42,370 nt of DNA from an uncultured Anaerolineales bacterium (GTDB taxonomy: Bacteria > Chloroflexota > Anaerolineae > Anaerolineales > Villigracilaceae). The notes under the pieces are model-generated. The model worked only from the letters and a program-made list of their open reading frames with translations. It was not told the origin of the DNA and did not search any database. This document shows positions 1 through 42,370 of this stretch, piece by piece. Each line of letters begins with the position of its first letter. Position 1 is the first letter of the stretch. The stretch covers positions 1 through 42,370 of the forward strand of contig CALGPL010000023.1 in assembly GCA_937960595.1 (NCBI GenBank), read 5' to 3'. A program made the translations under genes and the position numbers.

Positions 1-393
1 GACGACTCGGGCCTGGAGGTGGACGCCCTGGGCGGCCGGCCCGGCCTGCACTCGAATCGCTTTGGGCCGCAGCCCTCCAGCGAAGCCGGCCGGCGCGCCT
101 TTCTGCTGGCCCAACTGGCCGGCCATCCCCGCCCCTGGACGGCGCGCTTCCGCGCCACGGTGGCGGTGGCCGACCCCACCGGCGCCGTCCAACTGACCGA
201 GGGAATCTGCGAGGGAGAGATCCTCCCCGAGGAGCGCGGCACGAACGGCTTCGGCTACGATCCGCTGTTCCTGATTCCGGAAATGGGCCGGACGATGGCC
301 GAATTGAGCATGGACGAAAAGAACCGCCTGAGTCACCGCGCCCGGGCGGTGCAGCAGGCGCTTCCGATTCTGCGCGATTTGTTCCGCCAGTAA
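1..393 (+). CDS. rdgB: RdgB/HAM1-type non-canonical purine NTP pyrophosphatase (5' partial)
   Basis: The reading frame is open from the first base, so the N-terminus lies outside the window; the visible part is about 130 residues. The family hydrolyses dITP, XTP and similar nucleotides to the monophosphate plus pyrophosphate, cleaning the nucleotide pool. The first codons read DDSGLEVDAL, the conserved acidic loop of the Ham1 family, and TNGFGYDPLF in the C-terminal half is its substrate-binding signature, followed by the usual AELS...KN..SHR segment. The TAA stop abuts the stop codon of the convergent hydrolase gene with no bases between. This is an ordinary chromosomal gene marking the left border of the surface-glycan region. 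Confidence 0.93.
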   Translation, partial: DDSGLEVDALGGRPGLHSNRFGPQPSSEAGRRAFLLAQLAGHPRPWTARFRATVAVADPTGAVQLTEGICEGEILPEERGTNGFGYDPLFLIPEMGRTMAELSMDEKNRLSHRARAVQQALPILRDLFRQ

Positions 394-1170
394 TCAGAGT
401 TCCGTCGGGAAAGGAATCGTCTGGACGAACAGCGCCAGCAACGCCGCGACGCGGCGCGGCTGTTCGAGCATCAGCATGTGGCCGGCGCCATCGATCGTCT
501 GCAGGGCCGCGCCGCGGATTCCGGTGCTGAGGGCTTCAGAATAGGAAAGGGGGGTGAAACGATCCTCGGTGCCGCACAGGATCAGGGTCGGGACGCGCAC
601 CTTGAACAGGTCGGCAGAGGCGTCGAACCGGTCACAGGCCAACAAATCCCCATAGAACACCGTCGGCCGCGTCTCGGCCAGCACCCGCGCCAGCAACGCC
701 CTGGGACGCGCGCCGGTATCGGCGCTGAAAGCGGCCTCCTGCATGTTCTTGACGATCGTCGGGTAGGTGGAAGGATTGGCCGCCGCTTCCAGTTGCGCGG
801 AGGCGATCGGCAGGCGCGCCCCGCTGGCGAGCAAGGCGATTCCGGCCACCCGGCGAGGATGTTCGACGGCCATCTTCAAAGCGACCGCGCCGCCCAAATC
901 GTGGCCGACGATCACGGCTTTGTATACGCCGACGGCCTTCAGGAACGCCACCAGATGGCGGACATCGTCGGAGACCGACTGCAAACCGGGGCCTTCTGAC
1001 TTTCCATGACCCGGCAGGTCAACCGTCAGGACGCGCTGGCCCGCCATGCGGCGGATTTCCGGCGGCCATACCTGATAATTTCCCCCTATGCCGTGAACTA
1101 AAATGAGAGGCGCCCTGTCGGGGCGGCCATCTTCATGGAGAAAATAATACAAGTCGGCAGCGACTGGCAT
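394..1170 (-). CDS. alpha/beta hydrolase with Asp at the nucleophile position
   Basis: 258 residues, the normal size for a single-domain alpha/beta hydrolase. The oxyanion region HGIGGN lies near residues 26-31 and the nucleophile elbow is V-G-H-D-L-G-G with the nucleophile position at D91. GTEDRFTP (acid candidate D203) and GAGHMLMLEQP (His H231) complete the triad. Most lipase/esterase members have Ser at the elbow; Asp is used by haloalkane/fluoroacetate dehalogenases and epoxide hydrolases, so a C-halogen or epoxide hydrolase chemistry is possible, but the substrate is unknown. It is cytoplasmic (no signal peptide). It lies 3 bp downstream of the histidine kinase and is probably co-transcribed with it. 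Confidence 0.85.
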   Translation of the reverse strand: MPVAADLYYFLHEDGRPDRAPLILVHGIGGNYQVWPPEIRRMAGQRVLTVDLPGHGKSEGPGLQSVSDDVRHLVAFLKAVGVYKAVIVGHDLGGAVALKMAVEHPRRVAGIALLASGARLPIASAQLEAAANPSTYPTIVKNMQEAAFSADTGARPRALLARVLAETRPTVFYGDLLACDRFDASADLFKVRVPTLILCGTEDRFTPLSYSEALSTGIRGAALQTIDGAGHMLMLEQPRRVAALLALFVQTIPFPTEL

Positions 1171-1173
1171 CGT

Positions 1174-2937
1174 TCACCGTTGAGCAGCGTGATGCAGCCG
1201 GTCGGCGGCCTCTTCGGTCAGCGGGATGACGACCTGGACGCGCGTCCCCTTGCCGGGGGCCGAGTCGATGTGCAGGAGGCCGTTGACCAGTTCGGTGCGT
1301 TCGCGCAGGTTGATCATCCCCAAACTGCCGCGCTTGTCGTAGGCCCGCATCGTGGCGGCGACGTCGAAGCCGACGCCGTCGTCCCGAATCTCCAGCAAGA
1401 CCAGGTCGCGGTCCAGCGGGCGCAGGTTGACCCAGATGTGAGGCGCCTGGGCATGTTTGCGGGCATTGTTGACCGCCTCTTCGACCAGGTAGAAGATGAC
1501 GCCCTGTTTGCCCATCTCCATATCCTTCAAGACGTTCTCGTCCACCTGAATCAGCACTTCCTGCCCGAAGGTCTCTTTCATCTTTTCGGCCATGGCCTGC
1601 AGAGCGGCCACCAGTCCCTGGGACTCGAGGACGAGCGGCCGCAGGGTGAAGAGCATGTGGCGGATCTCTTTGGTGGTGCGGCGGGCCAGGTCTTCGATCT
1701 TGACCAGTTCTTGGCCGGCCGCCGCCGGGTCTTTCTCCAGTAAGCGGCGGGCCAGGTTGACGCGCATCGCCATCGCCGCGACCGACTGAGTCGGGCCGTC
1801 GTGCAGGTCGCGCGCCAATTTCTTGCGGGCTTCTTCCTGAACCTCGATCATGCGATCGCGTTCGTCCACCAGGTCTTGATAGAGACGCGCATTTTGAATG
1901 GCAATGATGGCCTGGCGGCCGATGATATCGAGCACTTCGCGGCGATCCGAGTCGAAATAGCCCTTCTCGGGATGCCCAAACACGAGAGCGCCGAAGACCG
2001 AAAATCCGCTGCGCAGGGGAAAACAGTAGACTTCGGCGCAGGGATGCAGGGCGACGATCCGGCTTAGTTCAGGGTCCTGGCTGATGTCGGTCACCAGAAT
2101 GGGAAGGTCTTCTTCGATGGCGCGGGCCAGGGCGCCCTCGTTGGCCGGCAGGATGATGCGCAGGTCGGCCGGGCTCAGGCGGCGGGCCGAACCGACTTCG
2201 AGCATCTCTTCATTATTGAAAAGCAGCGCGGCGCTGACCAGACGGTCATCGGGCAAGCCTTCCGCCTCGTCCGACTGCGAGCGCAGGGCACTCAGGCTCA
2301 GGTCGAGGGCGGTGTCGAGGACGCGCTGGTAGTTGAGGGTGGCCGTCAGGGTGGAGGTCAAATCATAGATGGCGCGCAGGCGTTCACTTTCCACCTGTTG
2401 CCGTCTTTTCTGGGCCTCGAGCATCTCCTGACGCGAGCGGCGCAGATTCTCGATCACCCGCCGGCTGAGGAAGCCGAACACAGCCGCCAACAACAGGGTC
2501 GGGACGGCGATCAGCGTCCATGCCGGCCAGACCCGCGAGGGCGGTTCGCGCAGGAAGGTGATCGCGGTCTGAACCAGCAACAGAAAACCGGCGGCGGCCA
2601 GCGCGCCGATGATTTCGAAGTACAAGGCAGCCGTGAAGATGGGAAGCAGGCCCACCCAGAACGCCGGGCTGTCGATTCCCCCTGCCAGGGCGAAGAACAA
2701 AGCGGCGCCCGCCAGGTCAACCGCCAGGCTGATCTCACGATGGAAGCGCAGGCGGCGGTTGAGGCCGGCCAGCAAAGTCAGGAGGATGTTCCACCCCGCC
2801 AGGCCGGCCAGGACGAGCGAGGCCAGTTCGCGCAAGCCGCCTCCCAGCGCCAGAGAAACGACCAGCCCTAACAAGACCAGCCAACGCAGCGAGACAGAAA
2901 ACCAATCAGCGATAAAGGGTGATTCAGCAGTCCGCAC
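1174..2937 (-). CDS. NarL-type membrane sensor histidine kinase with GAF domain
   Basis: 587 residues. The N-terminus has roughly five to six hydrophobic segments (about residues 17-60, 70-128 and 138-157), then a coiled-coil linker (about 160-190), a GAF-like domain (about 190-350), and a HisKA_3 dimerisation domain with phospho-acceptor H379 in ARDLHDGPTQS. The HATPase_c domain shows an N box (EEAVNNARKH), DDGVGFD and GSLGMINLRER. This is the architecture of kinases that pair with LuxR/NarL-type response regulators, but no response regulator is in the window. The start is GTG; no Shine-Dalgarno is visible, and a promoter-like pair sits immediately upstream, so the mRNA may be leaderless. 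The input signal cannot be told from sequence. Its link to the glycan cluster is only positional. Confidence 0.9.
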   Translation of the reverse strand: MRTAESPFIADWFSVSLRWLVLLGLVVSLALGGGLRELASLVLAGLAGWNILLTLLAGLNRRLRFHREISLAVDLAGAALFFALAGGIDSPAFWVGLLPIFTAALYFEIIGALAAAGFLLLVQTAITFLREPPSRVWPAWTLIAVPTLLLAAVFGFLSRRVIENLRRSRQEMLEAQKRRQQVESERLRAIYDLTSTLTATLNYQRVLDTALDLSLSALRSQSDEAEGLPDDRLVSAALLFNNEEMLEVGSARRLSPADLRIILPANEGALARAIEEDLPILVTDISQDPELSRIVALHPCAEVYCFPLRSGFSVFGALVFGHPEKGYFDSDRREVLDIIGRQAIIAIQNARLYQDLVDERDRMIEVQEEARKKLARDLHDGPTQSVAAMAMRVNLARRLLEKDPAAAGQELVKIEDLARRTTKEIRHMLFTLRPLVLESQGLVAALQAMAEKMKETFGQEVLIQVDENVLKDMEMGKQGVIFYLVEEAVNNARKHAQAPHIWVNLRPLDRDLVLLEIRDDGVGFDVAATMRAYDKRGSLGMINLRERTELVNGLLHIDSAPGKGTRVQVVIPLTEEAADRLHHAAQR

Positions 2938-2943
2938 GCTTTA

Positions 2944-2971
2944 ATGATACTGATTTTCGGTGGAAAGGCAA
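2944..2971 (-). promoter_or_regulatory. candidate sigma-70-like promoter of the histidine kinase gene
   Basis: Reading leftward there is TTGCCT (2971-2966), a 16-bp spacer, then TATCAT (2949-2944), close to the TTGACA/TATAAT consensus. The -10 box ends 6 bases before the GTG start at 2937, which would place the transcript start at or next to the start codon. No Shine-Dalgarno is seen there. By-eye match only. Confidence 0.4.
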
Positions 2972-3006
2972 GCAAAAGTGCGCCGGTTTGCGTTGCAGTT
3001 TCGAGA

Positions 3007-3032
3007 CGAAAACAGCCGGTCTCAATGCCGGC
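3007..3032 (-). terminator. weak intrinsic terminator candidate at the end of the leftward glycan operon
   Basis: On the minus strand GCCGG (3032-3028), an 8-base loop and CCGGC (3019-3015) form a short hairpin, followed by TGTTTT. It overlaps the stop codon of the last glycosyltransferase gene. The stem is only 5 bp and the T tract is interrupted, so its strength is doubtful. Confidence 0.3.
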
Positions 3033-3792
3033 GATGCATGCGCGCCTTCAGACGGAGGCGCCAGAGCGGCCCAATGGCCTTGCGAATTACATACTTAGCC
3101 GTAATGATCGAGAACCACGAGCCGCCGTCGCGAAAATGGACGCGCAGCATCTCGGGCCAGCAGCGATCGTCGGCGACGAACGTCTTGCCGCTGGCGTGCA
3201 GGCGGAAGTTGGCCCACAGGCGGCGGGTGTAATACAACGGCGCCACTTGCGCCAACCGAACCCAGAGGTCGTAATCCATCGCAAAATAGAAAGACGGGTC
3301 GAGCGGGCCGACCTTCCGCCACAGGTCGGCGCGGAAGAAACTGGCCTGCTGGGGAATGTGAACGTAGCCGCGCCGCAGGCGGGTCAGATCGGTTTGGGCG
3401 GCGGGGAAACGCCCGGTGACCCGCCCTTCCTCGTCGATGAAATGGGCGTCGCCGTAAACCAGCCCGGCCTCGGGGTGAGCCTGGAAGAAGGCCACCGCTT
3501 CGGCAACTGCGCCGGGCTGGTAGGTGTCGTCGGAGTTGATCCAGGCCAGGATGTCGCCGGTGGCGCGGGCGAAGCCCTTGTTGATGGCGTCGGTCTGGCC
3601 ACGGTCGGGTTCGGAGACCCACCAGGCGAGGCGGTCTGCGTATTTCTTGATAATCTCGACGCTGCCATCGGTGGATCCGCCATCGACGATGATGTACTCG
3701 ATATCCGGATAATCCTGCTCGAGGACAGAGCAGATGGTGGCTTCGAGGAAACGAGCCTGGTTATAGGAGGGCGTGACAATCGAAACGCGCAT
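3022..3792 (-). CDS. family 2 glycosyltransferase
   Basis: 256 residues from the ATG at 3792, which has GGAG upstream; a TTG six codons further up is less likely. The GT-A fold starts at once with [12 protein letters not shown]. It has the VDGGSTDGS nucleotide-binding turn (37-44), SEPDRGQ(T)DAINKG (60-73), and the NSDD metal-binding motif at 86-89. MDYDLWVRL (172-180) is the usual acceptor/catalytic-base region. The protein has no membrane segments, so it should act at the cytoplasmic face on a lipid-linked intermediate. It is last in the leftward operon, 14 bp after the GT39-like gene. It closely resembles the GT2 at 6117-7055 and is probably a paralogue. Donor and acceptor are unknown. Confidence 0.9.
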
Positions 3793-3806
3793 GAGATCTC
3801 CGTGTA

Positions 3807-5333
3807 TCAAGGTTGAAGCAGAGGATGCCGCAAATCGAAAATGAGGTATCCCTGACCCTGTTCGAGGACGGGATAATGGGCGTAGAGATATTCCTTCAAC
3901 TGCGGTTGAGCATCGAATTCTGCCAAATCGGTGACGAGGAAATAGTGCCTGTCAGCCGCGGCGGCTTCGAACTGGGCGGCAAATTCGGGGGCCGAAAGGC
4001 CAGCCATCTCGCGCAGGGCGGTGTCGCCGGTGTGCGGCCAGTAGGTGGGGTTGATCCAGCCCCAGTAGGCCAGCGGATAACCGTAATCCTGAACGAGGGC
4101 CACGCCGCGGCTGTCGTAGTCGAGGGCGCGGCCGATCTCGGCCCAGAATTGGGCCTGCGGCCGGTAGTCGACGCGGTGAAAGGTCTGGCGTAGATTCCAC
4201 AAATTGATCAAGAGTCCGACGGCGAGGAAGGTGTAGATGAACGTGCGCGCCAGACGACCGGGGTTCAGGTCGAGCAGGCGGCGGGCGGTCAGATCGCCAA
4301 GGGGAGCCAGAGAGAGGGCGACGATGGGGACCAGGGAGAGGTGATAATAGTCATGGGTCATGAAATAATAGGCAAAGACCAGCAGGAAGAGCAAGTAGCC
4401 GCCCCACAGGCCGGCCAGGAAGGTTCGTTTCTCGCCCTTTTCGAGCAGAAAGAAACCCAACAAGCCGAGAATCAAAGGCAGGAGGCCGACGACGCCTTCG
4501 ACATTGGCTTCGGTCACCAGATAGAAGATGGGGTCGAGCAACAGGTTCGGGAAGAAGCGCAGGCTGAACTGCGAGCCGAGCGTCCCTTTGACGAAGAAGC
4601 CGTAGTACGTCCAGAGCAGAATCGGGACGGCCATCAGCAGTCCCATGACCCAGAATTTGACCTGGCGGACGGATTGGCGCAGGGGGCGGGCGAAAAAGAC
4701 CCCGGCCAGGCCACCCAAGAGCGAGAAGGCGGCCAGGGATTTGACCAGCATGGCCAATCCGCCAAGCAGGCCGGCGGCGACCGCCCAGCCCCAGCGATCG
4801 CTTCGCTCCCAGCGGCGCATCGCCCACCAAGAAAAGAGGATGAGACAGAGCATCAAGGGGTCGGGCTGAAAGGCGCGGCTGGCAATGACGCCGTAGGGGA
4901 CAAAGAGATAGAAAGCCACGGCCACGAGGGCGCCGTCTGACGAGACGAGATCGCGAGCGAGGAAATATACCGCCAGGCCGCCCAGCACCCAGAAGAGGGC
5001 GGAGTAGAGGCGGGGGTAGAAAACGTCTTCGCGGCCCATCAGACGGTAGGTCAGAACAGCCAGGGCGTCAATGGAGGGTGGTTCGGTCTCTTCGGATTTC
5101 CACATGGCGACCGCGCGCTCGCGCTGCCAAGCCGGGGCGGAGTCGAGGTGTTCGTAGTACATGCCGCGGGCGACAATGGCCGTGAAAACCTGACGGGTGG
5201 GATGAAAGTCGAGGGGCGCGTCGGTCAAGTCATAGACACGGATGGCAATTGCGGCCGCGAACAGGATCAAGAGCAAGAGAGTCTGTCCGAAGCGAGAACG
5301 GGCAAAGAGGGAAGGGAAGGTCATGGTCGTCAT
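3807..5333 (-). CDS. GT39/ArnT-like polytopic membrane glycosyltransferase
   Basis: 508 residues with about 10-12 hydrophobic helices and a soluble C-terminal part from about residue 385. TM1 (about 17-33) is followed by an acidic outer loop containing LDFHPTRQ (D42), matching the catalytic loop position of polyprenyl-phosphate-dependent GT-C enzymes (PMT/ArnT). The second loop holds [11 protein letters not shown]. Such enzymes transfer a sugar from a polyprenyl-phosphate donor to protein, lipid or glycan on the outer face of the membrane. The gene starts at ATG 5333 in an ATGA overlap with the FkbM methyltransferase gene, indicating translational coupling. Its exact acceptor is unknown. Confidence 0.82.
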
Positions 5334-6109
5334 GTTCTTTTCTCTCGAACAAACAGGCCATCGGCCTGGAGGATGGAGCCGTCGAGGGGAGAGAGGAGGG
5401 AATCGAAACTGCCGGCGAAACGGAAACCCGAGTCGGCCAGCATGGTATAGAGGTCATCGAAGAGGGGCTGACCGGCGTAGAGTTCGGCAAAGGAGAGTTC
5501 GCAGAGCAGGTAATCCACCTGAGCGAGCGTGTGCGGCGCGCCGCGCAGGACGGCGGCTTCATAGCCCTGAACATCGAGTTTGAGCAGCACCGGGGGTTGA
5601 AGGTCGATCTGGTCAAGATAATCGTCGAGGCGGGCCAGAGGCACGGTCACCTTGATCTGATGACCGGTCTGGGGAAAAGCCTGCCGGTGCAGGTCGGCCA
5701 TTTCGAGGGCGGAGGAGGAAGCCGAGAACTCGTTCTGGTTGAACTCAATTGTGCCGGTCTGCTGACCGAGAGCGGTCTGAAAAGCACGGAAGCGGCCCAG
5801 AGGCGCCAGGTTGCGAATCAAGGCGCGGTAATTCGCCTCGAGCGGTTCGAAGGAGTAGATTTGGGCCTCGGGCAAAATCATCCGCATGGCATAGGCAAAA
5901 GAACCGAGGTAAGCACCAACATCAATGACGGTGCGGATGCCGTTGGTTTGCAACCAGCGGCGGTGAGGGGTCAGGCGCGGGAGTTCGTGGAGCAGGCGGC
6001 GGTTGGTGAACAGGTTCGCCAGGAGAGGCCAGAAATGGCGCGGATAGTGGAACGGCAGGGAGGCATATTCGATGCCCTTGATGAGCAGGTCAGAGAGAGG
6101 TCGGGGCAT
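5330..6109 (-). CDS. FkbM family SAM-dependent methyltransferase
   Basis: 259 residues. A Rossmann SAM-binding motif VIDVGAYLGSF lies at 61-71 and YSFEPLEANY follows near 85-94, the typical motif I/II pair of Methyltransf_21 (FkbM). LLKLDVQGYEAAVLRGA is the family's conserved C-terminal motif. Members O-methylate polyketides or sugars; in a glycan cluster sugar O-methylation is the likely role. About 60 N-terminal residues precede the Rossmann fold. It overlaps the downstream GT39-like gene by ATGA and starts 7 bp after the upstream GT2. Confidence 0.88.
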   Translation of the reverse strand: MPRPLSDLLIKGIEYASLPFHYPRHFWPLLANLFTNRRLLHELPRLTPHRRWLQTNGIRTVIDVGAYLGSFAYAMRMILPEAQIYSFEPLEANYRALIRNLAPLGRFRAFQTALGQQTGTIEFNQNEFSASSSALEMADLHRQAFPQTGHQIKVTVPLARLDDYLDQIDLQPPVLLKLDVQGYEAAVLRGAPHTLAQVDYLLCELSFAELYAGQPLFDDLYTMLADSGFRFAGSFDSLLSPLDGSILQADGLFVREKRT

Positions 6110-6116
6110 GCGGAAG

Positions 6117-7055
6117 TTATCCTTTTCGGGTCAACATCTGGCGGCGGCGGGCGAGGTAGAGCGCCTTGAGGCGCTGGAGGCCGAACAGGCCCAGCAGAGC
6201 AAGGAGGATACGCCGCCAGGCGCGCAGCACGGTGGGAGGATGGGCCGCCAGACCGCGCCCATAATCCCCCAAGGCGGCGGCAAATTGGCCACCTTCAACG
6301 AGGTAAAAGGCGCTCAAATTATACAAACCGGCGCGGACGCGCCTTTCGTTTCGGCGCATCAGATCGGCCAGGACCGGCTGGGTTTTCATCCAGTCGGCGA
6401 TGCGGTAGGCTTCGCGGGCAAATTCGACCGGCCGGGCGATGTTCTTGGCGCTGGAATGATAGCGAGCCGCGGCCAGGGTTTTGGGCAGGTAGTATATCTC
6501 GGCCCGCTGGGCAATCCGCAGCCAGAGATGATGGTCGAGCAGGCAATGGTAAGAAGTATCGAGCGGACCGGCCTCGCTCTGGACGGAACGACGCATGAAG
6601 ACAGCCGGCTGGCCGATGATGTGAAAGGACATCAATTCTTCGAGGCCCCAGTTGCCGTATTTCAAGAGATTGATGGGATGGCCCTCCTCGTCCACGGCCA
6701 GGACATCGCCGAAAACCAATCCGACGCGGGGATTTTCCCGGAAAACATGCACGGCCTCGGCCACCGCGCCAGGGAGGTAGTAATCGTCGGAGTTGAGCCA
6801 GGCAACGATTTCGCCGCGGGCGCGAGCCAAGCCTTTGTTGATGGCATCGCCCTGGCCGCGATCCGGCTCGGAGACCCAGCCCGCCAAGCGATCGGCATAT
6901 TTCTCGATGATGGTCTGGCTGCCATCGGTCGAGCCGCCGTCCATCACGAAGTATTCGATGGGCGCGTAGTCCTGCTCGAGGACGGAACGGATGGTCTGCT
7001 CGAGGAAGGGAGCCTGGTTAAAGGAGGGGGTGATGATGGAAACGGATGTGGTCAA
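6117..7055 (-). CDS. family 2 glycosyltransferase with TTG start inside a repeat
   Basis: 312 residues. GT-A motifs are VSIITPSFNQ (5-14), MDGGSTDGS (38-46), SEPDRGQGDAINKG (62-75), NSDD (88-91) and LLDHHLWLRI (171-180). The start must be TTG at 7055: an in-frame TGA lies at 7067-7065, and no ATG or GTG lies between it and the conserved fold. The TTG sits in a degenerate copy of the 32-bp tandem repeat that fills the upstream gap. The C-terminal 60 residues are basic and partly hydrophobic, possibly membrane-associating. It is close in sequence to the GT2 at 3022-3792. Confidence 0.88.
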   Translation of the reverse strand: MTTSVSIITPSFNQAPFLEQTIRSVLEQDYAPIEYFVMDGGSTDGSQTIIEKYADRLAGWVSEPDRGQGDAINKGLARARGEIVAWLNSDDYYLPGAVAEAVHVFRENPRVGLVFGDVLAVDEEGHPINLLKYGNWGLEELMSFHIIGQPAVFMRRSVQSEAGPLDTSYHCLLDHHLWLRIAQRAEIYYLPKTLAAARYHSSAKNIARPVEFAREAYRIADWMKTQPVLADLMRRNERRVRAGLYNLSAFYLVEGGQFAAALGDYGRGLAAHPPTVLRAWRRILLALLGLFGLQRLKALYLARRRQMLTRKG

Positions 7056-7146
7056 CGGACTCTTTCACGGATTCACGGATGAGGTTAGCGGACTTTTCAC
7101 GGATTCACGGATGAGGTTAGCGGACTTTTCGCGGATTCACGGATGA
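7056..7146. repeat. 32-33 bp direct tandem repeat, three copies
   Basis: Three direct copies are visible: 7056-7088 (33 bp), 7089-7120 (32 bp) and 7121-7146 (partial, with one substitution). The shared core is cggattcacggatgaggtta, preceded by cggacttttc. A diverged fourth copy appears to run into the first codons of the GT2 gene ending at 7055. There are no unique spacers, so this is not a CRISPR array. Confidence 0.92.
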
Positions 7147-7147
7147 A

Positions 7148-7219
7148 AACGGATTTAGTAACGGATTTGGGAACGGATTTGGGAACGGATTTGGGAACGG
7201 ATTTTTAAACGGATGATTT
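7148..7219. repeat. 12-bp direct tandem repeat, unit aacggatttggg
   Basis: Six units in register: 7148-7159 (aacggatttagt), three perfect copies aacggatttggg at 7160-7171, 7172-7183 and 7184-7195, then degenerate aacggattttta (7196-7207) and aacggatgattt (7208-7219). It shares the word acggat with the adjoining 32-bp repeat, so both look derived from the same simple motif. It is non-coding and sits between two leftward genes. Confidence 0.92.
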
Positions 7220-7241
7220 GGGTGAGTCGCGGATTTAGATT

Positions 7242-8057
7242 TTAGAAGAGGGAATTGTAATCGACTTTAGGGAAGATGGCCAATTTTCCGCCGATGGTGG
7301 CATCGAGGATCTGACGGCCAGCAGTTTCATAGGCGACTTTAGCCAGATGATAGGCGCGTTCAGAGGTCGCCAGGTCGGGCAGTTGCCAGCGAAAGCCTTT
7401 GCCGAAGTAGTTGGGGGCAAAGTGATTCGGATCATCGCCTTGAGAGACAACGGTCTGGTTGGCCTCGCCGCGGGTGACGAAGTTGTGGTCAACGCCAATG
7501 AGAATAATCTGCTCAAAGCCCATGTGAAAGGCGAGTTGTAAGGCCACATACGTCACAGTGGCACCTTCCCATAAGCGGCCACGGACGTCGCGGGTAAAGC
7601 GCGGACCGGTATAGGTGGTGTACAAAAATGTGGGCAGGTCTGCCAGAGGAATTTCGGGCGAGAAGAAGCGACGGGCGCGCCAGGTGAGGAATTTGGGGAT
7701 CGGTAAGGCCAGAATTTCCTCGCGGCACTGCTCAATAACCAGATCGTTGGTCGAGACTAAGTAAGTGGTCGGAAAACCCAGTTGGGGGAAGAGAAGGTAG
7801 ATTCGATTGAGTCCAAAGGTCAATTCGCCGCGCAGTTTGGTCAGGTCGGTCTGCCGCAAACTGGGGCCGTTGCCGATGATGAAACCGCGCCGACCGCGGT
7901 GGACGTCCTTGAGGGCAGCCAAACGGCGCAGGCTTTCGCGCCGCCAAGGGTGGAGGTAAGCCGGCCCGAGGTCCGGCAGGCGACGCAGAGCGTCATAGGA
8001 ATCGCGGGCGGCATTCCAGAGAGGAGGCGGGGTGAGACGCTTGAGAGTCTGTTTCAT
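7242..8057 (-). CDS. DUF115/MptE-like protein, resembles GT42 (CST-type) sialyltransferases
   Basis: 271 residues. FIIGNGPSLR (59-68) is the nucleotide-binding signature shared by the DUF115 (MptE-like) family and by CST-I/II-type sialyltransferases. GATVTYVALQLAFHMGFEQ (165-183) followed by IILIGVDHNF (184-193) parallels the CST segment around its GID motif. DDPNH(212)F...YFGKG parallels the region carrying the CST catalytic His. These resemblances are from memory of the family, not an alignment. Given three CMP-sugar synthetases in the window, a nonulosonate transferase role is plausible. A close paralogue is at 23540-24298. It overlaps the SDR gene by ATGA; downstream lies the tandem-repeat gap. 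Confidence 0.75.
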   Translation of the reverse strand: MKQTLKRLTPPPLWNAARDSYDALRRLPDLGPAYLHPWRRESLRRLAALKDVHRGRRGFIIGNGPSLRQTDLTKLRGELTFGLNRIYLLFPQLGFPTTYLVSTNDLVIEQCREEILALPIPKFLTWRARRFFSPEIPLADLPTFLYTTYTGPRFTRDVRGRLWEGATVTYVALQLAFHMGFEQIILIGVDHNFVTRGEANQTVVSQGDDPNHFAPNYFGKGFRWQLPDLATSERAYHLAKVAYETAGRQILDATIGGKLAIFPKVDYNSLF

Positions 8058-8836
8058 TCGGTGCTCAATCGGGCCGTCGCGCCGCCGTCCACGATCATGG
8101 CCTGACCGGTCATGAAGGAGGATTGCGTCTCGTCGGCGAGGAAGTAGATGGCATGGGCAATTTCCTCGGGCTTGCCGATGCGGCCATTGACCGTCTTGCG
8201 GGCCAGGTTTTCGAGGCGTTTGAAGATGTCCTCGCCAGAGACATGGCCGCGGTTCAAGCCGGCGCGCAGCATGGGCGTGTCCACCGCGCCGGGCAGGATG
8301 GCGTTGACGCGGATGTTGTCGGGGGCAAACTCGATCGCCATGGCGCGCGTCAGGGCCAGCAGACCGCCCTTGCTGGCCGCGTAAGCCGCGATATTGGCCG
8401 AGGTCTGGACGGCATGGACGGAAGAGACGTTGACGATTGCCCCTCCGCCGGCCGCTTTGAAGAGCGGATAGGCCAGTTTGGCGCTCAGGAAAACCGAACG
8501 CAAATTAGAGGCCATGACGGCATCCCACTCTTCGACGCTGGTATCGAGCAGCGGCTTGGCAATCTGCATGGCAGCGTTGTTGATGAGGGCATGGAGGCGG
8601 TCGCTGAAACCACGCGCCTGCAGGAAGATGGCCTCGAGCGCATCGGGGTCAGAAATGTCGGACCGGATAAACAGGCCGTTTTCCGGAAAAGCGGATTGGA
8701 AAGGCGCCCGGTCAACGCCGATGACTCGCCAGCCGCAATCGGCAAAGAGGGAGACGGTGGCGCGCCCGATTCCGCCGGCCGCGCCGGTGATGAGGACTGT
8801 CTTCGAATGAGACGAAGAGGAATGGGTGGACAGCAT
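8054..8836 (-). CDS. short-chain dehydrogenase/reductase (SDR)
   Basis: 260 residues, classical SDR length. TGAAGGIG (17-24) binds the dinucleotide, D42 after the second strand suggests NAD(H) preference, and NNAA lies at 86-89. The catalytic set is S139 (NVSSVHA), Y152 and K156 (YAASK), and the C-terminal FMTGQ...VDGG is typical. It would oxidise or reduce a hydroxyl/keto group on a sugar or nonulosonate precursor in the cytosol. It sits between a 2-hydroxyacid dehydrogenase and the DUF115 gene. Substrate unknown. A second SDR of the same class is at 30113-30943. Confidence 0.9.
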   Translation of the reverse strand: MLSTHSSSSHSKTVLITGAAGGIGRATVSLFADCGWRVIGVDRAPFQSAFPENGLFIRSDISDPDALEAIFLQARGFSDRLHALINNAAMQIAKPLLDTSVEEWDAVMASNLRSVFLSAKLAYPLFKAAGGGAIVNVSSVHAVQTSANIAAYAASKGGLLALTRAMAIEFAPDNIRVNAILPGAVDTPMLRAGLNRGHVSGEDIFKRLENLARKTVNGRIGKPEEIAHAIYFLADETQSSFMTGQAMIVDGGATARLSTE

Positions 8837-8838
8837 TT

Positions 8839-9798
8839 CTAGACTCCAGGAAGATCAGCAGAGGGCAACCCCAGGCCTTCGAGCAGGTTGCGAATCGTAT
8901 TCCAGTGGACGCGTTCCCAGGCAGCCGGGCTGGAATTGGCATTGTGAGGAGCCAGCAGGACATTGTCCATGCGACAGAGGGGGCTGTCGGCAGGCAGCGG
9001 CTCGACCTCGAACACGTCCAGGGCAGCGCCGGCAATTGTACCGCTTTCCAGGGCGGCGACCAACGCCGGTTCGTCCACGATTGGGCCGCGGGCCGTGTTG
9101 ATGAGAACGGCCGTCGGGCGCATGAGGCCGAGGGTGCGGGCGTTCATCAGGTGGAAAGAAGTCGGGTTGAGGTCGCAGTTGAGGGAGACGAAGTCGGCGC
9201 GCTCCAGCAGGTCGTCGAGGCCGGTCATCTCGACGCCGACCTCGGCCAGGAAGACGTGGTCAATCTCGATGATGTCGTTGCCGAGGATTTTCATGCCGAA
9301 GGCGCGCGCCCGCCGGGCGACGGCCTTGCCGATCGTCCCGACGCCGACAATGCCGAGGGTGCACTCATGGAGAGCGCGGCCGGGAATTTTCTGCCAGTCA
9401 CCGGCCTTGACGGCCCGGTCCATCCACGGCAGGCGGCGGGCGAAGGCCAGGAGGTAAGCGAGGACGGTGTCGGCAACCGGCAGGGTGAAGGCGTTCGGCG
9501 TCCGGCCGACGCGGATGCCGAGACGGGCGGCGGCCTGCCCATCGATCGAGTCGATGCCGGTGCCCCACTTGGAGATGACCTTCAGCCGCGGGGCGCAGGC
9601 CTGCAGGACGCGGGCGGTGTAGCGGTCGTCGCCGCAAATCGCGCCGTCGAATTGACCGGCATAGCGCAGCAGATCGGTCTCCTCGAGCCGCTCGTGAACC
9701 TCGGGGACGATCAATTCCAGGCCGTAATGTTCGAAGACCGGCCGGAAGCGGTCGAGGAAGGGAATCATGTAGGGGGCAGAAAACAAGACAACGGGCAT
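8839..9798 (-). CDS. D-isomer-specific 2-hydroxyacid dehydrogenase (SerA-like)
   Basis: 319 residues from ATG 9798, which is preceded by AGAGG. The NAD-binding motif GVGTIG is at 152-157, the substrate Arg is R237 (NTARG), the catalytic Glu is E266 (DVFEVEP) and the His is H285 (APHN). It lacks the ACT/ASB regulatory domains of serine-pathway phosphoglycerate dehydrogenases. The family interconverts 2-keto and D-2-hydroxy acids with NAD(P)H. It lies directly downstream of a CMP-sugar synthetase, the same pairing as at 37007-38683. This suggests a role with an acidic sugar or side-chain acid of the glycan rather than serine synthesis. Substrate unknown. Confidence 0.87.
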   Translation of the reverse strand: MPVVLFSAPYMIPFLDRFRPVFEHYGLELIVPEVHERLEETDLLRYAGQFDGAICGDDRYTARVLQACAPRLKVISKWGTGIDSIDGQAAARLGIRVGRTPNAFTLPVADTVLAYLLAFARRLPWMDRAVKAGDWQKIPGRALHECTLGIVGVGTIGKAVARRARAFGMKILGNDIIEIDHVFLAEVGVEMTGLDDLLERADFVSLNCDLNPTSFHLMNARTLGLMRPTAVLINTARGPIVDEPALVAALESGTIAGAALDVFEVEPLPADSPLCRMDNVLLAPHNANSSPAAWERVHWNTIRNLLEGLGLPSADLPGV

Positions 9799-9808
9799 GG
9801 TTTTCCTC

Positions 9809-10477
9809 TCACTGATTTCGCCAGCGCATGAGGAAGTCGGCGATGGCGAAGTCGAGTTCTTCGTCAATGTCCCAGGCTTCGGCGGGGTCGATTTCGAACA
9901 GGAGCGGGCGCTCGCCGATGCGATGACGCCGCCGGACGAGGTTCTGGCGGGTGAAGAGATAAATGCAGGAGTTCTCTTCGTACACCGGCGGCAAATCCTG
10001 GGTCTGGAGCAATTCGTTGGGATCGTGGTTGAGGGCGCGTCCCTGGGCATCGTAGAGGCGGGTTTGGAGGCGCGTCACCGAGAAGAGCGAATCGCGCTCT
10101 GGATAAGCCCTCAGAAAAGTCTGGATGGCGCGCGAGAGGGTCTCGGCCCGCAAGAGCGGGTTGGTGCTGTGGGTCTGGAGATAGAAATCGGCCTCCCGTT
10201 GGGCGGTGTCGTAGAGCAAGATATCGTTCATCGGAACATCATCGGCGCGCAGATGGTCTGGGCGGACGAGGACTTGCACCTGGGGAAAATCGGCGCGCAG
10301 ACCGGCAATGACCGGCTCGGAATCGGTATCTACCAGGATGGTCGAGATTTCGGGCACCTCGAGCAGAGACCGCAGGATGTGATGGTAGAGCGGTTTGCCG
10401 GCCAGCAGGCGATAGTTCTTGCCCGGGACGCGCTGGCTGTGGTGACGCATGGGGACGAGAGCAACAATCGTGGTCAT
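9809..10477 (-). CDS. acylneuraminate cytidylyltransferase family protein (divergent NeuA-like)
   Basis: 222 residues. The N-terminal nucleotide-binding loop is LVPMRHHSQRVPGKNYR (7-23), a variant of the usual IPARGGSKGIPRKN of CMP-sialic acid synthetases. Further family features are TDSE near residue 51, QTHSTNP (substrate loop) and YEENSCIYLF near the C-terminal third, ending with DIDEELDF. The family couples CTP to a nonulosonic acid, releasing pyrophosphate. It is the most divergent of the three cytidylyltransferases here, so its sugar may differ. Downstream 2-hydroxyacid dehydrogenase and SDR genes suggest a dedicated three-gene path. Confidence 0.82.
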   Translation of the reverse strand: MTTIVALVPMRHHSQRVPGKNYRLLAGKPLYHHILRSLLEVPEISTILVDTDSEPVIAGLRADFPQVQVLVRPDHLRADDVPMNDILLYDTAQREADFYLQTHSTNPLLRAETLSRAIQTFLRAYPERDSLFSVTRLQTRLYDAQGRALNHDPNELLQTQDLPPVYEENSCIYLFTRQNLVRRRHRIGERPLLFEIDPAEAWDIDEELDFAIADFLMRWRNQ

Positions 10478-10480
10478 AGG

Positions 10481-11437
10481 CTATTCATTATACCGAATCG
10501 GTTCGATCTCGCGTTTCACCGGGGCGGTCTTTTCCCAACCGACGTGATAATAAAAGGTCTGGCGCAGTTCGGGGGTCAGGGGGCTGGCGCGGCGGTATCC
10601 CTGGTAAGTGCCCCAAAATTGACTCCAACGAAACCAGAAAATACTCCCCAGGCTGGGCCACAGAAGCCGGGCGCGGGCGGCATGGAGCAAGTCGAAGAAG
10701 ATGCTGGCCATCAGATTGCGCAGGAAGTCGTAGAAATTGAAGTGCGCTTCGGGGAAGATGCGCTTGAAGGCCATCGCCTCGCGGCGGTAACGGTTGCGGA
10801 CCGCGGCCGGGGTCTCATGATGGACATGGATCACCTCCGCCTCGGCGACGTAGGCGAGGGTGTAGCCCTGCGCCTGCGCCCACTTGGCCCATTCGAGGTC
10901 TTCCAAGCCGGTCAGGGTCTCATCGTAGGGGCGGGCCTGCCAGAGCGAGCGACGGACGGCAGCATTGGCATTGTTGCAGAAGGGATGAGCCTGCCGCGCC
11001 GCCGACTGGTCGGGATACCAGCGGGCGAAAATTTGCTGTTCGGAGAAATGCGCCGTTGCCGGGCCGCGCTGCTTGCCGTAGGTCAGGGCCACCTGGGGGT
11101 CGGCGAACGGTTCGAGCAGACGCTCCAGCCAGTCGGGATAGACGGGATAGACGTGGGCGCTGGCGATGGCAACCAGGTCGCGGCTGGCGGCGGCCAGGCC
11201 GAGGTTGAGCGAGCGGCCGAAAGTGAACTCCTCGGGCTGAATGCGGACCAGGCGCGCCCCGTAGCGGGCCGCGATGGAGGCGGTGGCGTCGGTCGAGCCG
11301 GAGTCGACCAGGATGACCTCCACCTCGCGGACCGTCTGGTGGCGGACGCCCTCCAGCAGACGGCCAATGTGGGCCTCCTCGTTGTAGGCGCGGACGACGA
11401 GCGAGCAGGCCGGCGGCTTCTGCTTCTTCTTAGTCAT
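10481..11437 (-). CDS. family 2 glycosyltransferase lacking a canonical DxD
   Basis: 318 residues from ATG 11437, overlapping the stop of the upstream gene by 8 bp. The GT-A start CSLVVRAYNEE (11-21) and VDSGSTDAT (44-52) are clear. FTFGRSLNLG (71-80) resembles rhamnosyltransferase-like GT2 proteins. Where DxD normally sits the sequence is ASAHVYP (92-98), so metal binding is either absent or uses other residues. LEDLEWAKWA (178-187) is the catalytic-base region. The C-terminal 100 residues include two amphipathic or hydrophobic stretches that may contact the membrane. Donor unknown. Confidence 0.86.
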   Translation of the reverse strand: MTKKKQKPPACSLVVRAYNEEAHIGRLLEGVRHQTVREVEVILVDSGSTDATASIAARYGARLVRIQPEEFTFGRSLNLGLAAASRDLVAIASAHVYPVYPDWLERLLEPFADPQVALTYGKQRGPATAHFSEQQIFARWYPDQSAARQAHPFCNNANAAVRRSLWQARPYDETLTGLEDLEWAKWAQAQGYTLAYVAEAEVIHVHHETPAAVRNRYRREAMAFKRIFPEAHFNFYDFLRNLMASIFFDLLHAARARLLWPSLGSIFWFRWSQFWGTYQGYRRASPLTPELRQTFYYHVGWEKTAPVKREIEPIRYNE

Positions 11438-12809
11438 CGGCCGCCTCCAGCAAACCGCCGGCCAGCAATTTTTCGGCCGCCCGGTGCAACTGGCGCAGCG
11501 GGAGGGCGGTCTTTTCGGCGACCTCGAGCAGCGAGGTCTGCCCGTCGGCATAGAAGAGGACCCAGCGCAGGGCGTCCAGTTCGCTGCCGTAGAGGATGTT
11601 GCCCTCGTCCACCGCGTAGCGGCGCTCGCCGTGGGCAGCGGGCGAGGCGGCCTGCTGCCTGATGGCGCCGCCGGTCTTCGGGTACAAGCCGCGCTTGCCG
11701 AGCATCGGTTCGCCGATCGGGTTGCGAGAACGGTAGCGGCGATCGTATTCGAGTTTTTCGATGGCCAGCAGGTACAGTTTCAGGGTCTCGATCAGGTTTT
11801 GGGCGCTGATGAAGTCCAGGTCGTCGAGCGAGGTATGATAATAGGGATACTCGTAGTATTTGTCCTTGCAAATCGTGCCGATCGGGATGCGCAGACCCGG
11901 CTGAGAGTACTGGCGCTCGTCCGAGCCGTTGACATCGAAGGGATACTCGAGGTAGTCCAGGCCGAGTTCGCGGAAGGTCAGGCGGACGGCGCGGTCGATG
12001 GGGTCGTTGCCGCGAAAGGTCTGTTTGTAGCCGAACTGGCCGGGACCCGCCACGGTGGTCGCCACAAAGCCGCCCGTCAGGGCTCGGACGGCGGCCTCGT
12101 TGCGGGCGATGTAGGCCAGGGCGCCGATCGTCTCGGGGGCGATGACGAAGCGGTAGGCGTGGCGCAGGGGACGGCGGCGCAATTCGGCCAGCAGGAGAGT
12201 CCACAAGACCGGGCCGGAGAGGTTATCGTTGGCCAATGAGGGGTGACAGACGTAGGTGGAGACCAGATATTCGCGGCCCGAACGACCGGGCAAGAGCGCC
12301 TCGCCGTAGGTCAGCGCGCCGGGGGCCAGGGTGGTATCCACCACCACGCGGTAAGTTGCCCGACGGTCGAGGCGTTGGAATTGTTCGTGGGTCAGGCAAA
12401 AGCCCCAGGTGCGGTTGTAATACGTGGTCCGGTAGGGGATGGCGGTGGGCAGATCGGGCAGGGTGTGCAGGTGAGGAGCGAGTTCGTCGAAGGTCAGCGT
12501 CCCCTCAAAAGGACAGGAATAATTGACCAGGTGGATGTTGCTGGCGCGGAAGTCGATCAGCCGCCGGCCCGACGAATCGGCCACGTAGGCGTCGCGGACG
12601 TTCCACTCGTCGGGGATGGTCCAGTCGTAGCAGACGGTGCCGGAGGGGACTTCGACGAGGTCGAAGGGGGTCACTTCGGCCAGGGCGCGCAGAGTCTGGC
12701 GCAGCCCATGGCCGGTGATCGAGCGGCAGAGGGGGAAGAGGCGGCGCAACAGTTCATCGGCGCGGGCCGTCAGGGCGGCCCAATCGGGCTGGAAGAGGGG
12801 CTCGGTCAT
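11430..12809 (-). CDS. DUF4910-type metallo-aminopeptidase-like protein with C-terminal winged-helix-like domain
   Basis: 459 residues from ATG 12809 with AAGGTG upstream. Residues about 10-375 match the M28-like DUF4910/DUF2172 family. Candidate metal ligands are H189 (YVCHPS), D195 (ANDNLSGP), E226 (APETIGA), D297 (GSDERQ) and H325 (YYHTSLDD). A C-terminal segment (about 395-459, YAVDEGNILYGSELDALRW onward) has the helical pattern of the winged-helix domain often fused to this family. Members recur in polysaccharide and secondary-metabolite clusters, and a deacylase or peptidase role on a sugar amide is possible. No signal peptide, so cytoplasmic. It is first in the leftward operon and divergent from the methyltransferase gene. 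Confidence 0.8.
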   Translation of the reverse strand: MTEPLFQPDWAALTARADELLRRLFPLCRSITGHGLRQTLRALAEVTPFDLVEVPSGTVCYDWTIPDEWNVRDAYVADSSGRRLIDFRASNIHLVNYSCPFEGTLTFDELAPHLHTLPDLPTAIPYRTTYYNRTWGFCLTHEQFQRLDRRATYRVVVDTTLAPGALTYGEALLPGRSGREYLVSTYVCHPSLANDNLSGPVLWTLLLAELRRRPLRHAYRFVIAPETIGALAYIARNEAAVRALTGGFVATTVAGPGQFGYKQTFRGNDPIDRAVRLTFRELGLDYLEYPFDVNGSDERQYSQPGLRIPIGTICKDKYYEYPYYHTSLDDLDFISAQNLIETLKLYLLAIEKLEYDRRYRSRNPIGEPMLGKRGLYPKTGGAIRQQAASPAAHGERRYAVDEGNILYGSELDALRWVLFYADGQTSLLEVAEKTALPLRQLHRAAEKLLAGGLLEAADD

Positions 12810-12818
12810 CGGGTCACC

Positions 12819-12855
12819 TTGGAGGGCGGGCAGGCCTCGTGATATACTTGCCCGC
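12819..12855 (+). promoter_or_regulatory. candidate rightward promoter with overlapping inverted repeat (possible operator)
   Basis: TTGGAG (12819-12824), an 18-bp spacer and TATACT (12843-12848) resemble a sigma-70 promoter for the methyltransferase gene. A perfect 7-bp inverted repeat, GCGGGCA (12826-12832) and TGCCCGC (12849-12855), flanks the -10 box and is well placed for a repressor. GGAG at 12871-12874 is the Shine-Dalgarno before ATG 12881. The same 71-bp gap holds the leader of the leftward operon. Confidence 0.4.
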
Positions 12856-12880
12856 AAGCAAAATCTGAGAGGAGTTTCTC

Positions 12881-13606
12881 ATGACTGACAAGAAGAAAGC
12901 CGTTTCGGCCGTCGGCCCGATCTGGGAGGATATCTACAGCGAGGGCAAGGCCCTGAACCGCTATCCTTTCGACCAGGTGGTTTCTTTCATTTACCGCAAC
13001 TATTCACGCGCCAAGCCGCGCGCCGAGACGAAGATTCTCGAGATCGGCTGCGGGGCGGGCAACAACTTGTGGTTCGCGGCCCGCGAGGGCTTCACGGTCG
13101 CCGGCGTGGACGGCAGTCCGAGCGCCATCGAGTTCGCCCGCAAACGGTTCGCCGAAGAGGGCCTGCAGGGCGACCTGCGGGTGGCCGATTTCATCCACCT
13201 GCCCTTTGCCGACAACTCCTTCGACTTTGTCATCGACCGCGCCGCCCTGACCTGCTCCGGCACGAGCGCCGCCCGCAAGACGATCGCCGAGGTGCGCCGC
13301 GTGCTCATCCCAGACGGCAAATTCTTCTTCAATCCGTACAGCGACCATCACAGCAGTTACGTCGCCGGTCAGCCCGGCCAGGACGATCTAACCGTGAACA
13401 TCCACGGCGGGACGCTGGTGGACATCGGCCCGCTGCGCTTCTACGGCAAGCGCGATCTTCTGGACCTGTTCCGCACCGGCTGGCAGGTGCTCAGTCTGCG
13501 GCACGTGGAAATCACCGAGGAACTCGAACCGCTCTACAACTGCCACGCCGAGTGGATTCTGATCGCCCAGAAAGTGGTCAAGGTGCTGCAAGGCGTGCAG
13601 GATTGA
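12881..13606 (+). CDS. class I SAM-dependent methyltransferase
   Basis: 241 residues; the only rightward gene inside the cluster. SAM motif I is ILEIGCGAGNN (52-62) and the acidic motif II is GVDGSP (75-80). VADFIHLPFADNSFDFVID is the motif III/IV region of Methyltransf_11-type enzymes, and an AEVRRVLIPDGKF segment precedes the last strands. Strong Shine-Dalgarno GAGAGGAG upstream. The product is soluble. It has its own promoter candidate and a strong terminator, so it is a monocistronic unit splitting the leftward genes. It probably methylates a sugar or small molecule; the acceptor is unknown. Confidence 0.88.
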   Translation: MTDKKKAVSAVGPIWEDIYSEGKALNRYPFDQVVSFIYRNYSRAKPRAETKILEIGCGAGNNLWFAAREGFTVAGVDGSPSAIEFARKRFAEEGLQGDLRVADFIHLPFADNSFDFVIDRAALTCSGTSAARKTIAEVRRVLIPDGKFFFNPYSDHHSSYVAGQPGQDDLTVNIHGGTLVDIGPLRFYGKRDLLDLFRTGWQVLSLRHVEITEELEPLYNCHAEWILIAQKVVKVLQGVQD

Positions 13607-13627
13607 ACCCGCCCTGCGATCGTGCAA

Positions 13628-13651
13628 AGCCGCCGCCGAGGCGGCTTTTTT
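13628..13651 (+). terminator. rho-independent terminator after the methyltransferase gene
   Basis: AGCCGCC (13628-13634), a 5-base loop and GGCGGCT (13640-13646) form a perfect 7-bp GC-rich stem, followed by a run of six T (13646-13651). It lies 22 bp after the stop codon at 13606 and just before the 3' end of the convergent AAC(3)-family gene. On the opposite strand the T tract is only three long, so it should act mainly rightward. Confidence 0.85.
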
Positions 13652-13655
13652 GTCC

Positions 13656-14453
13656 TCAATCGGCTGCCGCTTGGGGCGGTTGATCGCCCGGACGGTTCGT
13701 GACCAGCGCCCAGGGGTCGGCCCGCAGCAATTCCTCTTCGACGGCGGCGAAATCGCGCAGGCGGCAGGAGGCCACCCGCCCATAATTGAGCGGCACCTGC
13801 CTCCACAGGCCGCGGCGCTCGAGTTCGTGCTGCACGGGCGCGGCGTTCACATCCGGATCGAGGTCGAGGTCGCGGACGAACATGCGGTAGGTGCGCACCT
13901 CGGGCGGGCGTCCGACCAGGCGCACCTCGCCGGTGAACTCTTTCCAGTAACGATACGGCACCTGGAGGCGCTGTTCGGGCAGGTGAACCATCGAGGTGAA
14001 GCGGATGTCGGCGCCCAGCAGGAGCAGTTTGAAATCCAGTTCGAGCATGCGCTCGAAGGCCGAGCCGGGGTCGAAGGCCGAGGAGGTGTCGCGCCCGCAC
14101 AGGTCGGCGGCGTGACGCCCGACCGCGGCAACCGACTGCATCGGGTGCGGCGAGCGAAGAACGCCCGGCTGGCGGCGGACGTATTCGGGAAAGACGCCCA
14201 TCTCCTCGGCCGGCGTCTCGGCCTGATCGAACGGCTCGCCGCGAGCAAAGCCGAAATTGAAGGTCGGGACGACCAGGGTGCCGAGGGTTTCATCGAGGCC
14301 GAGGACCGTCCGCAGGGCATCGTAATAGATGCCGATTCCGCCCTCCGGCAGGCCGAGGAATTGCAGCGCAGCGTGGACCATGACGCCGTCGCCGGGCTGC
14401 AATCCGACCGCCCGCAGGGCAACGATGATTTGGTCGCGAGTCACTGTGAGCAT
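13656..14453 (-). CDS. AAC(3) family N-acyltransferase (antibiotic_NAT fold)
   Basis: 265 residues, usual family size. Motifs are GVMVHAALQFLG (23-34, H27), PTFNFGF (63-69), MGVFPE (85-90), RSPHPMQSVAAVG (100-112) and the catalytic-type MVHLPEQR (155-162, H157 and E160). The family transfers an acyl group from a thioester donor to an amino group of aminoglycosides or other aminosugars. Within a glycan cluster, next to a carrier protein and its loading ligase, a role in acylating or aminoacylating a sugar amine is more likely than drug resistance. It is 20 bp downstream of the ligase gene on the same strand. Confidence 0.85.
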   Translation of the reverse strand: MLTVTRDQIIVALRAVGLQPGDGVMVHAALQFLGLPEGGIGIYYDALRTVLGLDETLGTLVVPTFNFGFARGEPFDQAETPAEEMGVFPEYVRRQPGVLRSPHPMQSVAAVGRHAADLCGRDTSSAFDPGSAFERMLELDFKLLLLGADIRFTSMVHLPEQRLQVPYRYWKEFTGEVRLVGRPPEVRTYRMFVRDLDLDPDVNAAPVQHELERRGLWRQVPLNYGRVASCRLRDFAAVEEELLRADPWALVTNRPGDQPPQAAAD

Positions 14454-14473
14454 AGGCGCCTCATCGGCCAGGG

Positions 14474-15661
14474 TTATGCAACCGCCCGGCGCACGATCTC
14501 CGGCCAGTCAGCCGTCTCCAAGCCATACTGGGCCAAGAACGCGTAAGCCATGCGTTCCAGGCCAAAAGCAATGCAGCCGGTGTGGACGGGGGAGCCGTCG
14601 GGCAGGGTGATGTTCAAGGCCCGGCCGAAGAAATCCTGATGGTAATTATACGAGCCAACCGCCAGGGTGCTGTCTTTGAAGGGCAGGCGGGCGCGAATCT
14701 CGAACTTCAACTGGAAGGCGCTCTGGAAAGCGGCCTGTTTCTTGAACTCGCCGATGAAGAACGGGTCGTTGGCGCTCTCGACGTGATAGGCCAGGCCAAT
14801 CTGTTCGAAGAAGGCGCGCATGCGCTGGCGGCCGGTCTCGCGGTTTTGCAGGACGAAGTCCTTCGGCCCGACGAAGATGACCTCCCGCATGGTGAAGTTC
14901 CACATCCGTTCGAGCGAGGTCAGGTTGAGCGACTCGTAGCGGAAGCAGTTGCCCACCGCCGTCGCCGCCAGGCTGCCGCCGGGCAGCGGCCGGTCGGCCA
15001 GCGAAAAGTACAGGTGGTAGCAGACCGCCGGCGAGAGCAGAGTCTGAATCGGGGCGAACGACTCGGACGGGGCATCCAGGCCGTGCTCGCCGCAGGCCGC
15101 GTGTTGGGCAAAATCGTCAATCACATCCAGGTCTTCGCGCAGATGGGTGACGAAGGTCAGCGAGTGCGGGAAGGCGCGGAAGTAGTGGACGCGTTCCAGA
15201 AAACGCGCCGGGATGAGGGTCGGGAAGCGATAGGGGGCCGCGCCGAAGGAATCGGCCAGGGCCAGGAATTGTCGCTCGAAAAAATCGATCAGGCGGGTCA
15301 CCAGCGGGCCGACGGTCAAGATGCCGGCGGCCTCCTGGAACATCTCGCGGCGCGCCAGGAGTTCGGCGTTGGGATCGCCGCGGTAAGGAACGGGGCGGTC
15401 GGAGTAATCTTCGAGCACCTGGACCTTGGGCTTGAAGGCGCCCTGCACCATGGCCTGCACGACGCGCTGGACCTTCTCTTCGAGCGCTTGGCGGGCCGGA
15501 CCCTCGACCGGCCGGCGCAGACGGAGGCCGATCGTCTCGCCGTCGGCGGTCAGGCGGGCGGCCAGGATGTTCTCGTCCACATAAGCCAATTTGGACTGCA
15601 CCTCGCCGATCAGGAACGGCGGGATCGCCCAGGCAGGTTTGATTTCGATCTCATGGTTCAT
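14474..15661 (-). CDS. amino acid:[carrier protein] ligase, class II aaRS-like
   Basis: 395 residues. Class II aaRS motif 2 is NCFRYE (238-243) with E260 further on, and motif 3 is GCIAFGLERM (362-371). C214, E260 and C363 match in spacing (46 and 103) the Cys-Glu-Cys zinc site that I recall for atypical SerRS and for Bradyrhizobium-type amino acid:[CP] ligases (45 and 103). There is no tRNA-binding coiled coil or anticodon domain. These enzymes activate Gly or Ala with ATP and load it on the phosphopantetheine of a small carrier protein. The carrier gene is directly upstream with an ATGA overlap (15658-15661), a strong functional link. About 80 extra N-terminal residues precede the catalytic core compared with the Bradyrhizobium form as I remember it. 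Confidence 0.87.
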   Translation of the reverse strand: MNHEIEIKPAWAIPPFLIGEVQSKLAYVDENILAARLTADGETIGLRLRRPVEGPARQALEEKVQRVVQAMVQGAFKPKVQVLEDYSDRPVPYRGDPNAELLARREMFQEAAGILTVGPLVTRLIDFFERQFLALADSFGAAPYRFPTLIPARFLERVHYFRAFPHSLTFVTHLREDLDVIDDFAQHAACGEHGLDAPSESFAPIQTLLSPAVCYHLYFSLADRPLPGGSLAATAVGNCFRYESLNLTSLERMWNFTMREVIFVGPKDFVLQNRETGRQRMRAFFEQIGLAYHVESANDPFFIGEFKKQAAFQSAFQLKFEIRARLPFKDSTLAVGSYNYHQDFFGRALNITLPDGSPVHTGCIAFGLERMAYAFLAQYGLETADWPEIVRRAVA

Positions 15662-15906
15662 GATTGACCTTCCCTCTTACCCAAGTATTCGCAGATGGCA
15701 GACACGCTGGTCAGGGCGGCGATCAGGTCGGCGTCAATGGGGACGCCAAAACGCTCCTCGAGCAGGAGCATGACACCCATGTGACCCATCGAATCCCACT
15801 GCTGGATTCCCCCGAAGGCCAGGTCGGGCGAAATCTGCTCTTTGGGCAGGCTGAACGCCTCGGCCAACAGGGCGCGTACACTTTCCAATAATTCGACGTT
15901 CTCCAT
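15658..15906 (-). CDS. acyl/aminoacyl carrier protein
   Basis: 82 residues, the size of a free-standing carrier protein. The phosphopantetheine attachment site is S39 in WDSMGHM, a DSxGH variant of the common DSL motif. Four helices can be traced, with an acidic helix II-III region (LLLEERFGV). It overlaps the ligase start by ATGA, so the two proteins are translationally coupled, and it is expected to be the ligase's aminoacylation target. It needs a phosphopantetheinyl transferase encoded elsewhere. AAAGGA lies about 10 bases before the ATG. Confidence 0.9.
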   Translation of the reverse strand: MENVELLESVRALLAEAFSLPKEQISPDLAFGGIQQWDSMGHMGVMLLLEERFGVPIDADLIAALTSVSAICEYLGKREGQS

Positions 15907-15912
15907 CCAAAA

Positions 15913-17400
15913 TCAATCCTTTCCGGGCGATAAAATAGCCTCCGCGGCAGCCTGGCGGCGGGCCAGGAAACTGGCCGAGACGACCAGCCCAAACGCCGTC
16001 CAGGCATAGGGCAGGGCGAACGAATCCACGCTGAAGCCCTCGCCCAGCAGGGCAACCACGGCGAGCATGCCCATCCAGCCGAGGGCGCGTAAGAGCGGCT
16101 CGTTGCGGCGCTGCAAAGTCTGCGCCGAGGCGAAGACAATGTACAGCCAGGAGACGAACAGGGCAAAGCCGACCACGCCGGTCTCGGCCAGCAGACGCAG
16201 CCAGAGATTCTTGGGGTTGACCAGAAAGGTGTTTTCCAGATAAATTTTCTGGAACTCGCTGAGCGCCCAGCCGAACTGCGGCAGATGACTCTCGAAGTAA
16301 AAGCCGGTATTGCCCAGCCCGACCCCCAGCCAGGGGAAAGCGGTGAAGACGTTCCAGCCCAGGCCCCAGTAGGCAAAGCGCTCGGCGAGCGCCAATTGGT
16401 TGGCGAGGTAGAAGAAATTTCCGCCGCCGTAGGTCAAGGTGAAGATGGCCGCGACGCGCGTATCCAGCCGCGAAAGGAGATAGATGCCCAACGCCGCCGC
16501 GGCCGCGAAGGAGGCCGGCATCGCGGCCCGGATGAGCGCCCGGCGCCGGCCGCCGCCCAGCCGCCCGGCCAGGACGCCGCTCACCCGCCAGACCAGGAAG
16601 GCCAGGACAAGCAAGAGGGTCAGATAACCGATGCGCGAAAGGCTGGCATACGAAAGCAGGATCCCGGCCACCAGGAGCACATTCTCGGCCGAAAAACGCC
16701 ACAAGCGGAAGCGCCAGGCCGAGTATCCGGCCAGCGAAGCGCCCAGCCAGTAGGGCAGGTAGAGCATATTCAACTGATGCGCCAGCCAGGACGGTTCGAA
16801 GGCAAAGCCGGCCACCCGTTTCATGCGCAGGAATTCCGGCAGCGAACCCAGCGAGAGCATACGATGAACCGCCAGGACCGCCGGCGGAAAGAATTCGCTG
16901 CCATGCAGGTAGATGTAATACAACTGGAACAAACACCAGGCCACGATGAGAACGCCGCCCACATTCACCAACGCCAGCAGAGGCCGATATTCGGCCGGGC
17001 TGCGCAGGGCCACTGCGAAGAAGAGAAAACAGGCGCCCCCGACCAGGAGAGTCAGCAGAGCCGAGAGGACTTCGCGCGGTAGGCTGACGCTTTTGTAGAG
17101 CGGCAGGTCGGCGGAGAAGAAAGCAAGGAGCGAAGAGAACAGCGCCGCGCCCGCGAAAGCCGCCAGCGGGACGAGTTCGCCCGGCCAGCGTTCGCCGCCC
17201 AGCAAGACCGTCGGCAGGTAGAGCGCCAGCCCCAGGGCGACGAAGACCAGCGAAGGCGGCGCGACCATCGTCCCGCCCATCAGGCGCGCCAGCAGAGGCA
17301 GGCTGGTCAGCGGCAGGAGCAAGACGGCTGCCAGGGCGCAGAATCGCACCAGCGGGCGCGTCCGCCGAGCATACGCCTGGAGGGCAGAGCGCAGTCTCAT
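15913..17400 (-). CDS. O-antigen ligase/Wzy polymerase-like membrane protein
   Basis: 495 residues, very hydrophobic with about 12 predicted helices and one long outer loop (about 300-400). The segment YWGLGWNVFTAFPWLGVGLGN and the following NLWLRLLAETGVVGF are typical of the Wzy_C/O-antigen ligase family (PF04932), where a loop before the last helices carries the acceptor-binding residues. It could polymerise undecaprenyl-linked repeat units or ligate the glycan to a final acceptor on the outer face. It overlaps the Wzz-like gene by ATGA, which favours the polymerase role. 6 bp separate it from the carrier protein gene. Confidence 0.82.
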   Translation of the reverse strand: MRLRSALQAYARRTRPLVRFCALAAVLLLPLTSLPLLARLMGGTMVAPPSLVFVALGLALYLPTVLLGGERWPGELVPLAAFAGAALFSSLLAFFSADLPLYKSVSLPREVLSALLTLLVGGACFLFFAVALRSPAEYRPLLALVNVGGVLIVAWCLFQLYYIYLHGSEFFPPAVLAVHRMLSLGSLPEFLRMKRVAGFAFEPSWLAHQLNMLYLPYWLGASLAGYSAWRFRLWRFSAENVLLVAGILLSYASLSRIGYLTLLLVLAFLVWRVSGVLAGRLGGGRRRALIRAAMPASFAAAAALGIYLLSRLDTRVAAIFTLTYGGGNFFYLANQLALAERFAYWGLGWNVFTAFPWLGVGLGNTGFYFESHLPQFGWALSEFQKIYLENTFLVNPKNLWLRLLAETGVVGFALFVSWLYIVFASAQTLQRRNEPLLRALGWMGMLAVVALLGEGFSVDSFALPYAWTAFGLVVSASFLARRQAAAEAILSPGKD

Positions 17401-18200
17401 GCGGCCCTCCGCCGGCGCGGCAAGCCGGACAAGACAAGGAAAAGGCCCGCCAACCAGCCCAAGGCCGCGCCCGCCAGCAACAAAGCGCCCAGGGCATGGC
17501 GCTGCGGCGCGGCCGGGACTTCGGCCGGGCGCACCAGTTCGAGGCGGATGGCCGGGTCGAGGCGGCGGCCGGCGGCGCGTTCCTGCTCCAGGCGGGCAGT
17601 CGCCTCCGCCAGGCGGGCGCTGACCTGCGCGGCGGAGGCGAAATCCGTCCCGGCGCAGGCGTTGCCGGCGGTCAGGTCTCCGCCGGAGAAACAGGTCTCC
17701 AGCAGGGCCAGTTCGAGGCTCAGGCTGCGGGCGGCGACGGCGTGGCCGTAGGCCTCCTGCAGGACGGGGTCGGCGGCCTGCGCCCAGGCATTGGCCAGCA
17801 AGGCAGCCGTCTGCGGGTCGGTGGCGCGGGCGGTGAACATCCAGGTAGTGTAATAGCGGTCGAGGCGGATGCGGGCGCGCAACTCGGCCTCGGAGATCGA
17901 AAGACCCGCCGCTTCCAGACGCCGGACGGCCGCAGCGATGACTTCATCGGCGTAAATCAAGTCGTCCACCGCGCCGAGCGGCTCGCGCAGGTCGAGCGAG
18001 ACGATGTTCTCGAGATGATGTTCGGCGGCGAACAGGTCGAAATCGAACGAGACGTAATACTCGGCCTGGGCCACGTAGACGGGCGGCAGGAAGACCGCCG
18101 CGGCGCGCCCCAGCAGGGCGCCCAGGACGGTCAGGAGCAGCATCAGCCACCAGCCGCGCAGCAAGCGGCCGAGGACGGTCAGAGGGTCAAATTCGTTCAT
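17397..18200 (-). CDS. Wzz-like polysaccharide co-polymerase without kinase domain
   Basis: 267 residues with TM1 at about 17-37 and TM2 at about 238-260 flanking an extracytoplasmic domain of roughly 200 residues containing helical, Ala/Leu-rich stretches. PPVYVAQAEY after TM1 is the common Wzz motif region. There is no Walker-type tyrosine kinase domain and only a short basic tail (LPRRRRAA), so it is the short form that sets polymer chain length. Two Cys lie in the outer domain (CFSGGDLTAGNAC). It overlaps the WecA-like gene by 14 bp and the Wzy-like gene by 4 bp, consistent with a Wzy-dependent assembly set. Confidence 0.82.
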   Translation of the reverse strand: MNEFDPLTVLGRLLRGWWLMLLLTVLGALLGRAAAVFLPPVYVAQAEYYVSFDFDLFAAEHHLENIVSLDLREPLGAVDDLIYADEVIAAAVRRLEAAGLSISEAELRARIRLDRYYTTWMFTARATDPQTAALLANAWAQAADPVLQEAYGHAVAARSLSLELALLETCFSGGDLTAGNACAGTDFASAAQVSARLAEATARLEQERAAGRRLDPAIRLELVRPAEVPAAPQRHALGALLLAGAALGWLAGLFLVLSGLPRRRRAA

Positions 18201-19242
18201 TGCGAATGCCCAACCAGAGGATGAGACCGCCGCCCGCCAGACAGACCGCCAGGAAGATGAGGTTGGCCGTCAGTGGACTCTGGCCGAGGGCGATGAAGGC
18301 AAGGCAGCCCAGCACGATCGTCTGCATGTGCATGACCATCACGGCGCGCTTGGCATCCAGTCCCAGAGCGACCAGGCGGTGGTAGGTGTGGTCGCGGCCG
18401 GCTTTGTAGATGGGCATGCGGCGCAGCAGGCGCGAGAACGTCACCAGGGTGGTGTCGAAAATCGGCAGGCCGAGGATGAGAATAGGCACGAACCAAGAGG
18501 AGGCCAGCGGACGCTGGCCGGGCGTGAAGAGAATCGCGATCGCCGCCAGCCAGAATCCGAAGGTCTGGGCGCCCGAATCGCCCAGGAAGAGCCGCGCCGG
18601 GGTGGTGTTGTAAAAATACAGACCCAGGCAAATGCCGAGCAGCAGCGACATCAGATGCAAAAGCGGCTCCTGTGACCCCAACAGGCCGACCAGAATCATG
18701 AAGGCCAGGGCGATGCCGCTCGTGCCGATGACGATGCCATCCATGCTGTCGATCAGGTTCATGGCGTTGGTGATGCCGATCAGCCAGAAGAGCGTGATGA
18801 ACCAGTTGCCCCAGGTGAGAACCGCGCCGTGCAGCCCGAGAAAGCCGGGCTGGAGAATTTGCACATAGACCCCCAGCCAGATGAGCAAGACGCCGGCAAG
18901 CGCCTGGCCGAGCAGTTTCAGCCAGGGAGGCAGGCGCTTGTAGTCGTCCCACAGGCCAAAGGCAAAGACGATCAGGCCGGGGAGCAGAATGCGCCACAGG
19001 GCAGACATGGCCGGCGCGCCGACGACCAGCCCGCCCAGGACGACCGAGGCGACCAGAGCAATGCCGCCCGCCAGAGGGGTGGGCGTCTCGTGCTGTTTGT
19101 GCGGCAGGACGCCCGGCACGTCCATCGGCCCGACGCGCCGCGCCAGCCGGATGGCCAGCCAGCCCATGCCCAGCGCCAGGGCCAACCCGACCAGAATGTT
19201 GACAAACAAGTAGGAAGGAAAGACAAGAATTTGATCGTCCAT
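18187..19242 (-). CDS. WecA/TagO/MraY-type polyprenyl-phosphate sugar-1-phosphate transferase
   Basis: 351 residues from ATG 19242; a GTG six codons upstream is an alternative. About 10-11 membrane helices. Family motifs are PTPLAGG (54-60), FGLWDD (95-100), NAMNLIDSMDG (159-169), LFLGDSGAQ and the His-rich RDHTYHRL loop. It transfers a HexNAc-1-phosphate from a UDP-sugar to undecaprenyl phosphate at the cytoplasmic face, the committed first step of repeat-unit synthesis. NLIDSMDG and RDHTYHRL favour WecA/TagO over MraY. It lies 2 bp downstream of a GT4 gene that could add the second sugar. Confidence 0.92.
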   Translation of the reverse strand: MDDQILVFPSYLFVNILVGLALALGMGWLAIRLARRVGPMDVPGVLPHKQHETPTPLAGGIALVASVVLGGLVVGAPAMSALWRILLPGLIVFAFGLWDDYKRLPPWLKLLGQALAGVLLIWLGVYVQILQPGFLGLHGAVLTWGNWFITLFWLIGITNAMNLIDSMDGIVIGTSGIALAFMILVGLLGSQEPLLHLMSLLLGICLGLYFYNTTPARLFLGDSGAQTFGFWLAAIAILFTPGQRPLASSWFVPILILGLPIFDTTLVTFSRLLRRMPIYKAGRDHTYHRLVALGLDAKRAVMVMHMQTIVLGCLAFIALGQSPLTANLIFLAVCLAGGGLILWLGIRNERI

Positions 19243-19244
19243 GC

Positions 19245-20366
19245 TCACAGACCTTTCCACCCGGCCCGGGCGTAGATGCGGAGCGTCTCCTCGTTGACCC
19301 GCGTGGTGGAGAATTCGGCCTCCACCATTTTACGTCCTGCCGCGCCCATCCGCCGGCGCAGGGCAGGATCGGCGATCAGCGTCTTCAGCGCGGCAGCCAG
19401 GGCGGGGGCATCCCGCGCCGGCACCAGCAGGCCGGTCTCACCATGCCGGACGGCGTGACGGCAGCCCGGCACATCGGTCGCCACCACCGGGCGTCCGCAG
19501 GCGGCGGCTTCGATGATGGTGGTCGGCAGGCCTTCACGGTAGGAAGGCAGACAAAAGACGTGCGCCCCGGCCAGCACCTTTTCCATGTCGCCGCGCCAGC
19601 CCCAGTATTCGACCGCGCCCTCGGCATGCCAGGCCTGGAGTTGGTCCTCGGAAATCGAGGCCGGATTGCCCGGATCGGGGCGGCCGACCAGGGCCAGGCG
19701 TGCCCGAACGCCCTCGGCTTTCAACAGGCGGGAGGCTTCCACCAGTTCGCCGATGCCCTTGTCCCACAACATGCGCCCGGCAAAGACGATCAGCGGCACG
19801 CCCGGCGGCTCCGGCTGCGGACGATAGGCCTCGATGTCCACGCCGGCGCTGCGCACCACGTGCGAGCGTTCGGGGCCGGTCAGCCGGTTGGCGATGAAGA
19901 ACTGGCGGTCCTCTTCGTTGTCGAAGACGGCTTGGGTGCGCGCCAGCGCCCGGCGGTACCAGGCTTTGGCCAGCCAGCGCAGGGCAGCGCGCCCGGCCCC
20001 GCCCTGGCCAAAGACGTAACCCAGGCCGGTCACGCCGTTGATGACACAGTCCACGCCCGCCAGCCAGGCCGCCAGCGAACCGTAGAGGACGCATTTGATG
20101 GTGAAATGATGCACCAGGGCCGGCCGTTCGCGGCGGTAGAGGCGCGTCAGCGCCAGAATCGCGCCGGCCTCGCGCAGCGGGTTCATGCCGGTGCGCGTCA
20201 ATGGGAGCGGCAGCCAGCGGAAACCGGCCTGCTGCAAGGCGGCAACGTACTCGCCCGGCGGCGAGACCAGAATCACCTCGGCCCCGCGGGCGCGCAGGAA
20301 ATGCGCCTGCGCCTGACGGAAGCGGTAGAGGTACCAGTCGGTGTTGGCGACCAGGGCAATTTTCAT
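19245..20366 (-). CDS. family 4 glycosyltransferase (PglA/WbpT-like)
   Basis: 373 residues from ATG 20366 (MKIALVANTDWYLYRF). It has a two-domain GT-B fold: VHHFTIKCVLYGS and NGVTGLGYVF in the N-domain resemble GT4 enzymes that act on undecaprenyl-PP-linked bacillosamine or HexNAc. The C-domain has VFAGRMLWDKGIGEL and SYREGLPTTIIEAAACGRPVV, the E-x7-E nucleotide-sugar site. No strong Shine-Dalgarno precedes the ATG. Placed next to the WecA-like gene, a second-sugar role is plausible. Confidence 0.88.
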   Translation of the reverse strand: MKIALVANTDWYLYRFRQAQAHFLRARGAEVILVSPPGEYVAALQQAGFRWLPLPLTRTGMNPLREAGAILALTRLYRRERPALVHHFTIKCVLYGSLAAWLAGVDCVINGVTGLGYVFGQGGAGRAALRWLAKAWYRRALARTQAVFDNEEDRQFFIANRLTGPERSHVVRSAGVDIEAYRPQPEPPGVPLIVFAGRMLWDKGIGELVEASRLLKAEGVRARLALVGRPDPGNPASISEDQLQAWHAEGAVEYWGWRGDMEKVLAGAHVFCLPSYREGLPTTIIEAAACGRPVVATDVPGCRHAVRHGETGLLVPARDAPALAAALKTLIADPALRRRMGAAGRKMVEAEFSTTRVNEETLRIYARAGWKGL

Positions 20367-20371
20367 GGCAG

Positions 20372-21514
20372 TCACAGTCGGCCCTCTATTATATCCTCGT
20401 ACAGGCGGGCGTAGGCGGCGGCCATCTTGTCCAGGCTGTAGCGGTCTTGCACCCGCTGACGGGCGGCGCGCCCCAACGCCTGCCGGGCAGACGGCGGCAG
20501 GGCAAGCATCTCGCCCCAGGCGTCGGCCAGCGCCTGCGGCCGGCGCGGCGGGACGACCCGCCCCGTCTCGCCGAGGATCAGGGCGGCGTCGCCGACGTCG
20601 GTCGAGACGCAAGGGACGCCGCAGGCCATCGCCTCGCCCAGGACGAGCGGGAAGGCCTCGCCCCACGAACTGAGCGCCGCCAGGTCGAGGGCGGCAGTCA
20701 GGGCCGGGGCGTCGGTGCGCAGGCCGAGCAAATGGACAGCCCCCTCCAGCCCCTCCTCGCGCAGCCAGGCGACCAGGTCGGGGTTCTGGGGGGTGATGTC
20801 CCGGCCCCACAAGACGAAGTGGACCTCCGGCCGCCGACGGCGCAGAAGGGCGGCGGCGCGCAGGAAGTTGCGGTGGTCTTTGTGCGGGTCGAAGCGCGCC
20901 GCCAGGCCGATCAGGAGCGCATCGGCCGGCAGGCCCAATTCGGCCCGCAAGCGCGCCCGCGCCGCCGGGTCGGGCCGGAAGCGGTCGAGGTCAATGCCGT
21001 TGGGGATGACGGTCATTCGCGTTGCGTCGTAGCCGAGGGCCGCGTGGGTGCGGCGCGCCGCCTCGGCGCAGCAGACGATGGCCTTCGGCAGGCGGCGCGA
21101 GAGACGAGCGTTCAGGCGGATGATCAGGCGGGTGGCCGGTTTGAGGCCGCTCATTTCGCCGACCGTCAGATGGACGCCCCAGACGACCGGCGGACGACCG
21201 GCCAGCGGCGCGGCCAGGCCGCCGAGGAAGTCGGCGTGGTACATCCAGGTCTGGACGAGGGCCGGCCGGAAGCGGCACAGGTGAGCGACCAGGCGCAGGT
21301 AGCCGCGCGGGTCGGGCGCGCCCGGCTTCATGTCCAGGAGGTGAACCGGCACGCCCAGGGCGCGGATTCGGTCGGCCAGCGGCGCTTCGGAGGAGAGCGA
21401 AAAGACCTGGCATTCGAACTGCTGCCGGTCGAGGCGGGTCAGCAGGTTGAGCAGGGTCGTCTCGGCGCCGCCGATCCCCAGGCCGGTGGCAACGTGGGCG
21501 ATTCTGAAGGTCAT
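20372..21514 (-). CDS. family 4 glycosyltransferase
   Basis: 380 residues. The N-domain starts HVATGLGIGGAETTLLNL, the glycine-rich loop of GT4 enzymes. IPNGIDLDRFRP marks the domain junction, GLAARFDPHKDHRNFL follows, and LSSWGEAFPLVLGEAMACG holds the E-x7-E donor site. It starts with ATG in an ATGA overlap with the stop of the next GT4 gene (21511-21514). It has no membrane segments and acts in the cytosol or on the inner leaflet. Sugar unknown. Confidence 0.9.
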   Translation of the reverse strand: MTFRIAHVATGLGIGGAETTLLNLLTRLDRQQFECQVFSLSSEAPLADRIRALGVPVHLLDMKPGAPDPRGYLRLVAHLCRFRPALVQTWMYHADFLGGLAAPLAGRPPVVWGVHLTVGEMSGLKPATRLIIRLNARLSRRLPKAIVCCAEAARRTHAALGYDATRMTVIPNGIDLDRFRPDPAARARLRAELGLPADALLIGLAARFDPHKDHRNFLRAAALLRRRRPEVHFVLWGRDITPQNPDLVAWLREEGLEGAVHLLGLRTDAPALTAALDLAALSSWGEAFPLVLGEAMACGVPCVSTDVGDAALILGETGRVVPPRRPQALADAWGEMLALPPSARQALGRAARQRVQDRYSLDKMAAAYARLYEDIIEGRL

Positions 21515-22617
21515 CGGCCCGCTCCCAAAAGCAGCGGCAGGTAACGCGCCAGCGCCGCTTCGACCGAGAAATCCTGCGCCCGCCGGCGCAACGACTCGGG
21601 CGAGAGAGGCTCATCCAGGGCGGCCTCCATCGCCTGCGCCAGGGAGGCCTCATCGCCGACCGGCGCCAACCGGCCGTATGCCCCCCGCGCCAGAATCTCG
21701 GCCGGGCCGCCCGGGCAGTCGGTTGCGACCACCTGCGTCCCGCAGGCCAGCGCCTCGACCAGGACGTTGCCGAAGCCCTCCCAGGCCGAACTGAGCACCA
21801 GGACGGCGCTGCGCTTTATGTAGCGGTAGGGATTGGGGTCGAAGCCGGCCCATTGGACCTCGGCCGAAAGGTTCAGGGAGGCAGCCAGAGATTGCAACTC
21901 GTCCCGCAACTCGCCCTCGCCGAGGATGAACAGCCGCGCCGCCCGGCGGGCGCGCAGGCGAGCGAAGGCGCGCAGCAGAGTCGGATAATCTTTGGCCGCC
22001 GTCAGCCGCCCGACCGCCAGGATGACCGGCGGCTGCCCGGCCGCGAACCAGGGGTGGTCGAGGCCGGCCGCGGCTTGCTGTTCGAGGACCGGGGTGACGA
22101 TTGGATTGTAGATGACCTCGATGCGCTCGCGGCGCAGCCCGGCCAGAGCGACCAGCCCGTCGGCCACGCCCTGCGAGACGGCCACCACCCGGTCGGCGTG
22201 CGGGTAGAGCAGGCGCACCGCCAACGGAAAGAGCCGCTCCCAGCGCCGCACGCCCTGGGCGGCAGCGCGCCCCAAGTCGTTGTGTTCGACCAGCACCAGG
22301 CGCGTCCGGCCGGAGGCCAGACGACGGGCCGGGACGGCCAGCAGGTTGAGATAGGTCAGGTTGGAAAGGAGCGCGCCCGGGCGCTCGCGGCGCAGGTAAC
22401 GAACCAGAGCGGGCAGCGCCGACAGGGCGCGGCGGGCGTTCAAGTCCACGAGATGGACGCGCCGATCGAGCAGCGGCAAAAAGGATCCCTCGGCGCGCAC
22501 CAGCAGCAGGTCCACCTGCTGGCCGCGCTCGACCAGGCCGTGGGCCAGGTTCAACATCACCCGTTCCGCGCCGCCCGATCCCAGGCCGGGCAGGAGGATG
22601 GCGAGGCGGCCGCTCAT
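21511..22617 (-). CDS. family 4 glycosyltransferase
   Basis: 368 residues from ATG 22617. LLPGLGSGGAERVMLNLAHG is the GT4 N-terminal signature, VIYNPIV the hinge, and LAVGRLTAAKDYPTLLRAF with LSSAWEGFGNVLVEALACG forms the donor site. This subgroup resembles enzymes adding GalNAc or galactose in PglJ/WbnH-like pathways, but specificity cannot be read. The codon at 22617 overlaps the upstream GT2 stop by ATGA, so four or more glycosyltransferases here are translationally chained. Confidence 0.9.
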   Translation of the reverse strand: MSGRLAILLPGLGSGGAERVMLNLAHGLVERGQQVDLLLVRAEGSFLPLLDRRVHLVDLNARRALSALPALVRYLRRERPGALLSNLTYLNLLAVPARRLASGRTRLVLVEHNDLGRAAAQGVRRWERLFPLAVRLLYPHADRVVAVSQGVADGLVALAGLRRERIEVIYNPIVTPVLEQQAAAGLDHPWFAAGQPPVILAVGRLTAAKDYPTLLRAFARLRARRAARLFILGEGELRDELQSLAASLNLSAEVQWAGFDPNPYRYIKRSAVLVLSSAWEGFGNVLVEALACGTQVVATDCPGGPAEILARGAYGRLAPVGDEASLAQAMEAALDEPLSPESLRRRAQDFSVEAALARYLPLLLGAGR

Positions 22618-23540
22618 TGCGGGGCGCCTCCTCGCGCCAGGCGGCGCCAGAGATACCGGAGACAGGTCAGGGCAAAGAGCGGGTCGCGGCGGAAACCGGC
22701 GCGCAGGCCCTCGAAGGCATACGGCCAGCGGCGGTGATAGAGGGCGGTGGCCGTCAGCCGATAGGCGTACTCGCCGTGGGCGCGCAGCATCGCCCGCCGT
22801 GCAGCCGAAGGCAAGTCGGCGCGGGCCAGGAAAGCGGCCAGCATGCGCAGGTCTTCGCGGTTGACCTCCATCCGCCGCGTCCCATAGAGCGGGTGACGGG
22901 AATCTTCGAGATGGAAAGTGGCCGAGCCGGCGTGCTGGCAGTAACGGTAAAGCACCCGCTCGAGCGGGAGGGGGCGAATGCCCGCCAGCGCCATGCGGAT
23001 AAGCAGGTCGCGGTCGGCGACGAGGCGGAAGTCGGGATTGAAGAGGCCCACCTGGTCGAAGACCGCCCGGCGGAAGAACCAACCGTTGGGAACCGGCGCC
23101 TCGACGATGCGCCGCCAGAAATCCTGCTCGCCGACGGGCGGATCGACGCGCAGCAGCCGCTCGCCAGAGGCCGCCTGCTCAAAGGTCTCGGCCGCGCCGG
23201 AGACGGCCAGCGCCTGAGGATGAGAGTCGAAGGCCTGGGCGACGGCGGCAAACGCCCCGGCCGGATAGAGGTCGTCGGTGTTGAGCCAGGCAAGCACCTG
23301 GCCGCGCGCCAGGCGGATGCCCTTGTTGATGGCGTCGTACATGCCGCGGTCCGGTTCGCTGATGAGGCGCAAATGAGGATAGCGCGCCAGGACCTCGAGC
23401 GTGCCGTCGGTCGAACCGCCGTCTACGACGATGTGCTCCCAGTGCGGATAGTCCTGGGCGCGCACGCTCTCGATGGCGGCGGGGATCATGCCGGCCCGAT
23501 TGTAAGAGGGGGTGATGATGCTGATCAGCAGGGCGTCCAT
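22614..23540 (-). CDS. family 2 glycosyltransferase
   Basis: 308 residues. LISIITPSYNR (5-15), [10 protein letters not shown] (38-47), SEPDRGMYDAINKG (61-74), NTDD (87-90) and VADRDLLIRM form the GT-A donor and catalytic sites. The C-terminal 80 residues are basic and form a tail seen in WbdO/WfgS-type glycosyltransferases. Its ATG shares a base with the stop of the DUF115/GT42-like gene upstream (TGATG). Confidence 0.9.
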   Translation of the reverse strand: MDALLISIITPSYNRAGMIPAAIESVRAQDYPHWEHIVVDGGSTDGTLEVLARYPHLRLISEPDRGMYDAINKGIRLARGQVLAWLNTDDLYPAGAFAAVAQAFDSHPQALAVSGAAETFEQAASGERLLRVDPPVGEQDFWRRIVEAPVPNGWFFRRAVFDQVGLFNPDFRLVADRDLLIRMALAGIRPLPLERVLYRYCQHAGSATFHLEDSRHPLYGTRRMEVNREDLRMLAAFLARADLPSAARRAMLRAHGEYAYRLTATALYHRRWPYAFEGLRAGFRRDPLFALTCLRYLWRRLARGGAPQ

Positions 23541-24298
23541 CAGAACAGGGAATCGTAGGGGACTTTGGGGAAGACGGTCAATTTGCCCTCAATGGTGGCG
23601 TCCAGCACCTGCCGGCCGGCGCGTTCGTAGGCCTGACGGGCCAGACGGTAGGCAATTTCGGAGGTCGCCAGATCAGGGAGTTCCCACCGAAAGCCTTTGC
23701 CGAAGTAGTGAGGCGAGAAATGGTTGGGATCGTCGCCCTGGGAGGTGACCGCTTGCCCGGCCGGCCCCTGGGTGACGAAATTATGATCCACCCCGATCAG
23801 GATGACCTGTTCGAAGCCGAGGTGAAAGGCGATTTGCAGCGCCACGTAGGTGACGGTCGCCCCTGGCCAGAGCGGGCGGCGGATGTCGGCGGTGAAGCCG
23901 CGCCCCGGGCAGGAGGCGTTGAAGAAGACCGTATCGGGGGTCAGGCGCGGCAGGTCGCGGCGCGAACCCCAGGGCAGGAATTTGGGCATGGGCAGGTCGA
24001 GGATCTCGGCCGCGCACTGGCGGATGACGAGATGATTGACCGAGACGAAATAAGTGGTGTGAAAGCCCAGTTCGGGGAAGAGCAGATAGACGCGGTTCAT
24101 CCCGAAGGTGTATTCGCCGCGCAGTTTGCTCAGGTCGGTGCGGCGCAGGCTGGGGCCGTTGCCGAGGATGAAGCAACGTTTGCCGCGCTGACTATCCTTC
24201 CATTCGGCCAGCAGGCGGCGGCTTTGGCGTCCCCAGGGATGAACGGTCATGTCCAGGCGGTGCTTGAGGCAGCGCGCCAGTTCGAGGGGCAGGTTCAT
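23540..24298 (-). CDS. DUF115/MptE-like protein, second copy, resembles GT42 sialyltransferases
   Basis: 252 residues from ATG 24298 in an ATGA overlap with the upstream capsule-type gene. FILGNGPSLR (43-52), YVALQIAFHLGFEQVILIGVD and PNH(193)FSPHYFGKG match the protein at 7242-8057; by eye about 70-75% of positions agree over the C-terminal two thirds. N-termini differ. The DNA of the two genes has diverged and this copy is richer in GC, so they are not a recent duplication. Function inferred as for the first copy, possibly transfer of a CMP-activated nonulosonic acid. Both copies sit next to polymer-building glycosyltransferases. Confidence 0.75.
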   Translation of the reverse strand: MNLPLELARCLKHRLDMTVHPWGRQSRRLLAEWKDSQRGKRCFILGNGPSLRRTDLSKLRGEYTFGMNRVYLLFPELGFHTTYFVSVNHLVIRQCAAEILDLPMPKFLPWGSRRDLPRLTPDTVFFNASCPGRGFTADIRRPLWPGATVTYVALQIAFHLGFEQVILIGVDHNFVTQGPAGQAVTSQGDDPNHFSPHYFGKGFRWELPDLATSEIAYRLARQAYERAGRQVLDATIEGKLTVFPKVPYDSLF

Positions 24299-25890
24299 GC
24301 ACTCTCCTTCAGCAGGAAATCGCCCTCGTGCAGGAGGCCGTCCACGATCGTCCGCAGGGTGGGGTGATCGAGATTCAGGCGGGCGAGGGCGCCGGGCTTG
24401 AGGTAGACATAGCCGCGCAAGCCGGAGGGGATCAGGAAATCGTCGCAGGGCAGGGAGGTCCGGAACAACTGATAGTAGAGGAACCGGCGGGCATGGCGGC
24501 GGTGTTCGGCCGGCGGCGTGAGGCGCTCGGCCTGCAAGAAGTCCTCCAGCATCCGGCGGTAGTCCTCCACGCTGGCCGGAAAGAAGACGGTCGGATATTG
24601 GGTGAAGCGCGCCTTGCCGGCGCACAGCACCGCCGCGCCGAGGATCGAGGCCTCCAGGCCGATGGTGGAATTGTAGATCATGACGAACTTGGAACGCTGA
24701 ATCAGTTCGTAGGAACTCACATACTGGTCGGAGGGGATGAAGACCACATTCGGGAGGGCCGCCGCCCGACGCGCCGCGGCCCAATCGGCTACGCTCTCGC
24801 GGCTGGCTTTGCCCGGACGGGTCTCGTCGGGGTGGGCGCGCAGGACGAAGAGCGTCTCTGGATGGGCGCGGATGACCTCTAATACGAGGTCGAGCCAGGC
24901 GAACATGTCGGGGAAGAGGACGTTCGAATGCGGCTGGCTGGTGTCGAAGATGACGTTGGTGAAGACCGGCACGATCTGGCGAAAGGCGGCGGCCTTTTGC
25001 AGGAAGGCGGCGTCTAGGCCGCGCATTTCCGGCCAGAACTGGATGCCGGCCATGGTGAAGCGGCCCTCGAAGCGTTCTTCGAGATAGGCATCCAGGCGGG
25101 CGTCTTGGGCCGGGCTGAGGTCGAACGAGTCGGGGATGGCGATCGGGTAGGCGGTCGCTTCGCCGAGGGTGAAATAGGCGCTGAGCGGGCGCAGTCCGAC
25201 CTCGTGCGTCACCGTGCGAATGCCGCGCCGGCGGGCGAGGAAAGCCGCCACCGCTTCGGGAAAGAACTGGCCGTTGAAGACCACCACCGCCTGAGGGTCG
25301 GTCTCGTCGAGCAGGCGTTCGAACTGGCAAGCCACGTTCCAGGCCGAGAGCAGGAACTGGCGGAAGAGAAAGCGGGTCGCTTCGTCCTCCGACAAATGGT
25401 GGCGGCGCAAGCGCCAGCGGACGGAGGGCAGCACCAGCGCGCCCAGCGGCAAGCCCTCGTGCGAAACCTGAGCCAGTTCGTCCACCGAGAGCGGTTCGAG
25501 GCGGGCGGCCAGGGCGGGGTCCGGCCGGTAGCCGAAGAAGCGCGTCGGCGCGCCGACGGCCTGGACGTCACTCTGGCGGATGCACAGGCGGCAGGGCGGC
25601 GGCGTCTCGGGGCGGTCGGGGTCGGCGCCCAGCACGCAGCGGGTCATGCCGGCGCGGCAGACGAAGTGGACAACCGGCGTGCCGGTCAGCCGCACCGCCC
25701 AGGAGGCCAGCAACGAAAAGGCGGCGTTCAGGCTGAGTTCGTCGAGGCGGGTGGAGGCGTGGAAGAAAATCACCGGCCGCGCTCCGCGCCGGGGGCGGGC
25801 GCGCAGGGCCAGCGCCGCCGAGAAGAGCGCCAGGCGTCCCTTGCCGCGCCAGAAGTTTCCTAGCCGCCGCCCAAAAGACGAAATACTCAT
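24295..25890 (-). CDS. capsule polysaccharide biosynthesis-type glycosyltransferase with a four-Cys motif
   Basis: 531 residues. The C-terminal half has FVLRAHPDETRP, a VFIPSDQYVSSYELIQ segment and YNSTIGLEASILGAAV, the signature of KpsC/KpsS-like and related capsule GT-B enzymes. The N-terminal half contains C78, C85, C100 and C103 (C-x6-C-x14-C-x2-C), a possible zinc or Fe-S site. No signal peptide or membrane helix. It is coupled to the DUF115/GT42-like gene by ATGA and adjoins the SAF-less NeuB gene with no gap. Donor unknown; a nonulosonate or Kdo-like sugar is possible given the neighbours. Confidence 0.75.
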   Translation of the reverse strand: MSISSFGRRLGNFWRGKGRLALFSAALALRARPRRGARPVIFFHASTRLDELSLNAAFSLLASWAVRLTGTPVVHFVCRAGMTRCVLGADPDRPETPPPCRLCIRQSDVQAVGAPTRFFGYRPDPALAARLEPLSVDELAQVSHEGLPLGALVLPSVRWRLRRHHLSEDEATRFLFRQFLLSAWNVACQFERLLDETDPQAVVVFNGQFFPEAVAAFLARRRGIRTVTHEVGLRPLSAYFTLGEATAYPIAIPDSFDLSPAQDARLDAYLEERFEGRFTMAGIQFWPEMRGLDAAFLQKAAAFRQIVPVFTNVIFDTSQPHSNVLFPDMFAWLDLVLEVIRAHPETLFVLRAHPDETRPGKASRESVADWAAARRAAALPNVVFIPSDQYVSSYELIQRSKFVMIYNSTIGLEASILGAAVLCAGKARFTQYPTVFFPASVEDYRRMLEDFLQAERLTPPAEHRRHARRFLYYQLFRTSLPCDDFLIPSGLRGYVYLKPGALARLNLDHPTLRTIVDGLLHEGDFLLKESA

Positions 25891-26781
25891 CTATTCCTCG
25901 GCCTCCGGGACGACGCGGCGCAATTTGCGCAAGGAGGGCAGTTCGCTCTCGTACACTTTCTTGATCCCATCGCCGAGGGCAGCCTCGGTGACGCGGATGT
26001 ACTTGACCAGGCGCTCGAATCCGCCCGGCTCGACCGAGGCAGCCTGGTCGCTGCCCCACATGGCGCGGTCGAGGGTCAGGTGGCGTTCGACCATGCAGGC
26101 GCCCAGCGCCACGGCAACCGCCGAAGGCACCAGGCCGACCTCGTGGCCGGAATACCCAATCGGCACTTCGGGAAATTCACGCCGCAGGGTTTCGATCATG
26201 CGCAGATTCAACTCGTCCGGTTCGCACGGGTACGTGCTGGTGCAATGCATGATGACCAGGTTTTCGCGGCCCACCACTTTGACGGCAGCGCGAATCTGCT
26301 GCATCGTGGACATGCCGGTCGAGATGATGACCGGCCTGCCCGTCCGGCGCACGTAGCGCAGCAGATTGTGGTCGGTCAGCGAGGCGGAGGGGATTTTGTA
26401 AGCGGGCGGATCGAACGGTTCGATGAAATCCACCGACGGCTCATCCCACACCGAGACCAGCCAGGGGACGCCTTTGAGGCGGCAATAACGGTCGATTTCG
26501 CGATATTCGGCCTCGCCGAATTCCACTTTGTGGCGGTATTCCAGGTAAGTGATGTAGCCCCAGGGCGTCTCGCGCATCTGCTTTTGCTGTTCGGGAGGCG
26601 TGCAGATTTCGGGGGTGCGCTTCTGCAACTTGACCGCGTCCACGCCGGCGTGAACGGCCGCGTCGATCATTTGCTTGGCAATTTCGAGGTCGCCGTTGTG
26701 GTTGATGCCCAATTCGGCGATGACGAAAGCCGGGTGACCATCACCGATCCGTTTGTTTCCAAGTTTGATTTCGCGTTTCAT
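25891..26781 (-). CDS. NeuB-family nonulosonic acid synthase lacking the SAF domain
   Basis: 296 residues from ATG 26781, with strong Shine-Dalgarno AAAGGAG. TIM-barrel motifs are AELGINHNGD (22-31), K51/Q53, HCTSTYP (179-185), GYSGHE (209-214) and RHLTLDRAMWGSD (233-245). Full-length NeuB proteins are about 340-350 residues and end in a SAF (antifreeze-like) domain; this one stops at the linker (ELPSLRKLRR). GYSGHE and the RHLTLD...GSD region resemble animal 9-phosphate synthases as I recall them. It condenses PEP with a hexose or HexNAc(-6-phosphate). It lies downstream of the cytidylyltransferase-phosphatase fusion, suggesting a 9-phosphate route such as KDN-9-P. Confidence 0.85.
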   Translation of the reverse strand: MKREIKLGNKRIGDGHPAFVIAELGINHNGDLEIAKQMIDAAVHAGVDAVKLQKRTPEICTPPEQQKQMRETPWGYITYLEYRHKVEFGEAEYREIDRYCRLKGVPWLVSVWDEPSVDFIEPFDPPAYKIPSASLTDHNLLRYVRRTGRPVIISTGMSTMQQIRAAVKVVGRENLVIMHCTSTYPCEPDELNLRMIETLRREFPEVPIGYSGHEVGLVPSAVAVALGACMVERHLTLDRAMWGSDQAASVEPGGFERLVKYIRVTEAALGDGIKKVYESELPSLRKLRRVVPEAEE

Positions 26782-26834
26782 GGTTTCTCCTTTATGAAAT
26801 ACATTTATATTGAGAGCGGAACATCGGGGTGCCG

Positions 26835-28064
26835 TCATCTTTCGGATTGGACAGCCAGGATCATCTCGCACACTTCGCGCAGTGCGCCCCGACCGCCGGC
26901 AGCGCGCAGGATATAGTCGGCGGCGCGGCGCACTTCGGGATAGGCGTCGGCGACGGCCACCGCCCAGCCGGCCACTTCGAAGCAGGGGAGATCGTTGACA
27001 TCGTTGCCGAGGTAGATCACCTGGGCCGGGTCCAGGCCGCGTTCCTGCAGGATGGCGCGCAGGGCCTCGCCCTTGCCGTGAATGCCGACGCCGTGAACGG
27101 CCTCGACGCCCATCTTACGGGCGCGGGCAGCCACGACCGGATTCGGCTCGGAGGAAAGAATCAGCACCCGGACGCCGCGCCGTTCCAGTTCGCGCAGATA
27201 CATCGAATCGGAACGGTTGGCGGCCACCAGTTCGCGGCCGGTTTCGTCGGTCCAAACGAGGTTGTCGGTCAGGACGCCGTCGAAGTCGCAGACGAGCAGG
27301 CGGATCTGCTCGGGCATCGGGCGACGCCGGGCGGGGGTCACGATATCCAGCCCGCTCCAGGCGAGGGACTCGTAGCGCGCCCAGTCCTGCAGGTTGTCAA
27401 TGTCCACCGTGTAGCGCGGGTCGATGAGCAGGGGGTAAATGACCTCGCCGGTCAGGGAATGTTTCTGGCGGATGGAGGCGGCGCGGATGGCGTCGATGTG
27501 GCCGGTCTGCCAGTAGGTGGGCGGCAGGGACTGGCGCGGGGCGTTGTAGGGTTCGGCCACGCCCTCCAGGCTGAGCAGGGGGCGCATCGGGCGGTCGGGG
27601 CCTTCGAGACGCCACATTTTGAAGGGATTTTGGGCCGACGGCACCACGCCGCGCACGCAGTCGGCGTCGGGGTGAGCCAGCAGCAAGCGCACGGCCTCGT
27701 CCACCAACCCGCGCGGCCGGATCGGGGAGGTGGGGCGCAATTGGACCACCACCTGCGGATGGTGATCCTCGTGCTCGGCCAGCCAGTCGAGGGCGTGTTC
27801 GAAGACCGGCAGGTCGGTGGTGTCGTCGCGGGCCAGTTCGGCGGGGCGCAGGAAGGGGGTCTCGGCGCCGAAGGCGCGGGCCACGGCGGCGATCTCTTCG
27901 TCGTCGGTGCTGACCAAGACGCGCGTCACCGTCTGCGCCTGGCGGGCGGCGGCGATGCTCCAGGCGATTAGAGGATAGCCGGCAAAGTCGCGGATGTTCT
28001 TGCGCGGGATGCCCTTCGAGCCGCCGCGCGCCGGAATGAGAGCCAGAACAGAAGGAGGGTTCAT
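26835..28064 (-). CDS. CMP-nonulosonate synthetase fused to KdsC-like HAD phosphatase
   Basis: 409 residues from ATG 28064. Residues 1-240 are a NeuA-type cytidylyltransferase: IPARGGSKGIPRKN (10-23), STDDEEI, QLRPTSP (108-114) and the QTGHID loop (186-191). Residues 254-405 are a HAD C0-type phosphatase with CDFDGVLTDN (nucleophile D260, acid D262), LSSE (S304/S305), K331 and GNDVNDLP (353-360), all catalytic residues present. The layout mirrors animal CMAS. It could dephosphorylate a nonulosonate-9-phosphate and then activate it with CTP. It is followed by the synthase gene after a 53-bp AT-rich gap. The gap between it and the GT39-like gene is 4 bp. Confidence 0.88.
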   Translation of the reverse strand: MNPPSVLALIPARGGSKGIPRKNIRDFAGYPLIAWSIAAARQAQTVTRVLVSTDDEEIAAVARAFGAETPFLRPAELARDDTTDLPVFEHALDWLAEHEDHHPQVVVQLRPTSPIRPRGLVDEAVRLLLAHPDADCVRGVVPSAQNPFKMWRLEGPDRPMRPLLSLEGVAEPYNAPRQSLPPTYWQTGHIDAIRAASIRQKHSLTGEVIYPLLIDPRYTVDIDNLQDWARYESLAWSGLDIVTPARRRPMPEQIRLLVCDFDGVLTDNLVWTDETGRELVAANRSDSMYLRELERRGVRVLILSSEPNPVVAARARKMGVEAVHGVGIHGKGEALRAILQERGLDPAQVIYLGNDVNDLPCFEVAGWAVAVADAYPEVRRAADYILRAAGGRGALREVCEMILAVQSER

Positions 28065-28068
28065 ACGA

Positions 28069-30108
28069 TCACCGCCGAGGATAACGATAGAGAATGTAGT
28101 CGCCAAAGTGGTCGAGCGGTTCGAGCCGGCGGGCGAACATCTGTTGATAGGGGTCGGTTTCGGTCAGGACGACCGGATGGCCGAAGACGTAGTCCAGGCC
28201 GAGGCGGTCGAGGAACTGGTCGCCGCGCCCGGCGCGCAAACTGTGGAAATACGCCGGGCTGTTGATGAGGCCGTCCAGGTTGACGATCACCCGCTCTTCG
28301 ATGAAATAGCCCATCGCGCCGCTGCCGGTCAGGCCGATGAGCGCGCCCGTTTCGGTGTGGGTCTCGAGGTAGCGGACGAAAGTGAAGTATTCATGCTCAC
28401 CGGTCGGACGGACGGGGAAACGGCGGGCGGTCAGGGCCGTAAATGAGACCAGCGTACCGATGCACAGCACGGCCAGGAGGCCGTTCCAGGCCATCCGCCG
28501 CGCCGCGCCGTCTCGCGCCAGCAGCCGGTGCAGGCTTTCGAGCAGCAAAGCCGCCAGCGTGACCGTGAAGAGCATCTCGGCGACCCAGTACCAGGTGCGG
28601 ATGTGAACGTAACTGGTGGCAGTGTAACTGAAGATATGGGCGTACAGGCCGAGGCCCCAGGCAAACAACCCCATCTCACCCGCCGCCTGGCCGAACCATG
28701 GACGATTCGGGCGGAGGAGAGCCACTGCCAGCCCGACCAGCACCAGCAGGCCGGGCAGGAAAGTCAGTCCGTCCGGCAAGAAGGACGAGGCCAGCGACCG
28801 AAGCCACTCGAGCGGCGAGAGGGCCAGCGACCAGGCGCCGCGCTCGCCAAAGCCCAGCAGGTGCGCCAGGTTGCGCTGCGGCGCGCCGTAGAGGGTAAAC
28901 GGCAGTTCGCCCCACCAGCGTTTGACCTGCCCGCTGACCGGCGTCCACAGGCCGACGGCCGCATGACTCCACAGCAGATAACCGCCCAGCAAGACGACCA
29001 GCGGCGCCAGACAAGCCGCCGCCCGCCCAAACGCGGGCCGCCAGAACGACCAGGCGAAACGCGCCTCCGACCGGCGGCCGGTCTCCTCCTGAGGCGGGGC
29101 GGCCAGCAGACGAATCAGCAGGCTGCCGCCGAAGACCAGCGCCGCGGCGATGGGAATCACCGAGCGGGGCAGAGCCTCGAAGACGCCCAGGCGCTGCAAA
29201 GCGAGCAGGAGGCCGCCGATGACGAGCGTCGCCGCCAGGACGGCCGCCGCCAAACAGCGAATTTGTTTCCACCGCCCGCCAACCGGGGCAGGGTTGTACA
29301 GGCCGAGCGCCAAAAAGGCCAGCGGATAGAACAGGAAGCCCAGCCCCACCAGCCAGGGGAGCGAGACGCTGTTCTGGAGATAAACCGCCCCGGCTTCCAG
29401 GCGGAGGTAATAGGCAAGCAGCCCGCCCAGGAAGACAACGCCCAGGTCGCCGATCAGCGCCGTCCGCAAGAAACGGCCATACGGCGCCAGGACCGCCCAG
29501 GCGCACAGGATCAGGACGAGGAAGAGGTTGTCCAGGCGGGCCAGGACAGCCAGGCCGCCCACCAGGCCGACCAGCGCCAGGCGGCGCGGGGGGAACGCCC
29601 GCGCCCGCGGATCGGTCGCCAAAGAGATCAGCCAGACGAGAGTCAGGGCGTTGACGGCGCTTTCCAACCCTTGCTGGGCAACGAGGCCGTGAATGGCCGG
29701 GGCAAAGACCCAGACGACCGCCGCCAGCCCGGCCGTCCAGTCCGACACCGCCCGCCGCAGAAGGCGCGCCAGCAGGACGCCCGTCCCGCCATGCAGCAGG
29801 GAGGCCACCACCACCAGGACGCGCAGCGGCAGGATCAAGTCGAAACGGGCCAGGGTGAACACCGGCAGGCAAATCAGCATCCAGAGCGGGTGGAAGCCGT
29901 TGGTCGGGTTGAGGCCGTCGAAGGTCACGCCCTGGCCGGTGACGATATTCTGAGCGACTTTGAAGTAGTAGAAAGCATCGTCGCTGGAATACCAGTTGAG
30001 CAAACTGTCGGCGGGCAGAAAGGCCACGTAGAGGCCGGCGACCAGGCTGAGGGTCAGCAGGCCGATTTCGAACCGGCGGGAAGCGGGCGGTGTCCAATCT
30101 ATCTTCAT
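28069..30108 (-). CDS. large polytopic membrane protein, GT39-like (GT-C fold)
   Basis: 679 residues with about 12-14 membrane helices and a soluble C-terminal part (from about 575). The first outer loop has NWYSSDDAFYYFKVAQNI with an acidic pair typical of GT-C catalytic loops, followed by GLNPTNGFHPLW. The C-terminal domain contains GLTGSGAMGYF and NLDGLINS. This architecture is common in polyprenyl-phosphate-dependent glycosyltransferases acting outside the membrane, but the family is poorly characterised. It is wedged between the SDR and the NeuA-HAD fusion, so it may decorate a nonulosonate-bearing glycan. Donor and acceptor unknown. Confidence 0.72.
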   Translation of the reverse strand: MKIDWTPPASRRFEIGLLTLSLVAGLYVAFLPADSLLNWYSSDDAFYYFKVAQNIVTGQGVTFDGLNPTNGFHPLWMLICLPVFTLARFDLILPLRVLVVVASLLHGGTGVLLARLLRRAVSDWTAGLAAVVWVFAPAIHGLVAQQGLESAVNALTLVWLISLATDPRARAFPPRRLALVGLVGGLAVLARLDNLFLVLILCAWAVLAPYGRFLRTALIGDLGVVFLGGLLAYYLRLEAGAVYLQNSVSLPWLVGLGFLFYPLAFLALGLYNPAPVGGRWKQIRCLAAAVLAATLVIGGLLLALQRLGVFEALPRSVIPIAAALVFGGSLLIRLLAAPPQEETGRRSEARFAWSFWRPAFGRAAACLAPLVVLLGGYLLWSHAAVGLWTPVSGQVKRWWGELPFTLYGAPQRNLAHLLGFGERGAWSLALSPLEWLRSLASSFLPDGLTFLPGLLVLVGLAVALLRPNRPWFGQAAGEMGLFAWGLGLYAHIFSYTATSYVHIRTWYWVAEMLFTVTLAALLLESLHRLLARDGAARRMAWNGLLAVLCIGTLVSFTALTARRFPVRPTGEHEYFTFVRYLETHTETGALIGLTGSGAMGYFIEERVIVNLDGLINSPAYFHSLRAGRGDQFLDRLGLDYVFGHPVVLTETDPYQQMFARRLEPLDHFGDYILYRYPRR

Positions 30109-30112
30109 ACGC

Positions 30113-30943
30113 TCACCAGGCTGTCCAACCGCCGTCCACGATGAGATTGCCGCCGGTCATGTAGGAGGAGGCCTCCGAGGCCAGGAAGAGCAGGGCGCCG
30201 TTCATCTCGTCCTTGCGCGCCATCCGGCCGAGGATGGTCTTGGCCGAGTAGTTGGCGACGAAAGTCTCATCGTGATTGTTGTAGACGCCGCCGGGGGTCA
30301 GGGCATTGACGCGGATTTCGGTGCCCATGTAGTAGGCGGCCAGGTACTTGGTGAAGCCGAGCACGCCGGCCTTGGTGACGGTGTAATAGACCGGTTTGTA
30401 GGCCAGGCGCTTGCCGTCCTTGATGTAGATGCGCTGGTCGGGGCCGTTGAGGCCATAGGTCGAGCAGATGTTGATGATGCTGCCCCTCTTGCCCTGGGCC
30501 AACATCGGCCGGACGCAGGCCTGAGTGACCAGGAACATGCCGGTCAGGTTGACCTGCAGGGCGGCCTGCCACTGCTCGAGGGGATAGTCCTCGAAAGCGC
30601 CGGGGGTCAGGCCGCGCGCCAGGGCTTCGGGGTCGAACTTCGGGTCGAGGGCGGCCGAGTTGACCAGGATGTCGAGGCGGCCAAAGGCGTCGAGGGTCGC
30701 TTGGACCAGCGCCGCGCAGGAGGCCGGATCGGCGACGTTCAAGGGGAAAGCGATGGCCGGATAACCGGCCGAGTGCAGCGCCCGTGCCGTCTCCTCGGCC
30801 GGACCCGCCGCCAAGTCGGCGACGACGACCGCGGCCCCGGCCTCGGCCAGGGTGCGGCAGAACTCGCGTCCGAGTTGCCCGGCCCCGCCGGTGACGACCG
30901 CGACGCGGCCTTTTAGATCGAATTTGTCAAAGATGGTGCTCAT
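30113..30943 (-). CDS. short-chain dehydrogenase/reductase (PtmA-like)
   Basis: 276 residues. The N-terminal FDKFDLKGRVAVVTGGAGQLG (5-25) matches SDRs from nonulosonic-acid clusters such as the Campylobacter PtmA type, by memory. Catalytic residues are S161 (ICSTYGL), Y187 and K191; NSAA (95-98) and MTGGNLIVDGG at the C-terminus are typical. D43 in VVADL suggests NAD(H). It lies between a hexapeptide acyltransferase and the GT39-like gene, next to NulO genes. Reaction unknown; oxidation of a sugar hydroxyl is the general family role. Confidence 0.88.
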   Translation of the reverse strand: MSTIFDKFDLKGRVAVVTGGAGQLGREFCRTLAEAGAAVVVADLAAGPAEETARALHSAGYPAIAFPLNVADPASCAALVQATLDAFGRLDILVNSAALDPKFDPEALARGLTPGAFEDYPLEQWQAALQVNLTGMFLVTQACVRPMLAQGKRGSIINICSTYGLNGPDQRIYIKDGKRLAYKPVYYTVTKAGVLGFTKYLAAYYMGTEIRVNALTPGGVYNNHDETFVANYSAKTILGRMARKDEMNGALLFLASEASSYMTGGNLIVDGGWTAW

Positions 30944-30947
30944 GAGT

Positions 30948-31634
30948 TCACTCCTTGGGATTGCGTTCTCGCCGCCAGGTGATGCCTTCCTTGATCACCT
31001 TGGCCGGGTTGCCGGCCAGGATCACGCCCGGCGGGCAGGACCGGGTCACCACCGCCCCGGCCGCGACCACCGAATCGCGCCCGATCTCGACGCCCTTCAA
31101 GACGATGGCGTGGGCGGCAATCCAGACGTGATCGCCGATGACGATGTCGCGCGCCGGGTTGAGGCGCTGGCCGCTGGCGGCGTCGAGGATGGCGTGGCTG
31201 TCGCTGGCGCGGATTTCGATGTCGTTGGCGAACATGCAGTCGCGGCCGATGACCACCTTCGTGCCGGGTTCGTCCACCACGATGTGGGCCTCGACGATGG
31301 TCGTGCCGTCGCCGATTTCGAGCAGGCCGTCCTCGTCCTCGAACCAGAAGACGCCGCCGCGGCTGACGCGGCAGTTGCGGCCCAAAACCAGCCGGTGGCC
31401 CGAACCGCGCATCCGAATCTTTAGATTGGCCAGATAACTCCCTTCGCCGACCAGAATCTGATTGTCATCCCCGATGATGTCCACTTCGACCCTGATCAAG
31501 GTGGCGCCCTCGGTCTGCAGCCGGTTGCCGCGGCCGCGTATCCTCGGCAGGAGCGGGCCGCCAAATGTCTGCCAGAACCGGTGCCCCAGAGATGGAAAGT
31601 ATTTCAATAGAAAACGCAAGACGCGAGCCGACAT
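30948..31634 (-). CDS. left-handed beta-helix (hexapeptide repeat) acyltransferase
   Basis: 228 residues with imperfect hexapeptide repeats across most of the length (LVLGRNCRVSRG, VVIGRDCMFAND, IVIGDHVWIAAHAIV, VEIGRDSVVAAGAVV). It ends with VILAGNPAKVIKEG, the C-terminal signature of O-acetyltransferases. It probably uses acetyl-CoA to O-acetylate a sugar in the cytosol; the active form would be a trimer. Gaps to neighbours are 3-4 bp. The acceptor may be a nonulosonate given the context. Confidence 0.88.
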   Translation of the reverse strand: MSARVLRFLLKYFPSLGHRFWQTFGGPLLPRIRGRGNRLQTEGATLIRVEVDIIGDDNQILVGEGSYLANLKIRMRGSGHRLVLGRNCRVSRGGVFWFEDEDGLLEIGDGTTIVEAHIVVDEPGTKVVIGRDCMFANDIEIRASDSHAILDAASGQRLNPARDIVIGDHVWIAAHAIVLKGVEIGRDSVVAAGAVVTRSCPPGVILAGNPAKVIKEGITWRRERNPKE

Positions 31635-31637
31635 CCT

Positions 31638-32636
31638 TCAGCGGTCTCCTTTCAGGCGGATCAAGCGGCCTTCCGCCGCCGATTGCAGCGCCGCCAGCGA
31701 AAACCGCAGGGCGGCCAGGCCGTCTGCCAGGGTGCAGAGCGGCTGGGTTTCGCGGCGCGCCACGGCCAGGAAATGGCGCATTTCCTCGAGGAACATGACG
31801 TTGCGCTCGAATCCCGGCGGGGCGGGATAGTCCTGCCAGGTCTTGGCTGCCGGCAGATAGCGGCGCAGGAGGCCGCCGGCGTTGTCCCAGGTGAGCGTGC
31901 CATCGTTGCCGACGATCTCCCAGCGATGGCCGGGCGGCTGCTGAATCATGTTGAGATGAATGCTGCCCAGGGCGCCGTCGGCAAAGCGCAGGCCGATCTC
32001 GGCCGTGTCGTCCACGTCCACGCCCAGTCCGCCGAGGGTGCCGACAAAGGCCCACAGCGAGTCGAGGGGACCGACCAGCCAGGGCAGATAGTCGAGCGAG
32101 TGACACTGAGTCAGCACCACGCCGCCGCCCAGGTCGGCGCGGGCGGCATATCCCTGGCGGTAGTCCTCCCAGGGATGCCAGGCCGGCAGGTACTCGCCAA
32201 AGTGGACCCGCGCCGCCAGGACGCGGCCGATGGCGCCTTCAGCGATGAGTTGACGCGCCTTTTGCAAGGTGGGGTGGAAGCGGAACTGGAATCCGACCAG
32301 GATGGGACTGCCGCTGCGCTCGGCGGCGGCGGCCAGGGCGTCCACCCGCTCCAGGGAGTGCGAGACCGGCTTTTCGAGCAGGATGGCGCAGCCCGCCTCG
32401 GCGGCCGGGAGGGCCACGTCGAGGTGCAGGGCGGTCGGGTTGGAGATGATGACGGCGTCCGGTTGGCGGGCCAGGGCGGCCTGCAGATCGGTCTCGACCG
32501 GCAGCCCGGCCAGTTCGTCCTCGGGCAGGGTGGCGCGGCCGGTGCGGTAGAGCAGGATGTCCTCTTCGCCCAGGGCGCGCAGGTTGCGCAGGTGACGGCG
32601 TCCGATCGAACCCAGTCCGGCGATCAGGAATTTCAT
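31638..32636 (-). CDS. Gfo/Idh/MocA family NAD(P)-dependent sugar oxidoreductase
   Basis: 332 residues from ATG 32636 (ATGA overlap with the upstream gene). The Rossmann motif is GLGSIGRRH (7-15), and EKP (88-90) is the family's cofactor/catalytic motif. The C-domain has DLGGGVVLTQCHSLDYL, the usual metal/His region of GFO_IDH_MocA_C. The family oxidises sugars or sugar nucleotides, often on the way to keto- or aminosugars. Neighbouring SDR and acyltransferase genes suggest a modification block. Confidence 0.88.
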   Translation of the reverse strand: MKFLIAGLGSIGRRHLRNLRALGEEDILLYRTGRATLPEDELAGLPVETDLQAALARQPDAVIISNPTALHLDVALPAAEAGCAILLEKPVSHSLERVDALAAAAERSGSPILVGFQFRFHPTLQKARQLIAEGAIGRVLAARVHFGEYLPAWHPWEDYRQGYAARADLGGGVVLTQCHSLDYLPWLVGPLDSLWAFVGTLGGLGVDVDDTAEIGLRFADGALGSIHLNMIQQPPGHRWEIVGNDGTLTWDNAGGLLRRYLPAAKTWQDYPAPPGFERNVMFLEEMRHFLAVARRETQPLCTLADGLAALRFSLAALQSAAEGRLIRLKGDR

Positions 32637-34087
32637 GACGATATCCTTTCGAGCAATTGCAAGAAGTATTCTCCGGTGCGGCGGCCGGCCGAACCATCGG
32701 TGAAGGTGCATTCCGCCTCGATGAAGCGGCGGCGCGCCAGACCATCGGCCTGCGGATCGCGCAGATAGGCATTCACGTGCCGACGGATCTGCTCGCGGTC
32801 CACCGCCACCCGCCCGGCCCCGGCCTGACGGAAACGCAGATGGGTTGGCCAGTCGCCGATGGCCGTCAGCGGGAGCGAATAGACTCCCGGCAGGTTCCAG
32901 CCGCCGGGCGTGTCGATGGTCACGCTGACGATCGGTCGGTCGTGGATGGCGGCCTCGACCACCATGGTGGAATAGACGGTCAGGAAGACATCGGCGTAGG
33001 CAAGCATGGAGGCCTTTTCGGGCATGTCCTCGCCGGAATAATGCCCCAGGCTGGCGGTCAACGGCACCGGCTCGACCAGATGGACGTGCGGCGTCTGACG
33101 CGCCAGGGCGCGCACCCGTTCGGCCTCCTGTTCGAAGCGCGAGCCGGGGCGGAAATGGTTGGGATGCAGACGGATGAGCAACTGGCAGGGGGCGGCCAGT
33201 TCGTCGCGGCTGACCAGGTCGGCCAGGGCAGCGATGTTGGGAAAGTTGGGCGAGAAAGTCTCGAAACTGCAGGCATAGGCCAGCAGTTTGCGCTGCGGGT
33301 CGAGGCCGTGCTGACGGAAATACTCGTCGCGGTCGATCGGCCAGGTGCGGCGGAAGTAACCGTCGTAGGAGGGGATGCCGGTGACGGCCACCCGCTCCGG
33401 CGGCCAATCGGCGCCGAGGACCAGTTCTTCCTTCTGGATGTCCGACCAGCAGGCGATGAATTCGACCGGCGCGCCGTTCAGGCGGTAACTGGAGGGATTG
33501 TCCCAGCCAACGATGACCGCCGCGGTGGGGACGCGGCGGGCGGCAGCCTCGCGCAGCAGATAGCGGTCCCAGCGCCAGCCGGGGGTGCTGGCGATGACCA
33601 GGGCCGGGCGGTACTGTTCGAACAGGTCGGCGTACAGATCGGGCCGGAAGCGGTTCTGGGCGCGCAAGACCAGGCGGCGGGCCGGGCGGGAGCGGCGCAT
33701 CAGCCAGACGGCGGCGCGCACGAAGGGCAGAATCCAGCGGTCGCGCCGGCGCATGCCGCTGATGGCCATGTTGAAGTTGCCGTCAATGGCCTTGACGTTC
33801 ACCCGCCGCGATCCGCCCACCCAGCGCAGGAGATGCAGCCACTGCTGAAGAACCGGCCGGTGAGTCTCGGAATAAGCCTGGCACTGGCGGGCGCGCATGC
33901 CGACGACCGTCAGGCCGGGCCGGCCGAATTTGCGGGCGATGACCTCCTGCGAGTCGTCTTCCACCAGCAGGATGACCTCCACGCCGGCCTCCAGCAGCGT
34001 GGCGACGACCTCAGACTGGAGGAAATAAATCAAGGCCAGGCCGTGATCGGCGCAGATGAAGACGCGTTTGCCTTCGACAGACGACAT
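32633..34087 (-). CDS. GT-B glycosyl/glycerophosphotransferase-like protein, paralogue of 40912-42336
   Basis: 484 residues. The C-terminal half holds LLIRLHPNHFRP, YSGEDMPEKASMLAYADVFLTVYSTM and VVEAAIHDRPIVSV, the signature region of CDP-glycerol glycerophosphotransferase-like and capsule GT-B enzymes. An N-terminal VGWDNPSSYRLNGAPVEF motif is shared with the protein at 40912-42336. Both also share a GEYF/AEFL-type C-terminus after TDGSA/LDGSA. It has no membrane helices. It is the start of the oxidoreductase-acyltransferase-NulO block. Whether it transfers a sugar or a polyol phosphate cannot be decided. Confidence 0.75.
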   Translation of the reverse strand: MSSVEGKRVFICADHGLALIYFLQSEVVATLLEAGVEVILLVEDDSQEVIARKFGRPGLTVVGMRARQCQAYSETHRPVLQQWLHLLRWVGGSRRVNVKAIDGNFNMAISGMRRRDRWILPFVRAAVWLMRRSRPARRLVLRAQNRFRPDLYADLFEQYRPALVIASTPGWRWDRYLLREAAARRVPTAAVIVGWDNPSSYRLNGAPVEFIACWSDIQKEELVLGADWPPERVAVTGIPSYDGYFRRTWPIDRDEYFRQHGLDPQRKLLAYACSFETFSPNFPNIAALADLVSRDELAAPCQLLIRLHPNHFRPGSRFEQEAERVRALARQTPHVHLVEPVPLTASLGHYSGEDMPEKASMLAYADVFLTVYSTMVVEAAIHDRPIVSVTIDTPGGWNLPGVYSLPLTAIGDWPTHLRFRQAGAGRVAVDREQIRRHVNAYLRDPQADGLARRRFIEAECTFTDGSAGRRTGEYFLQLLERISS

Positions 34088-34095
34088 GCCGTTCC

Positions 34096-35043
34096 TTACT
34101 CCACGTTGTAGAAGAACAACTCAAAGAGCCGCTGATAGAGCCACAGCAGGGCTTGTCGGATGCCCGGCAGGTGAACCAGCCGCCGCAGGAGTTTCGGCTG
34201 GCGGCGCGGGGCCGACGGCCGGACGGCCGGGACAGCCCGATTGCCCATGTGGCGGACGTAGGCCTGGGTGCCGGTCAGGCGCAGATAGCCCAGGTCGTTG
34301 ATTTTCCGGTCGAGGATGCGCTCGCCGCGCATCGGCGCGCCGGAGGGCAGCGGCAGGATGCTGTGCAGGACTTCACGCGGGGCGATGAATTGAAAATGAC
34401 CGGCCCCTATCAGGGCCTGACGGCCGCCGTATTCGAGCAGGTAGTCCTTGCCGGCCTGGTACATCTGGCGGGCCTTGGCCTCGTCCCAGCCGAGGCTGAG
34501 GGCATGTTCCAGATACGCCTGCCAGTCAATGAAGATGCCCTCGCGCAACGCGTTCTGCTGGCGGCCCCACTCCTGCGAGGCGGTCAGGACCTCGGGCGGG
34601 TTGCGGACCGGGCAGCCGGTGACCATGCCCACCTTGGGGAAGGTTTCGAAGAGCGAGAGGGCATCCTCGAACCAGCCGGGGCGGAAGAAGATATCGGCAT
34701 CGGCGTAGGCAATGTATTTTCCCTGAGCCGCGCCGAACATGTAGTTCCAGGCGCCGATCTTGCCGATGTTGGTATCCGAAAGCACCAGGTACTGAATGCG
34801 GTCAGCCACCAATTCATCGAACAGATAGCGGCGCACCTCGGCGCAACTGTGATTGTCGAAGACCATCAAATCGAACGGCACAGAGGTCGCGGCGCGGATG
34901 CTCTCCAGACAAACCTTGAGCACCTCCAGGCTCTGGGCGTGATAACCGGCCAGCAGCGGGATGAAATTGACCACCACGATCGATAAATCTTTCGGCTGGG
35001 CTACCTTGTAGATTCGCTTGGCAGGATTCTGACCGACCCGCAT
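34096..35043 (-). CDS. family 2 glycosyltransferase
   Basis: 315 residues from ATG 35043, with GGAGGT seven bases upstream. LSIVVVNFIPLL (20-31) begins the GT-A fold, MVFDNHSC follows, and YADADIFFRPGW holds the DAD metal motif (115-117). The C-terminal third is basic (VRPSAPRRQPKLLRR). The gene belongs to a subfamily with a large insert and an IGAGHFQFIAPREVLH segment. It is followed after 8 bp by the GT-B gene at 32633-34087 and starts 4 bp after the gene at 35048. Confidence 0.85.
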   Translation of the reverse strand: MRVGQNPAKRIYKVAQPKDLSIVVVNFIPLLAGYHAQSLEVLKVCLESIRAATSVPFDLMVFDNHSCAEVRRYLFDELVADRIQYLVLSDTNIGKIGAWNYMFGAAQGKYIAYADADIFFRPGWFEDALSLFETFPKVGMVTGCPVRNPPEVLTASQEWGRQQNALREGIFIDWQAYLEHALSLGWDEAKARQMYQAGKDYLLEYGGRQALIGAGHFQFIAPREVLHSILPLPSGAPMRGERILDRKINDLGYLRLTGTQAYVRHMGNRAVPAVRPSAPRRQPKLLRRLVHLPGIRQALLWLYQRLFELFFYNVE

Positions 35044-35047
35044 GCGG

Positions 35048-35950
35048 CTACCTCCGGGGGATGGTCGAATACGGCACCTGCGCCCGCACCAGCCACAGGG
35101 CAATGATCCAGCGCCAGCCCTGTTGGTTTTCGGGGGTGATCCAGCGCTCGAGGCGGCGCAGGAGGCGGGCAATCGTCGGGCGCGGCCGACGGATTCTGCC
35201 GCGGATGAGTTCGCGGTTGGTGTCCAGGATGTTGTAGACCCGCTTGCGTCCGCCCGCCTTGGCCAGGTTCGACTTGGCGACCTCAGAACCGTAGGGCGGT
35301 TTGTTGCCCGGCAGATGGCTGTAGTCGTGGTTCTGGTGGACGGCGATCACCTGGCGGGTGGCGTCAACGGCCATGCCCCAGGTGTGGACGGCGGTGTACA
35401 CCATCCAGTTGTCCCAGGCCGGGCGGCCGATGGTGAAATCGGGGACGTTCTCGGCGTACATGTGACGCGGGAAGACGAAGTAGTCAATGCCCCAGGGCGA
35501 ATAGAATTGGCCGCGCTTTTCCACTTCGGCGCGCAGGCGCGCTTCCCAGTCGCCGCTGAAATCGAACGGCTCGGTCAGGTCCAGGTTCCAGCGCTGGCTG
35601 ACCAGCAGGAAGTCCCTGGCTTGAGCCGCGACCTGGCGCAGGGCGGTCAGCATGTCGGACATCAAGATCATGTCGGCATTGGCATAGCACAGGAAGGGAC
35701 TGTCGCTGTAGGTGTGGCCTTTTTCCATCACCGAACTGACCAGCGGGATGCCCTTGTCGTCGCGCTGCACTTCGGGGACGTTGCGGACGCCCAGTTCGCG
35801 CGCCGCTTCGGGGATGCCCGGCTCGTCGCCGATCAGGATGACCTCCACCTCCGGCAGCGACTTCCAGGCCCGGACGGCGTTGCGCTGGATGACGGCGATG
35901 TGCGGGTTGGTAAAGGGTTTGGGGGCGGTGAAAATCGTCAGATAGGCCAT
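35048..35950 (-). CDS. GT-A-like protein of poorly known family, probable glycosyltransferase
   Basis: 300 residues. It begins LTIFTAPKPFTNPHIAVIQRN (4-24), a conserved start of a family found in bacteria and plants, with GDEPG (41-45) and the metal-type motif NADMIL (91-96). GIDYFVFPR (154-162), GRPAWDNW (175-182) and H205/H208 (HQNHDYSH) are conserved-looking. I do not know a characterised member. It is arranged head-to-tail between a GT2 and the GDP-mannose 3,5-epimerase-like gene, so it may use the epimerase product. Confidence 0.65.
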   Translation of the reverse strand: MAYLTIFTAPKPFTNPHIAVIQRNAVRAWKSLPEVEVILIGDEPGIPEAARELGVRNVPEVQRDDKGIPLVSSVMEKGHTYSDSPFLCYANADMILMSDMLTALRQVAAQARDFLLVSQRWNLDLTEPFDFSGDWEARLRAEVEKRGQFYSPWGIDYFVFPRHMYAENVPDFTIGRPAWDNWMVYTAVHTWGMAVDATRQVIAVHQNHDYSHLPGNKPPYGSEVAKSNLAKAGGRKRVYNILDTNRELIRGRIRRPRPTIARLLRRLERWITPENQQGWRWIIALWLVRAQVPYSTIPRR

Positions 35951-35972
35951 GCTTCTTTTCCTTTGCCGGTCA

Positions 35973-36965
35973 TCATGAGACCGAAATTCCCAGTTTGTGG
36001 GCCACCTGCTGTTCGATCCAGGCGTAGGTGCGGGCCAGGCCCTCTTCGAGCGAGAGTTGCGGCTCCCAGCCGAGGACTTCGCGCAGGCGGGTGTTGTCCG
36101 AGTTGCGGCCGCGCACGCCCATCGGGCCGGGGACGTGTTTGATGGTGATTTCGATGCCGGCGATGCGGGCGATGATGTGGGCCAGTTCGTTGATGGTCAC
36201 CATGCGGTCGGAGCCGAGGTTGAGCGGGAAGGGATAGTCCGAGCGCATCAGGCGGTAGATGCCTTCCAGACAGTCCGAAATGTGGCAGAAGGAACGGGTC
36301 TGCTCGCCATCGCCCCACATTTCGATTTCATGGTTGCCGGTCAGTTTGGCGACGGCGATCTTGCGGCACAGGGCAGCCGGGGCTTTTTCGCGCCCGCCTT
36401 CCCAGGTGCCCTGCTCGCCAAAGATGTTGTGGAACCGCACGATGCGGGTCTGCAGGCCATAATCTTCGCGGTAATGGGTGCACAGGCGCTCCATCACCAG
36501 TTTCTCCCAGCCGTAGGCGTCCTGCGGCTGGGCCGGGTAAGCGTCTTCTTCCTTGAGCGGGACAACGTTCGTCTCGGTCTGGCGGTATTCGGGATAGACG
36601 CAGGCCGAGGAGGTGTAGAAGTAGCGCTTGACGCCGTTGATGCGGGCCGCTTCGAGGGTGTGGATGTTGATGAGCGAATTGTTGTGCAGGATTTGCGAGT
36701 GGTGGGAGGAAATGAAGCCCATCCCGCCCATATCGGCGGCCAGGCCGTAGACTTCGTCAATGCCGCGGGTGGCCTGCAAGCAGTTGTCCCAACGGCGCAG
36801 GTCGAGCAGTTCGAATTCGTCGGCGTCCACTTCGCTGAATTCGGGGTACTTGATGTCCACGCCGCGCACCCAATAGCCTTTCTGCTTCAAGAAGGTGACC
36901 AGGTGATGGCCGATGAAGCCGCCGGCGCCGGTAACGAGGACTTTGGTTTGAGATGAGGTTGACAT
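35973..36965 (-). CDS. GDP-mannose 3,5-epimerase-like NAD-dependent epimerase
   Basis: 330 residues from ATG 36965 with AGGAGAG upstream. The extended SDR motif is TGAGGFIG (12-19) and YGWEK (151-155) holds Y and K. The diagnostic sequences of plant GME are present: GLAADMGGMGFI (74-85), SSACVYPEY (119-127), PQDAYGWEK (147-155), FHNIFG and GGREKAPAALCRK (190-202). Catalytic acid/base residues C122 and K194 are 72 apart, the same as C145/K217 of Arabidopsis GME as I recall. It would convert GDP-D-mannose to GDP-L-galactose or GDP-L-gulose. Next to GT genes, a donor-sugar role is likely. Confidence 0.87.
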   Translation of the reverse strand: MSTSSQTKVLVTGAGGFIGHHLVTFLKQKGYWVRGVDIKYPEFSEVDADEFELLDLRRWDNCLQATRGIDEVYGLAADMGGMGFISSHHSQILHNNSLINIHTLEAARINGVKRYFYTSSACVYPEYRQTETNVVPLKEEDAYPAQPQDAYGWEKLVMERLCTHYREDYGLQTRIVRFHNIFGEQGTWEGGREKAPAALCRKIAVAKLTGNHEIEMWGDGEQTRSFCHISDCLEGIYRLMRSDYPFPLNLGSDRMVTINELAHIIARIAGIEITIKHVPGPMGVRGRNSDNTRLREVLGWEPQLSLEEGLARTYAWIEQQVAHKLGISVS

Positions 36966-36990
36966 GGTTTCTCTCCTATAATTGGACTGA

Positions 36991-37007
36991 GGCCGGGGCC
37001 GCCGGCC
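36991..37007. other. GC-rich hairpin at the 2-hydroxyacid dehydrogenase stop
   Basis: ggccgg (36991-36996), a 5-base loop and ccggcc (37002-37007) make a perfect 6-bp stem in the 41-bp gap upstream of the epimerase-like gene. It lacks a T tract, so it could be a pause or mRNA-processing site rather than a full terminator. Confidence 0.4.
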
Positions 37008-37972
37008 TAAGAGGGGGTTGACGATCCTTCGAGATAGGCGCGCAATTTGTGCGCCATGAAGACTTCGGTGGCCGCCATCGACTCGCGGGTCGCGCCGCCG
37101 ATGTGCGGGGTGAGAATCAGGTTGTCGTGGAGGCGCGCGTAGCGGACGAGCGGCGATTCTACCAGACTGCCGCGGCGTTCGTCGCGCAGCACATCCAGGG
37201 CCGCGCCGCCCAGATGACCGCGTTCCAATGCCGCCAGCAGAGCAGACTCGTCCAGCACCTGGCCGCGCGCGGTGTTGACCAGCAACGCCCCGGGCGGCAG
37301 GAGCGCCAGTTCCGGCGCGCCGATCAGGTTCTCGGTCTCGGCGTTGAGCGGGACGTGGATCGAGAACACCTGACTGCGGCGCAGCAAGTCGGCCTGGCCG
37401 GAGAGCCGTTCGACTCCGTCGAGCCAGCCGGGGCGATAGGGGTCGTAGGCCAGCACCGTCATGCCGAAAGCCAGGCCGTAGCGGGCCACTTTCTCGCCGA
37501 TGCGCCCCAGGCCCAGCAGGCCGAGGGTCTTGCCGGCCAGATCGGCGCCGCGGAAACGGTCGCGCTGCCATTCGCCGGCCAGGACGGAGGCGTGGGCCGC
37601 CGGAATGCGCCGCACCAGGGCCAGCAAGAGCGCCCAGGTGTGCTCGGCAGTGGCCGGGATGCGGCGCAGGAAGTCCGTCTCGCCGCGCAGGCTGAGGACG
37701 GCGATGCCCTTGGCGGCGGCATATTTCAGGTCAATGTGATCCAGGCCGGTGGTGGCGCTGACGATGACCTTCAGCCGCTCGGCGCGCTCCAGCACCTGCC
37801 GGTCAATCGAATGCGCCAGGCGGACGATGAGGACGTCGAACTCGCCGACGCGCTCGAGCAGGCCGGCGCGGTCGAGCGGTCCCGTCTCCACCGCGCCCAG
37901 GGATTGGAGGACGGTCAGGGCTTCGGCAGAGTAGTTCTCCGGTTCGAGGTTCAGGATGCGGTAGCGGCTCAT
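37007..37972 (-). CDS. D-isomer-specific 2-hydroxyacid dehydrogenase
   Basis: 321 residues. The NAD motif is GLGRIG (154-159) and the catalytic set is R236 (NTARG), E265 in VLRDERRG and H290 (TPHIGG). No regulatory domain. Its ATG at 37972 directly abuts the TAA stop of the CMP-sugar synthetase gene, suggesting coupling. It differs markedly in sequence from the dehydrogenase at 8839-9798, yet both sit immediately 3' of a cytidylyltransferase. It reduces or oxidises an alpha-keto/hydroxy acid; substrate unknown. Confidence 0.87.
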   Translation of the reverse strand: MSRYRILNLEPENYSAEALTVLQSLGAVETGPLDRAGLLERVGEFDVLIVRLAHSIDRQVLERAERLKVIVSATTGLDHIDLKYAAAKGIAVLSLRGETDFLRRIPATAEHTWALLLALVRRIPAAHASVLAGEWQRDRFRGADLAGKTLGLLGLGRIGEKVARYGLAFGMTVLAYDPYRPGWLDGVERLSGQADLLRRSQVFSIHVPLNAETENLIGAPELALLPPGALLVNTARGQVLDESALLAALERGHLGGAALDVLRDERRGSLVESPLVRYARLHDNLILTPHIGGATRESMAATEVFMAHKLRAYLEGSSTPS

Positions 37973-38683
37973 TTAACGGCTTTGCTCCCGCAGCAAAAGG
38001 TCGGCCAGTTTGAGGTCCAGTTCGCTGTCGATGCTGAGCGAGCGTTCCTCCGGCATGAGGTAGGGGCGGATGACCTCGCCCCAGATCGAGCCGCGCTCCA
38101 TCAGCACGTCGCGGCGGGTCAGGTAAATCGCGCCGTTGCGCATATAGGCCGGGGGCTGGTAATCCTGGCGGCGGGTGCCTTCTTTCTCTTCGATGCAAAA
38201 AGGCAGCAGGCGGTCGTTCTCGATGCGTTTCATCAGGATGGGATGCACGGCGAAGACCTGCACCACGCTGATGACCGAATCGCAGCCGCCGCGTTCGGCC
38301 AGGTCGAGGGCGGCGCGGATGTCCTCGGGGGCGCGCAGGGGGGCGGTCGGCTGGAGCAGCAGCACCCAGTCCAGGCGGACGCCGTCCTGCACCTCGATCG
38401 CGCCCACGGCGTGCTGGAGGACGGGGGCCATCGGGACGCGGTCACCGCTCAACTCGGCCGGACGCAGAAACGGCACCTCGGCCCCCAAGCGGCGCGCCAC
38501 TTCGGCGATCTGTTCGTCGTCGGTCGAGACGATCAGGCGGTACAGGCGCTCGCGCATGGCCAGGGCCGCCTCGATGGTGTAGGCGATGAGCGGCTTGCCC
38601 GCCACCGGGCGGATGTTCTTGTGCGGCACGCCCTTCGAGCCGCCGCGCGCCGGGATGATGGCCAGAGTACGCAGGTGGGTCAT
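37973..38683 (-). CDS. neuA: CMP-nonulosonic acid synthetase (NeuA-type cytidylyltransferase)
   Basis: 236 residues, single domain. IPARGGSKGVPHKN (10-23), VSTDDEQIAEVA, LLLQPTAPLR, and the MRNGAIYLTRRD loop mark an acylneuraminate cytidylyltransferase. It activates a nonulosonic acid with CTP. AGGAG precedes the ATG. It is directly downstream (8 bp) of the neuC-like gene and upstream of a 2-hydroxyacid dehydrogenase. With neuC- and neuB-like genes it forms the standard free-sugar pathway, probably for CMP-Neu5Ac or a relative. Confidence 0.9.
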   Translation of the reverse strand: MTHLRTLAIIPARGGSKGVPHKNIRPVAGKPLIAYTIEAALAMRERLYRLIVSTDDEQIAEVARRLGAEVPFLRPAELSGDRVPMAPVLQHAVGAIEVQDGVRLDWVLLLQPTAPLRAPEDIRAALDLAERGGCDSVISVVQVFAVHPILMKRIENDRLLPFCIEEKEGTRRQDYQPPAYMRNGAIYLTRRDVLMERGSIWGEVIRPYLMPEERSLSIDSELDLKLADLLLREQSR

Positions 38684-38691
38684 GATTGCTC

Positions 38692-39849
38692 CTAATACAT
38701 CAGCCGTTTGGTGAATTTGAGCGGCACTTCGGCCAGGACGCGCGCAATCCGCTCGCCCGCCCGCCCGTCACCGTAGAGCGGCACCCCCTGCGGACGCGGA
38801 CGAGAGAGGAGAGTCTCGACGGCGCGCATGATAGCAGCCCGATCATAGCCAACATCAATGACATTCGGGCCGCGCTCACGCCCATCCTGCCGCGAACCGA
38901 TGTTGACCGCCGGCACCCCCAGGAAGGAGCATTCGCGAATCGCCACGCTCGAGTTGCCGACGATCGCCCGGCTGCGCTTGATCAGATGCAGAAAATCTTC
39001 CGGCGGGATGTCCTTGAAGAAGTGAATGTTGCGCGGCTGTTCCAGTTCGCGGAAGGCGCGGATGCCCTTGGACGTGCCGTCGGAACCGGCGTCCACGTTG
39101 GGCCAGAACCAGAGAGTCGGCAGGCCGAGATCGCGAATGGCGTAGAGGGTCTCGGTAACCTGCCGCCGGGCCAGTTCGTACTCAGAGGTGACCGGATGCT
39201 GCATGACCACCAAGTAGCCGTTGGACAGGTCCACTTCGGCGCCGACGCCGCCGTACTTTTCGAAGGGATTGATGTCGGGGCTGGGTTCGGCCAGGACGCG
39301 GGCGGCAATGTCAATCGAGGGGCAGCCGGTCACGAAGACGAAGTCGGGGTCCTCGCCCATGCGGATGACGCGTTCGGCGGCCTTGTGGGTAGCGACCAGG
39401 TGATAGTCGGCCAGTTTGGTCACCGCGTGGCGGACTTTCTCGTCAATGTTGCCGGTCACCTCGCCGCCCTGCAAATGGGCGAGCGGGATGTTCATGTAGG
39501 CCGCGGCGACGGCGGTGGCCATCGTCTCGTAGCGGTCGGCTATCGTCAGGACGATGTCGGGGGCCAGGTTGTCGAAAACGGTCGCCAGTTCCACCAGTCC
39601 CAGGCCGGTCGTCTTGGCCGAGGTGACCAGGTTCTCGCCCTCCACCACCATGTACACGTGGGCGTCGGGCTTGAAGCCGTCGCGTTCGATGTGAGCGCCG
39701 ACCTTGCCGTACCGGTCGAGCAGGGCCGAGGCGGCAATCACCAGTTGCAATTCCAGTTCGGGGTGCGCCTGGATGGCCGCCAGCGCGGTGCGGACGCGCG
39801 AGTAACTGGGGCGGGCGGTGACGACGACGCAAATCTTTCGTTTGGCCAT
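38692..39849 (-). CDS. neuC: hydrolysing UDP-N-acetylglucosamine 2-epimerase (NeuC-type)
   Basis: 385 residues from ATG 39849, which has GGAGG seven bases upstream; a TTG two codons earlier is less likely. TARPSYSRVR (11-20) is the NeuC start motif, GGEVTGNIDEKVRHAVTKLADYHL and VGNSSVAIRECSFLGVPAVNIGSRQ are donor-binding regions of the epimerase_2 (WecB/NeuC) family, with GNSS in the C-domain. It converts UDP-GlcNAc to ManNAc plus UDP, or UDP-diNAcBac to 2,4-diacetamido-6-deoxymannose. No dehydratase or aminotransferase for the legionaminate variant is in the window, which favours ManNAc. Confidence 0.9.
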   Translation of the reverse strand: MAKRKICVVVTARPSYSRVRTALAAIQAHPELELQLVIAASALLDRYGKVGAHIERDGFKPDAHVYMVVEGENLVTSAKTTGLGLVELATVFDNLAPDIVLTIADRYETMATAVAAAYMNIPLAHLQGGEVTGNIDEKVRHAVTKLADYHLVATHKAAERVIRMGEDPDFVFVTGCPSIDIAARVLAEPSPDINPFEKYGGVGAEVDLSNGYLVVMQHPVTSEYELARRQVTETLYAIRDLGLPTLWFWPNVDAGSDGTSKGIRAFRELEQPRNIHFFKDIPPEDFLHLIKRSRAIVGNSSVAIRECSFLGVPAVNIGSRQDGRERGPNVIDVGYDRAAIMRAVETLLSRPRPQGVPLYGDGRAGERIARVLAEVPLKFTKRLMY

Positions 39850-39851
39850 GG

Positions 39852-40907
39852 TCAACCCTCCAGGTCGGCAGGGGTGAGAAAATCCCCGGCCGAAAGGGCG
39901 CGCCGGAGACGCCTGCCCAGCACGCTCTCCAGCGCCTCGGCCGGCAGGCCGGCGGAGGCCGGTTTGCGGGCGGTCAGGTCGGGGCGGCGCAGGACGGCGC
40001 CGGCGGCCAGGTCGCGGGCGGCAACGAGCGCCTTACCGAAGGTCTGGCGCATGGTTTCCATCTGACCGGCCAGTTCGTCCTTGTCCAGCGGATGAGCCAG
40101 GGCCTGCTCGATGAAACGGACGCCCTCCACCAGCGAACGTAACTCGGCAGGGGTGAGCGAGGCCGGGACGTCTGGCCCGAACATCTCGCGGCTGAACGTC
40201 ACATGGACCTCGAGCATGTTCGCCCCCAGGCTGACGGCCGCCAGGCCGGCGTAGATCGTGCCGGAGTGGTCCGAAAGACCGACCGGGACGCCGTAGCGGG
40301 CGCGGTAGAGATCGAGCAGGTTCAGGCCGAGCGCCTCGGGGCGGACGGGGTACTGGGAGGTGCACTGAAAGAGGCCGAGCGGCAGGCCGCGTTCGCGAAT
40401 CCAGGCTACGGCGCGGTCAATCTCGGCCAGGCGGCTCATCCCGCTCGAGAGCAGGATCGGCCCGCCGGCAGCGGCGACGCGTTCGAGCAGCAAGGGGTTG
40501 GTCACCTCGCCGGAGGGAATCTTCCAGGCCGGCATTCCCAGGCGGGCCAGCAAATCCACCGCGGCTTCGGAGAACGGCGAACTGAGGAAGATCAGGCCCT
40601 TCTGGCGGGCATGTTCGGCCAGGCCGGCCCACTGCTCTTCGCTGAACTCCATGCGTTTCCAGTAGTCGTAGCGGGTGGCATCCTGCTGGCTGAAACGCAC
40701 CCGGAACGGTTCCTGAGACGAACTTTCGGCCGCGGCGATGTGGGTCTGGAATTTGACGGCGTCGGCCCCGGCCGCGGCAATGGCGTCAACGAAGGCGTGG
40801 GCCATGCCGAGCGAGCCATCGTGGGCCTGAGCCACCTCGCCGATGATGAAACAGGGTTGGCCGGGGCCAACGCGGCGGGCGCCGATTTGGAACGATTGAA
40901 CTTCCAT
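39852..40907 (-). CDS. neuB: NeuB-type nonulosonic acid synthase with SAF domain
   Basis: 351 residues, full length. The TIM barrel has GEVAQAHDGS (23-32), K52/Q54, CTSQYP, GLSDHSG and the VHVTFSREMFGPD segment. Residues about 293-351 form the SAF domain (VAARDLAAGAVLRRPDL...). The sequence has HDGS where the other synthase has HNGD, and lacks the RHLTLD motif, so it belongs to another subgroup. It condenses ManNAc (or a relative) with PEP to a nonulosonate. It is 4 bp from the upstream glycosyltransferase gene and 2 bp before the neuC-like start. Confidence 0.9.
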   Translation of the reverse strand: MEVQSFQIGARRVGPGQPCFIIGEVAQAHDGSLGMAHAFVDAIAAAGADAVKFQTHIAAAESSSQEPFRVRFSQQDATRYDYWKRMEFSEEQWAGLAEHARQKGLIFLSSPFSEAAVDLLARLGMPAWKIPSGEVTNPLLLERVAAAGGPILLSSGMSRLAEIDRAVAWIRERGLPLGLFQCTSQYPVRPEALGLNLLDLYRARYGVPVGLSDHSGTIYAGLAAVSLGANMLEVHVTFSREMFGPDVPASLTPAELRSLVEGVRFIEQALAHPLDKDELAGQMETMRQTFGKALVAARDLAAGAVLRRPDLTARKPASAGLPAEALESVLGRRLRRALSAGDFLTPADLEG

Positions 40908-40911
40908 CCGG

Positions 40912-42336
40912 TCACTTCCCTTCTGCCAGCGACCACAGGAACTCGGCCGTCCGGCGCGTGGCGCTGCCGTCCAGGTAGGTCACCTCGCTCTCGACGAAGG
41001 CCCGCCGCTCGGCCCGATCCAGGCCGGGGTCAGAGAGATAGGCCTCCAGGGCGGCGCGCAGTTCGTCGGGAGTCAGGGCCAGTTTGCCGGCTTTCATCTT
41101 GTTGACGCGGGCCGCCGTCGGCCAGCCGGGCACCTCGTGGAGCGGGACCCAGAATTCATTCTTCCAGCCGCCCGGCACGTCAATGCAGGCGCTGACGAAA
41201 GGCTTGTCATGCAAGGCGGCTTCCACGACCATGGTCGAATAGACCGTCACCAGCACGTCACAGTAGGCCAGCATAGACGCCTTTTCGGGAAAGTCCTCGC
41301 CCGAATAGCGCTCCAGCCCGCCCGGCACTTCGGCCGGCTCGACCACGTGGACATCGGGAAAACGGCGGGCTACCTCGTAGATGGCCTGGGCTTCCTGGCG
41401 GTAATGTTTCTGCGACTTGAAATGGTTGGGGTGCAAACGAATCAGCAACTGGGCCGGCCGGCTGAGTTCGCCCAGGGTGCGCGCCAGGAGTTCGATCAGG
41501 TGCAGATTGGGCGAGATGCTCAAGGCCGTGGCGGCGAAGGCGACCAGTTTCTTGCGCGGGTCGAGGTGATGCCGGCGGAAATACTCCTCTCGCCCGATCT
41601 GCCAGCGGCCATCCAGATAGCCATCGTAGAGCGGCATGCCGCCGATGTGAATCTTGTCTTCCGGCCAGTCCACGCCCGCCGCCATTTCCCACTTATGCAC
41701 CTCCGACCAGACGTTGACGTATTCGACCCGCGCCCCGGGCAGCCCCTGGCTGCTGGGATTATCCCAGCCGACGATGACCGTCGCCGTGCGGATGCCGCGC
41801 CGGATGGCCTCGCGCAGCAGGAACTGATCCTCGCGCCAGCCGGCGGTGTTGGAGACGATCAGATCGGGCCGGTAGCGGTCGAACAGGTCGCCATAGAGGT
41901 CGGTGGTGAAGTAGCGGTGGAGGCCATCCACGAACAGGCGGCGCGCCCGCCGCGAGCGGCGCAAGAGCCAGATGACCGGCCGCACGAAACGGTAGAGAAT
42001 CTTTTGCCAGGTGGGAGCGTAATTCTCCTTGCGCTTGCGGTGCGTGTCCACGTAGGTCAGCGGGATGGCGCGGTCGGCGCTGGCGCGGCGGATGTACTCC
42101 AGCACCGTCTGCAGCCGGGAGAGATGACGATGGCGGTAGGCCTCCACGCGGTCATCGCGAATACTTTCGACCAGAACGTTGCCGCGCTGGTATTTTTGGC
42201 GGGTGAAAGCCAGCATCGCCTCAGGGACGAGCACCACCAGGCGGGCGCCGCGTTCGACGAGCAGGCGCGCCAGGTCGGTCTCGAAGAAATAGGCCAGCGG
42301 CAAACCAAAATCCAGACAGATGAAAATCGTTTTCAT
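40912..42336 (-). CDS. GT-B glycosyl/glycerophosphotransferase-like protein, paralogue of 32633-34087
   Basis: 474 residues from ATG 42336. The C-terminal half has LLIRLHPNHFKSQ, RYSGEDFPEKASMLAYCDVL and VTVYSTMVVEAALHDKP, and the N-terminal half has VGWDNPSSQGLPGARVEY, all shared with the protein at 32633-34087. Both also share a R-x-FVES/FIEAE-type tail. It is soluble with a basic segment (LLRRSRRARR) that may bind membrane. It heads the neuB-neuC-neuA operon in this window. A TTGATA sequence at 42370-42365 could be a -35 box at the window edge. Confidence 0.75.
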   Translation of the reverse strand: MKTIFICLDFGLPLAYFFETDLARLLVERGARLVVLVPEAMLAFTRQKYQRGNVLVESIRDDRVEAYRHRHLSRLQTVLEYIRRASADRAIPLTYVDTHRKRKENYAPTWQKILYRFVRPVIWLLRRSRRARRLFVDGLHRYFTTDLYGDLFDRYRPDLIVSNTAGWREDQFLLREAIRRGIRTATVIVGWDNPSSQGLPGARVEYVNVWSEVHKWEMAAGVDWPEDKIHIGGMPLYDGYLDGRWQIGREEYFRRHHLDPRKKLVAFAATALSISPNLHLIELLARTLGELSRPAQLLIRLHPNHFKSQKHYRQEAQAIYEVARRFPDVHVVEPAEVPGGLERYSGEDFPEKASMLAYCDVLVTVYSTMVVEAALHDKPFVSACIDVPGGWKNEFWVPLHEVPGWPTAARVNKMKAGKLALTPDELRAALEAYLSDPGLDRAERRAFVESEVTYLDGSATRRTAEFLWSLAEGK

Positions 42337-42370
42337 GCTCTCGTCGTATCCTGATAAGACTCGATATCAA

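What the first reader, a model, noticed from the sequence alone, without database searches (positions are those of the whole stretch)
13656..15906. Carrier-protein amino acid loading module inside a surface-glycan cluster
The ligase (14474-15661) keeps class II aaRS motifs 2 and 3 and a Cys-Glu-Cys zinc triad (C214, E260, C363) but has no tRNA-binding parts, and is coupled by ATGA overlap to an 82-residue carrier protein with the DSxGH site (S39). An AAC(3)-family N-acyltransferase lies directly downstream. From known amino acid:[carrier protein] ligases, the carrier would hold a Gly or Ala thioester. The inference is that the AAC(3)-type enzyme passes it to an aminosugar, giving aminoacylated glycan. 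To my knowledge the physiological acceptor of such carriers is unknown in most bacteria, and a link to Wzy-type polymer assembly would be new.
Basis: partly seen in the sequence, partly recalled or inferred. Interest (0 to 1): 0.82.

Follow-up and report, generated by a model that had tools for sequence, protein, structure and literature searches.

The report
Carrier-protein aminoacylation cassette in sialic-acid-like cluster
Uncultured Chloroflexota bacteria carry a conserved gene set that appears to load a small amino acid onto a carrier protein and pass it to an amino group of a sialic-acid-like surface sugar, which would give a testable purpose to a family of tRNA-synthetase relatives whose cellular role is still unknown.

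Summary
The three genes are real and at the stated coordinates: an 82-aa carrier protein (CP), an ATGA-coupled 395-aa class II synthetase-like ligase, and an AAC(3)-family N-acyltransferase. The ligase models well (pLDDT 90.8) and superposes equally on Bradyrhizobium glycine:[CP] ligase and archaeal SerRS. C214/E260/C363 and motifs 2 and 3 are invariant in 49 homologues. It is a distinct, N-terminally extended subfamily, below NCBIfam's cut-off. In relatives, CP lies directly upstream in 40 of 41 loci, and AAC(3) within 3 kb downstream in 34 of 34. Among 101 related genomes the AAC(3) orthologue occurs only where the ligase does (12 genomes; 13 have the ligase). The general setting is a nonulosonic (sialic-acid-like) cluster with a DUF4910 amidohydrolase-like protein, which in some ligase-less relatives is fused to AAC(3). 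The Wzy link is confined to close relatives. Best model: CP holds a small amino acid; DUF4910 removes an N-acyl group from the nonulosonate; AAC(3) re-acylates with the aminoacyl group. This extends a published hypothesis for Campylobacter Cj1295. The gene association is shown; the chemistry is inferred, and nothing here fixes the amino acid or acceptor. New variant of a known kind.

The parts
15658..15906 (-). Carrier protein, 82 aa, phosphopantetheine site S39 (WDSMGHM)
   Evidence: PF00550 E 1.8e-7; W37, D38, S39, H42, M43 conserved above 95% in 42 homologues; starts 6 nt after the Wzy_C gene
14474..15661 (-). Amino acid:[carrier protein] ligase-like class II synthetase, 395 aa; Zn triad C214/E260/C363; motif 2 R241/E243; motif 3 G367-R370; N-terminal extension 1 to about 94
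   Evidence: Bll0957 E 1.5e-39; NF005479 172 bits, cut-off 357; model pLDDT 90.8; Z 32 to 4h2s/4h2w/3mf1 and to type-2 SerRS; residues invariant in 49 rows
13656..14453 (-). AAC(3)-family N-acyltransferase, 265 aa; conserved HP (103-104), S154-x-x-H157-x-x-E160
   Evidence: PF02522 E 5.6e-37; FrbF and AAC(3) structures; ligase-associated clade, SH-aLRT 99
11430..12857 (-). DUF4910/DUF2172/HTH_47 protein, M28-like amidohydrolase fold; proposed N-deacylase of the nonulosonate. The listed ORF uses the first possible (TTG) start
   Evidence: PF16254 E 4.4e-80; 3k9t 'putative peptidase' E 4.3e-106; H205, D211, E242, D313, H341 conserved above 95% in 45 rows; fused to AAC(3) in L111 and L115
12881..13606 (+). 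SAM-dependent methyltransferase on the opposite strand between AAC(3) and DUF4910; kept only in near relatives
   Evidence: PF08241 E 8e-21; present in L032, L033 and L035
25891..26871 (-). NeuB-family nonulosonate synthase (associated sugar pathway)
   Evidence: PF03102 E 6.2e-80; next to CP-ligase in most relatives (27 of 30)
26835..28106 (-). CMP-sugar cytidylyltransferase fused to KdsC-like phosphatase
   Evidence: PF02348 and HAD; PseF 147 bits, KdsC 122 bits, both below cut-off
24295..25890 (-). Capsule_synth/BFO_1060-like glycosyltransferase, adjacent to CP in most relatives
   Evidence: PF05159 E 1.1e-5; 28 of 30 loci
9809..10477 (-). CMP-sugar cytidylyltransferase (PseF-like)
   Evidence: PF02348 E 1.6e-29; PseF 61 bits, below cut-off
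15913..17400 (-). Wzy_C O-antigen ligase/polymerase directly upstream of CP; lineage-specific neighbour
   Evidence: PF04932 E 2.4e-9; near relatives and one second copy in G027 only

Best explanation
A cytoplasmic amino-acid transfer cassette for a nonulosonic (sialic-acid-like) sugar. (1) The zinc-dependent class II ligase makes an aminoacyl-AMP and moves the amino acid to the phosphopantetheine thiol of the partner CP; strongly supported by homology, not assayed. (2) The DUF4910 M28-like hydrolase removes an N-acyl group from the nonulosonate or its CMP form, exposing an amine; inferred. (3) The AAC(3)-family enzyme takes the aminoacyl group from the CP and N-acylates that amine; inferred. 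In most relatives a GNAT, absent here, could cap the amino group. The aminoacylated sugar is then built into the surface polymer. The amino acid is probably small (Gly, Ala or Ser, by analogy with the family) but undetermined.
For: Ligase: Bll0957 E 1.5e-39; model pLDDT 90.8, pTM 0.87; Z 32.4 to the Bradyrhizobium ligase-CP complex 4h2w and 32.8 to M. barkeri SerRS; Zn and ATP-site residues invariant in 49 homologues. CP directly upstream in 40 of 41 loci, AAC(3) within 3 kb downstream in 34 of 34, DUF4910 in 29 of 29, NeuB in 27 of 30. Genome co-occurrence: AAC(3) orthologue (over 200 bits) in 12 of 101 relatives, all ligase-positive; the 13th ligase genome is cut at a contig end (Fisher 1e-14, uncorrected for shared ancestry). 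Ligase-associated AAC(3)s form one clade on a long branch (2.04 changes per site, SH-aLRT 99). Relatives without CP and ligase keep AAC(3)+DUF4910+NeuB, and AAC(3)-DUF4910 is a single protein in L111 and L115, which points to sequential steps on one substrate. DUF4910 metal-type residues conserved. Outside Chloroflexota, AAC(3)-CP-ligase-formyltransferase is contiguous in a proteobacterial contig, L077, and a planctomycete glycan cluster, L079, has CP-ligase plus two AAC(3)s. Literature: C. [quoted passage not shown] that this equals DUF4910 is my recollection) is needed for an alternative N5-acyl group on pseudaminic acid, and its authors proposed that it removes the 5-acetamido group (PMC3068675). 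E. coli O161 has legionaminic acid with D-alanyl on N7 (PMC10609480).
Against: No biochemistry. AAC(3) enzymes classically use acetyl-CoA and its donor here is untested. The AAC(3)/DUF4910 pair exists without CP and ligase, so it does not need an aminoacyl donor as such. Only 2 of 35 distant ligase loci show an AAC(3) nearby; others sit with GNAT/hexapeptide transferases, acyl-CoA dehydrogenases, KAS III or condensation domains, so the family has several uses. The loci are nearly all one order, so counts are not independent. In C. jejuni Cj1296/7 (annotated N-acetyltransferase) was off in both variants. The role of GNAT is unknown.
Confidence: 0.55

Rival explanations
1. The ligase loads the CP, but the acyltransfer to sugar is done by another enzyme (a GNAT in most relatives), while the AAC(3) enzyme N-acetylates either the sugar or the CP-bound aminoacyl group with acetyl-CoA.
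For: A GNAT gene lies between ligase and AAC(3) in 32 of 34 loci. In Sorangium L086 a GNAT-domain protein follows the ligase without AAC(3) detected; in L094 the GNAT match is weak. AAC(3)+DUF4910 persists without CP and ligase, consistent with an acetyl-CoA enzyme.
Against: The window and its near relatives (L032, L035 and, G043 and G046) have no GNAT between ligase and AAC(3), so AAC(3) is the only conserved N-acyltransferase there. The AAC(3) clade diverged sharply where the ligase occurs.
Confidence: 0.22
2. The CP-bound amino acid is chemically modified on the carrier and used for a small molecule or a non-sugar part of the envelope, the sugar genes being mere neighbours.
For: Related ligases in Streptomyces sit with CP, acyl-CoA dehydrogenase, P450, condensation and AMP-ligase genes, and in Rhizobium with ACP, acyl-CoA dehydrogenase and DUF1839.
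Against: None of those partners was found among the flanking families tested in the Chloroflexota loci; the conserved neighbours over 15 kb are sugar, sulfate and glycosyltransferase genes.
Confidence: 0.12
3. The ligase keeps some tRNA-related or other amino-acid-activating function and the CP is not its substrate.
For: It matches type-2 SerRS as closely as Bll0957 in fold (Z 32.8 against 32.4) and keeps an N-terminal extension of about 94 residues that Bll0957 lacks.
Against: ATGA coupling to CP and CP upstream in 40 of 41 loci; sequence match better to the CP ligase (E 1.5e-39 against 3e-22); about 98 N-terminal residues of M. barkeri SerRS have no counterpart; patchy distribution (13 of 101 genomes).
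Confidence: 0.06

Closest known systems
Bradyrhizobium Bll0957-type amino acid:[carrier protein] ligases (Mocibob 2010, 2013, as cited in PMC9437257)
   Same: Class II core, zinc triad, motifs 2 and 3, paired CP gene; Z 32, about 30% identity over residues 95-395
   Different: N-terminal extension of about 94 residues; NCBIfam score 172 against cut-off 357; nonulosonate/AAC(3) setting, whereas the Rhizobium locus inspected has acyl-CoA dehydrogenase and DUF1839
Campylobacter jejuni Cj1295-Cj1296/7 pseudaminic acid N-acyl exchange (PMC3068675)
   Same: Aminopeptidase-like polysaccharide protein beside an annotated N-acetyltransferase in a nonulosonate locus; proposed deacylation then re-acylation
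   Different: Acyl group there is di-O-methylglyceroyl; no synthetase-type ligase is described in that paper
Porphyromonas/Tannerella Vim pathway (as described in PMC11969387)
   Same: Sugar N-deacetylated, then N-acylated by Ser or Gly
   Different: Hexosamine-uronic sugar; enzymes not compared here; aminoacyl donor not stated there
Dlt D-alanylation of teichoic acids (general knowledge)
   Same: Adenylating enzyme loads an amino acid on a dedicated CP for a surface polymer
   Different: DltA is an A-domain, not a class II synthetase; transfer is outside the membrane to hydroxyls
Clostridioides difficile type B flagellin taurine-Ala-Gly cap (PMC5207245)
   Same: Amino acids amide-linked to an aminosugar, putative acyltransferase in the locus
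   Different: Putative D-alanine ligase rather than a CP ligase; Fuc3N acceptor

Membership tests
Amino acid:[carrier protein] ligase (Bll0957 type) | Class II synthetase core with motifs 2 and 3 | tested here: met
   R241/E243 and GLER 367-370 invariant in 49 rows; Z 32.4 over 292 residues
Amino acid:[carrier protein] ligase (Bll0957 type) | Cys-Glu-Cys zinc ligands | tested here: met
   C214, E260, C363 invariant in 49 rows; metal not modelled
Amino acid:[carrier protein] ligase (Bll0957 type) | NF005479 equivalog score above cut-off | tested here: not met
   172 bits against 357; hence filed as a related subfamily that probably works like it
Amino acid:[carrier protein] ligase (Bll0957 type) | Lacks an N-terminal tRNA-binding domain | tested here: inconclusive
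   First 98 residues of M. barkeri SerRS missing, but about 94 residues precede the Bll0957-like core; one alignment spans 1-395 at 10 A rmsd; profile of that part finds nothing in PDB
Amino acid:[carrier protein] ligase (Bll0957 type) | Cognate CP encoded next to it | tested here: met
   ATGA overlap; 40 of 41 loci
Amino acid:[carrier protein] ligase (Bll0957 type) | Loads holo-CP and does not charge tRNA | not testable with these tools
   Needs assay
AAC(3) N-acyltransferase (PF02522) | Family score above Pfam cut-off | tested here: met
   128 bits against 25
AAC(3) N-acyltransferase (PF02522) | Thr/Ser-x-x-His-x-x-Glu active-site motif | tested here: met
   S154, H157, E160; H and E conserved above 95%; Ser here against Thr in ligase-less relatives
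AAC(3) N-acyltransferase (PF02522) | Acetyl-CoA donor and aminoglycoside acceptor | not testable with these tools
   AAC equivalog cut-offs not reached (93 bits against 270)
DUF4910/aminopeptidase-like polysaccharide protein | DUF4910 and DUF2172 domains with M28-type metal residues | tested here: met
   E 4.4e-80 and 1.4e-34; H205, D211, E242, D313, H341 conserved; that these bind metal is inferred from the M28 pattern

The most novel reading that the evidence does not exclude
A physiological acceptor for synthetase-type amino acid:[CP] ligases: an amino group of a nonulosonic acid, reached through an AAC(3)-family enzyme that uses aminoacyl-CP instead of acetyl-CoA, after deacylation by a DUF4910 hydrolase.
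Probability: 0.4. Interest if true: 0.8.

Novelty: new variant of a known kind. Interest (0 to 1): 0.62.

Why it matters
[quoted passage not shown] Here the ligase, its CP, one acyltransferase clade and a probable deacylase travel together through an order of Chloroflexota inside a nonulosonate cluster, which names both a transferase and an acceptor to test. It would also show AAC(3), known mainly as an antibiotic-resistance fold, working with a carrier-bound amino acid.

Tried and rejected
First ligase model with 12 close sequences was poor (pLDDT 68.6) and was replaced by the 49-sequence model. N-terminal extension searched alone against PDB sequences: no relative. CP profile against PDB gives general ACPs and no family assignment. 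Looked for group-specific AAC(3) residues that would show loss of the CoA site: 14 columns differ between ligase-associated and ligase-less clades, including T154S, but none could be tied to CoA binding. PPTase search in the window's own genome found none; it is 87% complete and 10 of 10 relatives have one, so the absence is not used. Wzy dependence was rejected as a general feature. Paper searches found nothing linking these ligases to AAC(3) or glycans, within an open-access library only. DUF4910 as a protein-cleaving peptidase was set aside because its Campylobacter counterpart changes the glycan, not the polypeptide.

Full report
Observation. The window is one contig of an 87%-complete MAG (G000:C23). 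On the minus strand, Wzy_C (17400-15913), CP (15906-15658), ligase (15661-14474) and AAC(3) (14453-13656) follow with gaps of 6 nt, an ATGA overlap and 20 nt. Pfam, NCBIfam and PDB searches confirm each identity. The ligase is nearest to Bll0957 (E 1.5e-39) and then to type-2 SerRS, but scores 172 bits against NF005479's cut-off of 357.

Ligase anatomy. The first AlphaFold2 model, from 12 close sequences, was poor; with 49 diverse sequences it reached pLDDT 90.8 and pTM 0.87. Residues 71-395 match M. barkeri SerRS (Z 32.8, 2.1 A) and 95-395 match the Bradyrhizobium glycine:[CP] ligase, including the ligase-CP complexes (Z 32.4, 2.3 A). These are tied. C214, E260, C363, R241, E243 and G367-R370 never vary among the 49. 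The first 94 residues have no partner in Bll0957; their profile finds nothing in PDB, and the one SerRS alignment that includes them has 10 A rmsd, so a remnant of the SerRS N-domain is possible but not shown.

Neighbourhood. In 101 relatives 13 genomes have the ligase. A named genome scan gave 79 loci: 44 Chloroflexota loci at 56-91% identity and 35 distant ones. In the 44, with truncated contigs left out: CP directly upstream 40 of 41, AAC(3) within 3 kb downstream 34 of 34, GNAT 32 of 34, DUF4910 29 of 29, NeuB 27 of 30, cytidylyltransferase-phosphatase 26 of 30, Capsule_synth-like glycosyltransferase 28 of 30. Most loci also carry ATP sulfurylase/APS kinase and sulfotransferases. Wzy next to CP is limited to the window's near relatives and a second, contig-end copy in G027. 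The loci come from one order, so these are counts, not independent events.

Co-occurrence and divergence of AAC(3). The AAC(3) orthologue (over 200 bits, 55-93% identity) is found in 12 of 101 genomes, all with the ligase; the 13th ligase genome ends at the contig edge. Other genomes have AAC(3)s at 139 bits or less. The eight of these that I examined lie beside DUF4910 and, in six of eight, NeuB, with no CP or ligase found by the same profiles; in two (L111, L115) AAC(3) and DUF4910 are one protein. In a quick tree the 39 ligase-associated AAC(3)s form one clade on a long branch (SH-aLRT 99). The natural fusion says that AAC(3) and DUF4910 act together; the clade says that AAC(3) changed where the ligase is present.

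Other lineages. A proteobacterial contig has AAC(3)-CP-ligase-formyltransferase in a row (L077), and a planctomycete glycan cluster has CP-ligase with two AAC(3)s, an epimerase and glycosyltransferases (L079). The other distant loci examined show different partners: GNAT and hexapeptide transferases (L086, L094), acyl-CoA dehydrogenase, CP-thioesterase and P450 (L101), KAS III (L076), acyl-CoA dehydrogenase with condensation and AMP-ligase genes or with DUF1839 (L123, L124). So the ligase family has several uses and the AAC(3) link marks one of them.

Mechanism. Shown: gene content, order, conservation, fold. Inferred: the ligase charges the CP (about 0.85); AAC(3) hands the aminoacyl group to a sugar amine (about 0.6); DUF4910 first removes an N-acyl group (about 0.4). 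The last step follows the hypothesis of Hitchen et al. for Cj1295, which is required for an alternative N5-acyl pseudaminic acid (PMC3068675); its equivalence to DUF4910 rests on the shared aminopeptidase-like description and my recollection of the Pfam assignment. DUF4910 here is 359 bits to 3k9t and keeps H205, D211, E242, D313 and H341. Aminoacylated nonulosonates exist: E. coli O161 has legionaminic acid with N7 D-alanyl (PMC10609480), and an N-acetylglutamine derivative of pseudaminic acid is known in C. jejuni.

Limits. The type of nonulosonate cannot be read from the sequence: NeuB and PseF-like scores stay below their cut-offs, while NeuC in the second cluster passes. The amino acid is unassigned. 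The literature library holds open-access papers only. Verdict: observation confirmed; interpretation partly supported and re-centred on nonulosonate N-acylation; new variant of a known kind.

Noticed in passing
L111:6389-8518 (+), L115:7177-4709 (-): Single proteins that join AAC(3) (PF02522) to DUF4910/DUF2172 in relatives without CP and ligase.
   Followed up: partly
window 37007-40907: Second nonulosonate set: 2-hydroxyacid dehydrogenase, cytidylyltransferase, NeuC (361.9 bits, cut-off 235.9) and NeuB with SAF domain.
   Followed up: partly
window 28069-30108 (-): 679-aa protein with no Pfam or NCBIfam match, with a homologue in the related cluster of G046 (L021).
   Followed up: no
L025, L038-L041, L050, L056-L060 and others: ATP sulfurylase/APS kinase and sulfotransferase genes flank the cassette in most relatives, suggesting a sulfated glycan; none seen in the window among the genes scanned.
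   Followed up: partly
L112:4834-6267 (+), L117:7011-5773 (-): Proteins of 477 and 412 aa without any Pfam match in AAC(3)-DUF4910 clusters.
   Followed up: no
G027: L022 and L023: Two ligase copies in one genome, one at a contig end beside a Wzy-like and a DUF4910-family gene.
   Followed up: no
L101, L105 (Streptomyces cellostaticus), L123: Related ligases in natural-product-like clusters with acyl-CoA dehydrogenase, P450, CP-thioesterase or condensation genes.
   Followed up: partly
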